The position numbers and the translations under genes are program-made. Below are positions 1 through 64,000 of a DNA stretch of 64,000 bases, piece by piece. The stretch spans positions 46,728 through 110,727 of the forward strand of contig CABJCJ010000005.1 in NCBI GenBank assembly GCA_902364065.1. The letters are read 5' to 3'. The notes under the pieces are model-generated. The model was given only the letters and a program-made list of their open reading frames with translations, was not told the origin of the DNA and searched no databases. Position 1 is the stretch's first letter. Each line of letters starts with the position of its first letter. Origin of the DNA: Veillonellaceae bacterium SB90. Lineage in GTDB: Bacteria; Bacillota; Negativicutes; Selenomonadales; Selenomonadaceae.

Positions 1-23
1 ATCCTCCTTTCAAATGTCAATAA

Positions 24-209
24 TTACCAGCTGGCTTTGGTTACGCCAGGAATAGCGCCTTTGTAGCTCTGCTCGCGGAAGCAGATACGGCACATGTCGA
101 ACTTGCGCATGTAGCCATGCGGACGGCCGCAGATCTTGCAGCGGTTGTACTTGCGCGTGGAGAACTTCGGTTCTTTGCTCCACTTCTCAACCATAGACTT
201 CTTAGCCAA
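24..209 (-). CDS. rpsN: 30S ribosomal protein S14, zinc type
   Basis: Small-subunit protein S14 of the 3' (head) domain. The 61-residue length and the paired CxxC motifs (CKIC near residue 24 and CRIC near residue 40) identify the short zinc-binding form rather than the longer zinc-free paralogue. The start is a TTG at 207-209 that gives [10 protein letters not shown] and follows AAGGAGG with good spacing. It is the last complete gene of the ribosomal operon in the window. A further Shine-Dalgarno (GGAGGAT, positions 1-7 on this strand) sits just past its stop, so another gene, normally rpsH, follows outside the window. Confidence 0.97.
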
Positions 210-223
210 GTTTCCTTACCTCC

Positions 224-763
224 TTATGCTTTGAACGGCATACCCATGAGTTTCAGGAGCTCTCTGGCTTCTTCATCCGTCTGTGCCGTCGTAACAATTA
301 CAATGTTCATGCCACGGATCTTATCGATTTTATCATACTCGATTTCCGGGAAGATGAGCTGCTCTTTGAGGCCGACTGCGTAGTTGCCGCGGCCGTCGAA
401 AGCCTTATCCGATACACCACGGAAGTCACGGACGCGCGGGAGAGCAACGTTCATGAACTTATCGAGGAACTGGTACATACGCGTGCCGCGCAGCGTTACT
501 TTGCAGCCGATCGGCATGCCCTCACGCAGCTTCCAGGCTGCGAGGGACTTCTTTGCACGAGTCAGAAGCGGCTTCTGGCCAGCGATGATCGTCAGATCGC
601 TCACTGCTGCATCGAGGGCCTTCGGGTTGCCGACAGCCTCGCCAACACCCATGTTGATGATGACCTTCTCGATTTTCGGGAGCTGCATCACGTTCTTGTA
701 GCCAAACTTCTCCGTCATGGCTTTGCAGACTTCGTTCTGGTATTTTTCCTGTAATCTATCCAC
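224..763 (-). CDS. rplE: 50S ribosomal protein L5
   Basis: 5S rRNA-binding protein of the central protuberance. The 179-residue length and the diagnostic segments [14 protein letters not shown] near residue 30, a [16 protein letters not shown] stretch near residue 80 and a C-terminal [16 protein letters not shown] region match the whole family. The start is GTG at 761-763. It lies between rplX and rpsN with gaps of 20 bp or less, in the usual spc-operon order. Confidence 0.97.
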
Positions 764-783
764 TTATGTTCCTCCTTTCTCGC

Positions 784-1116
784 TTATTTCGTCTGGTCGA
801 TGACTTCGCCGCACTTCTTGCAGGCACGGACCATCTTGCCATTGACTTCCTTGTGGGCAACGCGCGTTGCCTTCTTGCAAGCCGGGCAGACGACCATGAC
901 TTTGCAGGCATGCATCGGAGCTTCCTTCACGAGGATGCCGCCCTGCGGAGCCTTCTGGTTCGGTTTCGTGTGACGCTTTACTTTGTTGACGCCCTCGACG
1001 ATAACCTTGCCCTTCTTCGGCATAGCCGTGATGACTTTGCCCTGTTTGCCTTTATCCTTACCGGACAGCACGACGACCGTGTCGCCCTTCTTAACGTTCA
1101 GTTTTACGAGTGACAA
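784..1116 (-). CDS. rplX: 50S ribosomal protein L24 with zinc-ribbon cysteines
   Basis: Assembly-initiator protein of the large subunit with an N-terminal KOW domain ([20 protein letters not shown]). I place the start at TTG 1114-1116, eight codons inside the longest open frame, because GGGGAGGTGC at 1121-1130 is a perfect ribosome site for it and the upstream codons lie inside that site. The protein is 110 residues. The C-terminal half carries two CxxC pairs (CPAC and CKKC), so this L24 probably binds zinc, a variant known in part of the Firmicutes. Confidence 0.95.
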
Positions 1117-1134
1117 AATAGCACCTCCCCACAA

Positions 1135-1503
1135 TTAAAGTACTTCAGGAGCCAGGGAAACGATCTTCATGAAGTCTTTATCGCGAAGCTCTCTGGCTAC
1201 TGGTCCAAAAATACGCGTGCCCTTCGGCGTCTTGTCGTCCTTGATGATGACAGCGGCATTCTCGTCGAAGCGGATGTACGAGCCATCTGCACGGCGCAGG
1301 CCCTTGACGCTGCGGACTACGACTGCCTTCACGACATCGCCCTTCTTGACCGTGCCGCCAGGAGCAGCAGACTTAACTGCAGCTACGATAATATCACCAA
1401 TGTTAGCGTACTTGCGATAGGAACCGCCGAGCACGCGGATGCACATGATCTCTTTTGCACCCGTGTTGTCACCAACATTCAGGATGGTTTGCTGTTGGAT
1501 CAT
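1135..1503 (-). CDS. rplN: 50S ribosomal protein L14
   Basis: Large-subunit protein at the subunit interface. The 122-residue length is exactly typical; the N-terminus [19 protein letters not shown], the central [13 protein letters not shown] and the C-terminal SLAPEVL are strong family signatures. ATG start with a GGAGG site upstream. It sits between rpsQ and rplX in the conserved order. Confidence 0.98.
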
Positions 1504-1533
1504 TGTTTGACCTCCTTCTTCGATAATTTTGGA

Positions 1534-1791
1534 TTATTTTGCACGCTCGATGACTTCAACAACTCTCCAGCGCTTCGTCTTGGAAAGCGGGCGGGTTTCC
1601 ATGAGGGATACCTTGTCGCCTACATGTGCGTCGTTCTTCTCATCATGTGCATGGAACTTTACCGTTCTCTTGACCGGCTTTTTGTAAAGCTTGTGCTGCT
1701 CGAGTTCCTCGACTGCAACCACAACGGTCTTGTCCATCTTATCGGAGATGACTTTACCAATTTTCGTCTTACGTACGTTTCTTTCGCTCAT
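1534..1791 (-). CDS. rpsQ: 30S ribosomal protein S17
   Basis: OB-fold 16S rRNA-binding protein. The start chosen is ATG 1789-1791 ([14 protein letters not shown]), because AAGGAGG at about 1799-1806 is spaced correctly for it; the frame is open eight codons further upstream but those codons cover the ribosome site. The protein is 85 residues. Conserved features include [11 protein letters not shown] and a C-terminal [16 protein letters not shown]. Confidence 0.97.
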
Positions 1792-1829
1792 CAGGGAGCC
1801 TCCTTCCTTTTGCATATCAGTTTCCGTGA

Positions 1830-2024
1830 TTAAGCCTTGAGCTCGTTCTCACGCTGGATCGTCTTGATGCGGGCGATCGTCTTCTTTACTTCTTTGATAC
1901 GCATCGGGTTCTCAAGCTGGCCGGTGGCAAGCTGGAAACGGAGGTTGAACAGCTCCTCTTTGAGCGAAGCAAGTTTCTGGTTGAGTTCCTCAGCATTCAT
2001 CTCGCGAATCTCATTAACCTTCAT
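1830..2024 (-). CDS. rpmC: 50S ribosomal protein L29
   Basis: Small helical protein near the polypeptide exit tunnel, 64 residues. It has the typical [14 protein letters not shown] start, the [16 protein letters not shown] motif and the [14 protein letters not shown] helix. Its start overlaps the end of rplP by 11 bp (2014-2024), indicating translational coupling. Confidence 0.97.
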
Positions 2025-2457
2025 TTACTTCACCGCCCTCTGCTTTATTATCTTCCTTCATAACGAACTTCGTCTTGATCGGGAGCTTGTGACCAGCGAG
2101 ACGCATAGCTTCCATTGCGATCTCCTTGGAAACGCCGTCCATCTCGAAGAGGACGCGGCCCGGCTTAACAACAGCTACCCAGTACTCCGGCGAACCTTTA
2201 CCGGAACCCATGCGGGTCTCGGCCGGTTTAGCCGTTACCGGCTTATCCGGGAAAATCTTGATCCAGACCTGGCCGCCACGCTTGATGTAACGCGTCATGG
2301 CGATACGAGCTGCCTCGATCTGACGGTTCGTGATCCAAGCCGGCTCGAGGGCTACGAGGCCATACTGGCCATGGCTAACCGTATTGCCGCGATGAGCCTT
2401 GCCCTTCATACGGCCACGGAACTGCTTGCGATATTTGACTCTCTTTGGTAATAACAT
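2014..2457 (-). CDS. rplP: 50S ribosomal protein L16
   Basis: Large-subunit protein close to the A-site tRNA elbow. The N-terminus [17 protein letters not shown] and the [19 protein letters not shown] segment are diagnostic; 147 residues. The ATG shares one base with the TAA stop of rpsC (TAATG), and the 3' end overlaps rpmC by 11 bp, so three genes are tightly coupled. The acidic C-terminal tail ([13 protein letters not shown]) is slightly longer than in many homologues. Confidence 0.98.
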
Positions 2458-3125
2458 TAAGCTTCGCTCCCTTCAGCTGCAGCCTTCTGCTGCTTTCTTT
2501 CCGGAAGAACTTCGCCCTTGAAGATCCAGACCTTTACGCCGATGCGGCCATAAGTCGTGTGAGCTTCTGCCGTACCATAATCGATATCAGCACGGAGCGT
2601 ATGAAGTGGAATACTTCCTTCACGATACGATTCCTTACGTGCGATCTCTGCACCGCCGAGGCGACCGCTGCAAGCGATCTTGATGCCCTTGGCGCCGAGG
2701 CGCATCGTGCGGCCAACTGCCTGCTTCATCGCGCGGCGGAAAGCGATGCGGCGTTCGAGCTGCTGAGCGATGTTCTCAGCAACGAGCGTTGCGTCCATAT
2801 CCGGCTGTTTGATTTCTGCAATGTTGATGTCCACGCGCTTCGTCGTGTAATTCTTCAGACCCTCTTTGATCTGCTCGATGCCCGAACCGCCACGGCCGAT
2901 GACCATGCCCGGCTTAGCCGTGTGGATCGTGATCTTCAGGCGGTTCTTGCTGCGCTCCGTCTCAATTCTGGAAACACCAGCTGCCTGAAGGCTCTGCTTC
3001 AGATAATCACGGATCTTGATATCTTCATGCAGGTTTGCTGCAAAATCTTTATCTGCATACCACTTAGCATCCCAATCCTTGACAATGCCAAGACGAATAC
3101 CATGCGGATTTACTTTCTGACCCAA
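2457..3125 (-). CDS. rpsC: 30S ribosomal protein S3
   Basis: Head-domain protein forming part of the mRNA entry tunnel, 222 residues. The N-terminus [20 protein letters not shown], a KH domain with [11 protein letters not shown] near residue 77 and a C-terminal domain with [12 protein letters not shown] are clear. The start is TTG (3123-3125) following AAGGAGGGAAACGG. The stop overlaps the rplP start by one base. Confidence 0.98.
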
Positions 3126-3142
3126 ACCGTTTCCCTCCTTAC

Positions 3143-3478
3143 TCAGTTCTTCTCGTCAACGACGATGGTTACATGGGACGTACGCTTCAAAATCTTGAAG
3201 GCCTGTCCACGGGAACGCGGATGGATGCGCTTGAGCGTCGGGCCCTGGTCGACGAATGCCGTCTTGACGAAGAGCTTCTCGACGTCCATATCAAAGTTGT
3301 TCTCAGCGTTTGCAACAGCAGAACGCAGAACCTTCTCAACTACTTCAGCGCCAGCCTTCGGCGTGAATTTCAGAATCGCGAACGCTTCAGCGACGTTCTT
3401 GCCACGGATGAGATCCATGACCACACGAACTTTGCGCGGAGCGATGCGAACATATTTAGCTACTGCTTTCGATTCCAC
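3143..3478 (-). CDS. rplV: 50S ribosomal protein L22
   Basis: Large-subunit protein whose hairpin lines the exit tunnel. It is 111 residues, with the conserved [17 protein letters not shown] motif and a C-terminal hairpin region containing [15 protein letters not shown] followed by TSHVTIVV. The start is GTG 3476-3478 with AGGAGAATCCTT upstream. It lies between rpsS and rpsC. Confidence 0.97.
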
Positions 3479-3499
3479 AAGGATTCTCCTTTCGCAAAA

Positions 3500-3781
3500 T
3501 TATTTCAGAGCGGTCTTTCTCTCTTCGCCTGCATGGCCCTTGAAAGTACGCGTCGGAGCGAACTCACCGAGCTTGTGGCCAACCATGTCTTCCGTGATGT
3601 AAACGGGGACATGCTTGCGGCCGTCATGAACAGCAATCGTATGACCAACGAACTCCGGGAAAATCGTGGAGCTTCTCGACCAGGTCTTAACAACTTTCTT
3701 ATCGTTAGCCTCGTTCAGGGCCGTGATCTTCTTCATCAGGCTCTCTGCAACGTAAGGTCCTTTTTTAATAGATCTTGACAA
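3500..3781 (-). CDS. rpsS: 30S ribosomal protein S19
   Basis: Head protein that pairs with S13, 93 residues. It begins [19 protein letters not shown] and carries the family signature [22 protein letters not shown]; the C-terminus is [12 protein letters not shown] followed by a basic tail. The start is a TTG at 3779-3781 after GGAGGAGACACT. Confidence 0.97.
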
Positions 3782-3830
3782 AGTGTCTCCTCCTTTCGTC
3801 AGGCGGCACTAGGCTGCCTGTCGATTTCTA

Positions 3831-4658
3831 TTATTTCGTGCGTCCTTTGACGATGAGCTTGTCGGAAGCCTTCTTGCGACGGGTCTTGGCACCCATTGCG
3901 CATTTGCCCCACTTCGTAACAGGGTGCTTGCGGCCAACAGGAGAACGGCCCTCGCCGCCGCCATGCGGATGATCGTTCGGGTTCATGGCAACGCCGCGGT
4001 TCTCCGGGCGAATGCCGAGCCAGCGGGAACGGCCAGCCTTGCCGAGCGTGATGTTCTCGTGCTCGAGGTTGCCGACTTCACCGATCGTTGCACGGCAGTT
4101 GATGTGGACTTTGCGAAGCTCGCCGGACGGCATGCGGAGGAGTGCATAATCGCCTTCCTTAGCCATGAGCTGAGCGGACGTACCAGCACTGCGAACGAGC
4201 TGTGCGCCCTTGCCGATCTTCAGCTCAACGTTGTGTACCGTAGTACCAACCGGGATGTTCTTGAGCGGAAGTGCGTTGCCGACCTTGATATCAGCGTCCG
4301 GGCCGGAAACGACCTGATCGCCGACCTTGAGGCCGTTCGGTGCGAGGATGTAGCGCTTCTCGCCGTCTACGTAGTTGAGCAGAGCGATGCGAGCGCTGCG
4401 GTTCGGATCGTACTCAATCGTAGCGACGCGAGCCGGGATACCGTCTTTCGTGCGCTTGAAGTCAATGACACGATAGAGACGCTTGTGGCCGCCGCCCTGA
4501 TGACGGACGGTCAGACGGCCCTGCTGATTGCGGCCGCCCGTTTTCTTGAGGCGTTCCGTCAGGGACTTCTCAGGCTTGCTTGCCGTGATCTCATCGAACG
4601 ATGCGACCGTCATGAAGCGTCTGCCTGCAGAATATGGTTTAAAACTCTTTACTGCCAC
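3831..4658 (-). CDS. rplB: 50S ribosomal protein L2
   Basis: Primary 23S rRNA-binding protein close to the peptidyl-transferase centre, 275 residues. The N-terminal OB domain and C-terminal SH3-like domain are both complete; the segment [19 protein letters not shown] near residue 220 contains the conserved histidine needed for peptidyl transfer in other bacteria. The start is GTG ([10 protein letters not shown]) nine bases after AGGAGG. Order rplW-rplB-rpsS is the standard S10 arrangement. Confidence 0.98.
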
Positions 4659-4681
4659 TTAAGTGTACCTCCTTTTCTCGA

Positions 4682-4963
4682 TTATGCTTCGAAGAACTCG
4701 ATGCTTTCGCCAGCAGCGAGCTTCACGATAGCTTTTTTATAGTCAGGGCGCTTGCCAGACGTGCGGCCCATGCGTTTCGTTTTGCCAAGTACGTTGACCG
4801 TATTGACCTTTTCAACCTTGACGTTGAAGATTTCAGCGACTGCTTTGGCAATCTCAATCTTGTTGGCTGCTTTCGCAACAACGAAGACGTACTTGCCTTC
4901 AGCCATGAGCTGAGTCGTTCTCTCAGTGATCAGCGGACGGATCAGGATATCACGTGCTTCCAT
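4682..4963 (-). CDS. rplW: 50S ribosomal protein L23
   Basis: Exit-tunnel rim protein that docks trigger factor and SRP, 93 residues. Starts [20 protein letters not shown], with the typical [20 protein letters not shown] helix-strand region. Its ATG shares one base with the stop of rplD (TAATG at 4961-4965), indicating translational coupling. Confidence 0.97.
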
Positions 4964-5586
4964 TATGCGAATACCTCCTCGATGCGGGTGATGGCATCCT
5001 TCGTGATGAACAGCTTGCCATGATTCAGGATATCATAGACATTCAGTCCCAGCGCCTGGATAGCTTTTGCACCCGGAATGTTGCGTGCGGATTTCTCAAC
5101 GTTCTCTGCCTCGTCAGCCGTGACGAAGAGAGCCTTGGAATCTACGCCGAAGTCGCCGAGCATCTTGACAACCTGCTTCGTCTTCGGAGCATCGAAATCG
5201 AGGCTCTCGAGAACGATCAGATCGCCGCTCTTGACCTTATCGGAAAGTGCGCATTTGAGAGCGAGACGACGCTGCTTGCGCGGCATGGAGAAAGCATACT
5301 TGCGCGGATGCGGTCCGAAAACCGTACCACCGCCGACCCACAGCGGGCTGCGCGTCGAACCAGCGCGGGCACGGCCCGTGCCTTTCTGCTTCCAGGGCTT
5401 GCGGCCACCGCCACGGACAAAGCCGCGCGTTTTCGTGGCATGCGTGCCAAGGCGCTGAGCTGCGAGCTGCATAACAACGGCCTGATGCAGGAGGCCTGCA
5501 TTCATCTCTACGCCGAAGATGCTGTCATTCAATTCGATATCGCCAACCTGATTGTTGGTGATGTCATAAACTGCTACTGTAGCCAT
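4963..5586 (-). CDS. rplD: 50S ribosomal protein L4
   Basis: Tunnel-constriction protein and, in some bacteria, autoregulator of the S10 operon; 207 residues. The central loop sequence [19 protein letters not shown] near residue 65 is the hallmark. ATG start after AAGGAGGACACCAACAATT. It is coupled to rplW by a one-base overlap. Nothing in this window proves that S10 autoregulation by L4 operates here. Confidence 0.97.
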
Positions 5587-5609
5587 AATTGTTGGTGTCC
5601 TCCTTCCAA

Positions 5610-6254
5610 TCAGTTTTTGCCCGGCTTAACGGTGCTCTTGATCACAACGAAGCTCTTCTTCGGGCCCGGAATTGCGCCCTTGATGAGGATAAGGTTGCGG
5701 TCTGCATCGACACGGACGACCGTGAGGCGCTGAACCGTAACGCGCTCGCCACCCATGCGGCCCGGGAGCTTCTTGCCCTTGAGGACACGTCCACCAGGAC
5801 CGGAAATCATGGCACCAGTGGAACCCGGCTCACGATGGGATTTGGAACCATGTCCCATAGGACCACGAGCGAAGTTGTGACGTTTGATACCGCCGGCAAA
5901 ACCCTTACCTTTGGAAGTACCCGTAACATCAACCAGTTCTCCAGCACTAAATATGTCAACGCCGATGGAATCACCGACTTTATATTCAGAAGCATCTGCA
6001 AGACGCATCTCGCGAATGAACTTTACAGGGCTTACGCCAGCCTTCTCGAAATGGCCTTTCAGGGGTTTGTTTACTTTATTTTCTTTAACTTCACCGAAGC
6101 CGAGCTGTACTGCGTTGTAGCCGTCAGACTCAACCGTCTTGTTCTGGATCACGATGTTGTTGCCAGACTCTACGACCGTAACCGGGACAACTTTGCCTTC
6201 TTCCGTGAAGATCTGAGTCATACCAAGTTTTCTACCTAAGATAGCTTTAGACAT
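5610..6254 (-). CDS. rplC: 50S ribosomal protein L3
   Basis: Early-assembly large-subunit protein, 214 residues. It opens with [16 protein letters not shown], and the [18 protein letters not shown] segment near residue 130, which includes the residues that reach the peptidyl-transferase centre, is intact. ATG start after AGGAGGTGGAATGA. It sits between rpsJ and rplD. Confidence 0.98.
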
Positions 6255-6272
6255 TCATTCCACCTCCTCGGA

Positions 6273-6584
6273 TTACAGTTTGATTTCGATGTCTACGCCT
6301 GCCGGCAGGTCAAGACGCATCAGAGCATCGACCGTTTTGTTGGTCGGCTGCAGAATGTCGATCAGACGCTTATGCGTGCGCATTTCAAACTGCTCACGGC
6401 TGTCCTTGTTGACATGCGGGGAACGCAGGATCGTATAGATGTTCTTTTCCGTCGGAAGAGGAATCGGACCGGATACCATTGCACCAGTCTTCTTTGCCGT
6501 ATCGACAATCTTTACGGCACTCTGATCGAGGGCTTTATGATCATAAGCCTTCAAACGGATTCTGATTTTCTGCTGTTTCGACAA
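6273..6584 (-). CDS. rpsJ: 30S ribosomal protein S10
   Basis: Head-domain protein S10 (NusE), also a subunit of antitermination complexes. The start is TTG 6582-6584 ([20 protein letters not shown]), seven bases after AAGGAGGAAAA; longer frames upstream read through the leader and have no family similarity. The protein is 103 residues, with the conserved [17 protein letters not shown] near residue 35 and a C-terminal [11 protein letters not shown]. The 174-base space upstream separates it from tuf. Confidence 0.97.
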
Positions 6585-6710
6585 TTTGTTTTCCTCCTTA
6601 TCGTCCAGGCTCTTGGCCCAAACATTTCTCCGTAACAGTTCCCTCGGGTACACCCGAGCCATCTGCCACGTCATCGCATTGGGGGGTACCATATATATTT
6701 TAACCTTTAA

Positions 6711-6738
6711 ATAAGAGCGACGCGAGCGCCGCTCTTAT
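6711..6738 (-). terminator. hairpin between tuf and rpsJ
   Basis: On the minus strand the nine-base arm ATAAGAGCG pairs with CGCTCTTAT around a ten-base GC-rich loop, 21 bases past the tuf stop. Only a weak U-rich stretch (TTTAAAGGTT) follows, so it is more likely a partial terminator or processing site than a full stop, allowing read-through into the S10 cluster. A second small hairpin with CTCGGG/CCCGAG arms lies in the rpsJ leader (about 6642-6657). Confidence 0.55.
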
Positions 6739-6758
6739 GAAAAGATTAAGTTTGAAGA

Positions 6759-7952
6759 TTAGCCTTCGATTTCCGTTACGCGGCCAGCACCAACCGTGTG
6801 ACCACCTTCGCGGATAGCGAAGCGCAGGCCCTTCTCGATAGCGATCGGGGTGATGAGCTCAACTTCCATCTCGACGTTATCGCCAGGCATAACCATCTCC
6901 GTGCCTTCCGGCAGTTTGACTACGCCAGTTACGTCCGTCGTGCGGAAGTAGAACTGCGGGCGATAGTTCGTGAAGAACGGCGTATGACGGCCACCTTCTT
7001 CTTTCGTCAGGACATAGACCTGAGCCTTGAACTTCGTGTGCGGATGAATCGTGCCCGGCTTTGCGAGAACCTGACCACGCTCGATCTCTTTGCGGTCGAT
7101 ACCACGGAGCAGAGCACCGATGTTATCGCCAGCCTCAGCGAAATCAAGCATCTTGCGGAACATCTCGATGCCCGTGACAACCGTCTGACGCGGCTCGTCC
7201 TGCAGACCAACGATCTCAACCGTATCGTTCATCTTGAGCTCACCACGCTCAACACGGCCCGTAGCAACCGTGCCGCGGCCAGTGATCGTGAAGACATCCT
7301 CGACCGGCATCAGGAACGGCTTAGCGTTGTCGCGCTCCGGCGTCGGGATATAATCATCAACAGCTTCCATGAGCTTGAGGATGTTCTTCTTCTGCTCTTC
7401 GTCGCCTTCGAGGGCCTTCAGAGCGGAACCAGCGATAACAGGGATGTCATCGCCCGGGAAGTCGTAGCTGGAGAGCAGCTCGCGAACTTCCATCTCAACG
7501 AGCTCGAGGAGCTCAGGATCGTCAACCTGGTCAACCTTGTTGAGGAAGACAACGATTGCCGGAACACCAACCTGACGAGCGAGCAGGATGTGCTCACGAG
7601 TCTGCGGCATCGGGCCATCAGCTGCGGAAACAACCAGGATAGCACCATCCATCTGAGCAGCGCCGGTGATCATGTTCTTGACATAGTCAGCATGGCCCGG
7701 GCAGTCAACGTGTGCATAGTGACGTTTCGGCGTCTCATACTCAACGTGAGCCGTGTTGATCGTGATACCGCGCTCACGCTCTTCCGGAGCCTTATCGATA
7801 TCTGCATAGTCTTCGAAGGAAGCCTTGCAGCCTTCCGTCTCGGAAAGGACTTTCGTGATTGCAGCCGTCAGCGTCGTCTTGCCATGGTCAACGTGACCAA
7901 TCGTACCGATGTTGACATGCGGTTTAGTTCTTTCAAACTTTTCTTTAGCCAT
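6759..7952 (-). CDS. tuf: Elongation factor Tu
   Basis: GTPase that delivers aminoacyl-tRNA to the ribosome, 397 residues, full length. G1 GHVDHGKT at residues 19-26, G3 [12 protein letters not shown] near residue 82, G4 NKVD near 137, and the C-terminal barrel ending RVTEIEG are all intact. ATG start after GGGAGGAAAACATCACA. It is the last gene of the str part of the operon and is followed by a hairpin before rpsJ. Confidence 0.99.
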
Positions 7953-7969
7953 TGTGATGTTTTCCTCCC

Positions 7970-10048
7970 TTATTCACCTTTGTTTTTTGCGACAATCTTG
8001 TCAGCAATATTTTTAGGAACTTCATCATAGTAAGCAACTTCCATGCTGTAGTTCCCGCGGCCCTGGGTCTTGGAACGCAAATCCGTCGAGTAACCGAACA
8101 TCTCGGAGAGCGGAACGAAGCCGTTGATGACCTGGGAACCATTGCGTGCTTCCATGCCATCGATGCGGCCGCGGCGGGAGTTCAGGTCGCCGATAACGTC
8201 GCCCATGTACTCTTCCGGAACCGTGACTTCGACTTTAACATACGGCTCGAGGAGAACCGGATTTGCCTTTTCTGCGCCGTTGCGGAACGCCATGGAACCA
8301 GCAACCTTAAACGCTGCCTCCGAGGAGTCGACTTCGTGGAAGGAACCGTCAAAGACCGTTACCTTGACATCGACAACCGGATAGCCGGCAACAACGCCTG
8401 CTTCCATAGCCTGCTTGACGCCATCTTCGATCGGCTTGATGAATTCCTTCGGAATTGCACCGCCGACGACTTTGTTTTCGAATACAAAGCCTTCGCCCGG
8501 CTCCTGCGGCTCGAGCTTGAGCCAGCAGTGACCGTACTGGCCATGACCACCGGACTGGCGGACGAACTTGCCTTCTGCCTCGACAGACTTGCGGATCGTC
8601 TCGCGGTAAGCAACCTGCGGCTCGCCAACTTTGCAGTCGACCTTGAACTCGCGGAGCATACGGTCAACGATGATCTGCAGGTGAAGCTCACCCATGCCGG
8701 AGATGATTGTCTGGCCCGTTTCCTGGTCCGTGCGGACGCGGAAGGTCGGATCTTCTTCAGCGAGCTTCTGAAGGGCAACGCCCATCTTCTCCTGGTCGTT
8801 CTTCGTGGACGGCTCAACCGCAACGGAGATAACCGGATCCGGGAAGACCATGGACTCGAGGATGATCGGATGCTCTTCATCGCAGAGCGTGTCGCCCGTC
8901 GTCGTGTCCTTGAGGCCGACGGCAGCAGCGATATCACCGCTGTAAACGCGGTCAATTTCCTTACGGTTGTTGGCGTGCATCTGCAGGATACGGCCGATAC
9001 GCTCTTTCTTGCCCTTCGTAGAATTGTACACGTAGGAGCCACCATCGAGGATACCGGAGTAAACGCGGAAGAATGCGAGCTTACCAACGTAAGGATCCGT
9101 CATGATCTTGAATGCGAGTGCGGAGAACGGAGCCTCGTCACTTGCCGGACGATGGTCTTCTTCACCCGTCTCAGGATTCACACCAGCGATCGGCGGGATA
9201 TCCGTCGGAGCCGGCATGTAATCAACAATCGCATCGAGGAGCGGCTGAACGCCCTTGTTGCGATAGGAAGTACCGCAGGTAACCGGGCAGAGCTTGCACT
9301 CGACCGTACCCTTGCGGATGACCTTCTTAATCTCTTCCTCGGTGATCTCTTCACCGCCGAGGTATTTCTCCATGAAGTCATCATCGAGCTCAGAAAGAGC
9401 CTCGAGGAGGATCTCACGGTATTCTTCAGCCTGATCCTTCATGTCATCCGGGATTGCAACCTCATCCTCGACTTTGCCGAGATCGTCTTCATAGACGATG
9501 GCTTCCATCTTGACGAGATCGACGATACCCTTGAAGGAATCCTCAGCACCGATCGGCAGCTGGATGGCAACTGCATTTGCATTGAGGCGTTCCTTCATCA
9601 TCTTGATGACGTTGAAGAAGTCCGCGCCGGTGATGTCCATCTTGTTGACATAAGCCATACGCGGAACGTTGTAGTTCTCAGCCTGACGCCAAACGGTTTC
9701 AGTCTGAGGCTCGACACCGCCGCGAGCAGTCAGGACTGCTACAGCGCCATCGAGTACGCGCAGGGAACGCTCAACCTCTACCGTGAAGTCCACGTGACCC
9801 GGCGTATCGATGATGTTGATGCGATGATTCTTCCAATGGCAGGTCGTTGCAGCGGACGTGATCGTGATACCACGCTCCTGCTCCTGAACCATCCAGTCCA
9901 TCGTTGCGGCACCATCATGTACCTCGCCGATCTTGTGGTTTACACCCGTGTAGAAGAGGATACGTTCCGTGGTCGTCGTCTTACCGGCATCGATGTGAGC
10001 CATGATACCGATGTTACGAGTTTTTTCAAGGGAATACTCTCTTGCCAC
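7970..10048 (-). CDS. fusA: Elongation factor G
   Basis: Translocase GTPase, 692 residues. G1 [15 protein letters not shown] at residues 17-31, switch [22 protein letters not shown], and a domain IV with [15 protein letters not shown] are present, and the C-terminus is the canonical domain V. The start is GTG 10046-10048 with a reasonable upstream AAGGAGCG. The 17-bp spacing to tuf and 33-bp spacing to rpsG fit the conserved rpsL-rpsG-fusA-tuf order. Confidence 0.98.
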
Positions 10049-10081
10049 TTTTAATATCGCTCCTTAATGATATAGAAGGGA

Positions 10082-10591
<510 letters not shown>

Positions 10592-10610
10592 TCAGGCAGG
10601 AATCCGTTTC

Positions 10611-10994
10611 TTATTTCTTCTTCGCTTTGGCTTTCTTCGCACCGTACTTGGAACGGCCCTGGCCGCGATCCTGCACACCGGCAGTATCGAGCGAACCACG
10701 GATGATGTGGTAACGAACACCTGGCAGGTCCTTGACACGACCGCCGCGAATCAGAACAACGCTATGCTCCTGAAGATTATGACCAATGCCTGGGATGTAT
10801 GCGGTAACCTCGATGCTGTTCGTCAAACGAACACGGGCAACCTTACGCAGAGCCGAGTTCGGCTTCTTCGGCGTAGACGTGTAAACACGCGTGCAAACAC
10901 CACGTTTCTGCGGGCAATTCTTGAGTGCTGGTGCTTTGGACTTCTCCTGCATGCTCTTTCTGCTCTTACGAACTAACTGATTGATAGTAGGCAT
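10611..10994 (-). CDS. rpsL: 30S ribosomal protein S12
   Basis: Decoding-centre protein. I start it at ATG 10992-10994 ([12 protein letters not shown]), directly after AAGGAGGTGCATGT; the frame is open seven codons upstream but those cover the ribosome site. The protein is 127 residues. The loops [20 protein letters not shown] and [17 protein letters not shown], where streptomycin-resistance changes occur in other bacteria, carry the usual lysine residues. C-terminal lysine-rich tail as in the family. Confidence 0.98.
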
Positions 10995-11064
10995 ACATGC
11001 ACCTCCTTCCTTCATATTGAGAATTTATTATTTATTAAAACCCCGAAGCAGTGCTCCTGAGTTT

Positions 11065-11322
11065 TTAACAAATAGGCTGCTTGAGGACCGCCGCTGCCGC
11101 TGCACCGACTTCGATGCCGCACGCTTTGCCGAGCTCCTGCATTGTCTCTGCATGCTCAACCGTGACGCCATGCTCTTCACAGAGAAGAACGAGCGGCGCC
11201 GTCACGCGCTCATCTGCATCATCGGCGATGAAAACGCTCATCACGCTTTCCCGCTTCACAGCTTTGGAAACCTGCTTGATACCAATCACCCGACTGGCAC
11301 TTTTCAGTGTATCCAGTGTCAT
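11065..11322 (-). CDS. L7Ae-family ribosomal/K-turn RNA-binding protein
   Basis: A small (85-residue) member of the L7Ae/L30e family, like the Bacillus YbxF/RplGB protein that binds kink-turn RNA. The central fold residues (VMSVFIADDADERVTAPLV, then CEEHGVTVEHAETMQELGKACG) match, and the C-terminus AAAAAVLKQPIC is typical. The start is ATG 11320-11322 (MTLDTLKSA), spaced nine bases from AGGAGA; a GTG three codons upstream abuts the ribosome site. It is the first gene of the operon, in the position just ahead of rpsL where Firmicutes commonly carry it. Confidence 0.9.
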   Translation of the reverse strand: MTLDTLKSASRVIGIKQVSKAVKRESVMSVFIADDADERVTAPLVLLCEEHGVTVEHAETMQELGKACGIEVGAAAAAVLKQPIC

Positions 11323-11375
11323 TGCTTTCACTCTCCTGTATCACTAAATCGTGCGCTCAAATCAGGCACTCCTAT

Positions 11376-11404
11376 AATATAACACCCTCCAAAACCCTTG
11401 TCAA
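11376..11404 (-). promoter_or_regulatory. sigma-A promoter of the str-S10-spc operon
   Basis: On the minus strand TTGACA (11399-11404) is followed by exactly 17 bases and TATATT (11376-11381). This near-consensus promoter lies about 54 bases upstream of the L7Ae-family start. It implies that the ribosomal operon is transcribed independently of any rpoBC genes, which are not adjacent here: tkt lies immediately upstream instead. Confidence 0.85.
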
Positions 11405-11521
11405 CACTTATTTTATAAAGATTTTCTTGTCCACGCACCCTAGCGTATCATTTTCTATATCAAGTGCGATAAAAAGGACATTTGTGTTATATATCCCTAC
11501 ATTTTGAGGATAAAAGATTAC

Positions 11522-11554
11522 AAAAATAAGAGGCCTGCCAAAGCAAGCCCCTCA
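11522..11554 (-). terminator. rho-independent terminator of tkt
   Basis: Downstream of the tkt stop, minus-strand GAGGGGCTTGC pairs with GCAGGCCTCTT around a TTTG loop and is followed by ATTTTTG. Clear intrinsic terminator that isolates tkt from the ribosomal operon. Confidence 0.85.
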
Positions 11555-11577
11555 TGTATACAAAACGATACGTTATT

Positions 11578-13581
11578 TTACTTGTTGGCAGCGATGACCT
11601 TCATGGCTGTTTCAACCACATGCTGCTTCGTGAAGCCGAACTTCTCAAAGAGCAGGTTGGCAGGTGCCGAGGCACCGAAGCCCTCCATGCAGACCGTAGC
11701 GCCGTCAAGGCCGACGTAGCGGCCCCAGCCGAAGCTCGAGAGTGCTTCAACGGCAACACGTGCGCGGACATCCTTCGGCAGGACGCTTTCCTTGTACTCA
11801 GCGCTCTGCTGCTCGAAGAGATCCATGCACGGCATGGAAACGACGCGAACGTCGATACCGCTCTTGGCGAGCTCTTCCTGTGCCTCAATGGCCAGCGAAA
11901 CCTCAGAGCCCGTACCGATGAGGATACCATCCATGTTCGCAGTGTCCTTGGCTTCCGAAACGACGTAAGCCCCCTTCAGAGCATCCTTGCTGGAGCCCGG
12001 CAGCTGCGGCAGGTTCTGGCGCGTGAGCACGAGAGCCGTCGGCGTATGCTCGGACGTGACAGCCAGATACCAGCCGGCAGCCGTCTCCGTGGCATCGGCC
12101 GGACGGAAGACGTTGAAATTCGGCAGCGAGCGCAACATGGCAAGCTGTTCGATTGGCTCATGCGTCGGGCCGTCTTCGCCGACACCGATGCTGTCATGCG
12201 TCAGGACGTACGTCGTCGGCAGGTGCATGAGAGCTGCGAGGCGCATCATCGGCTTCATATAGTCGCTGAAGACGAAGAAGGTAGCGACATAAGCGCGCAG
12301 ACCGCCGTGAAGCATCAGGCCGTTCTCGATGGCAGCCATGGCCAGCTCGCGGACGCCGAAGTGCAGGTTGCGGCCCGCATAATTCGTCTTGCTGAAATCG
12401 CTCTCGCCTTCCATATGCGTCTTGTTGGACGGTGCGAGGTCAGCACTGCCGCCGATGAGGTTCGGCATGATGTCCTTGAGGAAGTTGATCTTCTTGCCGG
12501 AGAGAGCACGCGTTGCCACAGCCTTCTCTTCCTTAGCCCAGAATGCATCGTTGTTGTAGAGAGCCTCAGCGTTGACAGCCGTGTGATATTTCTCCCAGCG
12601 TGCCTTGTCTTCCGGGAACTTCTCGCAGTACTCAGCGAACATCTTGTTCCAGGCAGCTTCTGCCTCTTCGCCTTTCTTGGCCTTCTCTGCATAATGCGCA
12701 TAGACATCCTCCGGGATGTTGAAGGTCTTCTCAGGCTCCGGCCAGCCAAGGTTCTCCTTCAGGGCCTTGACGTTCTCATCGCCGAGCGGCTCGCCATGAG
12801 CGCTGGCCTTGCCCTGCTTGGCCGGGCAGCCGTAGCCGATCTGCGTGCGCACCGTGATGAAGGACGGATGCTCTTTATCTGCCTTGGCCTCTTCGATGGC
12901 CTTGCCGATGGCTTCAAGATCGTTGCCGTCCTCGACCGTGATCGTCTGGAAGCCGAAGGCACGCATGCGGGCCTGGACATCTTCCGTGAAGGCGATATCC
13001 GTGTTGCCCTCGATGGAGATCTTGTTGGAATCGTAGAGGACGATGAGCTTCGACAGGCCAAGCGTGCCGGCCAGCGAGAAGGCCTCGGAGGAAATGCCCT
13101 CCATCATGCAGCCGTCGCCGCCGAGCGCGAACGTGTAGTGGTCAACGACCGGATAGCCCGGGCGGTTGAACATCGATGCGAGATGTGCCTCTGCCATTGC
13201 CATGCCGACAGCCATGCCCATGCCAGCACCGAGCGGGCCCGTCGTGGCTTCTACACCGACCGTGTGGCCGTATTCCGGATGGCCCGGCGTCAGGGAACCG
13301 AGCTGACGGAACTGCTTCATATCGTCCATGGTCAGACCATAGCCGAAGAAGTGCAGCAGCGAGTACAGCATGGCCGAACCATGGCCGCCCGAGAGGATGA
13401 AGCGGTCGCGGTTTGCCCACTTCGTATCCTTCGGATTGTGATTCATATGGTTTGCCCACAGCTCATAGGCCATGGCTGCACTGCCGAGCGGCAGGCCAGG
13501 ATGACCAGATTTTGCTTTCTGGATGGCGTCTGCAGACAGGACGCGGATCGCATTGACGCATTTCGTATCGATGTTACTCAA
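11578..13581 (-). CDS. tkt: Transketolase
   Basis: Thiamine-diphosphate enzyme that transfers two-carbon ketol units in the non-oxidative pentose phosphate pathway. The 667-residue length is typical of the single-chain bacterial enzyme. The ThDP motif begins GGDGCMMEGISSEAFS near residue 155, the early histidine region is ILSGGHGSAMLYSLL, and the pyrimidine domain has THDSIGVGEDGPTHEPIE near residue 470. The start is TTG (13579-13581) after GGGGAGATACGTT. It is monocistronic: its own terminator follows and a long AT-rich region precedes it. Confidence 0.97.
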   Translation of the reverse strand: MSNIDTKCVNAIRVLSADAIQKAKSGHPGLPLGSAAMAYELWANHMNHNPKDTKWANRDRFILSGGHGSAMLYSLLHFFGYGLTMDDMKQFRQLGSLTPGHPEYGHTVGVEATTGPLGAGMGMAVGMAMAEAHLASMFNRPGYPVVDHYTFALGGDGCMMEGISSEAFSLAGTLGLSKLIVLYDSNKISIEGNTDIAFTEDVQARMRAFGFQTITVEDGNDLEAIGKAIEEAKADKEHPSFITVRTQIGYGCPAKQGKASAHGEPLGDENVKALKENLGWPEPEKTFNIPEDVYAHYAEKAKKGEEAEAAWNKMFAEYCEKFPEDKARWEKYHTAVNAEALYNNDAFWAKEEKAVATRALSGKKINFLKDIMPNLIGGSADLAPSNKTHMEGESDFSKTNYAGRNLHFGVRELAMAAIENGLMLHGGLRAYVATFFVFSDYMKPMMRLAALMHLPTTYVLTHDSIGVGEDGPTHEPIEQLAMLRSLPNFNVFRPADATETAAGWYLAVTSEHTPTALVLTRQNLPQLPGSSKDALKGAYVVSEAKDTANMDGILIGTGSEVSLAIEAQEELAKSGIDVRVVSMPCMDLFEQQSAEYKESVLPKDVRARVAVEALSSFGWGRYVGLDGATVCMEGFGASAPANLLFEKFGFTKQHVVETAMKVIAANK

Positions 13582-13735
13582 AACGTATCTCCCCTTACCA
13601 TTTGATTCTGAAATGTTTTATTTTACTTATTCATTGTACAAGATTTTTCTGTAAAAGTACAGAGCCTGGCAATCCGTAAAATACAGATAACGGCCAAGAA
13701 TGAGCACTCACAACATGATTCAACATAATTCAACT

Positions 13736-13782
13736 ATATGCATATAAGAAAATAACATAAAAATCTTTTCTTATGTGCATAT
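13736..13782. repeat. long inverted repeat upstream of tkt
   Basis: ATATGCATATAAGAAAA (13736-13752) and TTTTCTTATGTGCATAT (13766-13782) are 17-base arms with one mismatch around a 13-base AT-rich loop. The element sits about 155-200 bases upstream of tkt in the 295-bp gap that separates it from aroH; otherwise that gap contains only AT-rich sequence and the aroH terminator. It could be an operator or a cruciform; with no strong T-run after either side it does not look like a normal terminator. Confidence 0.5.
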
Positions 13783-13821
13783 ATTAAATCATTGGTTCGT
13801 TTCTTTTTCTTTTGTAAAAAT

Positions 13822-13865
13822 AAACGGCAGATGCATCTGACACAAGCCATGCATCTGCCGTTTTT
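13822..13865 (-). terminator. terminator downstream of aroH
   Basis: Perfect 15-base arms AAACGGCAGATGCAT (13822-13836) and ATGCATCTGCCGTTT (13849-13863) are flanked by T-runs on both strands, so the hairpin can terminate transcription from aroH on the minus strand. Confidence 0.9.
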
Positions 13866-13876
13866 CAGTTCATAAA

Positions 13877-14236
13877 TCAGCCGGCAATATCCGGACGAAG
13901 GCGTGCGGCTTTACCAAGATAGACATGCCGGATCTCCGCCTGTCTGAGGTCCGTATCGGCCAGGACAAGCACGCGAATGCAGAGCGGCAGGCTTCCCTCG
14001 ATGGCACACTGACGCGCATCAAAGAGCGGCACGAGTTCAAAACCTGGAATACGGCGCACGCCAGCAGTCGGAAAAGACGCTGTGAGATCCTCCGTCATCG
14101 AAAAGATGACCGCGCCAATATCCTCGGGCTGCAGCGCATTGCGCTGCAGGATCTCCTGCATCATGTCCTGTGCTGCCTGCCAGATCTCTTCCTTCTCATT
14201 GTGTGCAACCGTGATTGCCCCGCGAATCCCTCTCAT
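13877..14236 (-). CDS. aroH: Chorismate mutase, AroH class
   Basis: Monofunctional chorismate mutase that converts chorismate to prephenate for phenylalanine and tyrosine synthesis. The 119 residues fit the trimeric AroH fold: MRGIRGAITVAHNEKEEI at the N-terminus with the active-site arginine, ALQPEDIGAVIFSMTEDL near 45 and CIRVLVLADTD near 90. I start it at ATG 14234-14236 because GAGGAGGAAACGGC precedes it; the open frame continues upstream without family similarity. It is the last gene of a probable ABC-F/ubiB/aroH transcription unit. Confidence 0.92.
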   Translation of the reverse strand: MRGIRGAITVAHNEKEEIWQAAQDMMQEILQRNALQPEDIGAVIFSMTEDLTASFPTAGVRRIPGFELVPLFDARQCAIEGSLPLCIRVLVLADTDLRQAEIRHVYLGKAARLRPDIAG

Positions 14237-14347
14237 GCCGTTTCCTCCTCGGACAAATCGTTTTCCTGATCCTGCGCTGCCGGCAGCTTCACCGGCAGCA
14301 GGAATATATAAGGGAATTTTACCATGTTTCCCGCCAGAATGCCACAC

Positions 14348-15949
14348 TCAAATCCCCTTGTGGATATCCCAGATGATGCGGATGCTCAAGATAAAGGCAA
14401 TCGCATAGCCCAGGAATCCCAGAAGGGGAATCTCCATGATCTTCGGCGTCATATTCGTCGTGCATATCGTGCTGGAAGCCAGCAGCAGAGCCGCACAGAG
14501 CACGGCCAATATGACCTTGTTGATCATGCGGTCGAGGTGCCGGAGCGGCTCTTCCGCCCCCGTCAGATCGAGATTGACCTTCGTCTGGCCGCTCATCGTC
14601 ATCTTGAGGATGTCCGAGATCTGCTCGGGCAGCTGCGCGGACTTGCGCAGGAGCACGAGTCCCTCGCGCTTGGCCTTGTCGAGCTCATCGCGCCAGTTGA
14701 AGTTCTTCTTGAAATCGACCGACAGGCTCTTGGCAAAGATCTCGACAAAGCTGACCTTCGGACAGCAGAGGCGCATGACGCCCTCTATCGTCAGGACGCC
14801 GCGCGCGAACATCGAGAGCCCCTGCGGACAACCGATATGATGCACGCGCAGGATATTCATGATCTGACGCGTCAGCACGCCCATCTGCAGCGAGCGGAAA
14901 TCCAGCGAACTGTACTGAGCCATCAGCGCATCGATGTCCTGATAGAGCGCCGTGTGATTGATGCGTCCATGGACGACGCCGAGCGACAGGACGGCCGCCT
15001 TCATCTCAAAGGTATCGTGATTCGCAAGCGCATAGACGGCCTTGCGGATGGCCATGCGGTCGCGGCTTGAAAGCCTGCCCATCATGCCGAGGTCCAGCCA
15101 GACGATGCGGCCGTTGCGGATCCAGATATTGCCGGGATGCGGATCGGCATGGAAATAACCGTCCTCGATGATCTGCTTGACGTAGTTTTCGCCGAGGCGC
15201 CGGCCCAAAAGCGTGATGTCATAGCCATTGGCGCGCAGGGCATCGAAATCATCAAGGCGCACGCCGTCGATAAATTCCATGACGAGGATGTGCTGGGTTG
15301 AAAGCTGACGATAGACCTTCGGGCAGGAAACGTAATCGACATCGCGGTTGAGATGCTCAAACTCCTCGATGTGATCTGCCTCCATCAGGAAATCCATCTC
15401 CTGCTTGGCAATCATCCACATCTCGTCGAGCACCATATTGAAATCGAGGACATCCTGCGAGCGGCTGATGATCTTGAGCAGGGTCGCCGCCCGCTTCAGC
15501 AGCAGGATATCCTTGCTCATGATCTCATAGATGCCCGGGCGCTGCACCTTGACGACGACTTTCTCCCCCGTCGTGAGCACGGCGCGGTGCACCTGTGCGA
15601 TACTCGCTGAGCCCAGGGCTTCCTCGTCAATGCTCTGGAACACCTGATTCCAGCGCCGGCTGTATTCCTGCTCGATGACCTCGAGAATCACGCGAAACGG
15701 CAGCGGCTTGGCCCCCGTCTGCAGCTTCATGAGCTCATCACAGTACTCAGGCGGCAGGAAATCCGGGCGCATGCTCATGACCTGGCCGAGCTTGACAAAA
15801 GTCGGGCCGAGATCCTCGAGCACCTGCCGGAGTTTTTCCGGCGTCATGCCGCGCACGACCTCGCGCTTGCGCAGCACGGCGATCATCTCGCGCAGCCGTG
15901 CCGTGGCACTGGCATCTTCTATGGCATTATGCAAGAATTTATCGAACAT
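14348..15949 (-). CDS. UbiB/ABC1/AarF-family atypical kinase
   Basis: Member of the UbiB protein-kinase-like family, which supports isoprenoid-quinone biosynthesis or lipid homeostasis; the exact substrate is not known. The 533 residues include the family KxGQ segment (FVKLGQVMSMRPDFLP near 51), the A-rich loop SASIAQVHRA, the lysine in VVVKVQRPG, the catalytic HADPHPGN near 270 and DLGMMG for metal binding. Two C-terminal transmembrane helices (about 465-525) anchor it. It begins 12 bp after the ABC-F stop. A quinone role would suit a diderm anaerobe using menaquinone, but that is inference. Confidence 0.9.
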   Translation of the reverse strand: MFDKFLHNAIEDASATARLREMIAVLRKREVVRGMTPEKLRQVLEDLGPTFVKLGQVMSMRPDFLPPEYCDELMKLQTGAKPLPFRVILEVIEQEYSRRWNQVFQSIDEEALGSASIAQVHRAVLTTGEKVVVKVQRPGIYEIMSKDILLLKRAATLLKIISRSQDVLDFNMVLDEMWMIAKQEMDFLMEADHIEEFEHLNRDVDYVSCPKVYRQLSTQHILVMEFIDGVRLDDFDALRANGYDITLLGRRLGENYVKQIIEDGYFHADPHPGNIWIRNGRIVWLDLGMMGRLSSRDRMAIRKAVYALANHDTFEMKAAVLSLGVVHGRINHTALYQDIDALMAQYSSLDFRSLQMGVLTRQIMNILRVHHIGCPQGLSMFARGVLTIEGVMRLCCPKVSFVEIFAKSLSVDFKKNFNWRDELDKAKREGLVLLRKSAQLPEQISDILKMTMSGQTKVNLDLTGAEEPLRHLDRMINKVILAVLCAALLLASSTICTTNMTPKIMEIPLLGFLGYAIAFILSIRIIWDIHKGI

Positions 15950-15961
15950 CGGTTTATCGCC

Positions 15962-17581
15962 TTATTTCTTATATTTCTCCGCCAGCTGCTGACGCACCGT
16001 CTCATTGGCCAGGAAGTCGTCGTACGTCGAAAGGCGGTCGACGACGCCATCCGGCGTGATATCGATGATGCGGTTGGCAATCGTCTGAACAAATTCATGG
16101 TCGTGCGACACGAAAAGGGCCGTTCCCTTGAAGGCAATGAGGCCGTTGTTGAGCGCCGTGATGGACTCCAGATCGAGATGGTTCGTCGGTTCATCGAGCA
16201 GCAGGACGTTGGCGCCGGAGAGCATCATGCGCGACAGCATGCAGCGCACGCGCTCGCCGCCGGAAAGAACGGATGCCTTCTTCTGGCTCTCCTCGCCCGA
16301 GAACAGCATGCGTCCGAGGAAACCGCGCACGAACGTCTCATCCGGGTCCTTTGAATACTGGCGCAGCCAGTCGACGAGATTGAGATCAACGCCGTCAAAA
16401 TAAGCGGAGTTGTCGGACGGCAGGTACGCCTGCGTCGTCGTCACGCCCCATTTGAACGTGCCTTCATCTGCCTGTTCCTCACCCATGAGGATCTTGAAGA
16501 GCATCGTCTTGCCGATGCTGTTCGGACCAACAAAAGCGACCTTATCGCCGCGCTTCAGCGTGAAGCTGACATTCTTGAGCACCTGCTCGCCGTCGACCAT
16601 CTTCGAGATACCGTCGACCTGCAGCAGCTGGTCACCAGCCTCGCGGTCCGGCGTGAAGGCAATGTACGGATAACGGCGCGAAGAAGGCTTGATATCCTCG
16701 ACCTTGATTTTGTCGAGCAGCTTCTTACGGCTCGTCGCCTGCTTGGATTTGGCGGCATTGGCGGCAAAGCGCGCGATGAAGTTCTGGAGTTCCTTGATCT
16801 TCTCCTCCGCCTTCTTGTTCTGCTCCTTCTGCAGCTGCAATGCCAGCTGGCTCGACTGATACCAGAAGTCGTAGTTGCCGGCATAGAGCTTGATCTCGCC
16901 AAAATCGACGTCGCAGATATACGTGCAGACCTGGTTGAGAAAGTGACGGTCATGCGAAACGACGATGACCGTATTCGGGAAATCCGCGAGGAAATTCTCG
17001 AGCCAGTTAATGGACTCGACGTCGAGATGGTTCGTCGGCTCATCGAGCAGCAGGATATCCGGGTTGCCGAACAGCGCCTGTGCCAGGAGCACGCGGACCT
17101 TTTCCTTGGCCGTGAGATCTGCCATCTTCATGCTGTGCTCATTCTCAGGAATGCCGAGGCCATTGAGCAGACGTGCTGCCTCCGATTCCGCATCCCAGCC
17201 GTTGAGCTCGGCAAACTCCGCCTCGAGCTCCGACGCGCGCATGCCGTCTTCCTCCGAGAAATCCGGCTTGGCATAGAGCGCATCCTTCTCGTCCATGATC
17301 TCCACGAGACGCTTGTGTCCCATGATGACCGTGCGCAGGACCTCGTAATCATCGTAGGCGTAATGGTCCTGCTGCAGCACAGCCAGGCGCTCGCCCGGCG
17401 TGATCTCGATCACGCCGCTCGTCGGCTCGATATCGCCGGCCAAAAGTTTCAGGAACGTGGATTTGCCAGCACCGTTCGCACCGATGATGCCGTAGCAGTT
17501 GCCCGGCGTGAACTTAAGGTTGACATCCTTGTAGAGGACACGTTTGCCAAACTGGAGGCTGACGTTGTTCGTAGTAATCAT
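15962..17581 (-). CDS. ABC-F family ATP-binding protein (YbiT/YkpA-like)
   Basis: Soluble twin-ATPase of the ABC-F family, which acts on the ribosome E site rather than in transport. The 539 residues contain two nucleotide-binding domains: Walker A GANGAGKST near 37 and GPNSIGKT near 352, Walker B LLLDEPTNHLD in both, and an interdomain basic linker around 240-290. The first signature motif is degenerate (LTAKEKV) while the second is canonical LSGGERV, as in the YbiT/YkpA group. ATG start. It heads the operon with ubiB. Confidence 0.92.
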   Translation of the reverse strand: MITTNNVSLQFGKRVLYKDVNLKFTPGNCYGIIGANGAGKSTFLKLLAGDIEPTSGVIEITPGERLAVLQQDHYAYDDYEVLRTVIMGHKRLVEIMDEKDALYAKPDFSEEDGMRASELEAEFAELNGWDAESEAARLLNGLGIPENEHSMKMADLTAKEKVRVLLAQALFGNPDILLLDEPTNHLDVESINWLENFLADFPNTVIVVSHDRHFLNQVCTYICDVDFGEIKLYAGNYDFWYQSSQLALQLQKEQNKKAEEKIKELQNFIARFAANAAKSKQATSRKKLLDKIKVEDIKPSSRRYPYIAFTPDREAGDQLLQVDGISKMVDGEQVLKNVSFTLKRGDKVAFVGPNSIGKTMLFKILMGEEQADEGTFKWGVTTTQAYLPSDNSAYFDGVDLNLVDWLRQYSKDPDETFVRGFLGRMLFSGEESQKKASVLSGGERVRCMLSRMMLSGANVLLLDEPTNHLDLESITALNNGLIAFKGTALFVSHDHEFVQTIANRIIDITPDGVVDRLSTYDDFLANETVRQQLAEKYKK

Positions 17582-17675
17582 TAGTAGATCTTCATCCCTT
17601 TCAAATACAAATCGCTTTCTTCATCATAGAGAACGTAACAGGAAATTCTATGGAATCATCCGGACGATGCGGTTC

Positions 17676-18515
17676 TCATTCGGTCAGCATGGCGCGGAAC
17701 ATCGAGAGGATGCTCTGTCCATACGTATGGCCCGGTACGGCCCAGCGTCCGTTGAGGTCTTCCCAGCGTCCAAGCGTGCGGTCACCATAGGAGTCACGCA
17801 CGAGCTGATAGCGCGGATCGATGACGGGTGCGCTCGGCTCGCGCGTCGAAGCATAGGCCAGGAGGTGCTGGATATGTGCGCGGACGCCGAGCTGTGCCGT
17901 TTGGAAGAACGCCCCCTTGACGCCGCCGCCCGTCGTGCCGAGCCCGCAGAAGTTGTTCTGCTGCGGGATGACGTCGCCGCCGTAGCGGAAGAAGCCCGTT
18001 TCCTTCAGCGCCTGTGCAAAGGCCACATCGGGGCGGATGCCCTCGCGCTCGCCCTCTTCATAGTAGTATGAGACGAGCTCCTGCGGCGTGACCGTGATGT
18101 CCGGATGCGGATTGACGCTCAAGAGATAGCGCACGCACTGTTCCTGGCTGGCAAGCGGCGTGCCGATGATCGAATCATCGTAGGCCGACATGGTCTGCGG
18201 CACCGAAAGAGGCGTCATGGACGGGCTCTGCTGTCCGCCCGGATAGAGGATTGCATGGATGCGCGACTGGAAGTCACTGCCTCCCGACAGCTCCTTTTCC
18301 GACGTGGCATGCAATTGGTCTTCCCGGCGCAGATCGGGGTGCATCTCCACACGCGAATCCACCTTGGCAGAAGCATGCTGCTCCACTTTGGTCTGCGGCT
18401 GTGGCTGCGTTTTATGACGCTTTGCCTCTGTGACATGCGGTGCATAAAACAGGAAGGATCCGAGGACGACCCCCGTCAAAAGATATTTTCCATAAGAATT
18501 CCAATGCATTGACAC
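17676..18515 (-). CDS. secreted glucosaminidase-domain protein
   Basis: Probable exported peptidoglycan hydrolase. After an N-terminal hydrophobic signal segment (YLLTGVVLGSFLFYAP) and a roughly 100-residue low-complexity linker comes a domain related to the endo-beta-N-acetylglucosaminidase family, with the probable catalytic glutamate in FAQALKETGFFRYGG and a following NNFCGLGT motif. The start is uncertain: GTG 18513-18515, GTG 18525-18527 and ATG 18507-18509 share one Shine-Dalgarno (AAGGAG); the first has the best spacing. It stands alone between the ABC-F operon and the permease gene. Confidence 0.82.
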   Translation of the reverse strand: MSMHWNSYGKYLLTGVVLGSFLFYAPHVTEAKRHKTQPQPQTKVEQHASAKVDSRVEMHPDLRREDQLHATSEKELSGGSDFQSRIHAILYPGGQQSPSMTPLSVPQTMSAYDDSIIGTPLASQEQCVRYLLSVNPHPDITVTPQELVSYYYEEGEREGIRPDVAFAQALKETGFFRYGGDVIPQQNNFCGLGTTGGGVKGAFFQTAQLGVRAHIQHLLAYASTREPSAPVIDPRYQLVRDSYGDRTLGRWEDLNGRWAVPGHTYGQSILSMFRAMLTE

Positions 18516-18556
18516 GAATAAGAACACTCCTTATCTTTATTCCATTCACGATATCA

Positions 18557-19849
18557 TCAAATCATTGACCAAAACCCGAAGAAAAAATACAGGGCAAAAC
18601 AAACGGCGAGCACCCGCATCGGGCGTGGCACCTCGTCATCGCAGCCGGCCAGCAGCTTGAGGCAGACATAGGCAATGACGGAAGCCCCTAGTCCCGCTGC
18701 GATATCCTGTGTCAGCGGCAGCAGCAGGAACAGCACTCCCGCCGCTGCCTGCTCGGCAAAATCGCCCTGAAATACCGGTCCCATGCGCCGGAGCATCACG
18801 ATGCCCGCTCCGACGAGCACCGGCACCATGACGGCTGCAAAGCTCGCCAGCGACGCCATCACAGGCTCTGCCACGAGCAGCAGCGCGAGAACGGCGGCCG
18901 TCCAATACGCCATGCGCTGCGGGCGGCTGCTGCCGACAGCCTGCCCAACGGCCGACTCCGGCGCCGCCATGACCGGCATGGTGCCGAGCAGGCAACCGAT
19001 AAAGCTCACCAGTGACAGCAGGCAGAGCGGCTTCCGCTTCGCCGCTTCCGGTGCCAGTGCGGTGAGACTGCCGGCACCGGAAACCAGCAGGAAGAGCAGC
19101 AGGAAAACGGAGAGGTCGAAATAACAGGCCGGTGATATGGTCTGCCAGCCCGTCATGAAGATGAGCTGCAGCCCCGTCCGGTCAAGCCCCTCCGGCTGCA
19201 GGAACGGCGCATCCGGCAAGACCCAGAAGCCGCCGATGAAGGCCAGCACTGCTGTCACGAGGAACGCCGCGCCCGGTGCCCAGCGCTTCTTCATGGCCAT
19301 GAGTCCGAAGAGCACGAGGATGCCCGTAAAGCTCAGATAGGCCATGGGATCTGAAAAGCCGCCGAGCTGCAAAAGCCCTGTCGGCGCGCCCATGAGCAGC
19401 CGCCCCTCGAAGAGCCCGAGCGCAATAAGCATGAGGCCGACCGCCCCACGCAAGGCCCGGCGCAGGCAAGGCGGCATCAGCTTTTCGGGAAGTTGCTGCA
19501 GCCACGGGAAGCGCAGCGCGCCGGCCAGGAGCAGGAACGATACGAGCGACGCCGCTGCTCCCATGAAGAGCACCATCTGCCAGCTCACGCCCCGCGCGAG
19601 GATCACGATATAGACCAGCCAGGATGTCAGGGCCAGTCCCGGTGCTGCCGCGACGGCTAAACGGCACCGTCCCATCAGGATGGTACCGATGATGGCCGTG
19701 ACAAACGATGCCGTGTAGACACCCGTAAAGGGCATCCCCGTCATCACGAGCAGATTGGTCACGACGAGCAGCGAAGCTGCCAGCGGCAGCGCCGTCATAA
19801 CGCCTGCGAACAGGCCGTCATGCCAGCGCTGCGGTTTCAACTTGTCCAT
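18557..19849 (-). CDS. NCS2-type (AzgA-like) purine/base permease
   Basis: Polytopic inner-membrane protein of 430 residues with about 12 or more hydrophobic segments. The opening region ALPLAASLLVVTNLL followed by GRCRLAVAAAPGLALTSWLV resembles the NCS2 AzgA-like group of guanine/hypoxanthine permeases, in which the equivalent loop carries a PG(L/M)G-type motif. The similarity is moderate, so the substrate is not assigned. It is divergently oriented from the VTT-domain gene. Confidence 0.72.
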   Translation of the reverse strand: MDKLKPQRWHDGLFAGVMTALPLAASLLVVTNLLVMTGMPFTGVYTASFVTAIIGTILMGRCRLAVAAAPGLALTSWLVYIVILARGVSWQMVLFMGAAASLVSFLLLAGALRFPWLQQLPEKLMPPCLRRALRGAVGLMLIALGLFEGRLLMGAPTGLLQLGGFSDPMAYLSFTGILVLFGLMAMKKRWAPGAAFLVTAVLAFIGGFWVLPDAPFLQPEGLDRTGLQLIFMTGWQTISPACYFDLSVFLLLFLLVSGAGSLTALAPEAAKRKPLCLLSLVSFIGCLLGTMPVMAAPESAVGQAVGSSRPQRMAYWTAAVLALLLVAEPVMASLASFAAVMVPVLVGAGIVMLRRMGPVFQGDFAEQAAAGVLFLLLPLTQDIAAGLGASVIAYVCLKLLAGCDDEVPRPMRVLAVCFALYFFFGFWSMI

Positions 19850-19937
19850 GGGTTTGCTACCCGCTCCTTTCCATGCCCGGTTTCAGACATATCGTTTTCA
19901 TTTTACCATAGAATTCATGTAATCTCCATGAGAGAAA

Positions 19938-19946
19938 TGGTATAAT
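19938..19946 (+). promoter_or_regulatory. extended -10 promoter of the VTT-domain gene
   Basis: TGGTATAAT gives a consensus TATAAT (19941-19946) with the TGn extension; no good -35 hexamer is visible, as is usual for extended -10 promoters. It lies 34 bases upstream of the start codon. Confidence 0.6.
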
Positions 19947-19980
19947 AGGCATGTGAATTTGTTTTAGGAGGATACACATC

Positions 19981-20685
19981 TTGCGCCTGCATAAATCCAT
20001 GGGCATGGTCAAAGTCGCGGCAGCCTTGGCTATCGTCCTGCTCTTTCTCATCATCCACCTGTTGAATCCGGCTTTCCTGCCGCATCTTGCAGGTCTTCTT
20101 TCCCGCGGCGACATCAAGGAAACGGCCGAATACATCGCATCCTTCGGACCCTGGGCCATAGTCTTCAGTTTTCTGCTGACCCTGTTTGTCAATGCGCTGG
20201 GCTTCCCGCCCGCCATCATCTTCTCGACGGCCAACACGCTGATCTTCGGCATCTTCTGGGGCATCTTCCTCAGTGTCGTTGCCGAAACCGTCGGCGTGAC
20301 GCTGAGCTTCGGCCTCATGCGCTTCTTCTTCCGCGATGCGGCCGAAAAGATCATCAGCAAGCACAAGACGCTGGCAAACCTCGACAAATACAGCGGGCGC
20401 CAGGGCTTTGTCGTCATGCTGATTGCCCGCATGGTTCCCTACTTCCCGTCCATTCTCCTCAACGCGCTCGGTGCGCTCTCGGCCATGAGCTGGCGTGACT
20501 ACGTAATCTCGTCATTCGTCGGCAAGTTCCCCTCGACGGGCATCGAGGCCATCATCGGCCATGATACGATCACGCATCAGGAGGACCCGACGCGGCTCAT
20601 CGTCGTCTGCGTCTTCGCCGTCGTGCTGATTGCCGGTGCCTGGTACTATGAGAAACGCGCGGCCCGGCATGCACCGGAATCGTGA
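19981..20685 (+). CDS. TVP38/TMEM64 (VTT-domain) family membrane protein
   Basis: Integral membrane protein of the DedA/VTT superfamily, 234 residues. The conserved VTT core is visible: FVNALGFPPAIIFSTANTLIFG near residue 80, the glycine-rich EXXGVTLSFGLMRFF stretch, and ARMVPYFPSILLNALGALS near 145. Members are proposed to be lipid scramblases or flippases; the role here is not determined. TTG start 9 bases after AGGAGG. It converges with amrS, six bases away. Confidence 0.85.
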   Translation: MRLHKSMGMVKVAAALAIVLLFLIIHLLNPAFLPHLAGLLSRGDIKETAEYIASFGPWAIVFSFLLTLFVNALGFPPAIIFSTANTLIFGIFWGIFLSVVAETVGVTLSFGLMRFFFRDAAEKIISKHKTLANLDKYSGRQGFVVMLIARMVPYFPSILLNALGALSAMSWRDYVISSFVGKFPSTGIEAIIGHDTITHQEDPTRLIVVCVFAVVLIAGAWYYEKRAARHAPES

Positions 20686-20690
20686 ACGCT

Positions 20691-21545
20691 TCAGATGTTG
20701 CCGAGATGCACGTAGCGAAGGAATTTCTGAGCCACCTGCTGCAAGGTATGGAGAGTTGAAGCCAGCGTCATCGGGATATCGAGCTGATACCGTGGGAAAT
20801 AACGCGAAAGATGCAGCGGCAGTTCCCAGGAAAGCTGCGACAGCCACCGTGCTTCTGCCGCCATGTCCGCTGCGCTGTCATTTTCCCCCGGTATCACAAG
20901 CGTCGTCACTTCAACATGAACACCCTGCTCAGCCGCCATGCGAATGGCGGCTTTTGTTGTCTCAAGGCTGCCGCCGATCCAATCGTAGAATGCCTGCGTG
21001 AAGCCCTTGAGATCGATGTTGACGGCATCGACGTACGGCAGGAGCTGCAGCCAGGGCGACTCTGCAATCTGCCCGTTTGTCACGAGCACAACGGCAAGGC
21101 CGGCCTCCTTGAGGAGTCTTGCCGTGTCGTAGATGAACTCATAGCCGACGAGCGGCTCATTGTACGTGAAGGCCACGCCGATGTTGCCGGACGTCTCCTC
21201 AAGCCGCTGGGCCGCCGCCACGATTCCCTTCGGCGTCACCTGCTCCAGCGGCAGTTTTGTCCCCGCAAAGCCTTCGATGCCCGCCTGCGAGATTGTGTAA
21301 TTCTGACAGAACGGACAGCGCAGATTGCAGCCAAAGCTGCCAAGCGACAGGATATGGCTTCCTGGATGGAAATGGTAGAGCGGCTTTTTCTCGATGGGGT
21401 CAAGTGCCGCCGAAGTCAGGAGGCCGTAATTGAGCGGCCGGATGACGCCATCCTGGTTCTGCCGGGCGCGGCAGAATCCCGTCTGCCCTGCCGCCAGATG
21501 GCAGCGGTGCGGGCAAAGCGAACAGACGGCCTTTGCCTCAGACAT
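20691..21545 (-). CDS. amrS: AmmeMemoRadiSam system radical SAM enzyme
   Basis: Radical S-adenosylmethionine protein of 284 residues. It has an N-terminal cysteine pair (CSLCPHRC near residue 8) and the radical SAM cluster motif CNLRCPFC (CxxxCxxC) near residue 74, followed by the SAM-binding GG-like and Asn/Asp motifs (FTYNEPLVGYEF, VNIDLKGF). It overlaps the upstream MEMO-AMMECR1 gene by eight bases, forming the three-domain AmmeMemoRadiSam set in two genes. The system is widespread but its reaction has not been established to my knowledge. Confidence 0.92.
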   Translation of the reverse strand: MSEAKAVCSLCPHRCHLAAGQTGFCRARQNQDGVIRPLNYGLLTSAALDPIEKKPLYHFHPGSHILSLGSFGCNLRCPFCQNYTISQAGIEGFAGTKLPLEQVTPKGIVAAAQRLEETSGNIGVAFTYNEPLVGYEFIYDTARLLKEAGLAVVLVTNGQIAESPWLQLLPYVDAVNIDLKGFTQAFYDWIGGSLETTKAAIRMAAEQGVHVEVTTLVIPGENDSAADMAAEARWLSQLSWELPLHLSRYFPRYQLDIPMTLASTLHTLQQVAQKFLRYVHLGNI

Positions 21546-22926
21546 GGCGCGTCACCTCGAAACGCCAGAGCTGTACGGGCTCTCTCGCGCCGATATTGCC
21601 CTTGCGGCGGGCAATCGCGATCTGTTCATCCACACGGTCCACACCGGCGAGATCCGGCAGCAGAACGCCGCGCCGCTCACCATTCTGGACGACTACACCA
21701 TAGCGCTTGACATCAAGCTGTTTCGGTGAATCGATGGGCTCAGGCTCCGAAAGCACATCAACGTCGTAGACGAGCCTTGGAAGTTCTTCCGGCGTGACCT
21801 GCGGGAAACGCGGGTCGTGCATGCCGGCTGAAACCGCATTGTAGAGGATTTCCTCAGAGAGGTTGCGGCGTCCCGGCGCCAGCGTGCCGATACAGCCGCG
21901 CAGGCGGCCATCCTTCTTGATGGAGACAAAGCAGCCCGCACGCCTGTCCTGAAGTTCCGCGGGCAGGTCCTTCGGCAGCGGCAGGAACACATGACTCCTG
22001 ACAAACGTCTCAAGGCTCAGACGCGCGAGATGGACATATGCATCCTCGCGCTCACGGATGGCGGCAATATCGCGCACCTCCTTATCATGCAGCTGGCGGC
22101 CGATGTCGCGCGCATCGTCTTCCCCTTCTGGCGTAAAGTACGCAACACCGTAGCCGACGCCGAAGGTCCCCTCATGCGAGAGCAGTTCCGCTTTGACAGC
22201 CTGCCGATCAAGCGCTCCCGCCATAATCCAGAAGGAACGCAGGCCGCATTCCGCCGCCCCCTCGGCCAAATCAGCCGGGATTGTCAATAGGGACAGGAAA
22301 TCCGCCCGACCGAGATCTTTCGTCACTTCCTCATCAAAGACCGGTCCTTCCTTGGCAAAGCCATAAGGCCCTTCCGCCTTGAGTTTGTGCGAGAGGTCTC
22401 CGCTCGCGATGAATACGGTGCGGCGCCCCAGCTTCCCTGCCGTTTCCCTGATCAGCTGTCCCAACCGGTAGTGCCTGTCTGCTGACAGGCCGGAAAGACC
22501 GATGCGGACCACCTTGACGGGCTTTTTGAGCTCCGGCTGCAGGAAGTACAGAGGAATCATCGTACCGTGGTCGAGCGCCGGCTCCCGTTCCCCGAGAAAA
22601 CCGGCCGGCAGGTCCTCGGCCGCACAGGCATCAGCCAAGGCTTTCGAGAACGCTTCATCGTACTCCGCCCCGATTCTGACCTCCGGGCAGCGGAACGCAC
22701 CGAAATCTCCCTCCGCCTTCTCGCCCGGCGAGATATGGAAATAATCGCTGTACATCGTCGCATGCGGACTCGTGATGACGACGGTATCCGGCTCCAGTGA
22801 CGCCGCACGCTTCATGACCTCGCGGTACGCTGCTGTCGTCTTTGCAATCTTTTCTTCTTCTCCCCTGCCGATTTCCGGCAGGATGATAGGCGGATGCGGC
22901 ACCGCCATCGCAGCCACGATTGCCAT
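21538..22926 (-). CDS. fused MEMO (AmrB)-AMMECR1 (AmrA) protein
   Basis: A 462-residue fusion. Residues about 1-265 form a MEMO/LigB-like domain (MAVPHPPIILPEIGRG, ITSPHATMYSDYFHIS, ALDHGTMIPLYFL, FIASGDLSHKL) with histidines positioned as in extradiol dioxygenases. Residues about 285-462 form the AMMECR1 domain, including GCFVSIKKDGRLRGCIGTL near 335. ATG start. It is followed with an 8-bp overlap by the radical SAM gene, so the two products are probably made together. The biochemical function of the domains is unknown. Confidence 0.93.
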   Translation of the reverse strand: MAIVAAMAVPHPPIILPEIGRGEEEKIAKTTAAYREVMKRAASLEPDTVVITSPHATMYSDYFHISPGEKAEGDFGAFRCPEVRIGAEYDEAFSKALADACAAEDLPAGFLGEREPALDHGTMIPLYFLQPELKKPVKVVRIGLSGLSADRHYRLGQLIRETAGKLGRRTVFIASGDLSHKLKAEGPYGFAKEGPVFDEEVTKDLGRADFLSLLTIPADLAEGAAECGLRSFWIMAGALDRQAVKAELLSHEGTFGVGYGVAYFTPEGEDDARDIGRQLHDKEVRDIAAIREREDAYVHLARLSLETFVRSHVFLPLPKDLPAELQDRRAGCFVSIKKDGRLRGCIGTLAPGRRNLSEEILYNAVSAGMHDPRFPQVTPEELPRLVYDVDVLSEPEPIDSPKQLDVKRYGVVVQNGERRGVLLPDLAGVDRVDEQIAIARRKGNIGAREPVQLWRFEVTRHV

Positions 22927-23071
22927 AAAAATCCCTCCATTCCATAAATTGAACGTCCTTATACAAATTCATTACTATGTTACTATTACGAGAAAATTCC
23001 CAAAAATCCTGCCACAGTCAGGTAAAACCTGTTTTCCAAGATGTTTTACAGAACGTCGCGTTATGCTCTTA

Positions 23072-23088
23072 TGCTATAATGCTATAAT
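23072..23088 (+). promoter_or_regulatory. tandem extended -10 elements upstream of the phosphoesterase
   Basis: TGCTATAAT occurs twice back to back, with TATAAT at 23075-23080 and 23083-23088, both with the TGn extension. The doubling offsets possible transcription starts by eight bases, about 30 bases ahead of the start codon. Confidence 0.55.
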
Positions 23089-23113
23089 AGAAACAAAACA
23101 AAGAAGGATTGCG

Positions 23114-24379
23114 TTGAACAAAATGACCAGAAGAACATTCATCCAAATCTGTGCCACCGCGCTGATGGCACTGGGATTGGGACGTTATATACCAGCGGGA
23201 GCAGCCGGCCGCATCATCAGATACCCGCGCCAGATCATCACCGGGGATTCTGCCACGAGCCGCACCGTCATGTGGCAGGCAGACGGCGGCCGCCAGGGCG
23301 CAGCTTTCGTGCTGACCACTCCGGACGGCCGGCAGAAGTCTTTTTCCCCTGAAGCAAATACCCTGCTGCAGGATGACACGATCACGACCTTCTACACCGT
23401 GCGTCTCAGCAATCTGACGCCAGGTACGCATTACGAGGGCAGTATCCGGATGGCAGACGAGGCGCTGGCGCTGCCGGTCGTGACGGCTGCCAGCGGGCTC
23501 TCTTCCTTCGAAGCCCTGCTCATCGATGACTCACAGTGCGGCGAAACGTATGAACCCTTTGCTCAGCTGCTGGCAAAGATACTCGCACGCCACCCCCAGG
23601 CCGCTTTCCTCGCCGATATCGGCGACCTCACGGACAACGGTCAGTCCGCCTGGCACTGGGACAGCTTCCTTTCCGTGCTCACGGCCGGCCATGCCAAAGA
23701 TATCCCGTTCGCCCCCGTAATGGGCAATCATGAGTGCTACGGGCTTGACTGGCAGTTTGCCCTGCCGCGCCGCTATCTCGCTGCCTTTGCCGTGCCTGAC
23801 AACGGCAGCAGGGATTTTTCCGGCTACTATTATTCGTTTGACTACGGCCCCGCCCATTTCATCGTGCTCAATACACAGTTTGAAGAGCTCGACGGCCTGA
23901 AGCCCGGTCTGCTGCAGGAGGAGCTGCTCTGGCTCAAGCACGATGCCACGGCCACAAAACAGCCCTGGAAAATCGTCTTGATGCACAAGGATGTCATCGC
24001 CTATGACGAATACCAGCCGGGCACGGGCCATGCTGGCGGCATCAGCGATGTCGGCCACGACTTCATGAAGGCGTTCGACGCGCTCGGCATCGACCTCGTG
24101 CTCACGGGCCACATGCACACGTACCGCAACCGCGGCCATATCTACGACGAAACGCCTTCTGACCACGGCCCCACCTACCTGATGTTCGGCCCCGCGGGTA
24201 ACGAGCGCTACACCGTGCCGCCCGACACGACCTTCGACAAGGTCAGCCTCGACCAGGCGAACCCCAATACCTATCGCAACTACATGACGCTTGCCGTCAC
24301 GCCTGCAAAGCTCATCGCCACCTGTCACCTCGAGGACGGCGCCACCGTCGACCGCGTCGTGCTCACAAAAGATGCATGA
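23114..24379 (+). CDS. Tat-exported metallophosphoesterase with N-terminal Fn3-like domain
   Basis: Periplasmic phosphoesterase of 421 residues. The N-terminus MNKMTRRTFIQICATALMAL has a twin-arginine motif (TRRTFIQ) and an h-region ending around AAG. Residues about 35-130 resemble the fibronectin-like domain found ahead of purple acid phosphatases. The catalytic domain shows DIGDLTDNG, VMGNHECYG, LMHKDV and TGHMHTYRN, the dinuclear metal ligands of the family. I choose TTG 23114, five bases after GAAGGA, over the ATG nine bases later. The open frame upstream to 22772 lacks any ribosome site. Confidence 0.88.
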   Translation: MNKMTRRTFIQICATALMALGLGRYIPAGAAGRIIRYPRQIITGDSATSRTVMWQADGGRQGAAFVLTTPDGRQKSFSPEANTLLQDDTITTFYTVRLSNLTPGTHYEGSIRMADEALALPVVTAASGLSSFEALLIDDSQCGETYEPFAQLLAKILARHPQAAFLADIGDLTDNGQSAWHWDSFLSVLTAGHAKDIPFAPVMGNHECYGLDWQFALPRRYLAAFAVPDNGSRDFSGYYYSFDYGPAHFIVLNTQFEELDGLKPGLLQEELLWLKHDATATKQPWKIVLMHKDVIAYDEYQPGTGHAGGISDVGHDFMKAFDALGIDLVLTGHMHTYRNRGHIYDETPSDHGPTYLMFGPAGNERYTVPPDTTFDKVSLDQANPNTYRNYMTLAVTPAKLIATCHLEDGATVDRVVLTKDA

Positions 24380-24398
24380 GGATGCGCCCCCATGCGAC

Positions 24399-24442
24399 AA
24401 AATCCGCAAGACAGATCATGACAATCGTCTTGCGGATTTTTT
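24399..24442. terminator. bidirectional terminator
   Basis: Arms AAAATCCGCAAGAC (24399-24412) and GTCTTGCGGATTTT (24427-24440) are perfectly complementary and flanked by A and T runs. It can end both the plus-strand phosphoesterase transcript and the minus-strand aldo/keto reductase operon. Confidence 0.9.
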
Positions 24443-24457
24443 GTCTTATCGGAACGC

Positions 24458-25309
24458 TTAGTCCTCAAACGGCAGGTGCATCGAGGCATACTTCTCTTCT
24501 TGAGCGGCGTCGGCCGTGTAGTAGCGCTTCTTGCCGTCGAGCGCAGCAATCTCGGTCATCTCATCCGGCGTCAGTGCAAAGTCGAACAGGTCGATGTTCG
24601 AGCGCAGGTGGTCGGGGTTCTTCGTGCCGGGGATCGTGATGAAGCCCTTCTGCACAGCCCAGCGCAGGACGACCTGCACCGTGCTCTTGTGGTACTTCGC
24701 GGCAAGGCGCGTGAAGATTGGCTCCTGCAGAAGGCCCTTGTCGCCGTGGCCGAGCGGATACCAGCCCATGAGCTTCGTGCCGTACTCTTTGAGGCGTTCC
24801 AGCGTCTCATGCTGGATGCAGTACGGATGCGTCTCGAGCTGGATGACATGCGGCTTGACCGTAGCAGTAGCAAGCAGGCGCTCGAGCTTCTCGCCGTGGA
24901 TATTCGAGATGCCGAGTGAGCGGGCCTTGCCCGCCTGATAGGCGCGCTCGATGTTATGGTAGCCCGCGAGAAAATTGCCGGCCGGCTGGTGGATGAAGAG
25001 CAGGTCGACGTACGTGACGCCAAGGCGCTCGAGCGTCTTCTCCACCGCATCGTCCTTCTCGTAGAGCGTCGGCCAGAGCTTCGTCGAGAGGAAGAACTCC
25101 TCGCGCTTCACGAGGCCTTCATCCAACGCACGTTTGAGGCCTTTACCAACAGCTTCCTCATTCATATAGGCATTTGCCGTATCGATGAGACGGTAGCCCG
25201 CCTTGATGCCTTCGTAGACCGAGCGCTCGGTATCCTCCGGGCTGATCAGGAACGTGCCGAGGCCCAGAAGAGGCACCTTGACGCCATTGCTCAGATTCGT
25301 GTAATCCAT
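24458..25309 (-). CDS. aldo/keto reductase (AKR5-like)
   Basis: NADPH-dependent carbonyl reductase with a TIM-barrel fold, 283 residues. The family residues are visible: GLGTFLISPEDT at the N-terminus, the catalytic aspartate in RLIDTANAYMNEEAVG, the lysine in FLSTKLWP and the histidine in LLFIHQP. The C-terminal cofactor region has TIPGTKNPDHLRSNIDLFDF. It is the last gene of a four-gene minus-strand unit that begins with the flavodoxin-like gene at 29114 and is probably driven by the promoter at 29202-29256. Confidence 0.92.
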   Translation of the reverse strand: MDYTNLSNGVKVPLLGLGTFLISPEDTERSVYEGIKAGYRLIDTANAYMNEEAVGKGLKRALDEGLVKREEFFLSTKLWPTLYEKDDAVEKTLERLGVTYVDLLFIHQPAGNFLAGYHNIERAYQAGKARSLGISNIHGEKLERLLATATVKPHVIQLETHPYCIQHETLERLKEYGTKLMGWYPLGHGDKGLLQEPIFTRLAAKYHKSTVQVVLRWAVQKGFITIPGTKNPDHLRSNIDLFDFALTPDEMTEIAALDGKKRYYTADAAQEEKYASMHLPFED

Positions 25310-25360
25310 TCTTGTGATGCTCCCTTTCTATCTTCTCGATGACCTATGTCTCAATGTATC

Positions 25361-27496
25361 TCAGCGGAACGGCTTGACCTTGCTCACGGCATCGGCAAGC
25401 GTGATGGGCTTCTCGCCATGGTCGCAGTCGAGAAAGACATAGCGGTCGCGGCCCATGCCGAGCTCTTTCATGTAGCTGAGCTGGCGCAGGCCGTGGCGCG
25501 TCTCCATTCGCTCAACGAGATCGTGGCGGTAATGCTCCGGCAGCGCGTAGACGAGGTCGACAGACGCCTGATCGATGGCGAGGATGTCGGTCGAAGCTAG
25601 GATGCCGATGTTCGGCGTGGTCGGCTTCGCGGCCGTCGTGCCCGCGCAGTCGCAATCCACCGACATGTTGCGCAGCACATTGATGTAGGCGATGTGATCG
25701 CCGAAATGGTCTACCGTCGCCTTCGACGACTCCGTAATGCGCTCCATGAGCATTTCCTTCCCCATAGCCCACTGCTCGGATTCGGAGCCCGTATGGATCA
25801 TCTTCTTGCCGATACGGCCGTCCGCGCAGCCGATGCCGATGTTCTTGTTGGAGCCACCGAAGCCGCCCATCTTGTGGCCCTTGAAATGTGTGAGCACGAG
25901 CAGCGAGTCGTAATCCAAGAGATGCGCGCCGACGGACATCTCCGTGAACCACTTGCCGCCCTTGACGGGCAGCATGGCCGTGCCGGACTCATCCATGATA
26001 TCGACGGGCGCGAAGTCCCAGCCGTTGATGGTCAACGTCTTCCTGTGCTGCTCCGTCGTGTAGCGGTCGCCCTGATAATAGGTGTTCGTCTCGACAATCT
26101 TCGCCTCAGGCAGATCCTTCGCGATGAGCTTCTTGACCCACGGCCGCGGGATGATATTCGGCCCGTGCGGCTCGCCCGTGTGCAGCTTGATGCCGACGCG
26201 CCCCGTGATGTTTGACGCAATCTTCTCATACAGCTTGAGCAGTCCGGCGGCCGATAGGTCGCGCGTGAAATAGACGACCGATTCGCTGCCCTGACGGTCC
26301 TGCGGTGCTTCGTAATGGTCACCACCAGTCCCCGGCTCCGCCTTCGCCAATTCTTCTTCTTTGCCCTCCGCCTTCTTGATTTCGTCCGACGAGAAACCCG
26401 GCATGACCGCTGCTGCGGCCACCAACCCCGCCATCTTCACAAAACTGCGTCTCGAAAACTTGTCCATGACAAACACCCACTTTCTGCAACCAGCAATCTT
26501 TATTTCCTCATCTTGCTGCATAGCCGCCAAATACTTCAAAATCCATTCCATCGAGTCCGTGTCGATGCGCGCCACTTCATCCGCCGTCAGCTCGACGTCG
26601 GCTGCCGCGAGGTTCTCCTTCAGGCGGCTGAGCTTGCGCGAGCCCGGGATGGGAACGATGTACGGCTTCTTAGCGAGCATCCAGGCGAGCGAGAGCTGGC
26701 CGAGCGTCGCTTTCTTCTCTTCTGCGATCCCCGTCAGGAAGTCGAGGAGCTTCTTGCCCTTCTCGTAGCCTTCCTCGGAATACTGCGGCATCTGCTTGCG
26801 GTAGTCCTGACTGCCCTCGAACTTCGTCTTCGGCGAGTACTTGCCCGTCAGGAAGCCGTTGGCCATCGGCGAGAACGCGACGAACGTTATGCCGAGCTCC
26901 TCGCAGACAGGGAACAGCGACTCATGCCAGCGCGCCATCATCGAATAGCGGTTCTCGATGGCTGTGACCGGGCAGACAGCGTTCGCACGGCGCAGGTATT
27001 CCTCAGTCGTCTCCGAGATGCCCCAGGCGCGGATCTTCCCTTCCTTGATGAGCTCTTTCATCGTGGCGGCCACGACCTCCGGCTCCACCTTCGGGTCGAT
27101 GCGATGCTGGTAGTAGAGGTCGACGTAGTCCGTGCCAAGGCGGCGCAGGCTGCCTTCGATGCTCTTGCGGATGGCCGTCGGACTGCTGTCGAGCGAGAGC
27201 GTGCGGTCTTCATTGTGGTAAACGCCCATCTTCGTCGCGATGACGACTTTGTCGCGAATACCCTGGAGCGCCTTGCCCACGAGCTCCTCATTGTACGAGG
27301 TCGAGCCGTCCGGCAATACACCCGTATAGCACTCCGCCGTATCGAAGAAATCATAGCCGGCCTCTGCTGCCTCGCGCAGCGTGCGGACAGCCTGCTCCTT
27401 TGCGACCGGCTCACCCATCGCATGACTGAAGCCCATGCAGCCGAGGCCGACTGGATTGACGAATACATTGCTTCGTCCCAAACGTCTCTTTTCCAT
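25361..27496 (-). CDS. in-frame fusion: aldo/keto reductase + Tat-signal DUF362 protein
   Basis: A single 711-residue frame. Residues 1 to about 330 are a complete aldo/keto reductase (GLGCMGFSHAMGE, FFDTAECYTG, VIATKMGVYH, YYQHRIDP, IPGSRKLSRLKENLAA). At residue 344 (ATG 26465-26467) a perfect Tat signal peptide begins, MDKFSRRSFVKMAGLVAA, followed by a DUF362 domain (GIKLHTGEPHGPNIIPR, HFKGHKMGGFGGSNKNIGIG). No stop codon separates the parts, yet a Tat signal can only work at an N-terminus. Either translation also initiates internally (only a weak AGTGGGTG precedes 26467), or the reductase lost its stop by a small indel: a TGA lies in another frame just before the junction. The DUF362 product alone would be 368 residues. 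Confidence 0.85.
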   Translation of the reverse strand: MEKRRLGRSNVFVNPVGLGCMGFSHAMGEPVAKEQAVRTLREAAEAGYDFFDTAECYTGVLPDGSTSYNEELVGKALQGIRDKVVIATKMGVYHNEDRTLSLDSSPTAIRKSIEGSLRRLGTDYVDLYYQHRIDPKVEPEVVAATMKELIKEGKIRAWGISETTEEYLRRANAVCPVTAIENRYSMMARWHESLFPVCEELGITFVAFSPMANGFLTGKYSPKTKFEGSQDYRKQMPQYSEEGYEKGKKLLDFLTGIAEEKKATLGQLSLAWMLAKKPYIVPIPGSRKLSRLKENLAAADVELTADEVARIDTDSMEWILKYLAAMQQDEEIKIAGCRKWVFVMDKFSRRSFVKMAGLVAAAAVMPGFSSDEIKKAEGKEEELAKAEPGTGGDHYEAPQDRQGSESVVYFTRDLSAAGLLKLYEKIASNITGRVGIKLHTGEPHGPNIIPRPWVKKLIAKDLPEAKIVETNTYYQGDRYTTEQHRKTLTINGWDFAPVDIMDESGTAMLPVKGGKWFTEMSVGAHLLDYDSLLVLTHFKGHKMGGFGGSNKNIGIGCADGRIGKKMIHTGSESEQWAMGKEMLMERITESSKATVDHFGDHIAYINVLRNMSVDCDCAGTTAAKPTTPNIGILASTDILAIDQASVDLVYALPEHYRHDLVERMETRHGLRQLSYMKELGMGRDRYVFLDCDHGEKPITLADAVSKVKPFR
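26388..26467 (-). other. internal Tat signal-peptide segment within the fusion frame
   Basis: Codons 344-370 of the fused frame encode a twin-arginine leader (FSRRSFVKMAG, then a hydrophobic Ala/Val run ending near MPGFSS). This marks the likely original start of the exported DUF362 gene. Confidence 0.8.
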
Positions 27497-27537
27497 CTAT
27501 ATCGATCTCCTGTTCTCTTTCTTTCAAGACCATTATC

Positions 27538-28638
27538 TCAACGGTCAAGCTTGCGTTCGTGCATCCACTTGACCATTACATCGGCGACCGCGCGGTTGTT
27601 GAGGTCAGCCATCATGAAGTGCGTGCTGCCCTTGATGCCGATGTCCGGCAGCGAGACGACGCTGACATCCGCACCGTAGGAACGCATGACTGCCTCCCAC
27701 TTCTTGGCGAGATTCCAGCGCACGCGCCAGTTGTCCTGGCCCCAGTTCGCGACCGGCGTATCTCCCTTCGGGATGTTGTCGCCGAAGTAGATGACCGTCG
27801 GGATCTTCGTCAGCTGCAGGAAGTCTTCCATCGAGACTTCCATCGGCGTGGCCGGGAATGGGCTCGTCGTCTTCTCGACGGCCGGCGCCTGTCCCTTCGG
27901 GAACGGGAACGCACCCGGCTCCAGCGAAATGATGCCCTTGACGTGCTCCGACTGGATGCCCGTCAGCCAGCCAGGGCCGCCGCCAGCCGAATGCGTGACG
28001 AGCACGCCGTCACCGGCCTTATCCATGACAGCCGTCATCGCATCGGCGACGACCTGCTGGTCAAACGGCGCCGTATCCGGCGTCATCGCATGGAAGAACT
28101 GCTCCTCGGCTTCCTTGGTGCGCGGTACAGCGACATTGTCGTACGTATTGGGCCACTCGCCGATGCGGAACATGTTGAACCAGAGCTGGTCATCCGGCTG
28201 TGCTGAGACCGTGCCCGGGGTCGTGCGGCGGCCGGCCTTGCCGCGGCCCGGTTCATCCACGACGTACGTCTTGTACCCCTTCTCAAGGAAAATATTCTGG
28301 AAGCCATCGCGCCCGTCCGGCGTCGTCTCCCAGGTCTTCCCCGACTGGCCGTAGCCGTGCAGGAAGACCATGCTCGTCTTCTTGGCCTTGACCGGCTTCT
28401 GGTAGAACACGTAAGCGTGATCCCCATGCAGCGTCTCGCCGGCGAAGTCCGTCGGCTTCGTGCCGTCATACGTGCCCGGTGCCGTCACCGTCTTGCCGCC
28501 AGCCATGAAACTGCCCTGGTCCTCAATCGTCACCGGATGCTGCATGGCAGAGGCCGGCTGATACGAGAAGCCGAAGCTGCCAAAACCCGCGAGCATCAGG
28601 GCTACCGCTGCTTTCTTCCAATAGTTCATCGGTTTCAT
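27538..28638 (-). CDS. secreted alpha/beta hydrolase
   Basis: Exported hydrolase of 366 residues. The start at ATG 28636-28638 follows GGAG by seven bases and gives MKPMNYWKKAAVALMLAGFG, a classic Sec signal with a likely cleavage after PASA. The hydrolase fold shows the oxyanion segment MVFLHGYGQSGKTW, the nucleophile elbow VLVTHSAGGGPGW (HSAGG), an acidic residue region VIYFGDNIP and a late histidine in GSTHFMMADLN. The substrate is unknown. It is cotranscribed with the flavodoxin-like gene just upstream and the reductase genes downstream. Confidence 0.88.
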   Translation of the reverse strand: MKPMNYWKKAAVALMLAGFGSFGFSYQPASAMQHPVTIEDQGSFMAGGKTVTAPGTYDGTKPTDFAGETLHGDHAYVFYQKPVKAKKTSMVFLHGYGQSGKTWETTPDGRDGFQNIFLEKGYKTYVVDEPGRGKAGRRTTPGTVSAQPDDQLWFNMFRIGEWPNTYDNVAVPRTKEAEEQFFHAMTPDTAPFDQQVVADAMTAVMDKAGDGVLVTHSAGGGPGWLTGIQSEHVKGIISLEPGAFPFPKGQAPAVEKTTSPFPATPMEVSMEDFLQLTKIPTVIYFGDNIPKGDTPVANWGQDNWRVRWNLAKKWEAVMRSYGADVSVVSLPDIGIKGSTHFMMADLNNRAVADVMVKWMHERKLDR

Positions 28639-28667
28639 CAAAAGACTCCGTTCTCTCCAGCCACGCC

Positions 28668-29114
28668 TCAAAGCTTCTGTGCCAGTTGCTCGGCTTCGCG
28701 GCGGTTCGTGGCCATGCCTCCATATGCATAGCCGTACATCGAGGCGAAGCGCTTCATCGTGTAGTCACCGGCTTCGAGCATCCACTTTTCCGGAGCGGCG
28801 CCCTGGAACAGGAAGAAGCACTTGCCGTGCAGGCTGCCCTCGGCAACGGGGCCGTAGAAGCGGTCGAGCAGCGTGCGCACCGAGCCGCAGATGTTGTGCC
28901 AGTAGACTGGAGAGCCGATGACGAGCACGTCTGCCTCGCGGATCTTTGCCAGGACTTCCTCGAGCTGGTCACCTGGCAAATCCTGTCCGTAGACGTTGAT
29001 TCGGTAGTCCGTCAGCATCAGCGTCTCGTATTCGTGGCCGACGAGCAGTGCCTTTGCCAGATTTGCCGTATTGCCCTCGCGGTTCGGGCTGCCATTGATA
29101 AATAAGATTTTCAT
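28668..29114 (-). CDS. flavodoxin-like NAD(P)H-dependent FMN reductase
   Basis: Small flavoprotein of 148 residues. The FMN phosphate loop INGSPNREGNTANLAKAL is at the N-terminus, ADVLVIGSPVYWHNICGSV in the middle and a short C-terminal helix. Start ATG 29112-29114, nine bases after AGGAGA. It is the first gene of the unit running to 24458 and sits just downstream of the repeated promoter element at 29202-29256. Confidence 0.88.
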   Translation of the reverse strand: MKILFINGSPNREGNTANLAKALLVGHEYETLMLTDYRINVYGQDLPGDQLEEVLAKIREADVLVIGSPVYWHNICGSVRTLLDRFYGPVAEGSLHGKCFFLFQGAAPEKWMLEAGDYTMKRFASMYGYAYGGMATNRREAEQLAQKL

Positions 29115-29201
29115 ATCCAAACATCTCCTATCGAAATCTTGTCGATTCTTTGCTTATCGTCTGCAGAGGATCGGCCGCCCCGCCATCCCTCAACTGTCTT
29201 C

Positions 29202-29256
29202 ATTATAGGAAAAACGAGACTCCGGCAGAAGTCTCGTTTCGTTAATGAGTATGAAC
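29202..29256 (-). promoter_or_regulatory. repeated LysR-type promoter, copy A
   Basis: On the minus strand TTCTGC (29225-29230), 17 bases, TATAAT (29202-29207). The -35 lies in the loop of an inverted repeat AAACGAGAC/GTCTCGTTT (29212-29220 and 29232-29240), and 10 bases upstream of that is the box GTTAATGAGTATGAAC (29241-29256), which has a T-N11-A form typical of LysR-family sites. Copies B and C elsewhere keep the same spacing. It faces the flavodoxin/hydrolase/reductase operon. The hairpin could alternatively act as a terminator for the remnant upstream. Confidence 0.65.
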
Positions 29257-29322
29257 CAGCGGTTATCGGCAGAAACTACTGGTTACTACAGGTAGATACT
29301 GGGAATTTATGAGGAAGTGGCA

Positions 29323-29530
29323 TCAGCCGATGCCAACGATCCAGGGTACGCATGCTCCCATGCCGACATTCACCAGCTCGTGCAGATGGAATTTCTTCTT
29401 TTCCTCGCCGGCGGGCTGAATGATCTGGATTGCATAAGAATAAAACAATATATTGAACGGGATCAGGAATACCGTCATATAAATCAGAGCATCAGAGCCA
29501 TAATCGCGGCTTGCGGCGCTGCCTCACTCG
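29323..29530 (-). pseudogene. remnant of an AEC-family transporter gene
   Basis: In the frame ending at the TGA at 29323-29325 the translation contains YGSDALIYMTVFLIPFNIL and later EEKKKFHLHELVNVGMGAC, which resembles a segment near the middle of auxin-efflux-carrier (AEC) type permeases. There is no start codon with a ribosome site and only about 65 codons remain. The bases that follow (to 29268) end in FCR-stop, like the 3' end of the neighbouring LysR gene, suggesting a deletion scar joining two genes. Confidence 0.5.
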
Positions 29531-29600
29531 CTGCCTGCCAGGGCAGCAGAGATGCTGCGGCCCAAAACGCTGCGGCCAGTGCCCTGTGTTTCTTGTTCAT
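29484..29600 (-). CDS. small secreted-peptide frame, probable gene stub
   Basis: A 38-codon frame with a good ribosome site (GGGAGG) and a signal-peptide-like sequence MNKKHRALAAAFWAAASLLP, then QAASEAA. It begins about 56 bases downstream of promoter copy C. The frame ends inside the AEC-like remnant, so it probably represents the 5' end of an exported-protein gene truncated by a deletion. Expression as a short peptide is possible but unproven. Confidence 0.4.
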   Translation of the reverse strand: MNKKHRALAAAFWAAASLLPWQAASEAAPQAAIMALML

Positions 29601-29655
29601 GATATGCCTCCCATTCCCGTGTCTATGCTTTCGCATCATTTCTCTCGATGACTGT

Positions 29656-29710
29656 ATTATAGCCGCCCGTGCGGCCTCGCAGAAGGCTCCATCAGTTAGG
29701 CAGTTTGAAC
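29656..29710 (-). promoter_or_regulatory. repeated LysR-type promoter, copy C
   Basis: Minus strand TTCTGC (29679-29684), 17 bases, TATAAT (29656-29661), with the upstream box GTTAGGCAGTTTGAAC at 29695-29710. The inverted repeat around the -35 is degenerate here compared with copies A and B. It directs transcription into the small secreted-peptide stub and AEC-like remnant. Confidence 0.6.
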
Positions 29711-29719
29711 CAACTGTTA

Positions 29720-30700
29720 TCACCCGAGCTGTGCCTCCCAGAAGGCGACGGCACGGTCCAGCCAGCCCTCGGCGACTGTGCCATTGCCGAGTCCGAAACC
29801 GTGCGCGAGTCCTGGGAAGATCTCGAGCTCTGCGGGAACGCCGCCCGCACGCAGGGCATCGATGCGGCTCTGCACGGTGTGGCAGTCGGCAATCGGGTCC
29901 TCGTCGCCGACGCAACTGTACGTCGGGACCTCGCGCCCCGTGACCTCACTGAGGCCCGTGTACTGCAGCACAACGGCCGCCGGGCGCGGCAAGGCGCGCT
30001 CGCCAAAGGCGCCCGTGCCGTAGTCGCTGAGCCAGGCCGACATGCGCGCGCCGGCCGAGCCGCCCCAGAGCGAGTACCCTTCCATCGAGATGCCGAGCTC
30101 CTGCTCGTGCGCGAAGAGGAAGGCCAGCGCGCGGGCCAGGTCCTCACAGGCCGTCTTGGCACCGGGCCGGTAGATCAGCGCAAAGGCATCGTAGCCGCGC
30201 CGCGAGAGCGCCAGCGCGTGCGGGAAGCTGTCGTGGATGGCGCCGACGTAAAGAAAGCCGCCGCCTGCACTGCAGACCGCCGTGCGGTGGCGTTTCGGCG
30301 CACGGCTGCGGAAGAAGAACAGGCCCGTGTCCCGCTTGGCCGGCATCTCGGCCTGCTCCGCCTCCGTGTAGATGGGATAGAAGATGGTCTCCCCGCTCTT
30401 CGCGTCCCCGTAGAGTGCCGTCAGCACCTCGATGCTCGTCTTCGTCTGTATCTCCGAATACCACGGCAGGAACGCGCGCAGGTCCGACAGAGTCGCCTGC
30501 CGCGGTATCGGCCATGTCGTCGGGAACAGCAGCCGCCCGAACGGTTTGAAGTACGGCGCATGGATGACCTCGCGCAGCGGCGTGCTGCCCGTGAACAGCG
30601 CCTTGCGTACCTGCCGCATCTTAACGGCCGGTCTGACGGGCTTTACTGGGCTAGTCTCGTTGATTGCTCTTGCATTCATCTGTCTCATAAGCATACTCAT
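29720..30700 (-). CDS. alpha/beta hydrolase (esterase/lipase-like)
   Basis: Cytoplasmic hydrolase of 326 residues with no signal peptide. The core resembles acetyl-esterase/HSL-type enzymes: AVCSAGGGFLYVGAIHDSFP in place of the HGGG oxyanion loop, the nucleophile elbow LWGGSAGARMSAWL (GGSAG) near 220, CVGDEDPIADC for the acid and GLAHGFGLG for the histidine. The ribosome site is weak (AGAAAG). It lies between promoter copies B (upstream) and C (downstream), next to a LysR gene in the same direction. Confidence 0.85.
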   Translation of the reverse strand: MSMLMRQMNARAINETSPVKPVRPAVKMRQVRKALFTGSTPLREVIHAPYFKPFGRLLFPTTWPIPRQATLSDLRAFLPWYSEIQTKTSIEVLTALYGDAKSGETIFYPIYTEAEQAEMPAKRDTGLFFFRSRAPKRHRTAVCSAGGGFLYVGAIHDSFPHALALSRRGYDAFALIYRPGAKTACEDLARALAFLFAHEQELGISMEGYSLWGGSAGARMSAWLSDYGTGAFGERALPRPAAVVLQYTGLSEVTGREVPTYSCVGDEDPIADCHTVQSRIDALRAGGVPAELEIFPGLAHGFGLGNGTVAEGWLDRAVAFWEAQLG

Positions 30701-30763
30701 TCTTTCTATCTTATCGTTTTATTCTGACTCACTTGCGGCAACGCATTGGTTTCCTCGATTCTT

Positions 30764-30818
30764 ATGATAAAGAAAACGAGACCTCATCAGAAGTCTCGTT
30801 TCGTTAGGCAGTATGAAC
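30764..30818 (-). promoter_or_regulatory. repeated LysR-type promoter, copy B
   Basis: Minus strand TTCTGA (30787-30792), 17 bases, TATCAT (30764-30769); inverted repeat AAACGAGAC/GTCTCGTTT at 30774-30782 and 30793-30801; box GTTAGGCAGTATGAAC at 30803-30818. It begins a few bases past the LysR stop and faces the hydrolase gene. Copies A and B can be aligned over 57 bp without gaps. Confidence 0.65.
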
Positions 30819-30824
30819 TTGTGG

Positions 30825-31721
30825 TTATCGTGACAGGATTTTCTGGACAGCGGTCAGGAAGCGGCTCACAGCAGCAGACGGCTCCGTCGCGTGCAGGATG
30901 CCGAACGGGATCTCGTAGTCCCAGTCCACGGGGATGACGCGCATCAGCGGGTGGATGTCCTTCCACTCCGGCACGCCGATCATGAGCGTTCCCTCGTTGA
31001 CACAGCGGTTGAACATGTCGATGTTGTAGAACGGGAACTCGCGCAGCGTGATGTCCGGGTGATTCACCAGGAGGTCCTGCCGCAGATCATCCATGACGGA
31101 AGACCAGCCGGGCTGGATGATGTCGACCGTCTCCCCTGCTAAATCGGAGAGCTTCAGGCGCTCCTTGCCCGCAAGTCGGTGCGTGAGCGGCACGACCATG
31201 GAAAACGGCTCACGACGGAGTTCCATGCCCTCGCACTTGCCCTTGAGATGAAACATGCTCGCATCGAAGACGCCCGCGACCACATCGATGTTTACGCCGA
31301 GATGCGTGAGGATCTCGCGCGCGTTCTCTGGCGTGTTCTCGAACGACACGAGCTGGAACTGCAGGTCGGGACTAACCTCCTGCAGCTTTGGCCAAAGGCT
31401 CAGCAGAAAATTCGTCGGCGTCATGACCGAGATGCCGATGCGGATGACCTGCTGCGTATCCTGCATGGCCTTGCGCGCCCGTTCCACAGCTTCCTTGCTG
31501 TACTGGACGAGATACGCCGCATCCTTGTAGAGCGACTCGCCCGCCTTCGTGAGCTGCAGGCCGCGATGCGTGCGCTCAAACAAGCGCAGGTTGAGCCGTG
31601 CCTCCATCAGGTTGATCTGCTTGATGACGGCCGGCGCCGAGATGAAGAGCGCTTCCGCCGCCTTGCTGAAGCTCCCCTCCTCTGCCGCTTTCATGAAGGT
31701 TATCAATTGTGGATTGTACAA
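30825..31721 (-). CDS. LysR-family transcriptional regulator
   Basis: 298 residues with an N-terminal winged helix (FMKAAEEGSFSKAAEALFIS, then VIKQINLMEARLNLRLFERT) and a substrate-binding domain. The start is TTG 31719-31721. It lies between the iron-type alcohol dehydrogenase upstream and the hydrolase downstream, all on the minus strand. The three copies of the T-N11-A box within 1.6 kb make it the natural candidate regulator of promoters A, B and C. Confidence 0.92.
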   Translation of the reverse strand: MYNPQLITFMKAAEEGSFSKAAEALFISAPAVIKQINLMEARLNLRLFERTHRGLQLTKAGESLYKDAAYLVQYSKEAVERARKAMQDTQQVIRIGISVMTPTNFLLSLWPKLQEVSPDLQFQLVSFENTPENAREILTHLGVNIDVVAGVFDASMFHLKGKCEGMELRREPFSMVVPLTHRLAGKERLKLSDLAGETVDIIQPGWSSVMDDLRQDLLVNHPDITLREFPFYNIDMFNRCVNEGTLMIGVPEWKDIHPLMRVIPVDWDYEIPFGILHATEPSAAVSRFLTAVQKILSR

Positions 31722-31778
31722 AGCCTTGCTCCCCTCTCATTCTGCTCACACGTTCTCTCTGCTGCTGTACTGCCACAC

Positions 31779-32939
31779 TCATCCCAGCACGTGCAGGAGG
31801 ATGTCCTCAATCTCTTCATCCGTGAGCTTCTTGGCGCAGCCCGGTGTGCGGATGCTCGTCGCAGAGACTGCGTGCAGCACGGCCTTGTCCTCGATGCCCA
31901 TCGCCTTGAGCGTCGTCGGCAGGCCGATCTCCTCGATGAAATCCGCGAACTTCTCCACTCCGGCCAATGCCGTCGCGAGTTCCGACTCCTGCTCTGCGAC
32001 GCCAAAGACATCGCGCGCAAGGCGAGCAAACTGCGCAGGAGCCTCCGGTGCCAGATGGCGGTAGAGCTCCGGCTGGATGACGACCAGGCCGCAGCCATGG
32101 TTGCAGTCCGTATAGGCGCCGAGCTGATGCTCGATCATGTGGCACTGGAAGTCCGTGACCTTGCCGAGTTTCAGCACGCCGTTCTCCGCCATGGCCGAAG
32201 CCCACATGAGTTCCGAGCGCGCCTGCATGTCCTCGGGATCCGCCTTTACCTTGCGGATGTTCTCGATGACTGCGCGCATGACCGACTCATTCATTAAATC
32301 CGAGAGGTTCGGTTCGCGCGGCGTGCCGAGATACGTCTCGAGGCAGTGACTCAGCGTGTCGAAGGCGCCCGAGATGACCTGTCGCATCGGCACAGTCTTC
32401 GTGTAGTACGGGTCGAGCACAGCAAACGAAGCCGCCGTGCCCCAGAGCGGACCCTTCCAATTCTTCTCCTCGTAGGTGATGACAGCGCCGGCATTCTGCT
32501 CGCTGCCCGTACCCGAAGCCGTGACGATGACGCCCATCGGCACGCCAGCCGTCGGCACCTTGTGCTTCGCGTACTCGTAGTCGTAGAGGTCCTCCTCGAG
32601 CGCGACCTGTGCCGACACGGCCTTGCAGCAGTCCGAGACGCTGCCGCCGCCGACTGCCAGGATGAGGTCAATTTTATGTTCCCGTACAAGACGAGCCCCC
32701 TCCTGCACTTTGCGGTACGTCGGATTGCTCATGATTCCCGCAAACTCCGTGACTTCCTTGCCCTGTTCCTTGAGGATGGCTAGGACTTCATCATAGATGC
32801 CATTGCGCTTGACGCTGCCACCGCCATAGGCCAGCAGGACGTACTTACCGTACTTCGGCAGCTCCTCGGCGAGCGCTTTATGCGCTGCGCCCTGACCAAA
32901 GTAGTTCTTCGTCGGATATGAAAAAGTAAACGATTCCAT
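31779..32939 (-). CDS. iron-containing alcohol dehydrogenase (YqhD/butanol-dehydrogenase-like)
   Basis: NAD(P)H-dependent alcohol/aldehyde oxidoreductase, 386 residues from ATG 32937-32939 (the ATG three codons upstream abuts the AGGAG). The cofactor region has AVGGGSVSDCCKA and VTASGTGSEQNAGAVI. The four metal ligands are complete: Asp and His in GAFDTLSHCLE, His in MIEHQLGAY and His in DCNHGCGL. Its promoter carries a MerR-type operator at 33017-33047, shared with the flavodoxin operon 2 kb away. Confidence 0.93.
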   Translation of the reverse strand: MESFTFSYPTKNYFGQGAAHKALAEELPKYGKYVLLAYGGGSVKRNGIYDEVLAILKEQGKEVTEFAGIMSNPTYRKVQEGARLVREHKIDLILAVGGGSVSDCCKAVSAQVALEEDLYDYEYAKHKVPTAGVPMGVIVTASGTGSEQNAGAVITYEEKNWKGPLWGTAASFAVLDPYYTKTVPMRQVISGAFDTLSHCLETYLGTPREPNLSDLMNESVMRAVIENIRKVKADPEDMQARSELMWASAMAENGVLKLGKVTDFQCHMIEHQLGAYTDCNHGCGLVVIQPELYRHLAPEAPAQFARLARDVFGVAEQESELATALAGVEKFADFIEEIGLPTTLKAMGIEDKAVLHAVSATSIRTPGCAKKLTDEEIEDILLHVLG

Positions 32940-33016
32940 GTCATACATCTCCTATTCTTGCCGGCTACCCGGTAACCAATCGATACTTCCATTCCCTCTC
33001 GGGAAGCTCTATACTG

Positions 33017-33047
33017 AGTGTATCAGCCGGTTGTTACTACCGGTCAA
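33017..33047 (-). promoter_or_regulatory. MerR-type promoter/operator, copy 1
   Basis: Minus-strand TTGACC (33042-33047) and TACACT (33017-33022) are separated by 19 bases, the overlong spacer typical of MerR-activated promoters. Between them lies the palindrome CCGGTAGTAACAACCGG (33027-33043). The divergent MerR gene starts 65 bases away. Copy 2 at 35220-35250 has the same geometry and nearly the same sequence. Confidence 0.85.
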
Positions 33048-33111
33048 GCACATTTCAAAAAAAGTTTTCTCTTTTTGTTCTATCGTCTTATCGTACGGAG
33101 TTGATCTCATC

Positions 33112-33537
33112 ATGCCGCTATATACTATGAAGCAAGTCTGCGAAGCCGCCAATATGAAATACGAGACGCTGAAGTTCTACTGCAACCAAGGACTCATCCC
33201 CCATGTCAAGCGCGACAAGAACAACCATCGCATCTTTGACGAGCACGACCTCGGCTGGGTCAAGAGCCTCAACTGCCTCAAGAACTGCGACTTCACGATT
33301 GCCGAGATGAAAAAATACCTTGCGCTCTGCCTCGAGGGCGTGCCCTCCATCCCCGCGCGCCAGCAGCTGCTCGCCCGCAAGGATGAGGCCCTGCACGAGA
33401 AGATTGCCGCCATCCAGGAAGCCATCGACTACATCGCCTGGAAGCAGGGCTTCTACCGCGACGTCCTGTCCGGCAGAATCCCCTACAAGAGCGATCTGCT
33501 GCCCAGCGATGACGGCGACGGCACGGACGAGAAATGA
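33112..33537 (+). CDS. MerR-family transcriptional regulator
   Basis: 141 residues. The N-terminal helix-turn-helix and wing are MPLYTMKQVCEAANMKYETL then FYCNQGLIPHVKRDKNNHRIF; the C-terminal dimerisation helix runs from about 85 to 120 (ARKDEALHEKIAAIQEAIDY). Five cysteines (CEAA, FYCN, NCLKNC, LALCL) are spread through the protein and could be redox- or electrophile-sensing, but that is speculation. The ATG at 33112 follows CGGAG by 11 bases. It is divergent from the alcohol dehydrogenase whose promoter carries the palindromic operator. Confidence 0.93.
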   Translation: MPLYTMKQVCEAANMKYETLKFYCNQGLIPHVKRDKNNHRIFDEHDLGWVKSLNCLKNCDFTIAEMKKYLALCLEGVPSIPARQQLLARKDEALHEKIAAIQEAIDYIAWKQGFYRDVLSGRIPYKSDLLPSDDGDGTDEK

Positions 33538-33555
33538 TCGCACCTATTGCCCAGC

Positions 33556-33602
33556 AAAAAACCACTTGCCTGCGAGCGCGGCCCGCACAAGTGGTTTTTT
33601 CT
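33556..33602. terminator. bidirectional terminator
   Basis: AAAAAACCACTTG (33556-33568) and CAAGTGGTTTTTT (33588-33600) form perfect 13-base arms with A/T runs on each side, placed between the convergent MerR gene and flavodoxin operon. Confidence 0.92.
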
Positions 33603-33610
33603 GTCTCCGT

Positions 33611-34285
33611 TTACTTTGCTGCGCTCAGCGAGCGAACCCACTCCACGACCTTGGTGTCGTCAAGGCTGCCCGTGAAGCACGTGCCGTCCTGCCAGTTGCC
33701 CTTGCCGCCGGCCATCTCGGCGAGCAGCTTGCCGCTGTTACCGAGTGGCGAGCTGTAGGCCGTCGCGAACGTCACGACGTTCTTGCCCGTGAAGTCGTTG
33801 GCCTTGACGAAGGCATCGACCGGCCAGGCCGCGATGGCCCACCAGATCGGATAGCCGAGGAAGATCGTGTCATACGACGCCCAGTTGTCCGGCACCGCCT
33901 TCTGCAGCTGGATCTTCTCGCGCAGCGAGGCATCGTCGTGCTCACGGCTCACGCGGCTGTTCTTGTCGTTGTAGTCGAGGTCCGCCTCCGTGTAGTCCGG
34001 ATTCGGCACGAGCTTCATGATGTCGGCCTGGCGCGCCTTGGCGATGACCTTGGCCACGCGCTCCGTGCGCCCCGTCGCCGAATAATAGACGACGAGCGTC
34101 TTGCCGCCTGCCGCCACCGTGCCCGAGGACGAAGACGAAGCCACCGTGCCACTGGCTGCACCAGCGGCACTGCTCGCGGCCTGACTGCTCGACGAACTTC
34201 CCGTCAGCGAAGACAGGCCGCATCCCCCCAGCACCAGAGTCATCATGCTCATGCCACCCATTTTCAAAAATTCTCTGCGATTCAT
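33611..34285 (-). CDS. flavodoxin-domain lipoprotein
   Basis: Exported flavodoxin of 224 residues. The start at ATG 34283-34285 overlaps the upstream stop (ATGA). The N-terminus MNRREFLKMGGMSMMTLVLG has a twin-arginine-like motif and a lipobox (LVLGGC), so it is probably a lipid-anchored protein facing the periplasm. A Ser/Ala-rich linker of about 40 residues precedes the flavodoxin domain, with the FMN loop VVYYSATGRTERVA and the region DTIFLGYPIWWAIAAWP. Third gene of a coupled operon with a small membrane protein and a DUF4405 protein, suggesting electron delivery across the membrane (inference). Confidence 0.88.
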   Translation of the reverse strand: MNRREFLKMGGMSMMTLVLGGCGLSSLTGSSSSSQAASSAAGAASGTVASSSSSGTVAAGGKTLVVYYSATGRTERVAKVIAKARQADIMKLVPNPDYTEADLDYNDKNSRVSREHDDASLREKIQLQKAVPDNWASYDTIFLGYPIWWAIAAWPVDAFVKANDFTGKNVVTFATAYSSPLGNSGKLLAEMAGGKGNWQDGTCFTGSLDDTKVVEWVRSLSAAK

Positions 34286-34944
34286 TTCAAGCGCGCCCCT
34301 TTCCAAAGCGATAAAAGCCAACCAATTTCTGCGAATAAGATGATGATGCCGACCTGCGTCAGTGCGTAGCCAGCACCGCTGTACGAGAGTGCCGGCGCCA
34401 TGAAGATATGCGCGCCCTGCAGGCGCTCGACGAGGATGTCCTGTTGCGCTGCGTGGATGCCGCCCGCCCCGAGCAGCACCCCGAGGCCCAGCAGGAGCAT
34501 CCTAGCCGGCAACGGCCGCGCATTGATGCCCGCCGCATGCAGCCACCGCTGCCACCAGCTCGGCAGATGCCAGCCAAGATGCAGTCCTGCCAGCACGAGG
34601 AAGTACCGTGCTGCCGTGCTGTGCAGCTGGTACAAGGAAGGATTGCTGCGCAGCGAGAACGGCACGATGCCGGCAAACAACTGGCTCGAAGTCAGGCAGC
34701 CGCTGACGATCGTCACAAGGAAGAAAACCGCGAGCAGGGCATTCAATATGAGCCGTACCCTGCGCGGCCCATTCCAGTGCCCGCACGCCAGCGAAGAAAC
34801 ATAGCGCCGGTTGAGTCCCAGATGATAAAGGATGGGGAGGAGCATGATGACACCTACAATCTCATGCAGCACGGGCGGCAGGTAGAAGAATGTCATCTCA
34901 AAGATGAGCATCATCAAGAGCAACACATCCAATAGATACCTCAT
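34282..34944 (-). CDS. DUF4405-family membrane protein (cytochrome b-like)
   Basis: Membrane protein of 220 residues with about five to six hydrophobic segments. The pattern YLPPVLHEIVGVIMLLPILY followed by HLGLNRRYV, and HSTAARYFLVLAGLHLGWHLP later, matches DUF4405, whose paired histidines resemble the haem ligands of small b-type cytochromes. Its start and stop each overlap the neighbouring genes by ATGA, so translation is coupled through the operon. Haem binding and an electron-transfer role are inferred from the histidines, not shown. Confidence 0.82.
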   Translation of the reverse strand: MRYLLDVLLLMMLIFEMTFFYLPPVLHEIVGVIMLLPILYHLGLNRRYVSSLACGHWNGPRRVRLILNALLAVFFLVTIVSGCLTSSQLFAGIVPFSLRSNPSLYQLHSTAARYFLVLAGLHLGWHLPSWWQRWLHAAGINARPLPARMLLLGLGVLLGAGGIHAAQQDILVERLQGAHIFMAPALSYSGAGYALTQVGIIILFAEIGWLLSLWKGARLK

Positions 34945-35174
34945 GGCTTCACCTCTCTCGTCTCCCGTACTGAGCGTTCCCAGCCCGCCGGCACCGCGTC
35001 GTCCGGCAGGCTCTGCCGCACAATCTCCTGCGTCATGCGCACGTAGTCATCCTCAGGGATATGCCCCTGCCGCAGCACACACGTGAAGCAGAGCCAAGCG
35101 TAGATGAGCCCTGCAAGAATCAGTGCACCGGCCAGCCATCCATGCCAGTCCTGCCTTCCTTTACGCAACACCAT
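34941..35174 (-). CDS. small membrane protein of the flavodoxin operon
   Basis: 77 residues with one strong transmembrane helix (WLAGALILAGLIYAWLCF) and a polar C-terminal tail. I start at ATG 35172-35174 with AAGGAG five bases upstream; an in-frame ATG at 35213 lies at the expected transcription start and has no ribosome site. No family recognised. It overlaps the DUF4405 gene by ATGA and is the first gene of the operon controlled by MerR operator copy 2. Confidence 0.8.
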   Translation of the reverse strand: MVLRKGRQDWHGWLAGALILAGLIYAWLCFTCVLRQGHIPEDDYVRMTQEIVRQSLPDDAVPAGWERSVRETREVKP

Positions 35175-35219
35175 ACATTCTCCTTCCCGGAACAAGATCG
35201 CTCCTGCTCCCATACTCCA

Positions 35220-35250
35220 ACGATATCATCCGGTAGTTGCTACCGGTCAA
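35220..35250 (-). promoter_or_regulatory. MerR-type promoter/operator, copy 2
   Basis: Minus-strand TTGACC (35245-35250), 19-base spacer, TATCGT (35220-35225), enclosing CCGGTAGCAACTACCGG (35230-35246). The half-sites are identical to copy 1 upstream of the alcohol dehydrogenase; only central bases differ. It overlaps the last codons and the TAG stop of the preceding 72-residue frame. Confidence 0.85.
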
Positions 35251-35458
35251 GTCTTTTCTGCTCCAGTTCGTAAATCATGTAGTCGATGCACGCGAGTTTC
35301 TCCTGTGCTGCATGCAGGTCATCCATGAGCCTGCGGCGGTGGCGCCTGAGGAAGCAGATGCGCGCATCATCGTCCGGCAACGCAGCGAGCTCGCACTGGC
35401 AGACATCTGGATCGAATCGGTCTTGTTCCTGTCGCTCTGCCAAACATGTTCTTGCCAT
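35240..35458 (-). CDS. 72-residue protein resembling a MerR C-terminal helix
   Basis: A short gene with an excellent ribosome site (ACAGGAGGATTTTGA) and its own promoter (TTCACA, 17 bases, TAAAAT at 35496-35524). Residues 38-70 (RRHRRRLMDDLHAAQEKL, then ACIDYMIYELEQKR) look like the antiparallel dimerisation helix that ends MerR-family regulators, but no DNA-binding domain is present. It could be a regulator remnant or a partner that forms heterodimers; no function is assigned. Its stop codon lies inside MerR operator copy 2. Confidence 0.6.
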   Translation of the reverse strand: MARTCLAERQEQDRFDPDVCQCELAALPDDDARICFLRRHRRRLMDDLHAAQEKLACIDYMIYELEQKRLDR

Positions 35459-35495
35459 TCAAAATCCTCCTGTACATTCGCTTCTTTATATCTTC

Positions 35496-35524
35496 ATTTT
35501 AAGTGCTCTGCCTCACAATGTGAA
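35496..35524 (-). promoter_or_regulatory. TTCACA-type regulated promoter, site 1
   Basis: Minus-strand TTCACA (35519-35524), 17 bases, TAAAAT (35496-35501), with the flanking motif ATAAGCATTTCACA shared with sites 2-4. It drives the 72-residue gene, divergent from the LysR gene at 35641. Confidence 0.7.
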
Positions 35525-35569
35525 ATGCTTATGTCTTAACTTGTGTCATACGTTTTTTCTATCAAACGC

Positions 35570-35598
35570 TTGCGAAAAAAGCATCTGCTCCCTACAAT
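35570..35598 (+). promoter_or_regulatory. promoter of the divergent LysR gene
   Basis: TTGCGA (35570-35575), 17 bases, TACAAT (35593-35598). Imperfect arms GCATCT and AGATGC flank the -10 (35581-35586 and 35605-35610), a possible autoregulatory site. Confidence 0.65.
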
Positions 35599-35640
35599 AG
35601 AAGTAGATGCTTTGAACGTATAAAAGGGGGAAATTTTGAG

Positions 35641-36564
35641 ATGGAACTCCGCACGTTATCGTATTTCCTGGCTGTGGCCAGGGAGCAGAACATGACCGAG
35701 GCAGCCAATGTGCTGCACGTGACGCAGCCGACGCTCTCGCGCCAGATTGCGGATCTCGAGAATGAGCTCGGCAAGAAGCTCTTCACGCGCACGAGCCGCA
35801 GCACCATCCTGACCGAAGACGGCATGCACCTGCGCCAGCGGGCTGAAGAGATTCTCGCGCTCGTCAACCAGACGGAGGACGAGCTCAAGAACGACACGAT
35901 TGACCTTTCGGGCTGCATCCGCATCGGCGCAGGCGAAACCCATGTCGTGCACCTGCTTGCCGACCTCTTCGTCAAACTGCATGACCGCTACCCGCGCCTG
36001 ACGCTAGAACTCTTCACAGGCAATGCCGACACCGTCGAAGAAAAGCTCGCACATGGCCTGCTCGACTTCGCGCTGATGATCGAGCCATTCAACGTGGAGC
36101 ACTACAACTTCATCCGCCTGCCCGAGGTCATGCGCCTCGGCGTCGTGACGCGCGATGACAGTCCTTGGGCCCAGAAAGACGGCATCACACCGGAAGACCT
36201 CAACGAGATGCCGCTGATGATTCCTTCACGCCAGTCCGCTAATCGCTTCGATTTCCGACAATGGTCGCAGGGTAAGGTAACAGACGAAACGCTCCACATC
36301 GTGGGACGCTTCGATCTCATCGGCAATGCCGCCCACTTCATCCGCGCAGGTTTTGCCAACACCATCAGCGTCGACGAACTGCTGCAGCTTGAGACCGGCC
36401 ATCTGAAATTCGTACCGCTGAAACCGACACTTTCCCTGACCGCCGTCATCGTCTGGAAAAAATACCGCCTGCTCTCCCGGTCCAGCACAGTCTTCCTCAA
36501 AGAGCTCCGTCAGTGTATCGACGAAGCGTCAGAAGCGGATTCCCAGGCCCAGCAGCCCTCCTGA
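35641..36564 (+). CDS. LysR-family transcriptional regulator
   Basis: 307 residues; helix-turn-helix LAVAREQNMTEAANVLHVTQ followed by TLSRQIADLENELGKKLFTR, then an effector-binding domain. ATG after AAAGGGGGAAATTTTGAG. It is one of the few plus-strand genes of the island and lies between two minus-strand redox operons. Sites with the TGTGAAAT motif occur next to it and ahead of three further transcription units, so it is the best candidate for controlling them; the effector is unknown. Confidence 0.93.
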   Translation: MELRTLSYFLAVAREQNMTEAANVLHVTQPTLSRQIADLENELGKKLFTRTSRSTILTEDGMHLRQRAEEILALVNQTEDELKNDTIDLSGCIRIGAGETHVVHLLADLFVKLHDRYPRLTLELFTGNADTVEEKLAHGLLDFALMIEPFNVEHYNFIRLPEVMRLGVVTRDDSPWAQKDGITPEDLNEMPLMIPSRQSANRFDFRQWSQGKVTDETLHIVGRFDLIGNAAHFIRAGFANTISVDELLQLETGHLKFVPLKPTLSLTAVIVWKKYRLLSRSSTVFLKELRQCIDEASEADSQAQQPS

Positions 36565-36581
36565 ATCGATTTGATGTGTTC

Positions 36582-37268
36582 TTATAGGTTTGCACCCATC
36601 TGCTCCGCCATATCGCCGAACTTCGAGTGCTCGACGAGCGAGCGCGAGCCGCAGCCGATGCCGAGCACTTTGCCGGCATCCTGCCATTCCATATAGCGGA
36701 CTAAAGTATCGTAGTGATCGACAAGGGCCGACATCGTCCAGTCGTCACGGTTGTAGGCCGTCGCCATCAGGATGGACTTCTTGCCATGCAGTTTGCCCGT
36801 GCGCGAATAAAAGCGGTCGACGATGGTCTTGAGCTGTGCCGACATGCCGAAGTAGTAGAGCGGCGTCGTCAGCACAAGCAAGTCCGCCTCGAGCATCTTC
36901 GGCATCAAGGTATTCTCGATGTCATCCTTCCAGATACACGGGCCGTCCATATGACACTGATCGCAGCCGCGGCACGGATGTGTATCGCTGTTGGCCGCAT
37001 CAAAGGTGAACACCTCATGGCCAGCCTGCGTCGCACCCTTCGTGAAGCGGTCAGCCAAATAAATGGACGTTGACTCATCATGCGGATGAGGACTGCTTGT
37101 GATCACGACGATTTTCATGTCTTTCCCTCCCGAAACACTGCCTGCTGCCTGCGCAGCATCACCCGACAATCCTGCCGATGAGTCCTTGAGTGCCGACAGA
37201 CCACACCCGCTCAGGAAAATGGTCATAGCTCCCATGCCCGTCAGCTTCAAGAAGTCCCTGCGATTCAT
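36582..37268 (-). CDS. exported flavodoxin-like FMN reductase (lipoprotein)
   Basis: 228 residues. The N-terminus MNRRDFLKLTGMGAMTIFLS has a twin-arginine-like motif and a lipobox ending in LSGC, so it is probably lipid-anchored. The flavodoxin-like domain has VVITSSPHPHDESTSIYLAD and LLVLTTPLYYFGMSAQLK. A cysteine-rich insert PCRGCDQCHMDGPCIWKDD resembles that of WrbA/Isf-type flavoproteins and could bind a metal cluster. Last gene of the unit that starts with the alcohol dehydrogenase at 39826. Confidence 0.86.
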   Translation of the reverse strand: MNRRDFLKLTGMGAMTIFLSGCGLSALKDSSAGLSGDAAQAAGSVSGGKDMKIVVITSSPHPHDESTSIYLADRFTKGATQAGHEVFTFDAANSDTHPCRGCDQCHMDGPCIWKDDIENTLMPKMLEADLLVLTTPLYYFGMSAQLKTIVDRFYSRTGKLHGKKSILMATAYNRDDWTMSALVDHYDTLVRYMEWQDAGKVLGIGCGSRSLVEHSKFGDMAEQMGANL

Positions 37269-37292
37269 TTAAGTCACTCCTCTTCTACTGGT

Positions 37293-37772
37293 CTATTTAG
37301 CTGCCGGTTCCTGATAGACTTCCTTGGCATAGCGAAATGCCGCCCAGGCCTTCGGCCAGCCGCCGTAGAAGCCGACCTGCGTGATGATCTCTGCCATCTC
37401 CGCTTTCGTCACGCCGTTCTTCTTCGCCGACTCGATGTGATATTTGAGCGAGCTGTCGGTGATGCCCTGTGCAATCAATGCAGAGACCGTCACGATGCTG
37501 CGGTCATGCAGCGAGAGCACATCGTTCTTGCTCCAGACTTCACCGAACAGGATATCATCATTGTAGCGGGCGAAATCCGGCGCAAAATCGCCGAGCTGCT
37601 GGCGTCCTGCTGTCTGTACGATCTTGACGGCCTTCTTGGCCGGTGCGGGCGTCGATGCCTGTATCGCTGCCGCATTTCCATTGTCCGGCTGAGCCGATGC
37701 TGCTTCACTTTGAACCATGCCTGTCCCCCAAAAAAGAATACTGAGTAAGGCAATCGCTGCGCTCCTTATCAT
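37293..37772 (-). CDS. secreted carboxymuconolactone decarboxylase-family protein
   Basis: 159 residues with a signal peptide (SAAIALLSILFWGTGMVQSE). The mature part shows the family pattern DFARYNDDILFGEVWSK, RSIVTVSALIAQG and VGFYGGWPKAWAAF. The CxxC of AhpD-type peroxidases is absent, so peroxidase activity is unlikely. It is a secreted paralogue of the N-terminal half of the protein encoded at 42550-43287. Confidence 0.87.
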   Translation of the reverse strand: MIRSAAIALLSILFWGTGMVQSEAASAQPDNGNAAAIQASTPAPAKKAVKIVQTAGRQQLGDFAPDFARYNDDILFGEVWSKNDVLSLHDRSIVTVSALIAQGITDSSLKYHIESAKKNGVTKAEMAEIITQVGFYGGWPKAWAAFRYAKEVYQEPAAK

Positions 37773-37809
37773 CTTGAAAACTCCTTTCCCAAATTTCTCT
37801 CAGCTACTC

Positions 37810-38028
37810 TTATGCTATGCCATTCCCGTGCAGCCACGCCTTGACGCGCGGACGGTAACCGCGGCGGATTTCCTCCTGCGACTTGCGGACGACCGTGTCA
37901 TAGTCTTCATGGTAGTCATCCGGCGCTGCGATCTTCAGGATATCCGCCTGCAGTGCCTGCTGCAGTACCTTTGCGATGCGCTCCGTATTGCCATTTGACC
38001 AAGTGAAATAGACGACAAGTGCTTTCAT
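37810..38028 (-). pseudogene. truncated flavodoxin (N-terminal half)
   Basis: Encodes 72 residues, beginning MKALVVYFTWSNGNTERIAK with an intact FMN phosphate loop, then stops after VRKSQEEIRRGYRPRVKAWL. Flavodoxins of this type are about twice as long, and the isoalloxazine-binding half (the YDTIFLGYPIWW region seen in the paralogue at 33611) is missing. It overlaps the flavin reductase gene by 4 bp, so it is still translated in the operon, but it is probably non-functional as a flavodoxin. Confidence 0.65.
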
Positions 38029-38576
38029 TTCTGGCGGTGATTCATGCGTGCACAGTCGCCGACTTTCTCACCTGTGACGAAGTACTCATAAGTTGGGAAC
38101 TCGAACAGGACAGGCTTGAACTTGTGGTAGTCGATCTTGCCAGCATCATTGAGGATGGTTTCGTTTGCATAGGTCGCTTCAATGCGGCAGATGAAATTGT
38201 CGAAACCATCCAATTCGAGGGTGTTAACCAAGGTGCATTCAATGGAAACCTTGGCCTCGTCGATGAGCGGTGCACCGTTTTCACCGATGGTGTAGGCAAA
38301 AGCGGCGGATTTATCCGTCTTATTGCCGGAAACCACACCCATGTAGTCGGCTTCCTTGAGCCAGCTCTCATCAACGACATTAACGGAAACTTTCTTCGTC
38401 TCTTTGATGCCCTTATTTGTATGATGTTTTTGTACCATCGACAGCATCAGATGGCTATGCGCCACTATGCCGGCATGGGCGACAAGCGTCCAGTTCGGCT
38501 TGCCATCAACCATGCTGCCGACGACGATGAGCGGTGAGGGATAGAGTGCCAATGCCTTACCGATATTTTGCTTCAT
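38025..38576 (-). CDS. flavin reductase-family protein
   Basis: FMN-binding split-barrel protein of 183 residues: PSPLIVVGSMVDGKPNWTLV, AHAGIVAHSHLMLSMVQKHH, KKVSVNVVDESWLKEADYMG and an ECTLVNTLELDGFDNFICRI segment. This group includes flavin reductases and flavoredoxins. ATG start; the stop overlaps the flavodoxin fragment (ATGA). It follows the second alcohol dehydrogenase by about 80 bp. Confidence 0.88.
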   Translation of the reverse strand: MKQNIGKALALYPSPLIVVGSMVDGKPNWTLVAHAGIVAHSHLMLSMVQKHHTNKGIKETKKVSVNVVDESWLKEADYMGVVSGNKTDKSAAFAYTIGENGAPLIDEAKVSIECTLVNTLELDGFDNFICRIEATYANETILNDAGKIDYHKFKPVLFEFPTYEYFVTGEKVGDCARMNHRQK

Positions 38577-38656
38577 GCTAGTTCACCTTTCTATTCTTAA
38601 TCTACCAGTTCTTTGTCCCTCGGATACTCTTATCAATCAATGATGGCAACGCATCC

Positions 38657-39826
38657 TCAAAGGCTCTCCTTCAGGATCTTGACGATCTCCTCGTGATCCA
38701 GTACCTTGTAGCCGCCCTCAAGGATGAGCGTACCGTCGGCAATGCCCTCAATCATGTCTTCCGTCGCGCCGAGCTCAGAGATGTTCATCGCGAGGCCGAG
38801 CTCTTTCATCCAGGCTTCCATGGCCTTGAGGCCTTCCTCGGCAATCGCTTCATCCGTCTTGCCCTCTGGATTGACCTTCCAGACCTCGATGGCGAAGCGC
38901 TTGAATTTCGGCAGGCCGTACGGCAGTATGTGGCGGTAGTACGGCAGGGAGACGGCGGCGAGCGTCATGCCGTGCGTTGCGTTCGTATAAGCGCCGACGG
39001 CCTGTCCGAGCATGTGGACCATCCAGTCCGTGCTCTTGCCTTTGGCAATCAATGTGTTGAGTGCCCAGGTCGCCGTCCACATCAGGTTGCTGCGAGCCTC
39101 GTAGTCCTGCGGATTCTTGTTGGCAATGCGGCTGGCATGCAGCACCGAGCGCATCAGACCCTCGCTGATGTAGTCGCTCGTCGTATCGTCTGTGCCGGAG
39201 AAATACTGCTCACAGATATGATTGAAGATGTCGTAGATGCCGGCCACCATCTGGCGGTGCGGCAGCGTCATCGTGTACCGCGGGTTCAGGATGGCAAAGC
39301 GCGGGATGATCTTCTCATCCGCGAAGACATGACCGATCTTCTGCTTCGTCTCCTGATTGGTGATGACGGCACCCGCATTCATCTCCGAGCCCGTGCCGAC
39401 CATCGTCAGCACACAGCCGACCGGCAGCGTCTCGCAGGACGGCTCCTCAAAGCGCAGGAAGTACTTCTGCCAAGGATCCTCCTCACAGTTGACCGAGACC
39501 GAGACAGCTTTCGCATAGTCGCAGACCGAACCACCGCCGACAGCCAGAAGGAAATCCGCCTGATGCTGGCGCGCAATCTCGATGCCCTCGTAGAGCTTCG
39601 CGAGCGTCGGATTCGGCATGACGCCAGAGATCTCCGCCACATTCTTGCCCTGTGCCTCCAGAATCTTGACGACATCATCGTAGATGCCATTTTTCTTGAT
39701 CGAGCCGCCGCCATAGATCAGGACGACGTTCTTGCCGTACTTCGGCAGCTCCTCATTCAAGTAGTCCAGCGACTGATCACCGAAATAGAGCTTTGCCGGG
39801 TTGCAATAAGAAAAATTTCCTAACAT
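38657..39826 (-). CDS. iron-type alcohol dehydrogenase with a replaced metal ligand
   Basis: 389 residues, paralogue of the dehydrogenase at 31779. The cofactor motifs AVGGGSVCDYAKA and TMVGTGSEMNAGAVI are present. Of the metal ligands, Asp and His in GIYDIFNHICEQY and the last His in NATHGMTL are present, but the third position is glutamine (MLGQAVGAY, against MIEHQLGAY in the paralogue). Metal type or activity may therefore differ. ATG start; promoter site 2 lies about 50-80 bases upstream. Confidence 0.9.
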   Translation of the reverse strand: MLGNFSYCNPAKLYFGDQSLDYLNEELPKYGKNVVLIYGGGSIKKNGIYDDVVKILEAQGKNVAEISGVMPNPTLAKLYEGIEIARQHQADFLLAVGGGSVCDYAKAVSVSVNCEEDPWQKYFLRFEEPSCETLPVGCVLTMVGTGSEMNAGAVITNQETKQKIGHVFADEKIIPRFAILNPRYTMTLPHRQMVAGIYDIFNHICEQYFSGTDDTTSDYISEGLMRSVLHASRIANKNPQDYEARSNLMWTATWALNTLIAKGKSTDWMVHMLGQAVGAYTNATHGMTLAAVSLPYYRHILPYGLPKFKRFAIEVWKVNPEGKTDEAIAEEGLKAMEAWMKELGLAMNISELGATEDMIEGIADGTLILEGGYKVLDHEEIVKILKESL

Positions 39827-39878
39827 GTGTTTTGCTCCTTTTATCCAAACTACGATCTAACTTCTCTCGCTTTTCTCT

Positions 39879-39907
39879 ATGATAGCAAGAGAATGATTCC
39901 ATGTGAA
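39879..39907 (-). promoter_or_regulatory. TTCACA-type regulated promoter, site 2
   Basis: Minus-strand TTCACA (39902-39907), 17 bases, TATCAT (39879-39884). Further upstream the sequence ATAGCAGATGATTTTC (39917-39932) is shared with sites 3 and 4. It drives the alcohol dehydrogenase operon (39826 to 36582). Confidence 0.75.
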
Positions 39908-39994
39908 ATGCCTATTGAAAATCATCTGCTATAGAAAAAATGCATGGCATAGAATGGAAACGATGCTTATTCCATGATAGTGCTATGGCGCATT

Positions 39995-41194
39995 TTACCG
40001 GTCTGTTCCGTCCGGCAGTAGCAGATGCTCATCACCGATACGCTCATCCGCCTGGCAGTGCACGAACTTTGTGAGCAGCAGGGCCGTTGTTGCCATCACC
40101 AGTCCGCCACAGACGACGTAGGGCAGGCCGAGGCTGCGGATGAAGAAGCCGCTGAGCATGGTTCCCGCCATGCAGCCGAGATTGGCTGCTGTCAGGAACA
40201 GGCCATTGCTGAAATCCGGTGCATCCGACGCCACGCAGGCCAGCAGGTACTGATTGATGTTCGCGTTGATGCCACCGAGGATGCCCCAGGCCACGATCAG
40301 TGCCGCGAGGAGCGGCAGCAGCTGGCCACCGCTCACAAATAGCAGGCCGTAGAGCACGATGGTGCACAGTGGGAAAAGGCGTACGGTCGCGCGAGGACGC
40401 TTGGCGAGGAAATTGCCGCCCAGATAGCTTCCGTAGATGTTCAAGAGGCCGTAGACGAGAAGCAGAGCTGCGATGAACTGTCCCGGCAGCGCCGCAATCT
40501 GCTGCAGGTAGTCAGCAAGGTAGTTGTAGACGCCGAAGATCGAGCCATTGAGGCAGATGACCGCCACGATGGACAGCCAGACCGGCGGGCGCTTCAGGAC
40601 GGAAAGCTGCGCACCGTAGCGCATCGGCTGCGCCACAGGCAAATCCGGCACGAAGGCCATCGTCAGCAGGAACATGAGCCCCGTCACACCTGCAAAGAAG
40701 GCCATCGCCACCGAGAAGTCAAACGTCGCAGCCAAGACATTGCTGATGGGCACGCCGATAACCATGCCAGCGGCGACGCCCATATTGATGCGCGCCACGG
40801 CTCGCGGTGCATCCTCTGGAACCACCGAAGCCGCGGCCACGCTGAAGGCGAGCGCGCAGTAGACCGGATGGAAGAAGGCCGGCACGACGCGCAGCACCAG
40901 CAGGAGCTGGAAATCACTCGCAAAGACAGCCAGTGCATTGCAGAACGTAAACACGCCCAGCACAAGCAGCATCACGCGCTTGCGGTTGAAGCGCGAGAAC
41001 AAGAGCGGCATCGTCGGCCCCGCTATGGCCACACCGAGTGCAAACAGGCTGACGAGCAGCCCCGCCTGCACGATATTCACCTGGTACATCTCCGCCGCCA
41101 TCGGCAGGATGCCGATGATGCCCATCTCCGTATTGAGGATGCTGAACACACCGAATGCCAGAAGCAAGAGCAGTAACTGCTGCTGTCGTTTCAT
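39995..41194 (-). CDS. MFS transporter (AraJ/YdhP-like drug or sugar efflux)
   Basis: 399 residues, about 12 transmembrane segments. The opening FSILNTEMGIIGILPMAAEM and the cytoplasmic loop LFSRFNRKRVMLLVLGVFT match the DHA1-type efflux subfamily of the major facilitator superfamily. A central charged loop separates the six-helix halves. The substrate cannot be read from the sequence. It lies downstream of the small secreted stub and the promoter at 41405-41433. Confidence 0.88.
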   Translation of the reverse strand: MKRQQQLLLLLLAFGVFSILNTEMGIIGILPMAAEMYQVNIVQAGLLVSLFALGVAIAGPTMPLLFSRFNRKRVMLLVLGVFTFCNALAVFASDFQLLLVLRVVPAFFHPVYCALAFSVAAASVVPEDAPRAVARINMGVAAGMVIGVPISNVLAATFDFSVAMAFFAGVTGLMFLLTMAFVPDLPVAQPMRYGAQLSVLKRPPVWLSIVAVICLNGSIFGVYNYLADYLQQIAALPGQFIAALLLVYGLLNIYGSYLGGNFLAKRPRATVRLFPLCTIVLYGLLFVSGGQLLPLLAALIVAWGILGGINANINQYLLACVASDAPDFSNGLFLTAANLGCMAGTMLSGFFIRSLGLPYVVCGGLVMATTALLLTKFVHCQADERIGDEHLLLPDGTDR

Positions 41195-41268
41195 CTCATC
41201 TCATCCTTTCTTCTTCCTGACCGAGCTCTATCTCATGGATTCAAGGTCAGGAATACATCACCTGCGCC

Positions 41269-41340
41269 TTAGGCGAACGTCCCCATCATCACGGCGACCA
41301 TCAGCCAAGCAGCTCTCTTCTTGTTCTTGAAATTCTTCAT
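41269..41340 (-). CDS. 23-residue signal-peptide-like stub
   Basis: MKNFKNKKRAAWLMVAVMMG followed by TFA and a stop, preceded by a strong ribosome site (AAGGAAGGGG). It looks like the 5' end of an exported-protein gene that was truncated, in front of the MFS gene. It might act as a short leader peptide; no homologue is recognised. Confidence 0.35.
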   Translation of the reverse strand: MKNFKNKKRAAWLMVAVMMGTFA

Positions 41341-41404
41341 GGAAAAAACCCCTTCCTTATTGCATCTCATCATTGCCTATCCTGTTGTTTTGCTTGATGA
41401 GTTT

Positions 41405-41433
41405 ATTATAAGGGAAGGGGTTTATGATTACAA
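41405..41433 (-). promoter_or_regulatory. promoter ahead of the stub and MFS gene
   Basis: Minus-strand TTGTAA (41428-41433), 17 bases, TATAAT (41405-41410). Immediately upstream ACAAGGTATTTGT has ACAA/TTGT ends, comparable with ACCAAGCATTGGT in front of the hydrolase at 48163. Confidence 0.65.
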
Positions 41434-41450
41434 ATACCTTGTTTTAACTA

Positions 41451-41826
41451 TTAATAATGCTTATTAGGCATGATTAGAAAAACCTCGTCCAGAGCCGCCA
41501 CGACGAGACGGCCGGCGCGGGAGAAGACCTGATCTCTGCGCCAGACCACATAATTCGCCGAGCGCAGCTCTGGCTCCAGCGGCCGGAAAACCAGCCCGCG
41601 TGACGTTTCCACAGCATCCGCCATGCCCTTGAAGCAAAGCGCACTGCCTATGCCCGCCTCAATGAAGAAGATCGTATTGTAGAGCAGGTTGTAGGTGCCA
41701 GCCACCTCAATCTTCTCCGCTGCACTGCCGAAGTAATGATCCAGCTCATGACGCTTCATCGCCTGCTCCGACAAAATCAGAGGCTCCTCTACGATGTCGG
41801 CGCGCGTCAGGACCTCCTCGCACTGC
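41451..41826 (-). pseudogene. 5'-truncated LysR regulator
   Basis: About 125 codons that align with the C-terminal part of a LysR effector domain (LTRADIVEEPLILSEQAMKR, TYNLLYNTIFFIEAGIGSAL, VVWRRDQVFSRAGRLVVAAL). The same segments occur in the intact LysR at 48300. The helix-turn-helix and first half are missing; the fragment begins immediately after the cupin stop at 41827, marking a deletion junction. Confidence 0.75.
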
Positions 41827-42369
41827 TCATTTCAGTTTCGCATACTCTGCTTCGCTCACAGGCTCCAGCCACTCTGTTGATGCGCCTTCCTTCATAATGG
41901 AGAGGTGCTGGAACCAGCTCGTGTGCTGTGCCCCATGCCAATGTTTCACATTCTCCGGGATGGTGACGCTTTCGCCCGGCAACAGTTCCTTCGGCTCCTC
42001 GCCCCAAATCTGGTAGTAACCCTTGCCCGATACCCCGGCCAAGACTTGACAGCTTCCATGATGCTTATGCCAAAAATTGATGCACCCCGGCTCAAATGTC
42101 ACATTGGCTACATTCACGCCCTTGCCCTGCATGGGGAACAGGAAACTCCTGCCCGTGAAATACTTGGCATATCCCGTGTTTGGCTGCCCGATGGGATAGA
42201 CCGCACCGCCTTCCTGCATGAGTGCTTGCGTGATTTCCGTTTCCGTTTGAGCATTTTTCACATTAAGGTCAGCAGCAAGGCATGTCGGCACAGACAGCGC
42301 CGTACTCGCCAAAAGAGCGGAAGCTGCCAGCCCTTTTGCCACTTTCGGAATCACATTGCGGATATTCAT
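41827..42369 (-). CDS. secreted cupin-domain protein
   Basis: 180 residues with a signal peptide (KGLAASALLASTALSVPTC, cleavage near CLAA). The cupin core is NVTFEPGCINFWHKHHGSCQ and the second motif PGESVTIPENVKHWHGAQH, with histidines suited to bind one metal. A segment YAKYFTGRSFLFP is shared with the fused CMD-cupin protein at 42550, so the two are paralogues. A 19-bp-spacer promoter lies about 30-60 bases upstream. Confidence 0.9.
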   Translation of the reverse strand: MNIRNVIPKVAKGLAASALLASTALSVPTCLAADLNVKNAQTETEITQALMQEGGAVYPIGQPNTGYAKYFTGRSFLFPMQGKGVNVANVTFEPGCINFWHKHHGSCQVLAGVSGKGYYQIWGEEPKELLPGESVTIPENVKHWHGAQHTSWFQHLSIMKEGASTEWLEPVSEAEYAKLK

Positions 42370-42399
42370 ATAAAATCCCCCTCGTAATGATGATGGTAA

Positions 42400-42430
42400 A
42401 TACTATGTCATTGGAGTGAGTATAGTCCAA
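42400..42430 (-). promoter_or_regulatory. possible MerR-type promoter of the secreted cupin
   Basis: Minus-strand TTGGAC (42425-42430), 19 bases, TAGTAT (42400-42405). The spacer contains TTGGA/TCCAA arms (42411-42415 and 42426-42430). The long spacer suggests MerR-type activation, but the operator differs from copies 1 and 2, and it overlaps a flavodoxin gene stub. Confidence 0.45.
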
Positions 42431-42462
42431 GAAAAATAGACGACGAGTGCTTTCTTCGCCAA
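42403..42462 (-). pseudogene. flavodoxin 5' stub
   Basis: From TTG 42460-42462 (AGAAGGA upstream) the frame encodes MAKKALVVYFSWTILTPMT and stops. The first dozen residues match the beta-1 strand and start of the FMN loop of flavodoxins (compare MKALVVYFTWSNGNTERI at 37810), after which the similarity is lost. It is a remnant of a deleted flavodoxin gene. Confidence 0.6.
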
Positions 42463-42549
42463 AATACATCCTTCTTTCTCATTCATCTTCTTACTTGGCC
42501 GAAAATTCCCCGCCAGCCTGAGGGAAATTTCTTTTGTTGCTTTTTATGA

Positions 42550-43287
42550 TCAGTCCTGCGGATATTCGCCATCCGTTACGGGCTCGCACCATTCGTTGCT
42601 CGTCTCCGTGCCCGGGATCTCGAAGGCGAGATGGGAGAACCAGCTCGCTCTCTTGGCACCGTGCCAGTGCTTGACGCCTGCCGGGATCTCGACGATGTCA
42701 CCTGGGATCAGGCTCTGCGGCGCTTTGCCCTCTTCCTGATACCAGCCCTCGCCGTCGACGCAGATGATGACCTGGCCGCCGCCCTGCTTGGCGTGGTGGA
42801 TGTGCCAGAAGTTGCGGCAGCCCGGCTCGAACGTGACGTTGCAGATGGTCAGCGGGTCGCCCTTCTTCGAGAGGACCTTGAGGTACGACTGGCCCGTGAA
42901 GTACTTGGCATAGGCATCGTTGGGCTCGCCGAGACCGAAGAAGCCGCCGCGATTCTCTGCATCAGCGGCATCGGCGTAGACTTCCTTGGCCACGGGGAAC
43001 GCCGCCCAGGCGTTCGGCCAGCCGGCGTAAAAGGCCAGATGCGTGAGCAGTGCGGCCATCTCCTCTTTCGTGACACCGTGCTGCCGCGCCGTCTGCAGAT
43101 GGTAGCGCAGTGCATCGCCAGCGGTTCCCTTGCCGACGAGCGCCGAGACCGTCGCGATGCTGCGAAGCTTCGGCGAGAGCTCCGCTTCCCTCGCCCATAC
43201 CTCGCCGAAGAGCACATCGTCGTTGAGCGCCGCAAACTGCGGTGCAAAATCGCCCAATGCCTTGTGTCCTGCTGTCTGTTTTTCCAT
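42550..43287 (-). CDS. carboxymuconolactone decarboxylase-cupin fusion
   Basis: 245 residues, cytoplasmic (no signal). Residues 1-115 are a CMD-family domain (DFAPQFAALNDDVLFGEVWA, RSIATVSALVGKG, LAFYAGWPNAWAAF); residues 130-245 are a cupin (CNVTFEPGCRNFWHIHH, IPGDIVEIPAGVKHWHGAK). The start at ATG 43285-43287 follows GAAGGA by six bases. The two halves correspond to the separate secreted proteins at 37293 and 41827. The promoter is site 3. Confidence 0.9.
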   Translation of the reverse strand: MEKQTAGHKALGDFAPQFAALNDDVLFGEVWAREAELSPKLRSIATVSALVGKGTAGDALRYHLQTARQHGVTKEEMAALLTHLAFYAGWPNAWAAFPVAKEVYADAADAENRGGFFGLGEPNDAYAKYFTGQSYLKVLSKKGDPLTICNVTFEPGCRNFWHIHHAKQGGGQVIICVDGEGWYQEEGKAPQSLIPGDIVEIPAGVKHWHGAKRASWFSHLAFEIPGTETSNEWCEPVTDGEYPQD

Positions 43288-43354
43288 GATGATTCCTTCT
43301 TCCTCGTATATCCGTGCCGCCAGATGCGGCACACTTGATTTCCTTGTTTTCTCT

Positions 43355-43391
43355 ATCGTAACAAAATAAGCATTTCATGTGAAATGCTTAT
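43355..43391 (-). promoter_or_regulatory. TTCACA-type regulated promoter, site 3, with full palindrome
   Basis: Minus-strand TTCACA (43378-43383), 17 bases, TACGAT (43355-43360). The -35 lies in a 26-bp palindrome (43366-43391) with perfect 12-base arms ATAAGCATTTCA and TGAAATGCTTAT. Upstream, GAAAATCATCTGCTAT (43393-43408 on the plus strand) is shared with sites 2 and 4. Confidence 0.8.
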
Positions 43392-43430
43392 CGAAAATCA
43401 TCTGCTATTCAAAAATTGTATGGTATGACA

Positions 43431-44540
43431 TCAGGTATCCCACCACTCTGAGAAGGCGGCTGGCGACCACAGGGCGACCTTATCCCCGATCTCGGGCGTC
43501 AGGAGCTGCCACGGAGCTCCTGTGCTGGCGGCGGTCAGATCCTGCATCGGGGCCTGCCAGGTGTGCTTGGCCAGCGCAAACTTTGAATTGTGAGCGGGCA
43601 TGACATAGCGCGCCCGCAGGTCCGTTGCCGCCTGCGCTGTCTCATCTGGCAGCATGTGGATGCGGTGCCATCGGCGGTCGTACTGGCCATTTTCCATCAG
43701 GGCTAGGTCAAAGCCGCCGAACTGCTCGCCGATGGCGCGGAAGTGCGCGCCATAGCCGCCGTCGCCGCTGTAGTAGACCTTGTGCTCCGACGTCACGATG
43801 GCAAAGGAGGCCCACTGCGTCGCATTCTGCTCGAGCAGGCGTCCGGAAAAGTGCTGAGATGGCAGCACGTGGACGTGGAAGTCCGGGAAGACCTCGATGT
43901 CCGTATCCCAGTCCTCCTCATGGAGATGCGCGGGGTCAAATTCCCAGGCCTCAAAGTACTCCCCGACGCCCAGGGGGCAGACGATTTCCCCAATCTTGTC
44001 CTTGAGCGCCATGATGGTCGGATAGTCGAGATGGTCCCAGTGGTCGTGGCTCATGATCAGGAGGTCGACGGCAGGGATGTCCGCCGCCCTGTAGACGTTG
44101 CTGCCCGAAAAGGCACGATTGAGGAAAAACACCGGCGAGGCATAACTGCTGAAGACCGGGTCGATGAGGATGCGCCGGCCGGCGAGCTGCAAGTAGAACG
44201 TCGAATGGCCCATCCAGACGACGAAGTCCTCGCTCGCGTCCTGTGCCCAGAGGTCCGTCTTCGCACTGGGCAGCGGTGCATCCGGCACCGAGCCCGTCTT
44301 GTCCTCTGTCAAATAGTTCAGCCAGCCTGTCACGAGATTCTGGTTCTCGTCCTCCATAACGCGCACAGGTTCAAGGCATTCAAAGCGCCCATTGATGTAA
44401 TGAGGCGATGCCTGCATGCGTGCCAGGCGTTCCGGCCGGAATGGCCGCCCAAAGCGCGCGGAGTGCAGATACCCCGCCCCTCCGACCGCAGCCGCTCCGA
44501 GCACGCCCAATCCCCCCAGTATAAAAGTCCGTCGATTCAT
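43431..44540 (-). CDS. Tat-exported metallo-beta-lactamase-fold hydrolase
   Basis: 369 residues. Start at ATG 44538-44540 after GGAGAGCAAG gives MNRRTFILGGLGVLGAAAVG, a twin-arginine leader. The metal-binding motif SHDHWDHLD near 165, an upstream VVWMGHSTFYLQL, HVLPSQHFSGR and a late AHNSKFAL are in the arrangement of the UlaG/NAPE-PLD-like branch. The substrate is unknown. Promoter site 4 lies about 50 bases upstream. Confidence 0.88.
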   Translation of the reverse strand: MNRRTFILGGLGVLGAAAVGGAGYLHSARFGRPFRPERLARMQASPHYINGRFECLEPVRVMEDENQNLVTGWLNYLTEDKTGSVPDAPLPSAKTDLWAQDASEDFVVWMGHSTFYLQLAGRRILIDPVFSSYASPVFFLNRAFSGSNVYRAADIPAVDLLIMSHDHWDHLDYPTIMALKDKIGEIVCPLGVGEYFEAWEFDPAHLHEEDWDTDIEVFPDFHVHVLPSQHFSGRLLEQNATQWASFAIVTSEHKVYYSGDGGYGAHFRAIGEQFGGFDLALMENGQYDRRWHRIHMLPDETAQAATDLRARYVMPAHNSKFALAKHTWQAPMQDLTAASTGAPWQLLTPEIGDKVALWSPAAFSEWWDT

Positions 44541-44584
44541 CTTGCTCTCCATTTCGTCTTTGTTTCCGTTATTTTATCTTCTCC

Positions 44585-44613
44585 ATCATAGCAAAATAAG
44601 CATTTCCTGTGAA
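44585..44613 (-). promoter_or_regulatory. TTCACA-type regulated promoter, site 4
   Basis: Minus-strand TTCACA (44608-44613), 17 bases, TATGAT (44585-44590); near-palindrome ATAAGCATTTCC/TGAAATACTTAT at 44596-44621, then GAAAATCATCTGTTAT. It serves the metallo-hydrolase gene and closely matches site 3 over about 50 bases. Confidence 0.78.
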
Positions 44614-44658
44614 ATACTTATCGAAAATCATCTGTTATTTTTTTTACGTATAGCAGGA

Positions 44659-45210
44659 TCAGGAATCTCGCCGCCATTGCCTTTTGCAGCGCCGGACGCA
44701 CCAGATGGCAAGCTTCGCAGCGCCAAAGCCGATGAGCACGCCGGCAAGGACGTCGGTCGGGTAATGGACGCCGAGGTACAGGCGGGAGAGCCCGACAAAA
44801 GCGGCTACGAGCAGCGCGGGGATGCTGTAGCGCTTCGGCAGCAGCGCGCAGATGACGAAAGCGACGGCAAACGCACAGGACGTGTGGCCGGACGGGAACG
44901 AGAAGTCCGCCGGCAGGTGGATGAGCGGATGGAGCTCAGGATGCGTGATGAATGGGCGCGGGCGGGCCACCCAGTTCTTCAGGATGACATTCGCGACCAA
45001 CGTGTTGATGACGATGGCCAACATGGCCGTCGCTCCGCAAAGGCGCGTCCTGCGGTAAATGAACAGAGCCAGTGCAATGGCAATCCAGATGGCGCCCATG
45101 TTGCCAAGGTCCGTCATCGACTCCCAGAAATCCGTCGCATCCTCCCCGCGGATGTTCTGCTGAATCCAGAGCAGGATCTGAAAGTCCAAGTCTGTGATAC
45201 GCTGCATCAT
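44659..45210 (-). CDS. PAP2-family membrane phosphatase
   Basis: About 183 residues with six hydrophobic segments. All three PAP2 motifs are present: KNWVARPRP, FPSGHTSCAF and SRLYLGVHYPTD. These enzymes dephosphorylate lipid phosphates such as undecaprenyl diphosphate or phosphatidate. Several in-frame ATGs follow AAGGAG; the one at 45208-45210 has the best spacing, while the longest frame starts at 45237. Confidence 0.9.
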   Translation of the reverse strand: MMQRITDLDFQILLWIQQNIRGEDATDFWESMTDLGNMGAIWIAIALALFIYRRTRLCGATAMLAIVINTLVANVILKNWVARPRPFITHPELHPLIHLPADFSFPSGHTSCAFAVAFVICALLPKRYSIPALLVAAFVGLSRLYLGVHYPTDVLAGVLIGFGAAKLAIWCVRRCKRQWRRDS

Positions 45211-45298
45211 CGTCATCATCTCCTTCGTTTGATGCATCTATCGTATCGAACAGACTTAAATGTGAGATAACGTTGCGCTAACATGCGCGGAAAGAATT

Positions 45299-45345
45299 AC
45301 AAAGCCCCGCCTGTCCCAATGGAATGGAACAGGCGGGGCTTTATC
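45299..45345. terminator. terminator between DoxX and PAP2 genes
   Basis: AAAGCCCCGCCTGT (45301-45314) and ACAGGCGGGGCTTT (45329-45342) form perfect 14-base arms. It lies past the DoxX stop on the minus strand. Confidence 0.88.
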
Positions 45346-45365
45346 GTAACTACCAGCAGCCTCTA

Positions 45366-45824
45366 TCAGATTAAGCTACGCTCTTCTTCACCGACTTCAT
45401 TGTGAAGCAGATAGTCGAGGCTGTAGCGGCCAGGGCCGGCGAAGATGACGCCGAGGAAGAATACGCCTTCCTCAAACGGACGCGAGGCCTGAAGAAGCGG
45501 TGCGCCGGAGGCGAGCTCGATGGAGGTCGCCATCATGAGATTGCCGACGAGGAAGAGGGCCATTGGACGGTAGAACAGGCCGAGCAGGATGAAGAGCCCG
45601 CCGAATGTCTCCGCCATGCCAGAGAGCAGGCCGAAGAACGTCGGGAATATATGGATGCCGAGCGCGCCCATCATCGAGCCAAGTGCGTTCCAGCCTTCCG
45701 GACCGCTCAAGAGCTTTGGCACGCCGTGCCAGATGAAGGCCAGGCCAATCAAGATGCGGAAGACGAGCAGACCGATGTCTTTCTTTGACGCGATGATACC
45801 GTTGATGTACTGCAATGATTTCAT
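45366..45824 (-). CDS. DoxX-family membrane protein
   Basis: 152 residues with four predicted transmembrane segments; LVFRILIGLAFIWHGVPKLL at the N-terminus and MAETFGGLFILLGLFYRPMA in the middle are family features. DoxX proteins are linked to quinone-, thiol- or oxidative-stress functions in other bacteria. ATG with AGGAGAGATCCCT upstream. The upstream region holds a promoter and a separated inverted repeat. Confidence 0.88.
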   Translation of the reverse strand: MKSLQYINGIIASKKDIGLLVFRILIGLAFIWHGVPKLLSGPEGWNALGSMMGALGIHIFPTFFGLLSGMAETFGGLFILLGLFYRPMALFLVGNLMMATSIELASGAPLLQASRPFEEGVFFLGVIFAGPGRYSLDYLLHNEVGEEERSLI

Positions 45825-45843
45825 AGGGATCTCTCCTTACTTC

Positions 45844-45894
45844 AATTTGTATATTTAACAAGTATTTATTATCTGTTTATATAATATACAAATT
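45844..45894 (-). promoter_or_regulatory. inverted repeat in the doxX promoter region
   Basis: AATTTGTATATT (45844-45855) and AATATACAAATT (45883-45894) are exact 12-base reverse complements 39 bp apart centre to centre. A promoter-like TTGTCG-N17-TATTAT on the minus strand overlaps the upstream arm. The layout fits a repressor (for example MarR- or HxlR-type) bound at two sites. The rest of the gap to 46123 shows only AT-rich sequence with no gene I can support. Confidence 0.5.
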
Positions 45895-46123
45895 ATGCAG
45901 TATCGACAAGAACGATTTTTTCATTGACTAGGTATCAAATACTTGCGTATTGCTGGTACATAAAGCAATATGACCGCATTCATCTCGGTCATTCCTGCCC
46001 TACTAATGGAAATCTAAGCAGCTCCATGTCATGATGACAAACGATTGCCAAACGAACAGCCGGAACCGTCAGCGGAGTCCTGAAAAAATTCCTGGATAAA
46101 TAAAAGTTCTGGGAGTGACACGC

Positions 46124-46172
46124 AAAAAAGCACATACCGCAATTCATATGATGGCAGTATGTGCCTTTTTTC
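46124..46172. terminator. terminator downstream of the pilin-like gene
   Basis: AAAAAAGCACATACCGC and GCAGTATGTGCCTTTTTT form long arms with one or two mismatches around a 15-base loop, with T-runs on both sides. Confidence 0.88.
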
Positions 46173-46215
46173 GATTTCCGATTTCCCGCAGCGGGTTCCC
46201 TCCGCCAATCGGAGC

Positions 46216-46878
46216 CTATTTAAGATTGTTCGTGGGCGTAGGATCGATGATGAGTCCTGTTCCACCGGGGGATGGCCCCACGTAGCCCCGGACATTTGAA
46301 AAGTAGGTCTGTCCCGAGTCCACGGCACTTTTTCCGTTATTGTTGAACAACCCTTCATCAATTATTACAAATTTATTGTTATTCCCAGCAGCGTCCTTTA
46401 TTCCCGGCAGATAATATTTGCTGGAATCTTTATTGTAATCCGCTACCAGCTGCTTGTATGTCATACCATTGTTGGCCTCTGCCGAGTAATACGAAAACAC
46501 GGTTATCCCATCAGTTTGGACTCTGGCAAACCAGGCATCTCCCTCTTTTGTCTGGATATTCAATTTCCGAGCCAGGTTCTGTCCTTCTGCACTGTCCGAA
46601 GAAATCACCAGCGTTTTATCTGGTTTCCCCTGAAGCACATCCGCCAGGTCCTCATACCTTCCCTGCCTAAGCCGTTCAATGATGTCTTTTGCTGTAGTGA
46701 CCGGCGTAAGCGGCTGCTTTGATGCTTCTTCCAGCAGGGTACCGACATTGCTGAAAACAGAGCGGATGGAGTCTGCCAGACTCCCGTTCACATTGGCAAA
46801 AAGCAGGCCTCCCACGCTCACCACGAAGGCCAATATCAATGCATATTCAACGATGCCCTGACCTTTCTGTTTTCCCAT
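46216..46878 (-). CDS. Flp/TadE-like type IVb pilin-domain protein with long C-terminus
   Basis: 220 residues. The N-terminus MGKQKGQGIVEYALILAFVV is a class IVb prepilin leader: cleavage after KGQG, followed by the glutamate at mature position 5 (IVEYA) and a hydrophobic helix. Flp pilins are normally 50-80 residues; here a 150-residue polar domain follows, ending in a Pro/Asn-rich tail. ATG after GGGAGGTGAAAACGG. No tad assembly genes are in the window, so it is an orphan with its own terminator. Confidence 0.8.
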   Translation of the reverse strand: MGKQKGQGIVEYALILAFVVSVGGLLFANVNGSLADSIRSVFSNVGTLLEEASKQPLTPVTTAKDIIERLRQGRYEDLADVLQGKPDKTLVISSDSAEGQNLARKLNIQTKEGDAWFARVQTDGITVFSYYSAEANNGMTYKQLVADYNKDSSKYYLPGIKDAAGNNNKFVIIDEGLFNNNGKSAVDSGQTYFSNVRGYVGPSPGGTGLIIDPTPTNNLK

Positions 46879-46965
46879 CCGTTTTCACCTCCCGGTTCAT
46901 TTATCATTTATTTTATCACAAGAAAGACAATTAGAAAACCGTTTTCAATCGTCCAAAAATACGAC

Positions 46966-47008
46966 AAAACCAGCCTGACGTTTTTCACCGCCAGGCTGGT
47001 TTTTTTTG
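46966..47008. terminator. terminator downstream of the secreted hydrolase
   Basis: AAAACCAGCCTG (46966-46977) and CAGGCTGGTTTT (46992-47003) with a following T-run; functions on the minus strand just past the hydrolase stop and possibly on the plus strand as well. Confidence 0.85.
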
Positions 47009-47023
47009 AGCAAGGGAATGCCA

Positions 47024-48163
47024 TCACTTCAGGTATTTCTGGTAAAAGGCCGTTATCTTGTCAAACGGAATCTTCTCCATATTGTCGTAGAGGTCCGTGT
47101 GGTTGGCACTCGGAATGATCAGAAGCTCTTTGTTCGTGCCTTTGAGCTTCTTGAAAGCACCCTCGCTGAAGTAGCGCGAATGGGCTTTCTCACCGTGGAT
47201 GACGAGAACGGGACTCTCAATCTCACCGGCGTAGGAGAGCAGCGGCATGTTCATGAACGAGAGCGCGCTCGTCGCGTTCCAGCCCTCGTTGGAGTTCACG
47301 GAACGCGGATGATAGCCGCGCTTCGTCTTGTAGTAGGCGTAGTAATCCTTGACGAACTGCGGAGCATCGGCCGGCAGCGGGTCGACGACGCCGCCCGCAC
47401 GCTTGTAGGTGCCCGTGCGGTAGTCTTCCGTGCGCTGCGCATTGAGGGCCTTGCGGTTTGCCATGCGCTCCCTGGCAATGGTCTCCGCATCCTTCTCATA
47501 GTCGAAGTAGCCGTTGGCAATCACGCGGCTCATATCATACATCGTCGAAGTTACAGTTGCTTTGATGCGCGTGTCGATGGCTGCTGCATTGAGAGCCATG
47601 CCGCCGAAGCCGCAGATGCCGAGGATGCCGATACGCTCCGGATTGACATCCGCTTCAGTCAAAAGGAAGTCGACGGCTGCCGAGAAGTCCTCCGTGTTGA
47701 TATCCGGCGAAGCGACATTGCGCACGCCGTTCACGCCGCCGCTCTCACCCGTATAAGACGGGTCAAAGGCAATCGTCAGGAAGCCGCGCTTCGCGAGCTC
47801 CTGTGCGTAGAGGCCGGATGCCTGCTCCTTGACTGCACCGAACGGGCCGCTGACGGCAATGGCCGCAAGGCTGCCCTTCTTGGCGTTCTTCGGCTCATAG
47901 AGGTCCGCCGCGAGCTCGATGCCGTAGCGGTTGTGGAAGGTGACCTTCCGATGATTGACTTCCTTGCTCTCGGGGAATGTCTTATCCCACTCGTTTGTCA
48001 GATGCAATTTCTCTGCCCCTTTCTGCTCCACAACAGTCTTCGTCTCGTTTGCCGCAGCTGCCGGATTCGCCGCTGCCTCTGCTGCCATGGCGTGGCCGCC
48101 AAGGGCAAAAGCAGTGCCAAGCACGGCCATCGCTGCCATCTTCTTCCAGAGTTTTTTTATCAT
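47024..48163 (-). CDS. secreted alpha/beta hydrolase (YcjY/dienelactone-hydrolase-like)
   Basis: 379 residues. Start at ATG 48161-48163 after AAGAGGTGCTTTATT gives a signal peptide MIKKLWKKMAAMAVLGTAFA with likely cleavage after AMAAEA. The mature enzyme shows AIAVSGPFGAVKEQ, FDPSYTGESGG, the nucleophile elbow GILGICGFGGMALNAAA (GxCGFGG, cysteine at the nucleophile position), VLVIHGEKAHSRYFSE and SANHTDLYD for the acid and histidine. A cysteine nucleophile is as in dienelactone hydrolases. Adjacent to the LysR gene at 48300. Confidence 0.87.
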   Translation of the reverse strand: MIKKLWKKMAAMAVLGTAFALGGHAMAAEAAANPAAAANETKTVVEQKGAEKLHLTNEWDKTFPESKEVNHRKVTFHNRYGIELAADLYEPKNAKKGSLAAIAVSGPFGAVKEQASGLYAQELAKRGFLTIAFDPSYTGESGGVNGVRNVASPDINTEDFSAAVDFLLTEADVNPERIGILGICGFGGMALNAAAIDTRIKATVTSTMYDMSRVIANGYFDYEKDAETIARERMANRKALNAQRTEDYRTGTYKRAGGVVDPLPADAPQFVKDYYAYYKTKRGYHPRSVNSNEGWNATSALSFMNMPLLSYAGEIESPVLVIHGEKAHSRYFSEGAFKKLKGTNKELLIIPSANHTDLYDNMEKIPFDKITAFYQKYLK

Positions 48164-48230
48164 AATAAAGCACCTCTTGCTTTCTGAAAACCATTTCAAC
48201 ACGTTCCTTGAACTGGTTTTATTATACGGC

Positions 48231-48259
48231 AAAAGGCGCTTATATTACCAATGCTTGGT
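48231..48259 (-). promoter_or_regulatory. promoter and LysR-type box of the secreted hydrolase
   Basis: Minus-strand TATAAT at 48231-48236 lies downstream of the palindrome ACCAAGCATTGGT (48247-48259), whose TTGGTA could serve as a -35 with a 19-base spacer. The layout resembles the region 41405-41445 ahead of the MFS gene. Confidence 0.55.
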
Positions 48260-48299
48260 TTAAATCCCATTTCATGCCTACCAGGCATTGACTCATTCA

Positions 48300-49193
48300 T
48301 CAATCATGTGAACCGAAGACTTCTTCGAGGCGGGCGCGCACGATGGCGGCGGCGCGCGAGAAGACCTGCTCTTTCTTCCAGATCAGGTAGTTGTGGGAGG
48401 AAAACGCCGGTGCAAACGGCCGGAAGGTCAGATTGGGATGCTCAGGCCCTTCGATGGGAACCAGGCCTTTGAAGGACAGCAGGAGCCCCAGGCGCTGCTC
48501 GGCGAGGAAGGCGGCGTTGTAGACGAGATTGTAGGTCGCCCGGATGTCGAGCTCTTCGGGATCCTTGCCGAGCCAGTGTGCAAAGACGTGATCGCGCAGG
48601 AGCTGGCGTGAGATGATCAGCTGCTCCCCGTAGAGGTCACATGGTGCAATCGCAGTCTTCTGCGCCAACGGATGGTCTCTGCGCAGGTAGAGTCCCCATT
48701 CGTCGTCAAACGGAACCTGACGGTAGACGAAGTCCGCCGGCGGCGTCTGCTGGCACAAGAGGCCAAAGTCCAGCACGCCCTTCTGCAGGGCGTCGAAAGT
48801 CTGCTCGTCGTTGCCGCTGACGAAGTGAAAGTGAATCTGCGGATAAGCGCGCCCGAGAGGCGTCAGGGCCTGCACGACGAGCCGCACGGCCTGTGTCTCG
48901 CCGCAGCCGAGATAAACGTCGCCCGCGATGAAGTCCTCGAGATGGGCGAACTGGTCGAGCGTCTTTGTCTCGATGGCCGTCATCTCCTCGGCGCGCGCCT
49001 TGAGGAAGAGGCCGGCTTCCGTCAGCTCCATACGGCGCTTCTCGCGCGTAAAGAGCGGCGTGCCGAGCTCCGCCTCGAGATCCTGCAGCTGCCGTGAGAG
49101 CGTCGGCTGCGTCAGGTGGAGCTCCTCCGCCGCCCGCGTGATGTTGCGGTGACGCGCGACGGCCAGGAAATATTTCAAGACTCGCAGTTCCAT
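48300..49193 (-). CDS. LysR-family transcriptional regulator
   Basis: 297 residues: helix-turn-helix LAVARHRNITRAAEELHLTQ, TLSRQLQDLEAELGTPLFTR and a full effector domain. ATG after CAGGAGGAAGATC. It precedes the secreted hydrolase in the same direction and is closely related to the truncated LysR fragment at 41451. Likely controls the promoter at 48231-48259. Confidence 0.93.
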   Translation of the reverse strand: MELRVLKYFLAVARHRNITRAAEELHLTQPTLSRQLQDLEAELGTPLFTREKRRMELTEAGLFLKARAEEMTAIETKTLDQFAHLEDFIAGDVYLGCGETQAVRLVVQALTPLGRAYPQIHFHFVSGNDEQTFDALQKGVLDFGLLCQQTPPADFVYRQVPFDDEWGLYLRRDHPLAQKTAIAPCDLYGEQLIISRQLLRDHVFAHWLGKDPEELDIRATYNLVYNAAFLAEQRLGLLLSFKGLVPIEGPEHPNLTFRPFAPAFSSHNYLIWKKEQVFSRAAAIVRARLEEVFGSHD

Positions 49194-49218
49194 GATCTTC
49201 CTCCTGAATTCATATACA

Positions 49219-49247
49219 AAAAAAGAGCCCCTTCAGCAGGAACTCTC
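49219..49247 (-). terminator. terminator overlapping the 75-residue gene
   Basis: Minus-strand AGAGTTCC, TGCT loop, GGGGCTCT (with G-U pairs) followed by TTTTTTT. The left arm overlaps the last codons of the small gene downstream of corA. Confidence 0.8.
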
Positions 49248-49460
49248 TCCCCAGACGGGATGACGGGCAGGCTTTAAACTTCGCACCCTTATGAGGCGCA
49301 GGGCTTCATGCATATCCACATCTTCCCGCATGCCCTCCGCCTCGTAGACGCAGAGGGGTTCTTTGACACCGAGCTCGCTGCCCGGCATGTAGACGTATTC
49401 GTTATTTTCAGGGTCGCCGTAAATGACGCCGACCCGCAGCTTCGATTCTGCAAGGACCAT
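49233..49460 (-). CDS. 75-residue hypothetical protein downstream of CorA
   Basis: Starts ATG 49458-49460 after GAGGTACGCAT, nine bases past the corA stop. The sequence has VGVIYGDPENNEYVYMPGSE and a C-terminal RVRSLKPARHPVWGE region; no domain is recognised and there is no signal or membrane segment. The ribosome site and tight spacing support a real, cotranscribed gene. Confidence 0.65.
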   Translation of the reverse strand: MVLAESKLRVGVIYGDPENNEYVYMPGSELGVKEPLCVYEAEGMREDVDMHEALRLIRVRSLKPARHPVWGESSC

Positions 49461-49469
49461 ATGCGTACC

Positions 49470-50423
49470 TCAAAACATATCGCGGTGCCAGAGCACGTAA
49501 GCACTGACGATGCTGATGCTCAGCGCGATGCAGATGACATAGAGAAAGCCGTGCGCATTGTCGGCAAACGGCACCGGCACATTCATGCCGAAAAAACTCG
49601 AGACAACCGTCGGGATGGCCAGGATGATCGTCATCGCCGCCAAGAATTTCATGACGAGGTTCTGATTGTTCGAGATGATTGACGAGAACGTATCGGCGAG
49701 ACGCCCGAGAATCTTGCTGTACATCTCGACCATTTCCTTCGCCTGCTTGTTCTCGATGATGACGTCTTCGAGGAGGTCCTCATCTTCCTCATAGGCCTTG
49801 AGGATTGGCGTCAGGCTCTGATTGTTGCGCATACGCAGCAGCTTGTCGAGCACGGCACCGTTCGAGCGGATGGCGGCATTGAAGTATGTCAGGCCCTTCT
49901 GAAGTTCCAGCAGGCGCATGATCTCACTGTTCTTCATGTCATGGCGCAGCTGGTCCTCAATCTCGTCGGAAAGCTTCGAGATCTGGCGCAGGTAACGCAG
50001 GAAGTACGTGGCCGATTTGTACAGGATCTGAAACAGAAAACGCGTCTTCTTGTACGTGCGGAAAAGGCGCGATGTGCGTTCGTTGAATTCCGTGATGACT
50101 GGCGTTTCTTCGAGGCAGACGGTGATGATGTATTCGTCCGTCACGATGATGGCGAGCGGCAGGGCATCGTAGCTGTCCTTGCCGCGGCAGACCGGCACAT
50201 TCGTCAGGACCATGACCGAGTTCTCTTCCACATCGGTATGCGAGCGTTCCTCATCATCGAGTGCGGAGCGCAGAAAATCGGGGTCAACTTCGGTCAGATT
50301 GCTGACGACCTTGAGCTCATAGGGCGTCGGATCGACGATGTTGATCCAAGCCCCTTTTTCAAGTGTCTTGAGCGTCAGCTCCTGGAGAGGGCCGCTCTCC
50401 AGGGATTTGTAGATTTGCAGCAT
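49470..50423 (-). CDS. corA: CorA-family magnesium/divalent metal transporter
   Basis: 317 residues. The N-terminal cytoplasmic domain is followed by the long helix and two C-terminal transmembrane segments, with the signature FFGMNVPVPF between them (GMN selectivity motif). ATG start with AAGGAGACTCCCAACCC upstream. The last residues VLWHRDMF are typical. A structured leader of about 200 bases lies upstream. Confidence 0.95.
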   Translation of the reverse strand: MLQIYKSLESGPLQELTLKTLEKGAWINIVDPTPYELKVVSNLTEVDPDFLRSALDDEERSHTDVEENSVMVLTNVPVCRGKDSYDALPLAIIVTDEYIITVCLEETPVITEFNERTSRLFRTYKKTRFLFQILYKSATYFLRYLRQISKLSDEIEDQLRHDMKNSEIMRLLELQKGLTYFNAAIRSNGAVLDKLLRMRNNQSLTPILKAYEEDEDLLEDVIIENKQAKEMVEMYSKILGRLADTFSSIISNNQNLVMKFLAAMTIILAIPTVVSSFFGMNVPVPFADNAHGFLYVICIALSISIVSAYVLWHRDMF

Positions 50424-50684
50424 GGGTTGGGAGTCTCCTTTCCACGGTTCCGAAAGGAAAGCAGCCGGGTTCCACTAGCAGGATAAGGTGCGGGAACGGA
50501 CGGTCGTTTCCCCCGGTGGATATTCATATCGCTTGGGATCTATCGTACTAGGGTGATCGTCCATTCTCCCCACCGTCCTTTCTGTTCTGCCTGATCCATT
50601 TCCCCCGCCGGCGGCCGGGGAATCAATTCCGCACTTCATTATATTACCAACGTGTCAATCTTGTCTAGAGAAATACTGCTTTTT
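50424..50684 (-). promoter_or_regulatory. structured corA leader
   Basis: The minus-strand -10 TATAAT (about 50639-50644) with a weak TAGACA 18 bases upstream would start an untranslated region of about 200 bases. It contains a GC-rich hairpin (TTCCCC, then GGGGGAA, about 50606-50628), a long-range pairing GGACGGT/ACCGTCC, and a 19-codon frame with a ribosome site (MDQAEQKGRWGEWTITLVR). Another frame has proline-rich codons. I do not recognise an M-box or other known riboswitch, so a metal-sensing leader is only a hypothesis. Confidence 0.45.
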
Positions 50685-51371
50685 TTATGCCATTCTTTCA
50701 GGAGCTGCGGAAGAAATGAGGGCATGCTCTGCCGAAAGGGACAGTTCACGGTCGGCAAGCTTCCGGATGATAGCCGGATGATGCGAGGTCAGCACGATGG
50801 TCTTGCCCGCCTGCTTCAGCGCCTGCAAGAAGCCGATAAGCTGCTGCTGCCCCCTGGCATCAAGGAAATTCTCCGGTTCATCGAGCGTCCAGACGGCCGG
50901 ATTCATCGTGAAGATTGAGGCGAGAGAGACACGCTTCTTCTCCCCGCCCGAAAGATAATACGGCGGTTTCCTGCGCAGTGCGTCAAGCGAGAAATACGCG
51001 ATGGCATCCTCGACGCGCTCGCGCACCGCTTCATCGGCAAGGCCCATCTGCAGCGGCCCAAACGCGAGCTCCTCCTCGACACTCGCGCAGAAGAGCTGGG
51101 CATCGGGGTTCTGCCAGACGTAGCCAAGCCGCTGATGGAACCATTTGGCATACCGGTGCTCGCGCATGCGCTTTGCTGTGATTTCCGTTCCTTCAAATCG
51201 GTAATGGCCGATCTCCGGAAAAACAAGACCGTTCAGCAGGCGCAGCAAGGTCGTCTTGCCCGAGCCGTTCGGCCCCGTCAAAAGCACCGTCTCTCCTTTC
51301 TCCACCCGGCAGCTCACATGGCGCAGCACCGGTTCGCGGTCAAAGGCACAGCAGATATCATCAAGTTCCAT
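50685..51371 (-). CDS. cbiO: ECF-type nickel/cobalt transporter ATPase
   Basis: 228 residues starting at ATG 51369-51371, which shares a base with the cbiQ stop (TGATG). Walker A LTGPNGSGKTTLLRLLNGL, the ECF Q-loop YVWQNPDAQLF, signature YLSGGEKKRVSLASIF and Walker B WTLDEPENFLD are clear. The frame stays open far upstream inside cbiQ but without ABC similarity. Third gene of the cbiMN-cbiQ-cbiO transporter operon. Confidence 0.93.
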   Translation of the reverse strand: MELDDICCAFDREPVLRHVSCRVEKGETVLLTGPNGSGKTTLLRLLNGLVFPEIGHYRFEGTEITAKRMREHRYAKWFHQRLGYVWQNPDAQLFCASVEEELAFGPLQMGLADEAVRERVEDAIAYFSLDALRRKPPYYLSGGEKKRVSLASIFTMNPAVWTLDEPENFLDARGQQQLIGFLQALKQAGKTIVLTSHHPAIIRKLADRELSLSAEHALISSAAPERMA

Positions 51372-52177
51372 CACCAAGGAAATCCCTCCAGTCGCAAGTA
51401 AAAGCAGGTATAGAAAAGGACCAGCACCAATGGCACGAAGAGGCCCCGCCAGGATGACTGCCCGCTCTTTGACAAAGCCGCGTACTCTCCCGTAAAGCCG
51501 CGGCAGCGCATGGCTTCGACCATCTCCACCGACATGCGCTGCGAGCGCTGCATGAGGATGCCCATGATGCCGGCCATCGCCTGGTGCTTGCGGCGGTTGT
51601 GCCCGACGGAACGCAGCTTTAGCGCCGTGAGCAAAGCACCGGCCTGATCGCCGAGCAGGACGAGGTAGCGCAGGGTCGTATCGAGGATGAATACAGCTTC
51701 GGAAGGCAAGCGGAAGGTGCGCAGAGCCCCCGTGATCTCGTGCCAGGAAAAGTATTCCTGCAGGAGGTTCAGCGCGATGACACAGAGCACCGTCTTGAAG
51801 GGAAGCAAAAGATACGGTCCGCCGCCCCAGAGCAGGAGGGCCGGCAGGATGAGCAGCAGCGACAACAGCCCCGCCGTCAGTGCGCCCAGAAGATTCTTGC
51901 GCAGTACGTCTCCCGGCAGGAAGCAGAGCAACACGAGCTCTCCGCCGAGCACGAGCCAGAGGAAAGCTGATGTACGCGCCGTGGCAATGAACAGGATGAG
52001 CAAAACAAGCAGGAAAAGGCAGAACGGTGCATGGCCGTGATGGCCCCGCGCCGCCTGGGCGCGCAGCACCTGCAGCACGCCGAGGAGACGCAAAAGAGAC
52101 CGGGAGATGAATGCATCCCGGTCCCTGTCTGGTCTGTAGTTTTCTTCCCGCTTTGCCCATGCAGGCAAATCCATCAT
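51371..52177 (-). CDS. cbiQ: ECF transporter transmembrane subunit CbiQ
   Basis: 268 residues; an energy-coupling T component with about five hydrophobic segments and the characteristic coupling-helix motif LRSVGHNRRKHQAM followed by EAMRCRGFTGEY (arginine-rich AxxRG-type). The start at ATG 52175-52177 is eight bases after GAGG. It lies 46 bp past cbiM and overlaps cbiO by one base. Confidence 0.9.
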   Translation of the reverse strand: MMDLPAWAKREENYRPDRDRDAFISRSLLRLLGVLQVLRAQAARGHHGHAPFCLFLLVLLILFIATARTSAFLWLVLGGELVLLCFLPGDVLRKNLLGALTAGLLSLLLILPALLLWGGGPYLLLPFKTVLCVIALNLLQEYFSWHEITGALRTFRLPSEAVFILDTTLRYLVLLGDQAGALLTALKLRSVGHNRRKHQAMAGIMGILMQRSQRMSVEMVEAMRCRGFTGEYAALSKSGQSSWRGLFVPLVLVLFYTCFYLRLEGFPW

Positions 52178-52223
52178 GAAGAACACCTCATAACCTATCG
52201 CAATTCAAAAATCATACTGCGGC

Positions 52224-53237
52224 TCAGTGATTCGACACCGATTCACCGTAATCCGTACGCGTCCGCAGAAGCGGTGCCGCCATCTTGAAGAGCAGCACCA
52301 GAAGCGCCGTGCCGATGACGGCCGAGAGGATATAGCCGAAGGCATCGGGCAGGCCCGCCACGGCATAATCCGGAAACAGCGCATCAAACGAGAACCCCTG
52401 CTCCATGCCGGCCGGCGTATAACCGAGTGCCGTGCCGAGGAAATCCTGCCCTGCAAGCTCTTCAGGGTCCCATTCGCCCCAGGCCGTGCCGGCAGCCAGC
52501 AAGCCAAGCGGCGTGCAGAGGATCAGCCCGGTCAGCAGCGCATACAGGGATTTGCCCGTCTTCATCTGCACCTCACCGAAAAGCTCCGGCGACGTTTTCA
52601 CGAGATAGGAGAGAATGGCCGTCGTGAACACGACTTCCGCCAGGCCAAAAAGCGTCAGATGGCCGATCATCATGGCCGGCACAGAAATCCAGAGCGGATA
52701 CGGGCAGTAGAGTGCCTGTCCCGCCGCATCCGTGAAGAGCAGCGGCTGGATGCCAAACTCGACGGCTGCAGCAAGAGCCGCCAGATTGATGCCGACATAG
52801 GCGCCGAGGCCCGCCGCCACGTAACGGCCGCCCGGCGAAGTCAGGCGTTTTTGCAGCAGCGAATAAACGGCATAGCCGCTAAACGGCAGCAGGAATGCCA
52901 TATTGAAGCAGTTGGCACCGAGCGCCAGGATGCCGCCGTCACCGAAGAACAGCGCCTGGATGAGAAGTGCCACGCTGACGGCCAGACAGGCCGCATACGG
53001 CCCGAACAAGATGGCAATGAGCGTGCCGCCGACCGCATGCCCCGTCGTGCCGCCCGGCAGCGGCACGTTGAACATCATGCCAAGGAATGAGAGTGCCGCG
53101 GCAATCCCCAGAAGCGGCAGCTTCTCCTGCGGCACGTGACGGCGCACCTTCGAGACGGCCACGAGCCATACTGGCACCATGGCTGCGCCAAGCACCGCGC
53201 AGGTCGATGGACTCAGGTAATTTTCCGGAATGTGCAT
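52224..53237 (-). CDS. cbiM: CbiM-CbiN-type nickel/cobalt substrate-binding fusion
   Basis: 337 residues. The start at ATG 53235-53237 gives MHIPENYLSPSTCAVLGA, where Met1-His2 form the Ni/Co-binding N-terminus of CbiM/NikM; the upstream ATG overlaps the ribosome site. Segments VGGTLIAILFGPYAACLAVS and FFGDGGILALGANCFNMAFL are diagnostic. The C-terminal part (FSFDALFPDYAVAG, then a final membrane helix) corresponds to the CbiN/NikN partner, so M and N are fused. Nickel versus cobalt cannot be decided. Confidence 0.93.
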   Translation of the reverse strand: MHIPENYLSPSTCAVLGAAMVPVWLVAVSKVRRHVPQEKLPLLGIAAALSFLGMMFNVPLPGGTTGHAVGGTLIAILFGPYAACLAVSVALLIQALFFGDGGILALGANCFNMAFLLPFSGYAVYSLLQKRLTSPGGRYVAAGLGAYVGINLAALAAAVEFGIQPLLFTDAAGQALYCPYPLWISVPAMMIGHLTLFGLAEVVFTTAILSYLVKTSPELFGEVQMKTGKSLYALLTGLILCTPLGLLAAGTAWGEWDPEELAGQDFLGTALGYTPAGMEQGFSFDALFPDYAVAGLPDAFGYILSAVIGTALLVLLFKMAAPLLRTRTDYGESVSNH

Positions 53238-53264
53238 GAATTTCATCTCCCCAAGATACGATAA

Positions 53265-53329
53265 AATGATTACGACACAATTGTTGACGCTTATCATTAT
53301 ACGTCATATCCATAAACTCCGTAAGCCTC
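53265..53329 (-). promoter_or_regulatory. cbiM promoter and possible metal-repressor operator
   Basis: Minus-strand TTACGG, 17 bases, TATAAT lies just upstream (-10 near 53298-53303). At and after the -10 a spaced inverted repeat AATGAT (53265-53270) and ATCATT (53293-53298) encloses the palindrome ACAATTGT (53277-53284). The dyad spans the expected transcription start, as expected for a metal-responsive repressor. Confidence 0.45.
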
Positions 53330-53373
53330 CCAGGGGGATAGAACTTGCAAAATCAAAGTCCCGTTCCAGAGTC

Positions 53374-54126
53374 CTACTGCCAATAGGCGCGCAAAAGGGC
53401 GAGCACGAAGTCCTGGCAGGCAGGCCCCGTGCCGAGATCCCAGGGGTCCTGGTTCCGCAGGATGCTGTTGGAGATGATGCGCACGGCCAGGAACGGCACG
53501 GCAAAGGACTGGCAGATCTGCGCCACGGCATCCCCCTCCATCTCCTCCGCCAGGGAACCGTAGAATTCCCGCAGGAAGGCAATGCGGTCCACCTCACAGT
53601 TCCAGCTGTCACAGGTCGTAATCGTCCCTTCGACCACGCGGCCATGCCGGTAGGAAGGAGCAGCCTGACGCGCAGCCGTGAGCAGTGCAGCATCGCCGAA
53701 ATGGTAGACCTCCTGCGTAAAGGCCTGCTTCCGCTCATCCCAGGCAAAGACGCCGAGCTTCTTCAAGCCGCGGTAATCCACGCCCGATCCTGCTGCCCGG
53801 TAATGGCTCTGCCAGGCCGAGGAATTGGCCGTGCGCGCGCCGAGCACGATATCGTAAACATCGAGCGACGGATCATGCGCGCCCGCCGTGCCCTGACTGA
53901 TGACGGCCTTTGGCTTGTACCGTGCGATGGCAAGCGCCGCCAGCGCCGACGCATTGGCCATGCCCCACTGCGTCTCGCTGACGACGAGCGGCCGCCCCTC
54001 ATAGAGGCCCCGCACGCAGCGGAACGGCCCGAAGGGCTCCTCCCGCACCTCCGTCATCTGCTCGATGATGTGCTGTGTTTCCACTTCCATGGCCCCCTGT
54101 ATGATGATGGGCCGCTGCTCCTCCAT
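53374..54126 (-). CDS. MTA/SAH nucleosidase-like protein (purine phosphorylase family)
   Basis: 250 residues of the nucleoside phosphorylase superfamily. The family features are an N-terminal AMEVETQHIIEQM segment, AVISQGTAGAHDPSLDVYDI, the active-site EMEGDAVAQICQSF and VRIISNSIL with a conserved Asn/Asp region. It would cleave an adenosylated thio-nucleoside; whether the substrate is MTA, SAH or another nucleoside is not clear. ATG after AGAAGGAGTG. The gene lies between the cobalt/nickel operon and tmRNA. Confidence 0.85.
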   Translation of the reverse strand: MEEQRPIIIQGAMEVETQHIIEQMTEVREEPFGPFRCVRGLYEGRPLVVSETQWGMANASALAALAIARYKPKAVISQGTAGAHDPSLDVYDIVLGARTANSSAWQSHYRAAGSGVDYRGLKKLGVFAWDERKQAFTQEVYHFGDAALLTAARQAAPSYRHGRVVEGTITTCDSWNCEVDRIAFLREFYGSLAEEMEGDAVAQICQSFAVPFLAVRIISNSILRNQDPWDLGTGPACQDFVLALLRAYWQ

Positions 54127-54163
54127 AACAAAACACTCCTTCTAAAAACAAGGTCCATGATAT

Positions 54164-54198
54164 AAAAAAGGCCCGGAAGCCAGTGACTCCGAGCCTTA
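54164..54198 (-). terminator. tmRNA terminator
   Basis: Minus-strand AAGGCTCGGA and TCCGGGCCTT with one mismatch are followed by TTTTTT. It lies about 30 bases past the tmRNA 3' end. Confidence 0.85.
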
Positions 54199-54229
54199 TC
54201 TAAGCCGCCATGCGGCAATGGGTTCTAAA

Positions 54230-54567
54230 TGGTGGAGATGAGGAGAATCGAACTCCTGTCCGAAATACATCCACATCACAAAGCATTATCGCAATAGCCC
54301 GAGAATGCGGGCATCATAGGAGCGGAACTCTGGGATTCAGAGTTCTCCACCACCTGTTTTGTACAAAACAGGAAACTGCCGTCTTTATTTAAAGCCTCCG
54401 GGTTGGCTGACGGTTCGTACTTCCAGAGGGGCTATCTGAGCTAGGCTCAGGCAGCGTATGCGTATTCAGCTTCGTCAGTTGAATTTAGCGGTCAAGCTTC
54501 AGGCATTCATGACCATTGGCCTGCGAACTTTGTGGCTTCAATACCCCGTCGAAACCTTTACATCCCC
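54230..54567 (-). ncRNA. ssrA: tmRNA (transfer-messenger RNA)
   Basis: The 3' end has the tRNA-like half: GTTCGATTC T-loop with flanking stem and an encoded ACCA tail at 54230. The 5' end at 54567 (GGGGATG) pairs with CATCTCC next to the tail. The mRNA-like part encodes a tag; the frame reads TCA ACT GAC GAA GCT GAA TAC GCA TAC GCT GCC TGA, so the tag is probably A-STDEAEYAYAA with a TCA resume codon. The tag ends in the usual small hydrophobic AA proteolysis signal. Length 338 nt. Confidence 0.93.
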
Positions 54568-54626
54568 ACATGCATCACATCCCACAGGATGCGCCAGTGT
54601 GGACTGCTCCACATTCGGTATTCTTT

Positions 54627-54655
54627 ATGATACCACAGCTTTGCCATCCCGTCAA
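54627..54655 (-). promoter_or_regulatory. tmRNA promoter
   Basis: Minus-strand TTGACG (54650-54655), 17 bases, TATCAT (54627-54632), giving a precursor with a leader of about 50 bases before the mature 5' end. Confidence 0.8.
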
Positions 54656-54662
54656 TCATTGA

Positions 54663-54712
54663 AAAGAGGCTGTGAACAAAAGATAAAATCTTTTTGTCCA
54701 CAGCCTCTTTCA
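54663..54712. terminator. terminator of the galU-DUF445 operon
   Basis: AAAGAGGCTGTG (54663-54674) and CACAGCCTCTTT (54699-54710) form perfect arms; a second inner stem ACAAAAGAT/ATCTTTTTGT extends the hairpin. Confidence 0.85.
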
Positions 54713-54828
54713 CACCAGATACTATTCAATGTTACAATTTCAATCCACATACTCACGGGAGCCGTAAGTAAGACACGTACATCCTGCTTTCAGTATAGCA
54801 CGATTTCGCTCCCGGGAGATAGGATTTT

Positions 54829-56136
54829 TTACGAAACAAGCTGCAAAAGACAATAAAGAACCAAGCCGATGCCCGCACCGACGATGGAGCCGTTCATGCG
54901 AATCCACAGGAGATCCGGCTCGACCTTATCGTAAACGAGATGATTGAGCTGCTCGTCCGTCAGGCGCGACAGCACACTCCGGACAATGACGCCGACGAGC
55001 GTCTGGGCATGCAGGGCAGAACGGGCAATGAGGTCGTAGAGGAATCGGCCGACCGTGCGGCGCAGCTCCTCATCTTCCTGCATCAGATGCAGGCCCCTGT
55101 CATACTCTTCCTCGATAATCATGGCCAGGCGGCTGCGCAGGACCGGCAGATGCTCCTCAACGGCATCGACCTGACGCGCGGCATCGGCATCGAAATGCTC
55201 CCGCATATGCGCGGCAGCACGGCTCACGACCTCTTCAATCGGCAGCTCTGCCACGAGACTGTCGCGCAGCTCATGCACGAGCTGATGAAATTCCGGCTCT
55301 GCATTGAGAACAGCGGCCTTCTCATAGAAAAGGGCCAGCATGTCCTTCTGCAGATCCGAATCCTTCGTGCCGAGCTCGGTCAGCATTGCCACGAGCTGCT
55401 TCTGCATGATCTTGGCCGCGTCCTCGAGATTGACGAGATCCATGGCTTCGGCCAGCCCCGTCAAAAACAGAGCCAGCGTGCTCTTGGCCTTTTCCTTCTC
55501 GTAGCGCTCCAGCATCGTCTCGATGGCCTGAGCCGTTTCCGGCTGCATGGCCTTTTCCCGCAGGTATGCGGCTACTTTCGCCAAGAATTCCTTATCGCGG
55601 CCGCTCTTCTGAAGCCAGCGCCCGACATTGGAAAAAAGATCCTCCGGCTCCATCGTGCTGAGATGCGCGCGAATGTGCTGAGCGAATTCCGCTGCCTTCT
55701 GCTCACTGTCCTTGCGGAGCAGGAACCCCCGCGCATAATGATAGAGATGATGCGATACCTTCGCACGCGTATCGGGCTCGCCGAGCCACTTCATGAGCAT
55801 CGGCATCAGATGCAGGCGCTCCAGATGATGAAACACCTTGCGGCGTGAAAAGAATTCTTTCTGCACCATCGTCACCGACGCCTTGATGAAGGACTGGCGG
55901 CGGCGCGGCAGGATGGCCGTATGATACGGAAAGCCCAGGGGCTTGCGGAAAAGTGCCGTGACGGCAAACCAGTCGGCAATGCCGCCCACCAGCGCCGCTT
56001 CCGCACAGAAGAGGAAGCCGGACACGACTATGGAAGACGGCTGCTGCAAATGACAATACAGGGCGATGAGAAAGACCACAAAAGCCATCAGCAGCACGCG
56101 GTCCGCCTGATTCCACGATTTGATGCGCTCAATCAT
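54829..56136 (-). CDS. DUF445-family membrane-associated protein
   Basis: 435 residues. A transmembrane helix near the N-terminus is followed by the DUF445 signature AALVGGIADWFAVTALFRKP, then a long helical region of about 320 residues and a C-terminal hydrophobic segment ending NGSIVGAGIGLVLYCLLQLV. The start ATG 56134-56136 overlaps the previous stop as ATGA. It is a paralogue of the next gene upstream. The function of DUF445 proteins is not established. Confidence 0.88.
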   Translation of the reverse strand: MIERIKSWNQADRVLLMAFVVFLIALYCHLQQPSSIVVSGFLFCAEAALVGGIADWFAVTALFRKPLGFPYHTAILPRRRQSFIKASVTMVQKEFFSRRKVFHHLERLHLMPMLMKWLGEPDTRAKVSHHLYHYARGFLLRKDSEQKAAEFAQHIRAHLSTMEPEDLFSNVGRWLQKSGRDKEFLAKVAAYLREKAMQPETAQAIETMLERYEKEKAKSTLALFLTGLAEAMDLVNLEDAAKIMQKQLVAMLTELGTKDSDLQKDMLALFYEKAAVLNAEPEFHQLVHELRDSLVAELPIEEVVSRAAAHMREHFDADAARQVDAVEEHLPVLRSRLAMIIEEEYDRGLHLMQEDEELRRTVGRFLYDLIARSALHAQTLVGVIVRSVLSRLTDEQLNHLVYDKVEPDLLWIRMNGSIVGAGIGLVLYCLLQLVS

Positions 56137-57371
56137 ATGCCCCACACCCTTTCTGCAGCCCAGACCAAGAGATAGAGCCCCATGCCGACGAGCGAGCCGA
56201 CAATGGATCCGTTGATGCGGATCATCTGCAGATCATCCTGCACCTTGTCCTCCACAAAGTGCACGAGATCATCATCGCTGAACTCATCGAGCCGTTCGCG
56301 GATGAGTCCCGGGATGAGCTCGTGGTGCTTCGTGAGCTCGCTTTCGAGAAAGTCCTTCATGAGCTTGTCAAAACGATGCTGCCAAGCTTTTGAAGCAACA
56401 AAATCATCGATGCGCTTTTCCACGAAGGCGTGAAGGCTCGGGAGCCAGAAGGGATTTTCTCCCTTGAGACTCGTATCGATCCACCGCTCCAACAGGCCTT
56501 CGATATTGACTTCCTGCAGACAATGCTCCTTCCATGCCGCAAGGGCATGGCGCAGGGATTCATCCCGGCTGAACGCCACAGCCATGCTCTCGAAGCCCGC
56601 CTTGAGCCGCCCATAGCTTTCCGTCTGCTCGCTCAAGAGCCCCGAAAGGCCCTGACGGGCCTTTTCATTGAAGATGTTCAGGAGTTCCTTGTCGTCAAGG
56701 CCCAGGGCCGAAAGCACGAACGCACGGCCGGCGGATTCCCCTTCATATTCCTTGCGCAGGACCTTGATATTGTCGAGCAGGACCTGCTGCATGGCCGGTG
56801 ATGCCAGGACCTGTTCACCGATGCTCAGGACACTGTGCAGGATCCTTTTGGCATGACGTTCCTCGCCGAGCATGCGCACGAGTTCCAGCAGGATGTTCTC
56901 AAGAGCGAGGCCGCCGAGACCTTCCCGCACAGCCGGTGCCAGTTCTTTCGCGATGCTCTTGCTGTCAAGGTCATTGACGATCTTGAGGACAACGGCATCG
57001 ACCACCTCGACGACGCCCTCGCGCCCGCCGCGATGCTCCAGATAATCGACGAGCAGCCCGGCCGTATCCTGTGTGCGGATGACGCTCATGATATTCTGCG
57101 TGCTCAGGAGATCCTCGCTCGCAAACGTCACGATGGCATCCATGAGCCGCTGACGATTGCGGCGCAGGACATCCGTACGATAGGAAATGCCGAGCGGCTT
57201 GTGAAAGAGTGCCGTAACGGCAAACCAATCGGCCAGGCCGCCAATCGTGGCGGCCAGGAAGCCATGATGAAAGAGTCCCACGGCAAAGCTGGAGCCGCCC
57301 GCTGCAAACGTGCCAAGGAAGCCCGCGGCACTGATGCCCAGCGCCAGATTTGCCTTATTTTTCTTCTGCAA
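56133..57371 (-). CDS. DUF445-family membrane-associated protein
   Basis: 412 residues from a TTG start (57369-57371). The same layout as its neighbour: LAATIGGLADWFAVTALFHK after the first membrane helix, a long helical body and a C-terminal RINGSIVGSLVGMGLYLLV. The gene overlaps the following DUF445 gene by four bases and lies 10 bases after galU, so the three form an operon. Confidence 0.88.
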   Translation of the reverse strand: MQKKNKANLALGISAAGFLGTFAAGGSSFAVGLFHHGFLAATIGGLADWFAVTALFHKPLGISYRTDVLRRNRQRLMDAIVTFASEDLLSTQNIMSVIRTQDTAGLLVDYLEHRGGREGVVEVVDAVVLKIVNDLDSKSIAKELAPAVREGLGGLALENILLELVRMLGEERHAKRILHSVLSIGEQVLASPAMQQVLLDNIKVLRKEYEGESAGRAFVLSALGLDDKELLNIFNEKARQGLSGLLSEQTESYGRLKAGFESMAVAFSRDESLRHALAAWKEHCLQEVNIEGLLERWIDTSLKGENPFWLPSLHAFVEKRIDDFVASKAWQHRFDKLMKDFLESELTKHHELIPGLIRERLDEFSDDDLVHFVEDKVQDDLQMIRINGSIVGSLVGMGLYLLVWAAERVWGI

Positions 57372-57381
57372 CCTTTACACC

Positions 57382-58257
57382 TCAGATTCTGGCAACGAGA
57401 TCCTTGAGATAGTTCCGGAACGGCCCGCCCAGATCCTCGCGGCGCAGCGCAAACTCCACCGTCGCCTTGAGGAAACCGAGCTTGTCGCCGAGGTCGTAGC
57501 GCTGTCCTTCAAAGTCATACGCATAGACGGCCTGCTGGCGGGCAAGCTCCTTCAAGGCATCCGTGAGCTGGATCTCGCCGCCCTTGCCAGGTGCCGTATG
57601 CTCCAGGATACCAAAGATTTCCGGACGGATGATATAGCGGCCGAGCACCGCCATGCGGCTCGGCGCCTCCTCGAGACTCGGCTTCTCGATCATATCGCGC
57701 ACGCGCATCAGCCGCGGATTCTCCGTTTCATCCCCTGCGACAATACCATAAGAAGAAACCTTCTCGGCCGGCACAATCTGGCAGCCGAGTACCGAGCCGC
57801 CGGTCTTGTCATACACATCGATGAGCTGCTTGAGCGCCGGCTTCTCCGGGCTGTAGACGACATCATCGCCGAGGAGCACGGCAAAGGGCTCATCCCCCAT
57901 GAATGCCTTGGCGCAAAGTATGGCATCGCCAAGGCCGCGCATGTAACGCTGCCGGATGTAATGGATGCGGATGTTGGCCGTATCCTGCACCATCTTCAGG
58001 AGATCGAGCTTCCCTTTCTTCTTGAGCTCTGCCTCGAGCGTCGGCGCCGAGTCAAAATGGTCCTCGATGGCGCGCTTGCCATGACCACTGACGATGAGGA
58101 TCTCTTCGATGCCGCTCGCGAGCGCCTCCTCGACGATGTACTGGATGGTCGGCTTGTCGACAATCGGCAGCATTTCCTTCGGTGTCGCCTTCGTAGCCGG
58201 CAGAAACCGCGTCCCGTAGCCTGCAGCCGGTATGACTGCTTTTCTGATTTTCTGCAT
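57382..58257 (-). CDS. galU: UTP-glucose-1-phosphate uridylyltransferase
   Basis: Makes UDP-glucose for envelope polysaccharide and galactose metabolism. 291 residues. The N-terminal KAVIPAAGYGTRFLPATKAT nucleotide-binding motif, the KEMLPIVDKPTIQYIVEEAL segment and FAVLLGDDVVY near 120 are all present. ATG 58255-58257 is preceded by AGGGGAATCCATC. Upstream lies a TATAAT -10 (about 58321-58326) and a small GGCAGG/CCTGCC hairpin. Pairs functionally with the galactosidase operon at the right edge. Confidence 0.96.
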   Translation of the reverse strand: MQKIRKAVIPAAGYGTRFLPATKATPKEMLPIVDKPTIQYIVEEALASGIEEILIVSGHGKRAIEDHFDSAPTLEAELKKKGKLDLLKMVQDTANIRIHYIRQRYMRGLGDAILCAKAFMGDEPFAVLLGDDVVYSPEKPALKQLIDVYDKTGGSVLGCQIVPAEKVSSYGIVAGDETENPRLMRVRDMIEKPSLEEAPSRMAVLGRYIIRPEIFGILEHTAPGKGGEIQLTDALKELARQQAVYAYDFEGQRYDLGDKLGFLKATVEFALRREDLGGPFRNYLKDLVARI

Positions 58258-58390
58258 GATGGATTCCCCTAACATCTGTATTTGGCAGGTCCCCTGCCTG
58301 CCATAAAGTCATAATACTTATATTATACATGAAATATGATTTTTCCTGCTGCAATTTCTGCATGGGAACAAAGATTCCCGTGCTTTCCTC

Positions 58391-58446
58391 AGAAAAAGCG
58401 GCTCCCGGATAAGGCAGAGTTTTTCCTTGCCTTATCCGGGAGCCGT
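58391..58446. terminator. terminator downstream of the alpha-galactosidase
   Basis: Perfect 18-base arms CGGCTCCCGGATAAGGCA (58399-58416) and TGCCTTATCCGGGAGCCG (58428-58445), followed on the minus strand by CTTTTTC. Confidence 0.92.
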
Positions 58447-58470
58447 ATATCATCCTTTGCCTGCCGCTTC

Positions 58471-60720
58471 TTACTTGCGCTCAAACACCCACATGTAGGC
58501 AGCAAAGTCCGTGTCGATCTTCGGCACTTCGATGCCGCTGTACATGAGTTCATCACCGTAGAAGGACTTGCCCTCAAGGCTCAGACTCCTGTTGCCGGCG
58601 CCATCGTGCGAAAGTCCCCGTGCGGGGCTGTACGACGTCACTTCGTATTCTGCCGCCGCGTCGAGCTGCTCAAGTTTCAGCGTGCGCAGCTCCGTCGCCG
58701 GCGTTGCGAGCGTCTTGAAGTAGATGAGTACGATTTCCTGCCCATCTCTTGATACAAACTCCCAGGCCGTCTCATTGCCCGTGCCGGAAAACGGCGTCAG
58801 CAGACGGTAAAACCGGCCGAGCTGCATCGTCGGACGGATCTTCTTGTAGAGGGCGATGTGGCTGCGTACTTCTGCCTTCTCCTCCTCGCTCATGCGCGTG
58901 ATATCCATCTCATAGCCGTAGCAGCCCATCATGGCTGCAAATGCACGCGTCTGCATCGGCGTGACGCGGCCGACCTGATGGTTCGGCGTCACGGAGACGT
59001 GAGCGCCCATCGTGATGGGCGGGAAGACGAGGCTCGTGCCGCTCTGGATGGAAAAGCGGCAGATGGCATCCGTGTCGTCGCTCGTCCAGGTCTGCGGCAT
59101 GTAGTAGAGCATGCCGGCGTCGAAGCGGCCGCCGCCCCCCGAACAACTCTCAAAGAGGACATCGGGATGCGACTGCGTGATGCGCTCGAGGACGTCGTAG
59201 AGGCCGAGCACGAAGCGCGTGCGGACTTCCCCCTGACGCTCCGGCGGCAGTTTCGCCGAGAAGGCATCCGTCAGATGGCGGTTGAAGTCCCACTTGACGT
59301 AATCGATAGGCGCCGTATCAAGAATTTTGCAGACGGAGTCGACAATGTAATCGCGGACATCCGCGCGCGAGAGGTCGAGCACGAGCTGATGACGGCCGAA
59401 GCTGACCGGATATGACGGCGCCTTGAGCCCCCAGTCCGGATGCGCGCGGTAGAGGTCAGAATCCACCGATACCATCTCCGGCTCAAACCAGAGCCCGAAC
59501 TTGAGGCCGCGCTTGTGCGCACTCTCGGCCACCCCCTGCAGGCCTTCCTTGAGCTTCCCGGTATTGACAACCCAGTCGCCCAGCGAGGAATTGTCATCCT
59601 CGCGCTTGCCGAACCATCCGTCGTCGAGCACGAGGAGCTCGATGCCGAGGTCCTTGGCACAGGCCGCGAGATTGTCCATCTTAGCGTCATCGAAGTCGAA
59701 GTACGTTGCCTCCCAGTTGTTGACGAGGATTGGGCGCACGACGTCGCGGTACTTGCCGCGCACGATGTGGTGACGCACGACCTCATGGAAGGACTGACTC
59801 ATGCCGTTCAGGCCCTCCGGGCTGTAGACGAGCAGGGCTTCCGGCGTCTGGAAAGATTCGCCGGGCTCCAGATGCCAGCGGAATTCAAACGGATTGATGC
59901 CACCGACGACACGCGTCGTGCCGAACTGCTCGACCTCGGTCTTCAGCGAGAACTCGCCGCTCCAGACGAGAGCAAAGCCATACACATCACCCTGCGTCTC
60001 CCCCGCATCCCTGCGCAAAAGAGCGAGGAACGGCGACGTCTGATGCGAACTCGCGCCGCGACGGCTCGCGCTCTCCTCGATGCCATGCATGAGAGGCACG
60101 CGTTCCATATTGCGTTCCGACGCATGGCCGCCCCAGAGGTTGATGCGGTCGTAATCGTGATCAGGCAAATCGAGCGCGAAGCTCGCGGCATTCAGGAGCT
60201 CCAGTGCTTCCGTGCCGCTGTTCTCGATCTTTGTACTGCGCGCGATGACATTCGTCCCAGCAAAAATCGTATACGAGAGGCAAACGGCCAGCTTGCCCTT
60301 GGAATCCTCGAGATGGATGAGAAGCGTCTCGGCTTCGTTATCCTCCGCATACGAGGCCGGCAGGCCGGGAAGAGCAGGCTTGCCCTGCTGGATCTCGTAA
60401 CTCTTGTAGAAGAGTTCCGTCGTCGTCGTGCCGTCCTTGAGGCGCACTTCATATGCCGGGATGCGGTAGTCCGTGTGGCCGTAAGATGGATATTCCTGCG
60501 GCAGCACGTCGAGCGAGAACGTACGCTCATTCTCATAGGCCGCCGGCTGCGGCGAGAACGCTCGGTCAATCTGCTGGAATGGACGGCTGTCGCGGAAGGC
60601 GCGCAGGGGTCTGCCCCAGTAGCGGTGCATGAGATAGCGGCCGCGCACCACCTGCAGCACATAGCTCATCTGCTCGTTGCGCAGGTGAAAGACGCCCGTC
60701 TTTTCATCGTATTGGATCAT
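58471..60720 (-). CDS. Alpha-galactosidase, GH36 family
   Basis: 749 residues; start ATG 60718-60720 after AAAGGAAATCAAC. A GH36 enzyme that removes alpha-linked galactose from raffinose-family sugars. The catalytic nucleophile is in the YVKWDFNRH motif near 480 and the acid/base in TSDDTDAICRF near 545; LVLDDGWFGKR and FESCSGGGGRFD are further signatures. No signal peptide, so it acts on imported sugars. Second gene after the beta-galactosidase, 48 bp away. Confidence 0.95.
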   Translation of the reverse strand: MIQYDEKTGVFHLRNEQMSYVLQVVRGRYLMHRYWGRPLRAFRDSRPFQQIDRAFSPQPAAYENERTFSLDVLPQEYPSYGHTDYRIPAYEVRLKDGTTTTELFYKSYEIQQGKPALPGLPASYAEDNEAETLLIHLEDSKGKLAVCLSYTIFAGTNVIARSTKIENSGTEALELLNAASFALDLPDHDYDRINLWGGHASERNMERVPLMHGIEESASRRGASSHQTSPFLALLRRDAGETQGDVYGFALVWSGEFSLKTEVEQFGTTRVVGGINPFEFRWHLEPGESFQTPEALLVYSPEGLNGMSQSFHEVVRHHIVRGKYRDVVRPILVNNWEATYFDFDDAKMDNLAACAKDLGIELLVLDDGWFGKREDDNSSLGDWVVNTGKLKEGLQGVAESAHKRGLKFGLWFEPEMVSVDSDLYRAHPDWGLKAPSYPVSFGRHQLVLDLSRADVRDYIVDSVCKILDTAPIDYVKWDFNRHLTDAFSAKLPPERQGEVRTRFVLGLYDVLERITQSHPDVLFESCSGGGGRFDAGMLYYMPQTWTSDDTDAICRFSIQSGTSLVFPPITMGAHVSVTPNHQVGRVTPMQTRAFAAMMGCYGYEMDITRMSEEEKAEVRSHIALYKKIRPTMQLGRFYRLLTPFSGTGNETAWEFVSRDGQEIVLIYFKTLATPATELRTLKLEQLDAAAEYEVTSYSPARGLSHDGAGNRSLSLEGKSFYGDELMYSGIEVPKIDTDFAAYMWVFERK

Positions 60721-60768
60721 GTTGATTTCCTTTCTGGATTTCCTATCCGAACAAAGGACACGAGACAC

Positions 60769-63980
<3,212 letters not shown>

Positions 63981-64000
63981 ACCAATAAATCTTATCGAAT

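What the first reader, a model, noticed from the sequence alone, without database searches (positions are those of the whole stretch)
35496..44613. Four promoters with one shared TTCACA-N17 architecture define a regulon around the LysR gene at 35641
Sites at 35496-35524, 39879-39907, 43355-43391 and 44585-44613 all show, on the minus strand, TTCACA, exactly 17 bases and a TA-rich -10, with the -35 embedded in ATAAGCATTTCACA. Site 3 is a perfect 26-bp palindrome and site 4 a near one. Sites 2-4 also share ATAGCAGATGATTTTC-like sequence further upstream, where a LysR protein would normally sit. They precede, in order, a 72-residue gene divergent from the LysR, the second alcohol dehydrogenase operon, the CMD-cupin fusion and the metallo-hydrolase. 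These unrelated genes appear to be one response.
Basis: partly seen in the sequence, partly recalled or inferred. Interest (0 to 1): 0.72.

Follow-up and report, generated by a model that had tools for sequence, protein, structure and literature searches.

The report
LysR-run redox gene regulon in Mitsuokella
In a Mitsuokella-like gut bacterium, four promoters in front of different, mostly redox-type genes carry the same LysR-type box at exactly the same distance, and in relatives strong copies of this pattern occur almost only where the neighbouring LysR gene occurs, so one regulator likely controls all of them as a single response.

Summary
Each of the four promoters reads AT-N11-AT, 23 bp, TTCACA, 17 bp, TANNNT; the full pattern occurs 4 times in the window and 0 times in 150 simulated windows. 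The palindrome is not perfect (12 of 13 pairs at site 3, 2 of 13 at site 1) and is not the shared feature.

I tabulated 32 such sites, from the window and 10 relatives. Of 151 family genomes, all 8 with the LysR ortholog have strong sites; of the other 143, one does (G052), where only a decayed LysR copy was found. 37 genomes with a CMD-cupin gene but no such LysR lack the site. The LysR gene at 48300 does not track it. Exceptions: G052 and the MAG G004.

Best reading: an undescribed LysR regulon of ordinary mechanism, a new member of a known kind. A bolder, untested reading is negative feedback by antisense transcription: a regulon operon points head-on into lysR, and a conserved terminator-like hairpin lies in lysR's promoter. 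Binding, effector and direction of control are untested.

The parts
35641..36564 (+). LysR-type regulator, the predicted controller
   Evidence: Pfam HTH_1 and LysR_substrate; ortholog clade of 9 rows with 100/100 support; tracks the sites
35548..35562 (-). site 1: T-N11-A box ATAGAAAAAACGTAT, centre about -66
35496..35532 (-). site 1: half-site ATAAGCATTTCACAT (35518-35532), -35 TTCACA (35519-35524), -10 TAAAAT (35496-35501)
35240..35458 (-). 72-aa protein gene, target of site 1, divergent from lysR
   Evidence: ORF list; conserved beside lysR in relatives
39931..39945 (-). site 2: T-N11-A box ATGCATTTTTTCTAT
39879..39915 (-). site 2: half-site ATAGGCATTTCACAT (39901-39915), -35 (39902-39907), -10 TATCAT (39879-39884)
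36582..39826 (-). site-2 operon: Fe-ADH (38657-39826), flavin reductase-like (38025-38576), short flavodoxin-like (37810-38028), CMD (37293-37772), FMN reductase with TAT-like leader (36582-37268)
   Evidence: that it is one operon is inferred from the spacing
43407..43421 (-). site 3: T-N11-A box ATACAATTTTTGAAT
43355..43391 (-). site 3: half-site ATAAGCATTTCACAT (43377-43391), -35 (43378-43383), -10 TACGAT (43355-43360); imperfect palindrome 43366-43391 (12 of 13 pairs)
42550..43332 (-). CMD-cupin fusion gene, target of site 3
   Evidence: Pfam CMD and Cupin_2
44637..44651 (-). site 4: T-N11-A box ATACGTAAAAAAAAT
44585..44621 (-). site 4: half-site ATAAGTATTTCACAG (44607-44621), -35 (44608-44613), -10 TATGAT (44585-44590)
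43431..44552 (-). metallo-beta-lactamase-fold hydrolase gene, target of site 4
   Evidence: Pfam Lactamase_B_2
35570..35598 (+). promoter-like pair of lysR itself, TTGCGA-N17-TACAAT
35572..35611 (-). terminator-like hairpin with T tail, antisense to lysR; its loop holds the lysR -10
   Evidence: not listed by the standard scan

Best explanation
The four promoters form one regulon that is likely controlled by the LysR-type regulator encoded at 35641-36564, which is predicted to bind a T-N11-A box centred about 66 bp upstream of each predicted transcription start and a second half-site overlapping the -35 element. Shown by sequence: the four sites and 28 sites tabulated from relatives share one geometry (15-bp AT-N11-AT box, 23 bp, -35 hexamer), and strong sites track the LysR ortholog. 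Inferred from LysR-family knowledge: a tetramer is anchored at the upstream box; with an unknown effector its second pair of DNA-binding domains settles on ATAAGCATTTCACAT, which doubles as an off-consensus -35 (TTCACA), and helps RNA polymerase start, so that Fe-ADH, flavin/FMN reductases, flavodoxin, CMD/cupin proteins and the metallo-hydrolase are made together. Activation rather than repression is inferred. The signal is probably a reactive or redox-active small molecule (weak inference from the enzyme types).
For: Full pattern 4 in the window, 0 in 150 simulations. In 14 sites picked without using the box, AT-N11-AT lies at the 23-bp gap in 14 of 14 (next best: gap 0 in 11 of 14). The layout is that described for LysR proteins (PMC8407307, PMC6628147; passages). 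Strong R1 matches in 8 of 8 LysR-ortholog genomes and 1 of 143 others; the 8 orthologs plus the window's form one clade. 37 genomes with CMD-cupin but without this LysR have no R1 match at E <= 1e-4; 24 of those 37 loci scanned alone give 0 matches at E <= 1, against 4 of 4 from LysR genomes. Site 1 is divergent from lysR. In three relatives an intact site stands beside a decayed copy of this lysR.
Against: G052 has two strong sites but only a decayed lysR copy was found. G004 has a clear CMD-cupin site, but its best LysR hit is 40% identical and outside the clade. Weaker matches in other genomes (G098, G142 and others) lie beside other LysR genes or CMD/flavodoxin genes, so related LysR proteins may share the promoter type. 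The window's four boxes are imperfect forms of ATAC-N7-GTAT. The genomes are kin, and 4 of the 8 gave sites to the model. No binding or expression data.
Confidence: 0.82

Rival explanations
1. Another LysR protein of the same region (48300-49193, or the gene of which 41451-41774 is a fragment) controls sites 2-4, and only site 1 belongs to the LysR at 35641.
For: Sites 2-4 share sequence that site 1 lacks. In G142 a site-like match stands next to a LysR close to the 41451 one and an alpha/beta-hydrolase.
Against: LysR 41451 is only a fragment in the window and in G001, where the sites are kept. Close relatives of LysR 48300 (E <= 1e-90) are in 13 of 151 genomes, 9 of which have no strong site; 5 of the 9 strong-site genomes have no relative of it at E <= 1e-60. 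G063 has the 35641 ortholog between a 72-aa gene and a CMD-cupin gene, both with the same box geometry, though its CMD-cupin site is weak by the model (E 0.01).
Confidence: 0.08
2. A non-LysR repressor binds the palindrome over the -35 and spacer of sites 2-4.
For: The palindrome has 9-12 of 13 pairs at 10 of the 14 sites examined.
Against: It is nearly absent at sites of the site-1 type and in G004 (2-3 of 13 pairs) and degraded at site 2 (7 of 13), while the box, the left half-site and the -10 are kept. It does not explain the box at a fixed 23 bp.
Confidence: 0.05
3. The sites are recent copies of one promoter with no shared regulation.
For: Sites of the site-1 type share longer sequence, and one G001 copy also carries the terminator-like hairpin, so some sites did arise by duplication.
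Against: Across the two types and in distant genomes (G006, LysR 55% identical) the letters between box and half-site differ while the 23-bp gap, box ends and half-site stay. CMD-cupin promoters lack the pattern where the LysR is absent.
Confidence: 0.03

Closest known systems
LysR-type control with RBS near -65 and ABS at -35/-10 (general model, as told in PMC8407307, passages)
   Same: T-N11-A box at about -66, a second element over the -35, regulator gene divergent from one target
   Different: Transcription starts are predicted only; effector, tetramer and direction of control unknown
BenM/CatM of Acinetobacter (ATAC-N7-GTAT sites; PMC6628147, passages)
   Same: Box of the same form; exact ATAC-N7-GTAT in G004, G052, G063 and G091 sites; BenM and CatM are among the nearest solved structures by sequence
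   Different: Window boxes are imperfect forms; the targets are not an aromatic ring-cleavage pathway; N-terminal similarity only (E about 1e-16)
YhaJ of E. coli (LysR; two activation sites ABS and ABS'; PMC11739112, passages)
   Same: Possible parallel: the mirrored half-site in sites 3 and 4 could serve as a second activation site (inference)
   Different: The mirror is missing at site 1 and in many relatives
Antisense RNA over lexA by read-through from a convergent neighbour in S. aureus (PMC8745188, search listing and start of abstract only)
   Same: A convergent neighbour without a good terminator would read antisense over a regulator gene
   Different: Here only gene order and hairpins are known, no RNA

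Membership tests
LysR-type transcriptional regulator (protein at 35641) | N-terminal HTH_1 and C-terminal LysR_substrate domain | tested here: met
   Pfam 78.9 and 97.7 bits, above cut-offs
LysR-controlled promoter | T-N11-A box near -65 | tested here: met
   All four sites, 14 of 14 sites picked without the box; the start is predicted, not mapped
LysR-controlled promoter | Second site overlapping the -35 | tested here: met
   ATAAGCATTTCACAT-like 15-mer over the -35; weak dyad, 4 of 7 pairs in the consensus
LysR-controlled promoter | Box in the regulator's own divergent intergenic region | tested here: met
   Site 1 lies between lysR and the 72-aa gene
LysR-controlled promoter | Binding by the LysR tetramer and effector response | not testable with these tools
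   Needs gel shift, footprint and expression tests
Named LysR equivalogs (CynR, CidR, AlsR, OxyR, BenM and others in NCBIfam) | Score above the curated cut-off | tested here: not met
   The best, CynR, has 132.8 bits against a cut-off of 277; 25 of 56 families were shown, all below cut-off
BenM/CatM-type box | ATAC-N7-GTAT | tested here: inconclusive
   Exact in some relatives, imperfect at all four window sites
Excludon-like antisense control | Transcript of a neighbour running antisense over the regulator gene | tested here: inconclusive
   17-bp convergent gap without a terminator-like hairpin, hairpin in the lysR leader, a possible hairpin within lysR; no RNA data

The most novel reading that the evidence does not exclude
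The regulon limits its own activator by antisense transcription. The LysR-driven Fe-ADH operon of site 2 points head-on into lysR, with 17 bp between the stop codons and no terminator-like hairpin there; a strong one kept in the window and five relatives lies at the 5' end of lysR, with the lysR -10 in its loop. A highly active regulon would thus send antisense RNA across lysR and stop inside the lysR promoter, just short of the LysR box of site 1. In G063 a terminator-like hairpin sits in the convergent gap instead and none was found in the lysR leader.
Probability: 0.2. Interest if true: 0.55.

Novelty: new member of a known kind. Interest (0 to 1): 0.42.

Why it matters
It ties several poorly understood anaerobe gene families (CMD-cupin fusions, TAT-leader flavodoxins and FMN reductases, an unnamed 72-aa protein family, a metallo-hydrolase) to one predicted regulator in gut Selenomonadaceae, with a defined box that can be tested at once. 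Finding the effector would tell what these enzymes are for. Decayed lysR copies beside intact sites suggest a regulon served in trans by a remaining copy. Searches of the held paper library for a LysR regulon in Mitsuokella or Selenomonas, and for LysR with CMD, cupin and flavodoxin, found no such paper (listings only); most subscription papers are not in that library.

Tried and rejected
The perfect 26-bp palindrome as the shared operator: rejected. The LysR genes at 48300 and 41451 as controllers: not favoured. The model hits G001:C6:722197 and G005:C2:111303: set aside as chance, since ATAAGCAT there sits in the loop of a terminator-like hairpin (letters, read by eye).

Rows left out of the 32-site table: G098:C76:7936 (E 1.4e-5; before a gene read by eye as CMD-like, and a flavodoxin), G142:C3:99697 (E 4.9e-5; beside a LysR near the 41451 one and an alpha/beta-hydrolase), G142:C3:115942 (E 4.3e-4; partial, before an MBL gene), G006:C32:18006 (E 3.7e-4; before an unrelated large protein). 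Kept although weak: G063's CMD-cupin site (E 0.0135) and G006's flavodoxin site (E 1.9e-5); G002's lysR-side site (30325) lacks a -10. Weak hits in other Selenomonas genomes: of 14 loci looked at, 10 have a LysR-like gene or LysR-plus-hydrolase match nearby or a flavodoxin match; none was counted. At E <= 0.1 the model matches 60 of 151 genomes; most of these are expected to be chance.

Plasmid search with 35300-44700: no match. First LysR tree failed on a script error, repeated; the LysR at 30825 sits on a very long branch there, so its place means nothing.

To treat with care: R1 was trained on 19 sites picked with the pattern itself; E-values of home-made models are rough; one search used stricter filters (over 40 genomes); genome completeness was not given; G091's LysR is cut by a contig end after residue 173.
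Full report
WHERE IT IS. The window is from a Mitsuokella multacida-like genome: its CMD-cupin protein is 97% identical to that of M. multacida DSM 20544, and most neighbouring genes match that genome at 85-100%. No whole genome is held for the window. Relatives were reached through the loci: G001 M. multacida DSM 20544, G002 Selenomonas montiformis, G003 and G004 MAGs (SUG1706, RUG048), G005 M. jalaludinii DSM 13811, G006 uncultured Selenomonas RUG11133.

THE OBSERVATION. All four places hold TTCACA-N17-TANNNT on the minus strand. In 150 first-order Markov simulations this pattern has a mean of 0.15 against 5 observed (the four plus one at 57205), and ATRRGNATTTCACA 0.007 against 4. A consensus promoter scan finds no excess of promoters as such (6 against 5.6 expected), so it is the shared sequence that is unusual. 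The palindrome has 12 of 13 pairs at site 3 (central CA unpaired), 10 at site 4, 7 at site 2, 2 at site 1.

WHAT IS REALLY SHARED. Every site has a 15-bp AT-N11-AT box that ends exactly 23 bp before TTCACA: ATAGAAAAAACGTAT (site 1), ATGCATTTTTTCTAT (2), ATACAATTTTTGAAT (3), ATACGTAAAAAAAAT (4). The full pattern hits the window 4 times and never in the simulations. Counting from the -35 hexamer, the box centre is at about -66. ATAAGCATTTCACAT over the -35 is itself a 15-mer of AT-N11-AT form. This is the layout described for LysR proteins, T-N11-A near -65 plus an activation site at -35/-10 (PMC8407307, passages). The box resembles the BenM/CatM consensus ATAC-N7-GTAT (PMC6628147, passages).

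RELATIVES. A sequence-only model (R1, 75 columns, 19 sites) finds in the window only the four sites as strong hits (53-66 bits; the next, 12.7 bits, is the other strand of site 3). In G001 (2.6 Mb) it finds five convincing sites, all between 477 and 511 kb of one contig, in front of MBL, CMD-cupin, Fe-ADH, FMN reductase and the 72-aa gene; a sixth, partial hit was set aside. I tabulated 32 sites, 4 of the window and 28 of 10 relatives; 27 of the 32 have TTCACA exactly. Besides the window's targets they precede flavin reductase operons (G002, G003, G005, G047, G052), a cupin-CMD-flavodoxin operon led by the 72-aa homolog (G003, G005, G052, G091), an alpha/beta-hydrolase (G002), a flavodoxin (G006) and a CMD-cupin remnant (G005). 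The MBL gene keeps its own site in G003 although its order relative to CMD-cupin is changed there.

THE REGULATOR. In 151 family genomes the LysR at 35641 has an ortholog at E <= 1e-100 in 8 (G001, G002, G003, G005, G006, G047, G063, G091; the last cut by a contig end); the next hits fall to E 3e-67 at 42% identity. With the window's protein they form one clade of 9 with 100/100 support. R1 matches at E <= 1e-6 in 9 genomes: those 8 and G052. Four of the 8 gave sites to the model; G006, G047, G063 and G091 did not. CMD-cupin (E <= 1e-50) is in 43 of 151 genomes; 6 of them have this LysR, and the other 37 have no R1 match at E <= 1e-4. I scanned 24 of those 37 loci alone: 0 matches at E <= 1, against 4 of 4 loci from LysR genomes. 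So the site follows the regulator, not the target gene. LysR 48300 does not track the sites, and LysR 41451 is only a fragment here.

RESULTS AGAINST. G052 has two strong sites; beside one only short pieces of lysR remain (residues 1-39 and 129-149), and the contig of the other ends without lysR letters. G004 has a clear CMD-cupin site, but its best LysR hit is 40% identical and outside the clade. Weaker matches in G142 and other Selenomonas genomes sit beside other LysR genes, so related LysR proteins may use similar promoters. At E <= 0.1 the model matches 60 of 151 genomes. The genomes are kin, so the counts are not independent events.

TRACES OF HISTORY. In G005, G052 and G091 the cupin-CMD-flavodoxin operon has an intact site next to short remains of this lysR; G003 has operon and site without a detected remnant. 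The simplest reading (inference) is a duplicated lysR-operon unit in which one regulator copy decayed and the other serves both. In G001 the FMN reductase gene has its own site and lies 3.7 kb from the CMD gene; in the window the two are 24 bp apart and that site is absent.

HOW IT LIKELY WORKS. Shown: box, spacing, half-site over the -35, divergent lysR, co-occurrence. Inferred: binding of the tetramer, an effector, activation. The -35 (TTCACA) is off the TTGACA consensus by one letter, as is common for activator-dependent promoters (general knowledge). The enzyme set (Fe-ADH, flavin/FMN reductases, flavodoxin, CMD, cupin) suggests a reactive or redox-active small molecule as signal; this is a guess.

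A SECOND LAYER. lysR (end 36564) and the last gene of the site-2 operon (end 36582, other strand) converge with 17 bp between them. My hairpin scan found no terminator-like hairpin in the convergent gap of the window, G001, G002, G003, G005 or G047 (folds for five of these). Read antisense to lysR, a stem followed by T's lies in the lysR leader in 6 of 8 loci (window, G001, G002, G003, G005, G047), with two compensated pairs between GCATCT/AGATGC and GTACCT/AGGTAC; its loop holds the lysR -10. The standard scan did not list this hairpin in the window. A further possible hairpin lies inside lysR (about +540 to +570) in the window, G001 and G002, which weakens the claim that read-through reaches the leader. 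In G063 a hairpin with T's is in the gap instead; in G006 only a weak one within the gene was found. The convergent operon carries a regulon site in the window, G001, G002 and G063, but is the MFS gene without a site in G005 and G047. Negative feedback by antisense is therefore possible but untested.

VERDICT. It is an undescribed member of a well-known kind of system.

Noticed in passing
35572-35611 (minus strand): Terminator-like hairpin with T tail in the lysR leader, antisense to lysR, with compensated pairs among relatives.
   Followed up: partly
41451-41774: Fragment of a second LysR gene; full length in G002 and G005, a fragment in G001, two pieces in G047.
   Followed up: partly
35240-35458: 72-aa protein without a Pfam or NCBIfam match above threshold; relatives found in 13 of 80 CMD-cupin loci. 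It looks to me like the C-terminal helix of MerR proteins (recalled, not tested).
   Followed up: partly
37268-37293 against L090 4811-8515: About 3.7 kb present in G001 between the CMD and FMN reductase genes, with its own LysR-type site, is absent in the window.
   Followed up: no
33611-34944 and 36582-37268: Flavodoxin and FMN reductase with similar TAT-like leaders (MNRREFLK, MNRRDFLK), next to a DUF4405 membrane protein: perhaps a redox system outside the cytoplasm.
   Followed up: no
37810-38028: Flavodoxin-like ORF of only 72 aa, matching the first third of the Pfam model; the same length matches in G001.
   Followed up: no
L169 12006-12212, L175 5148-5296, L177 5660-5808: Short remains of decayed lysR copies beside intact LysR-type sites.
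   Followed up: partly
L182 4199-4244, L183 3304-3361: GATAAGCATTTC-like sequence in the loop of a terminator-like hairpin in two Mitsuokella genomes; probably chance.
   Followed up: no
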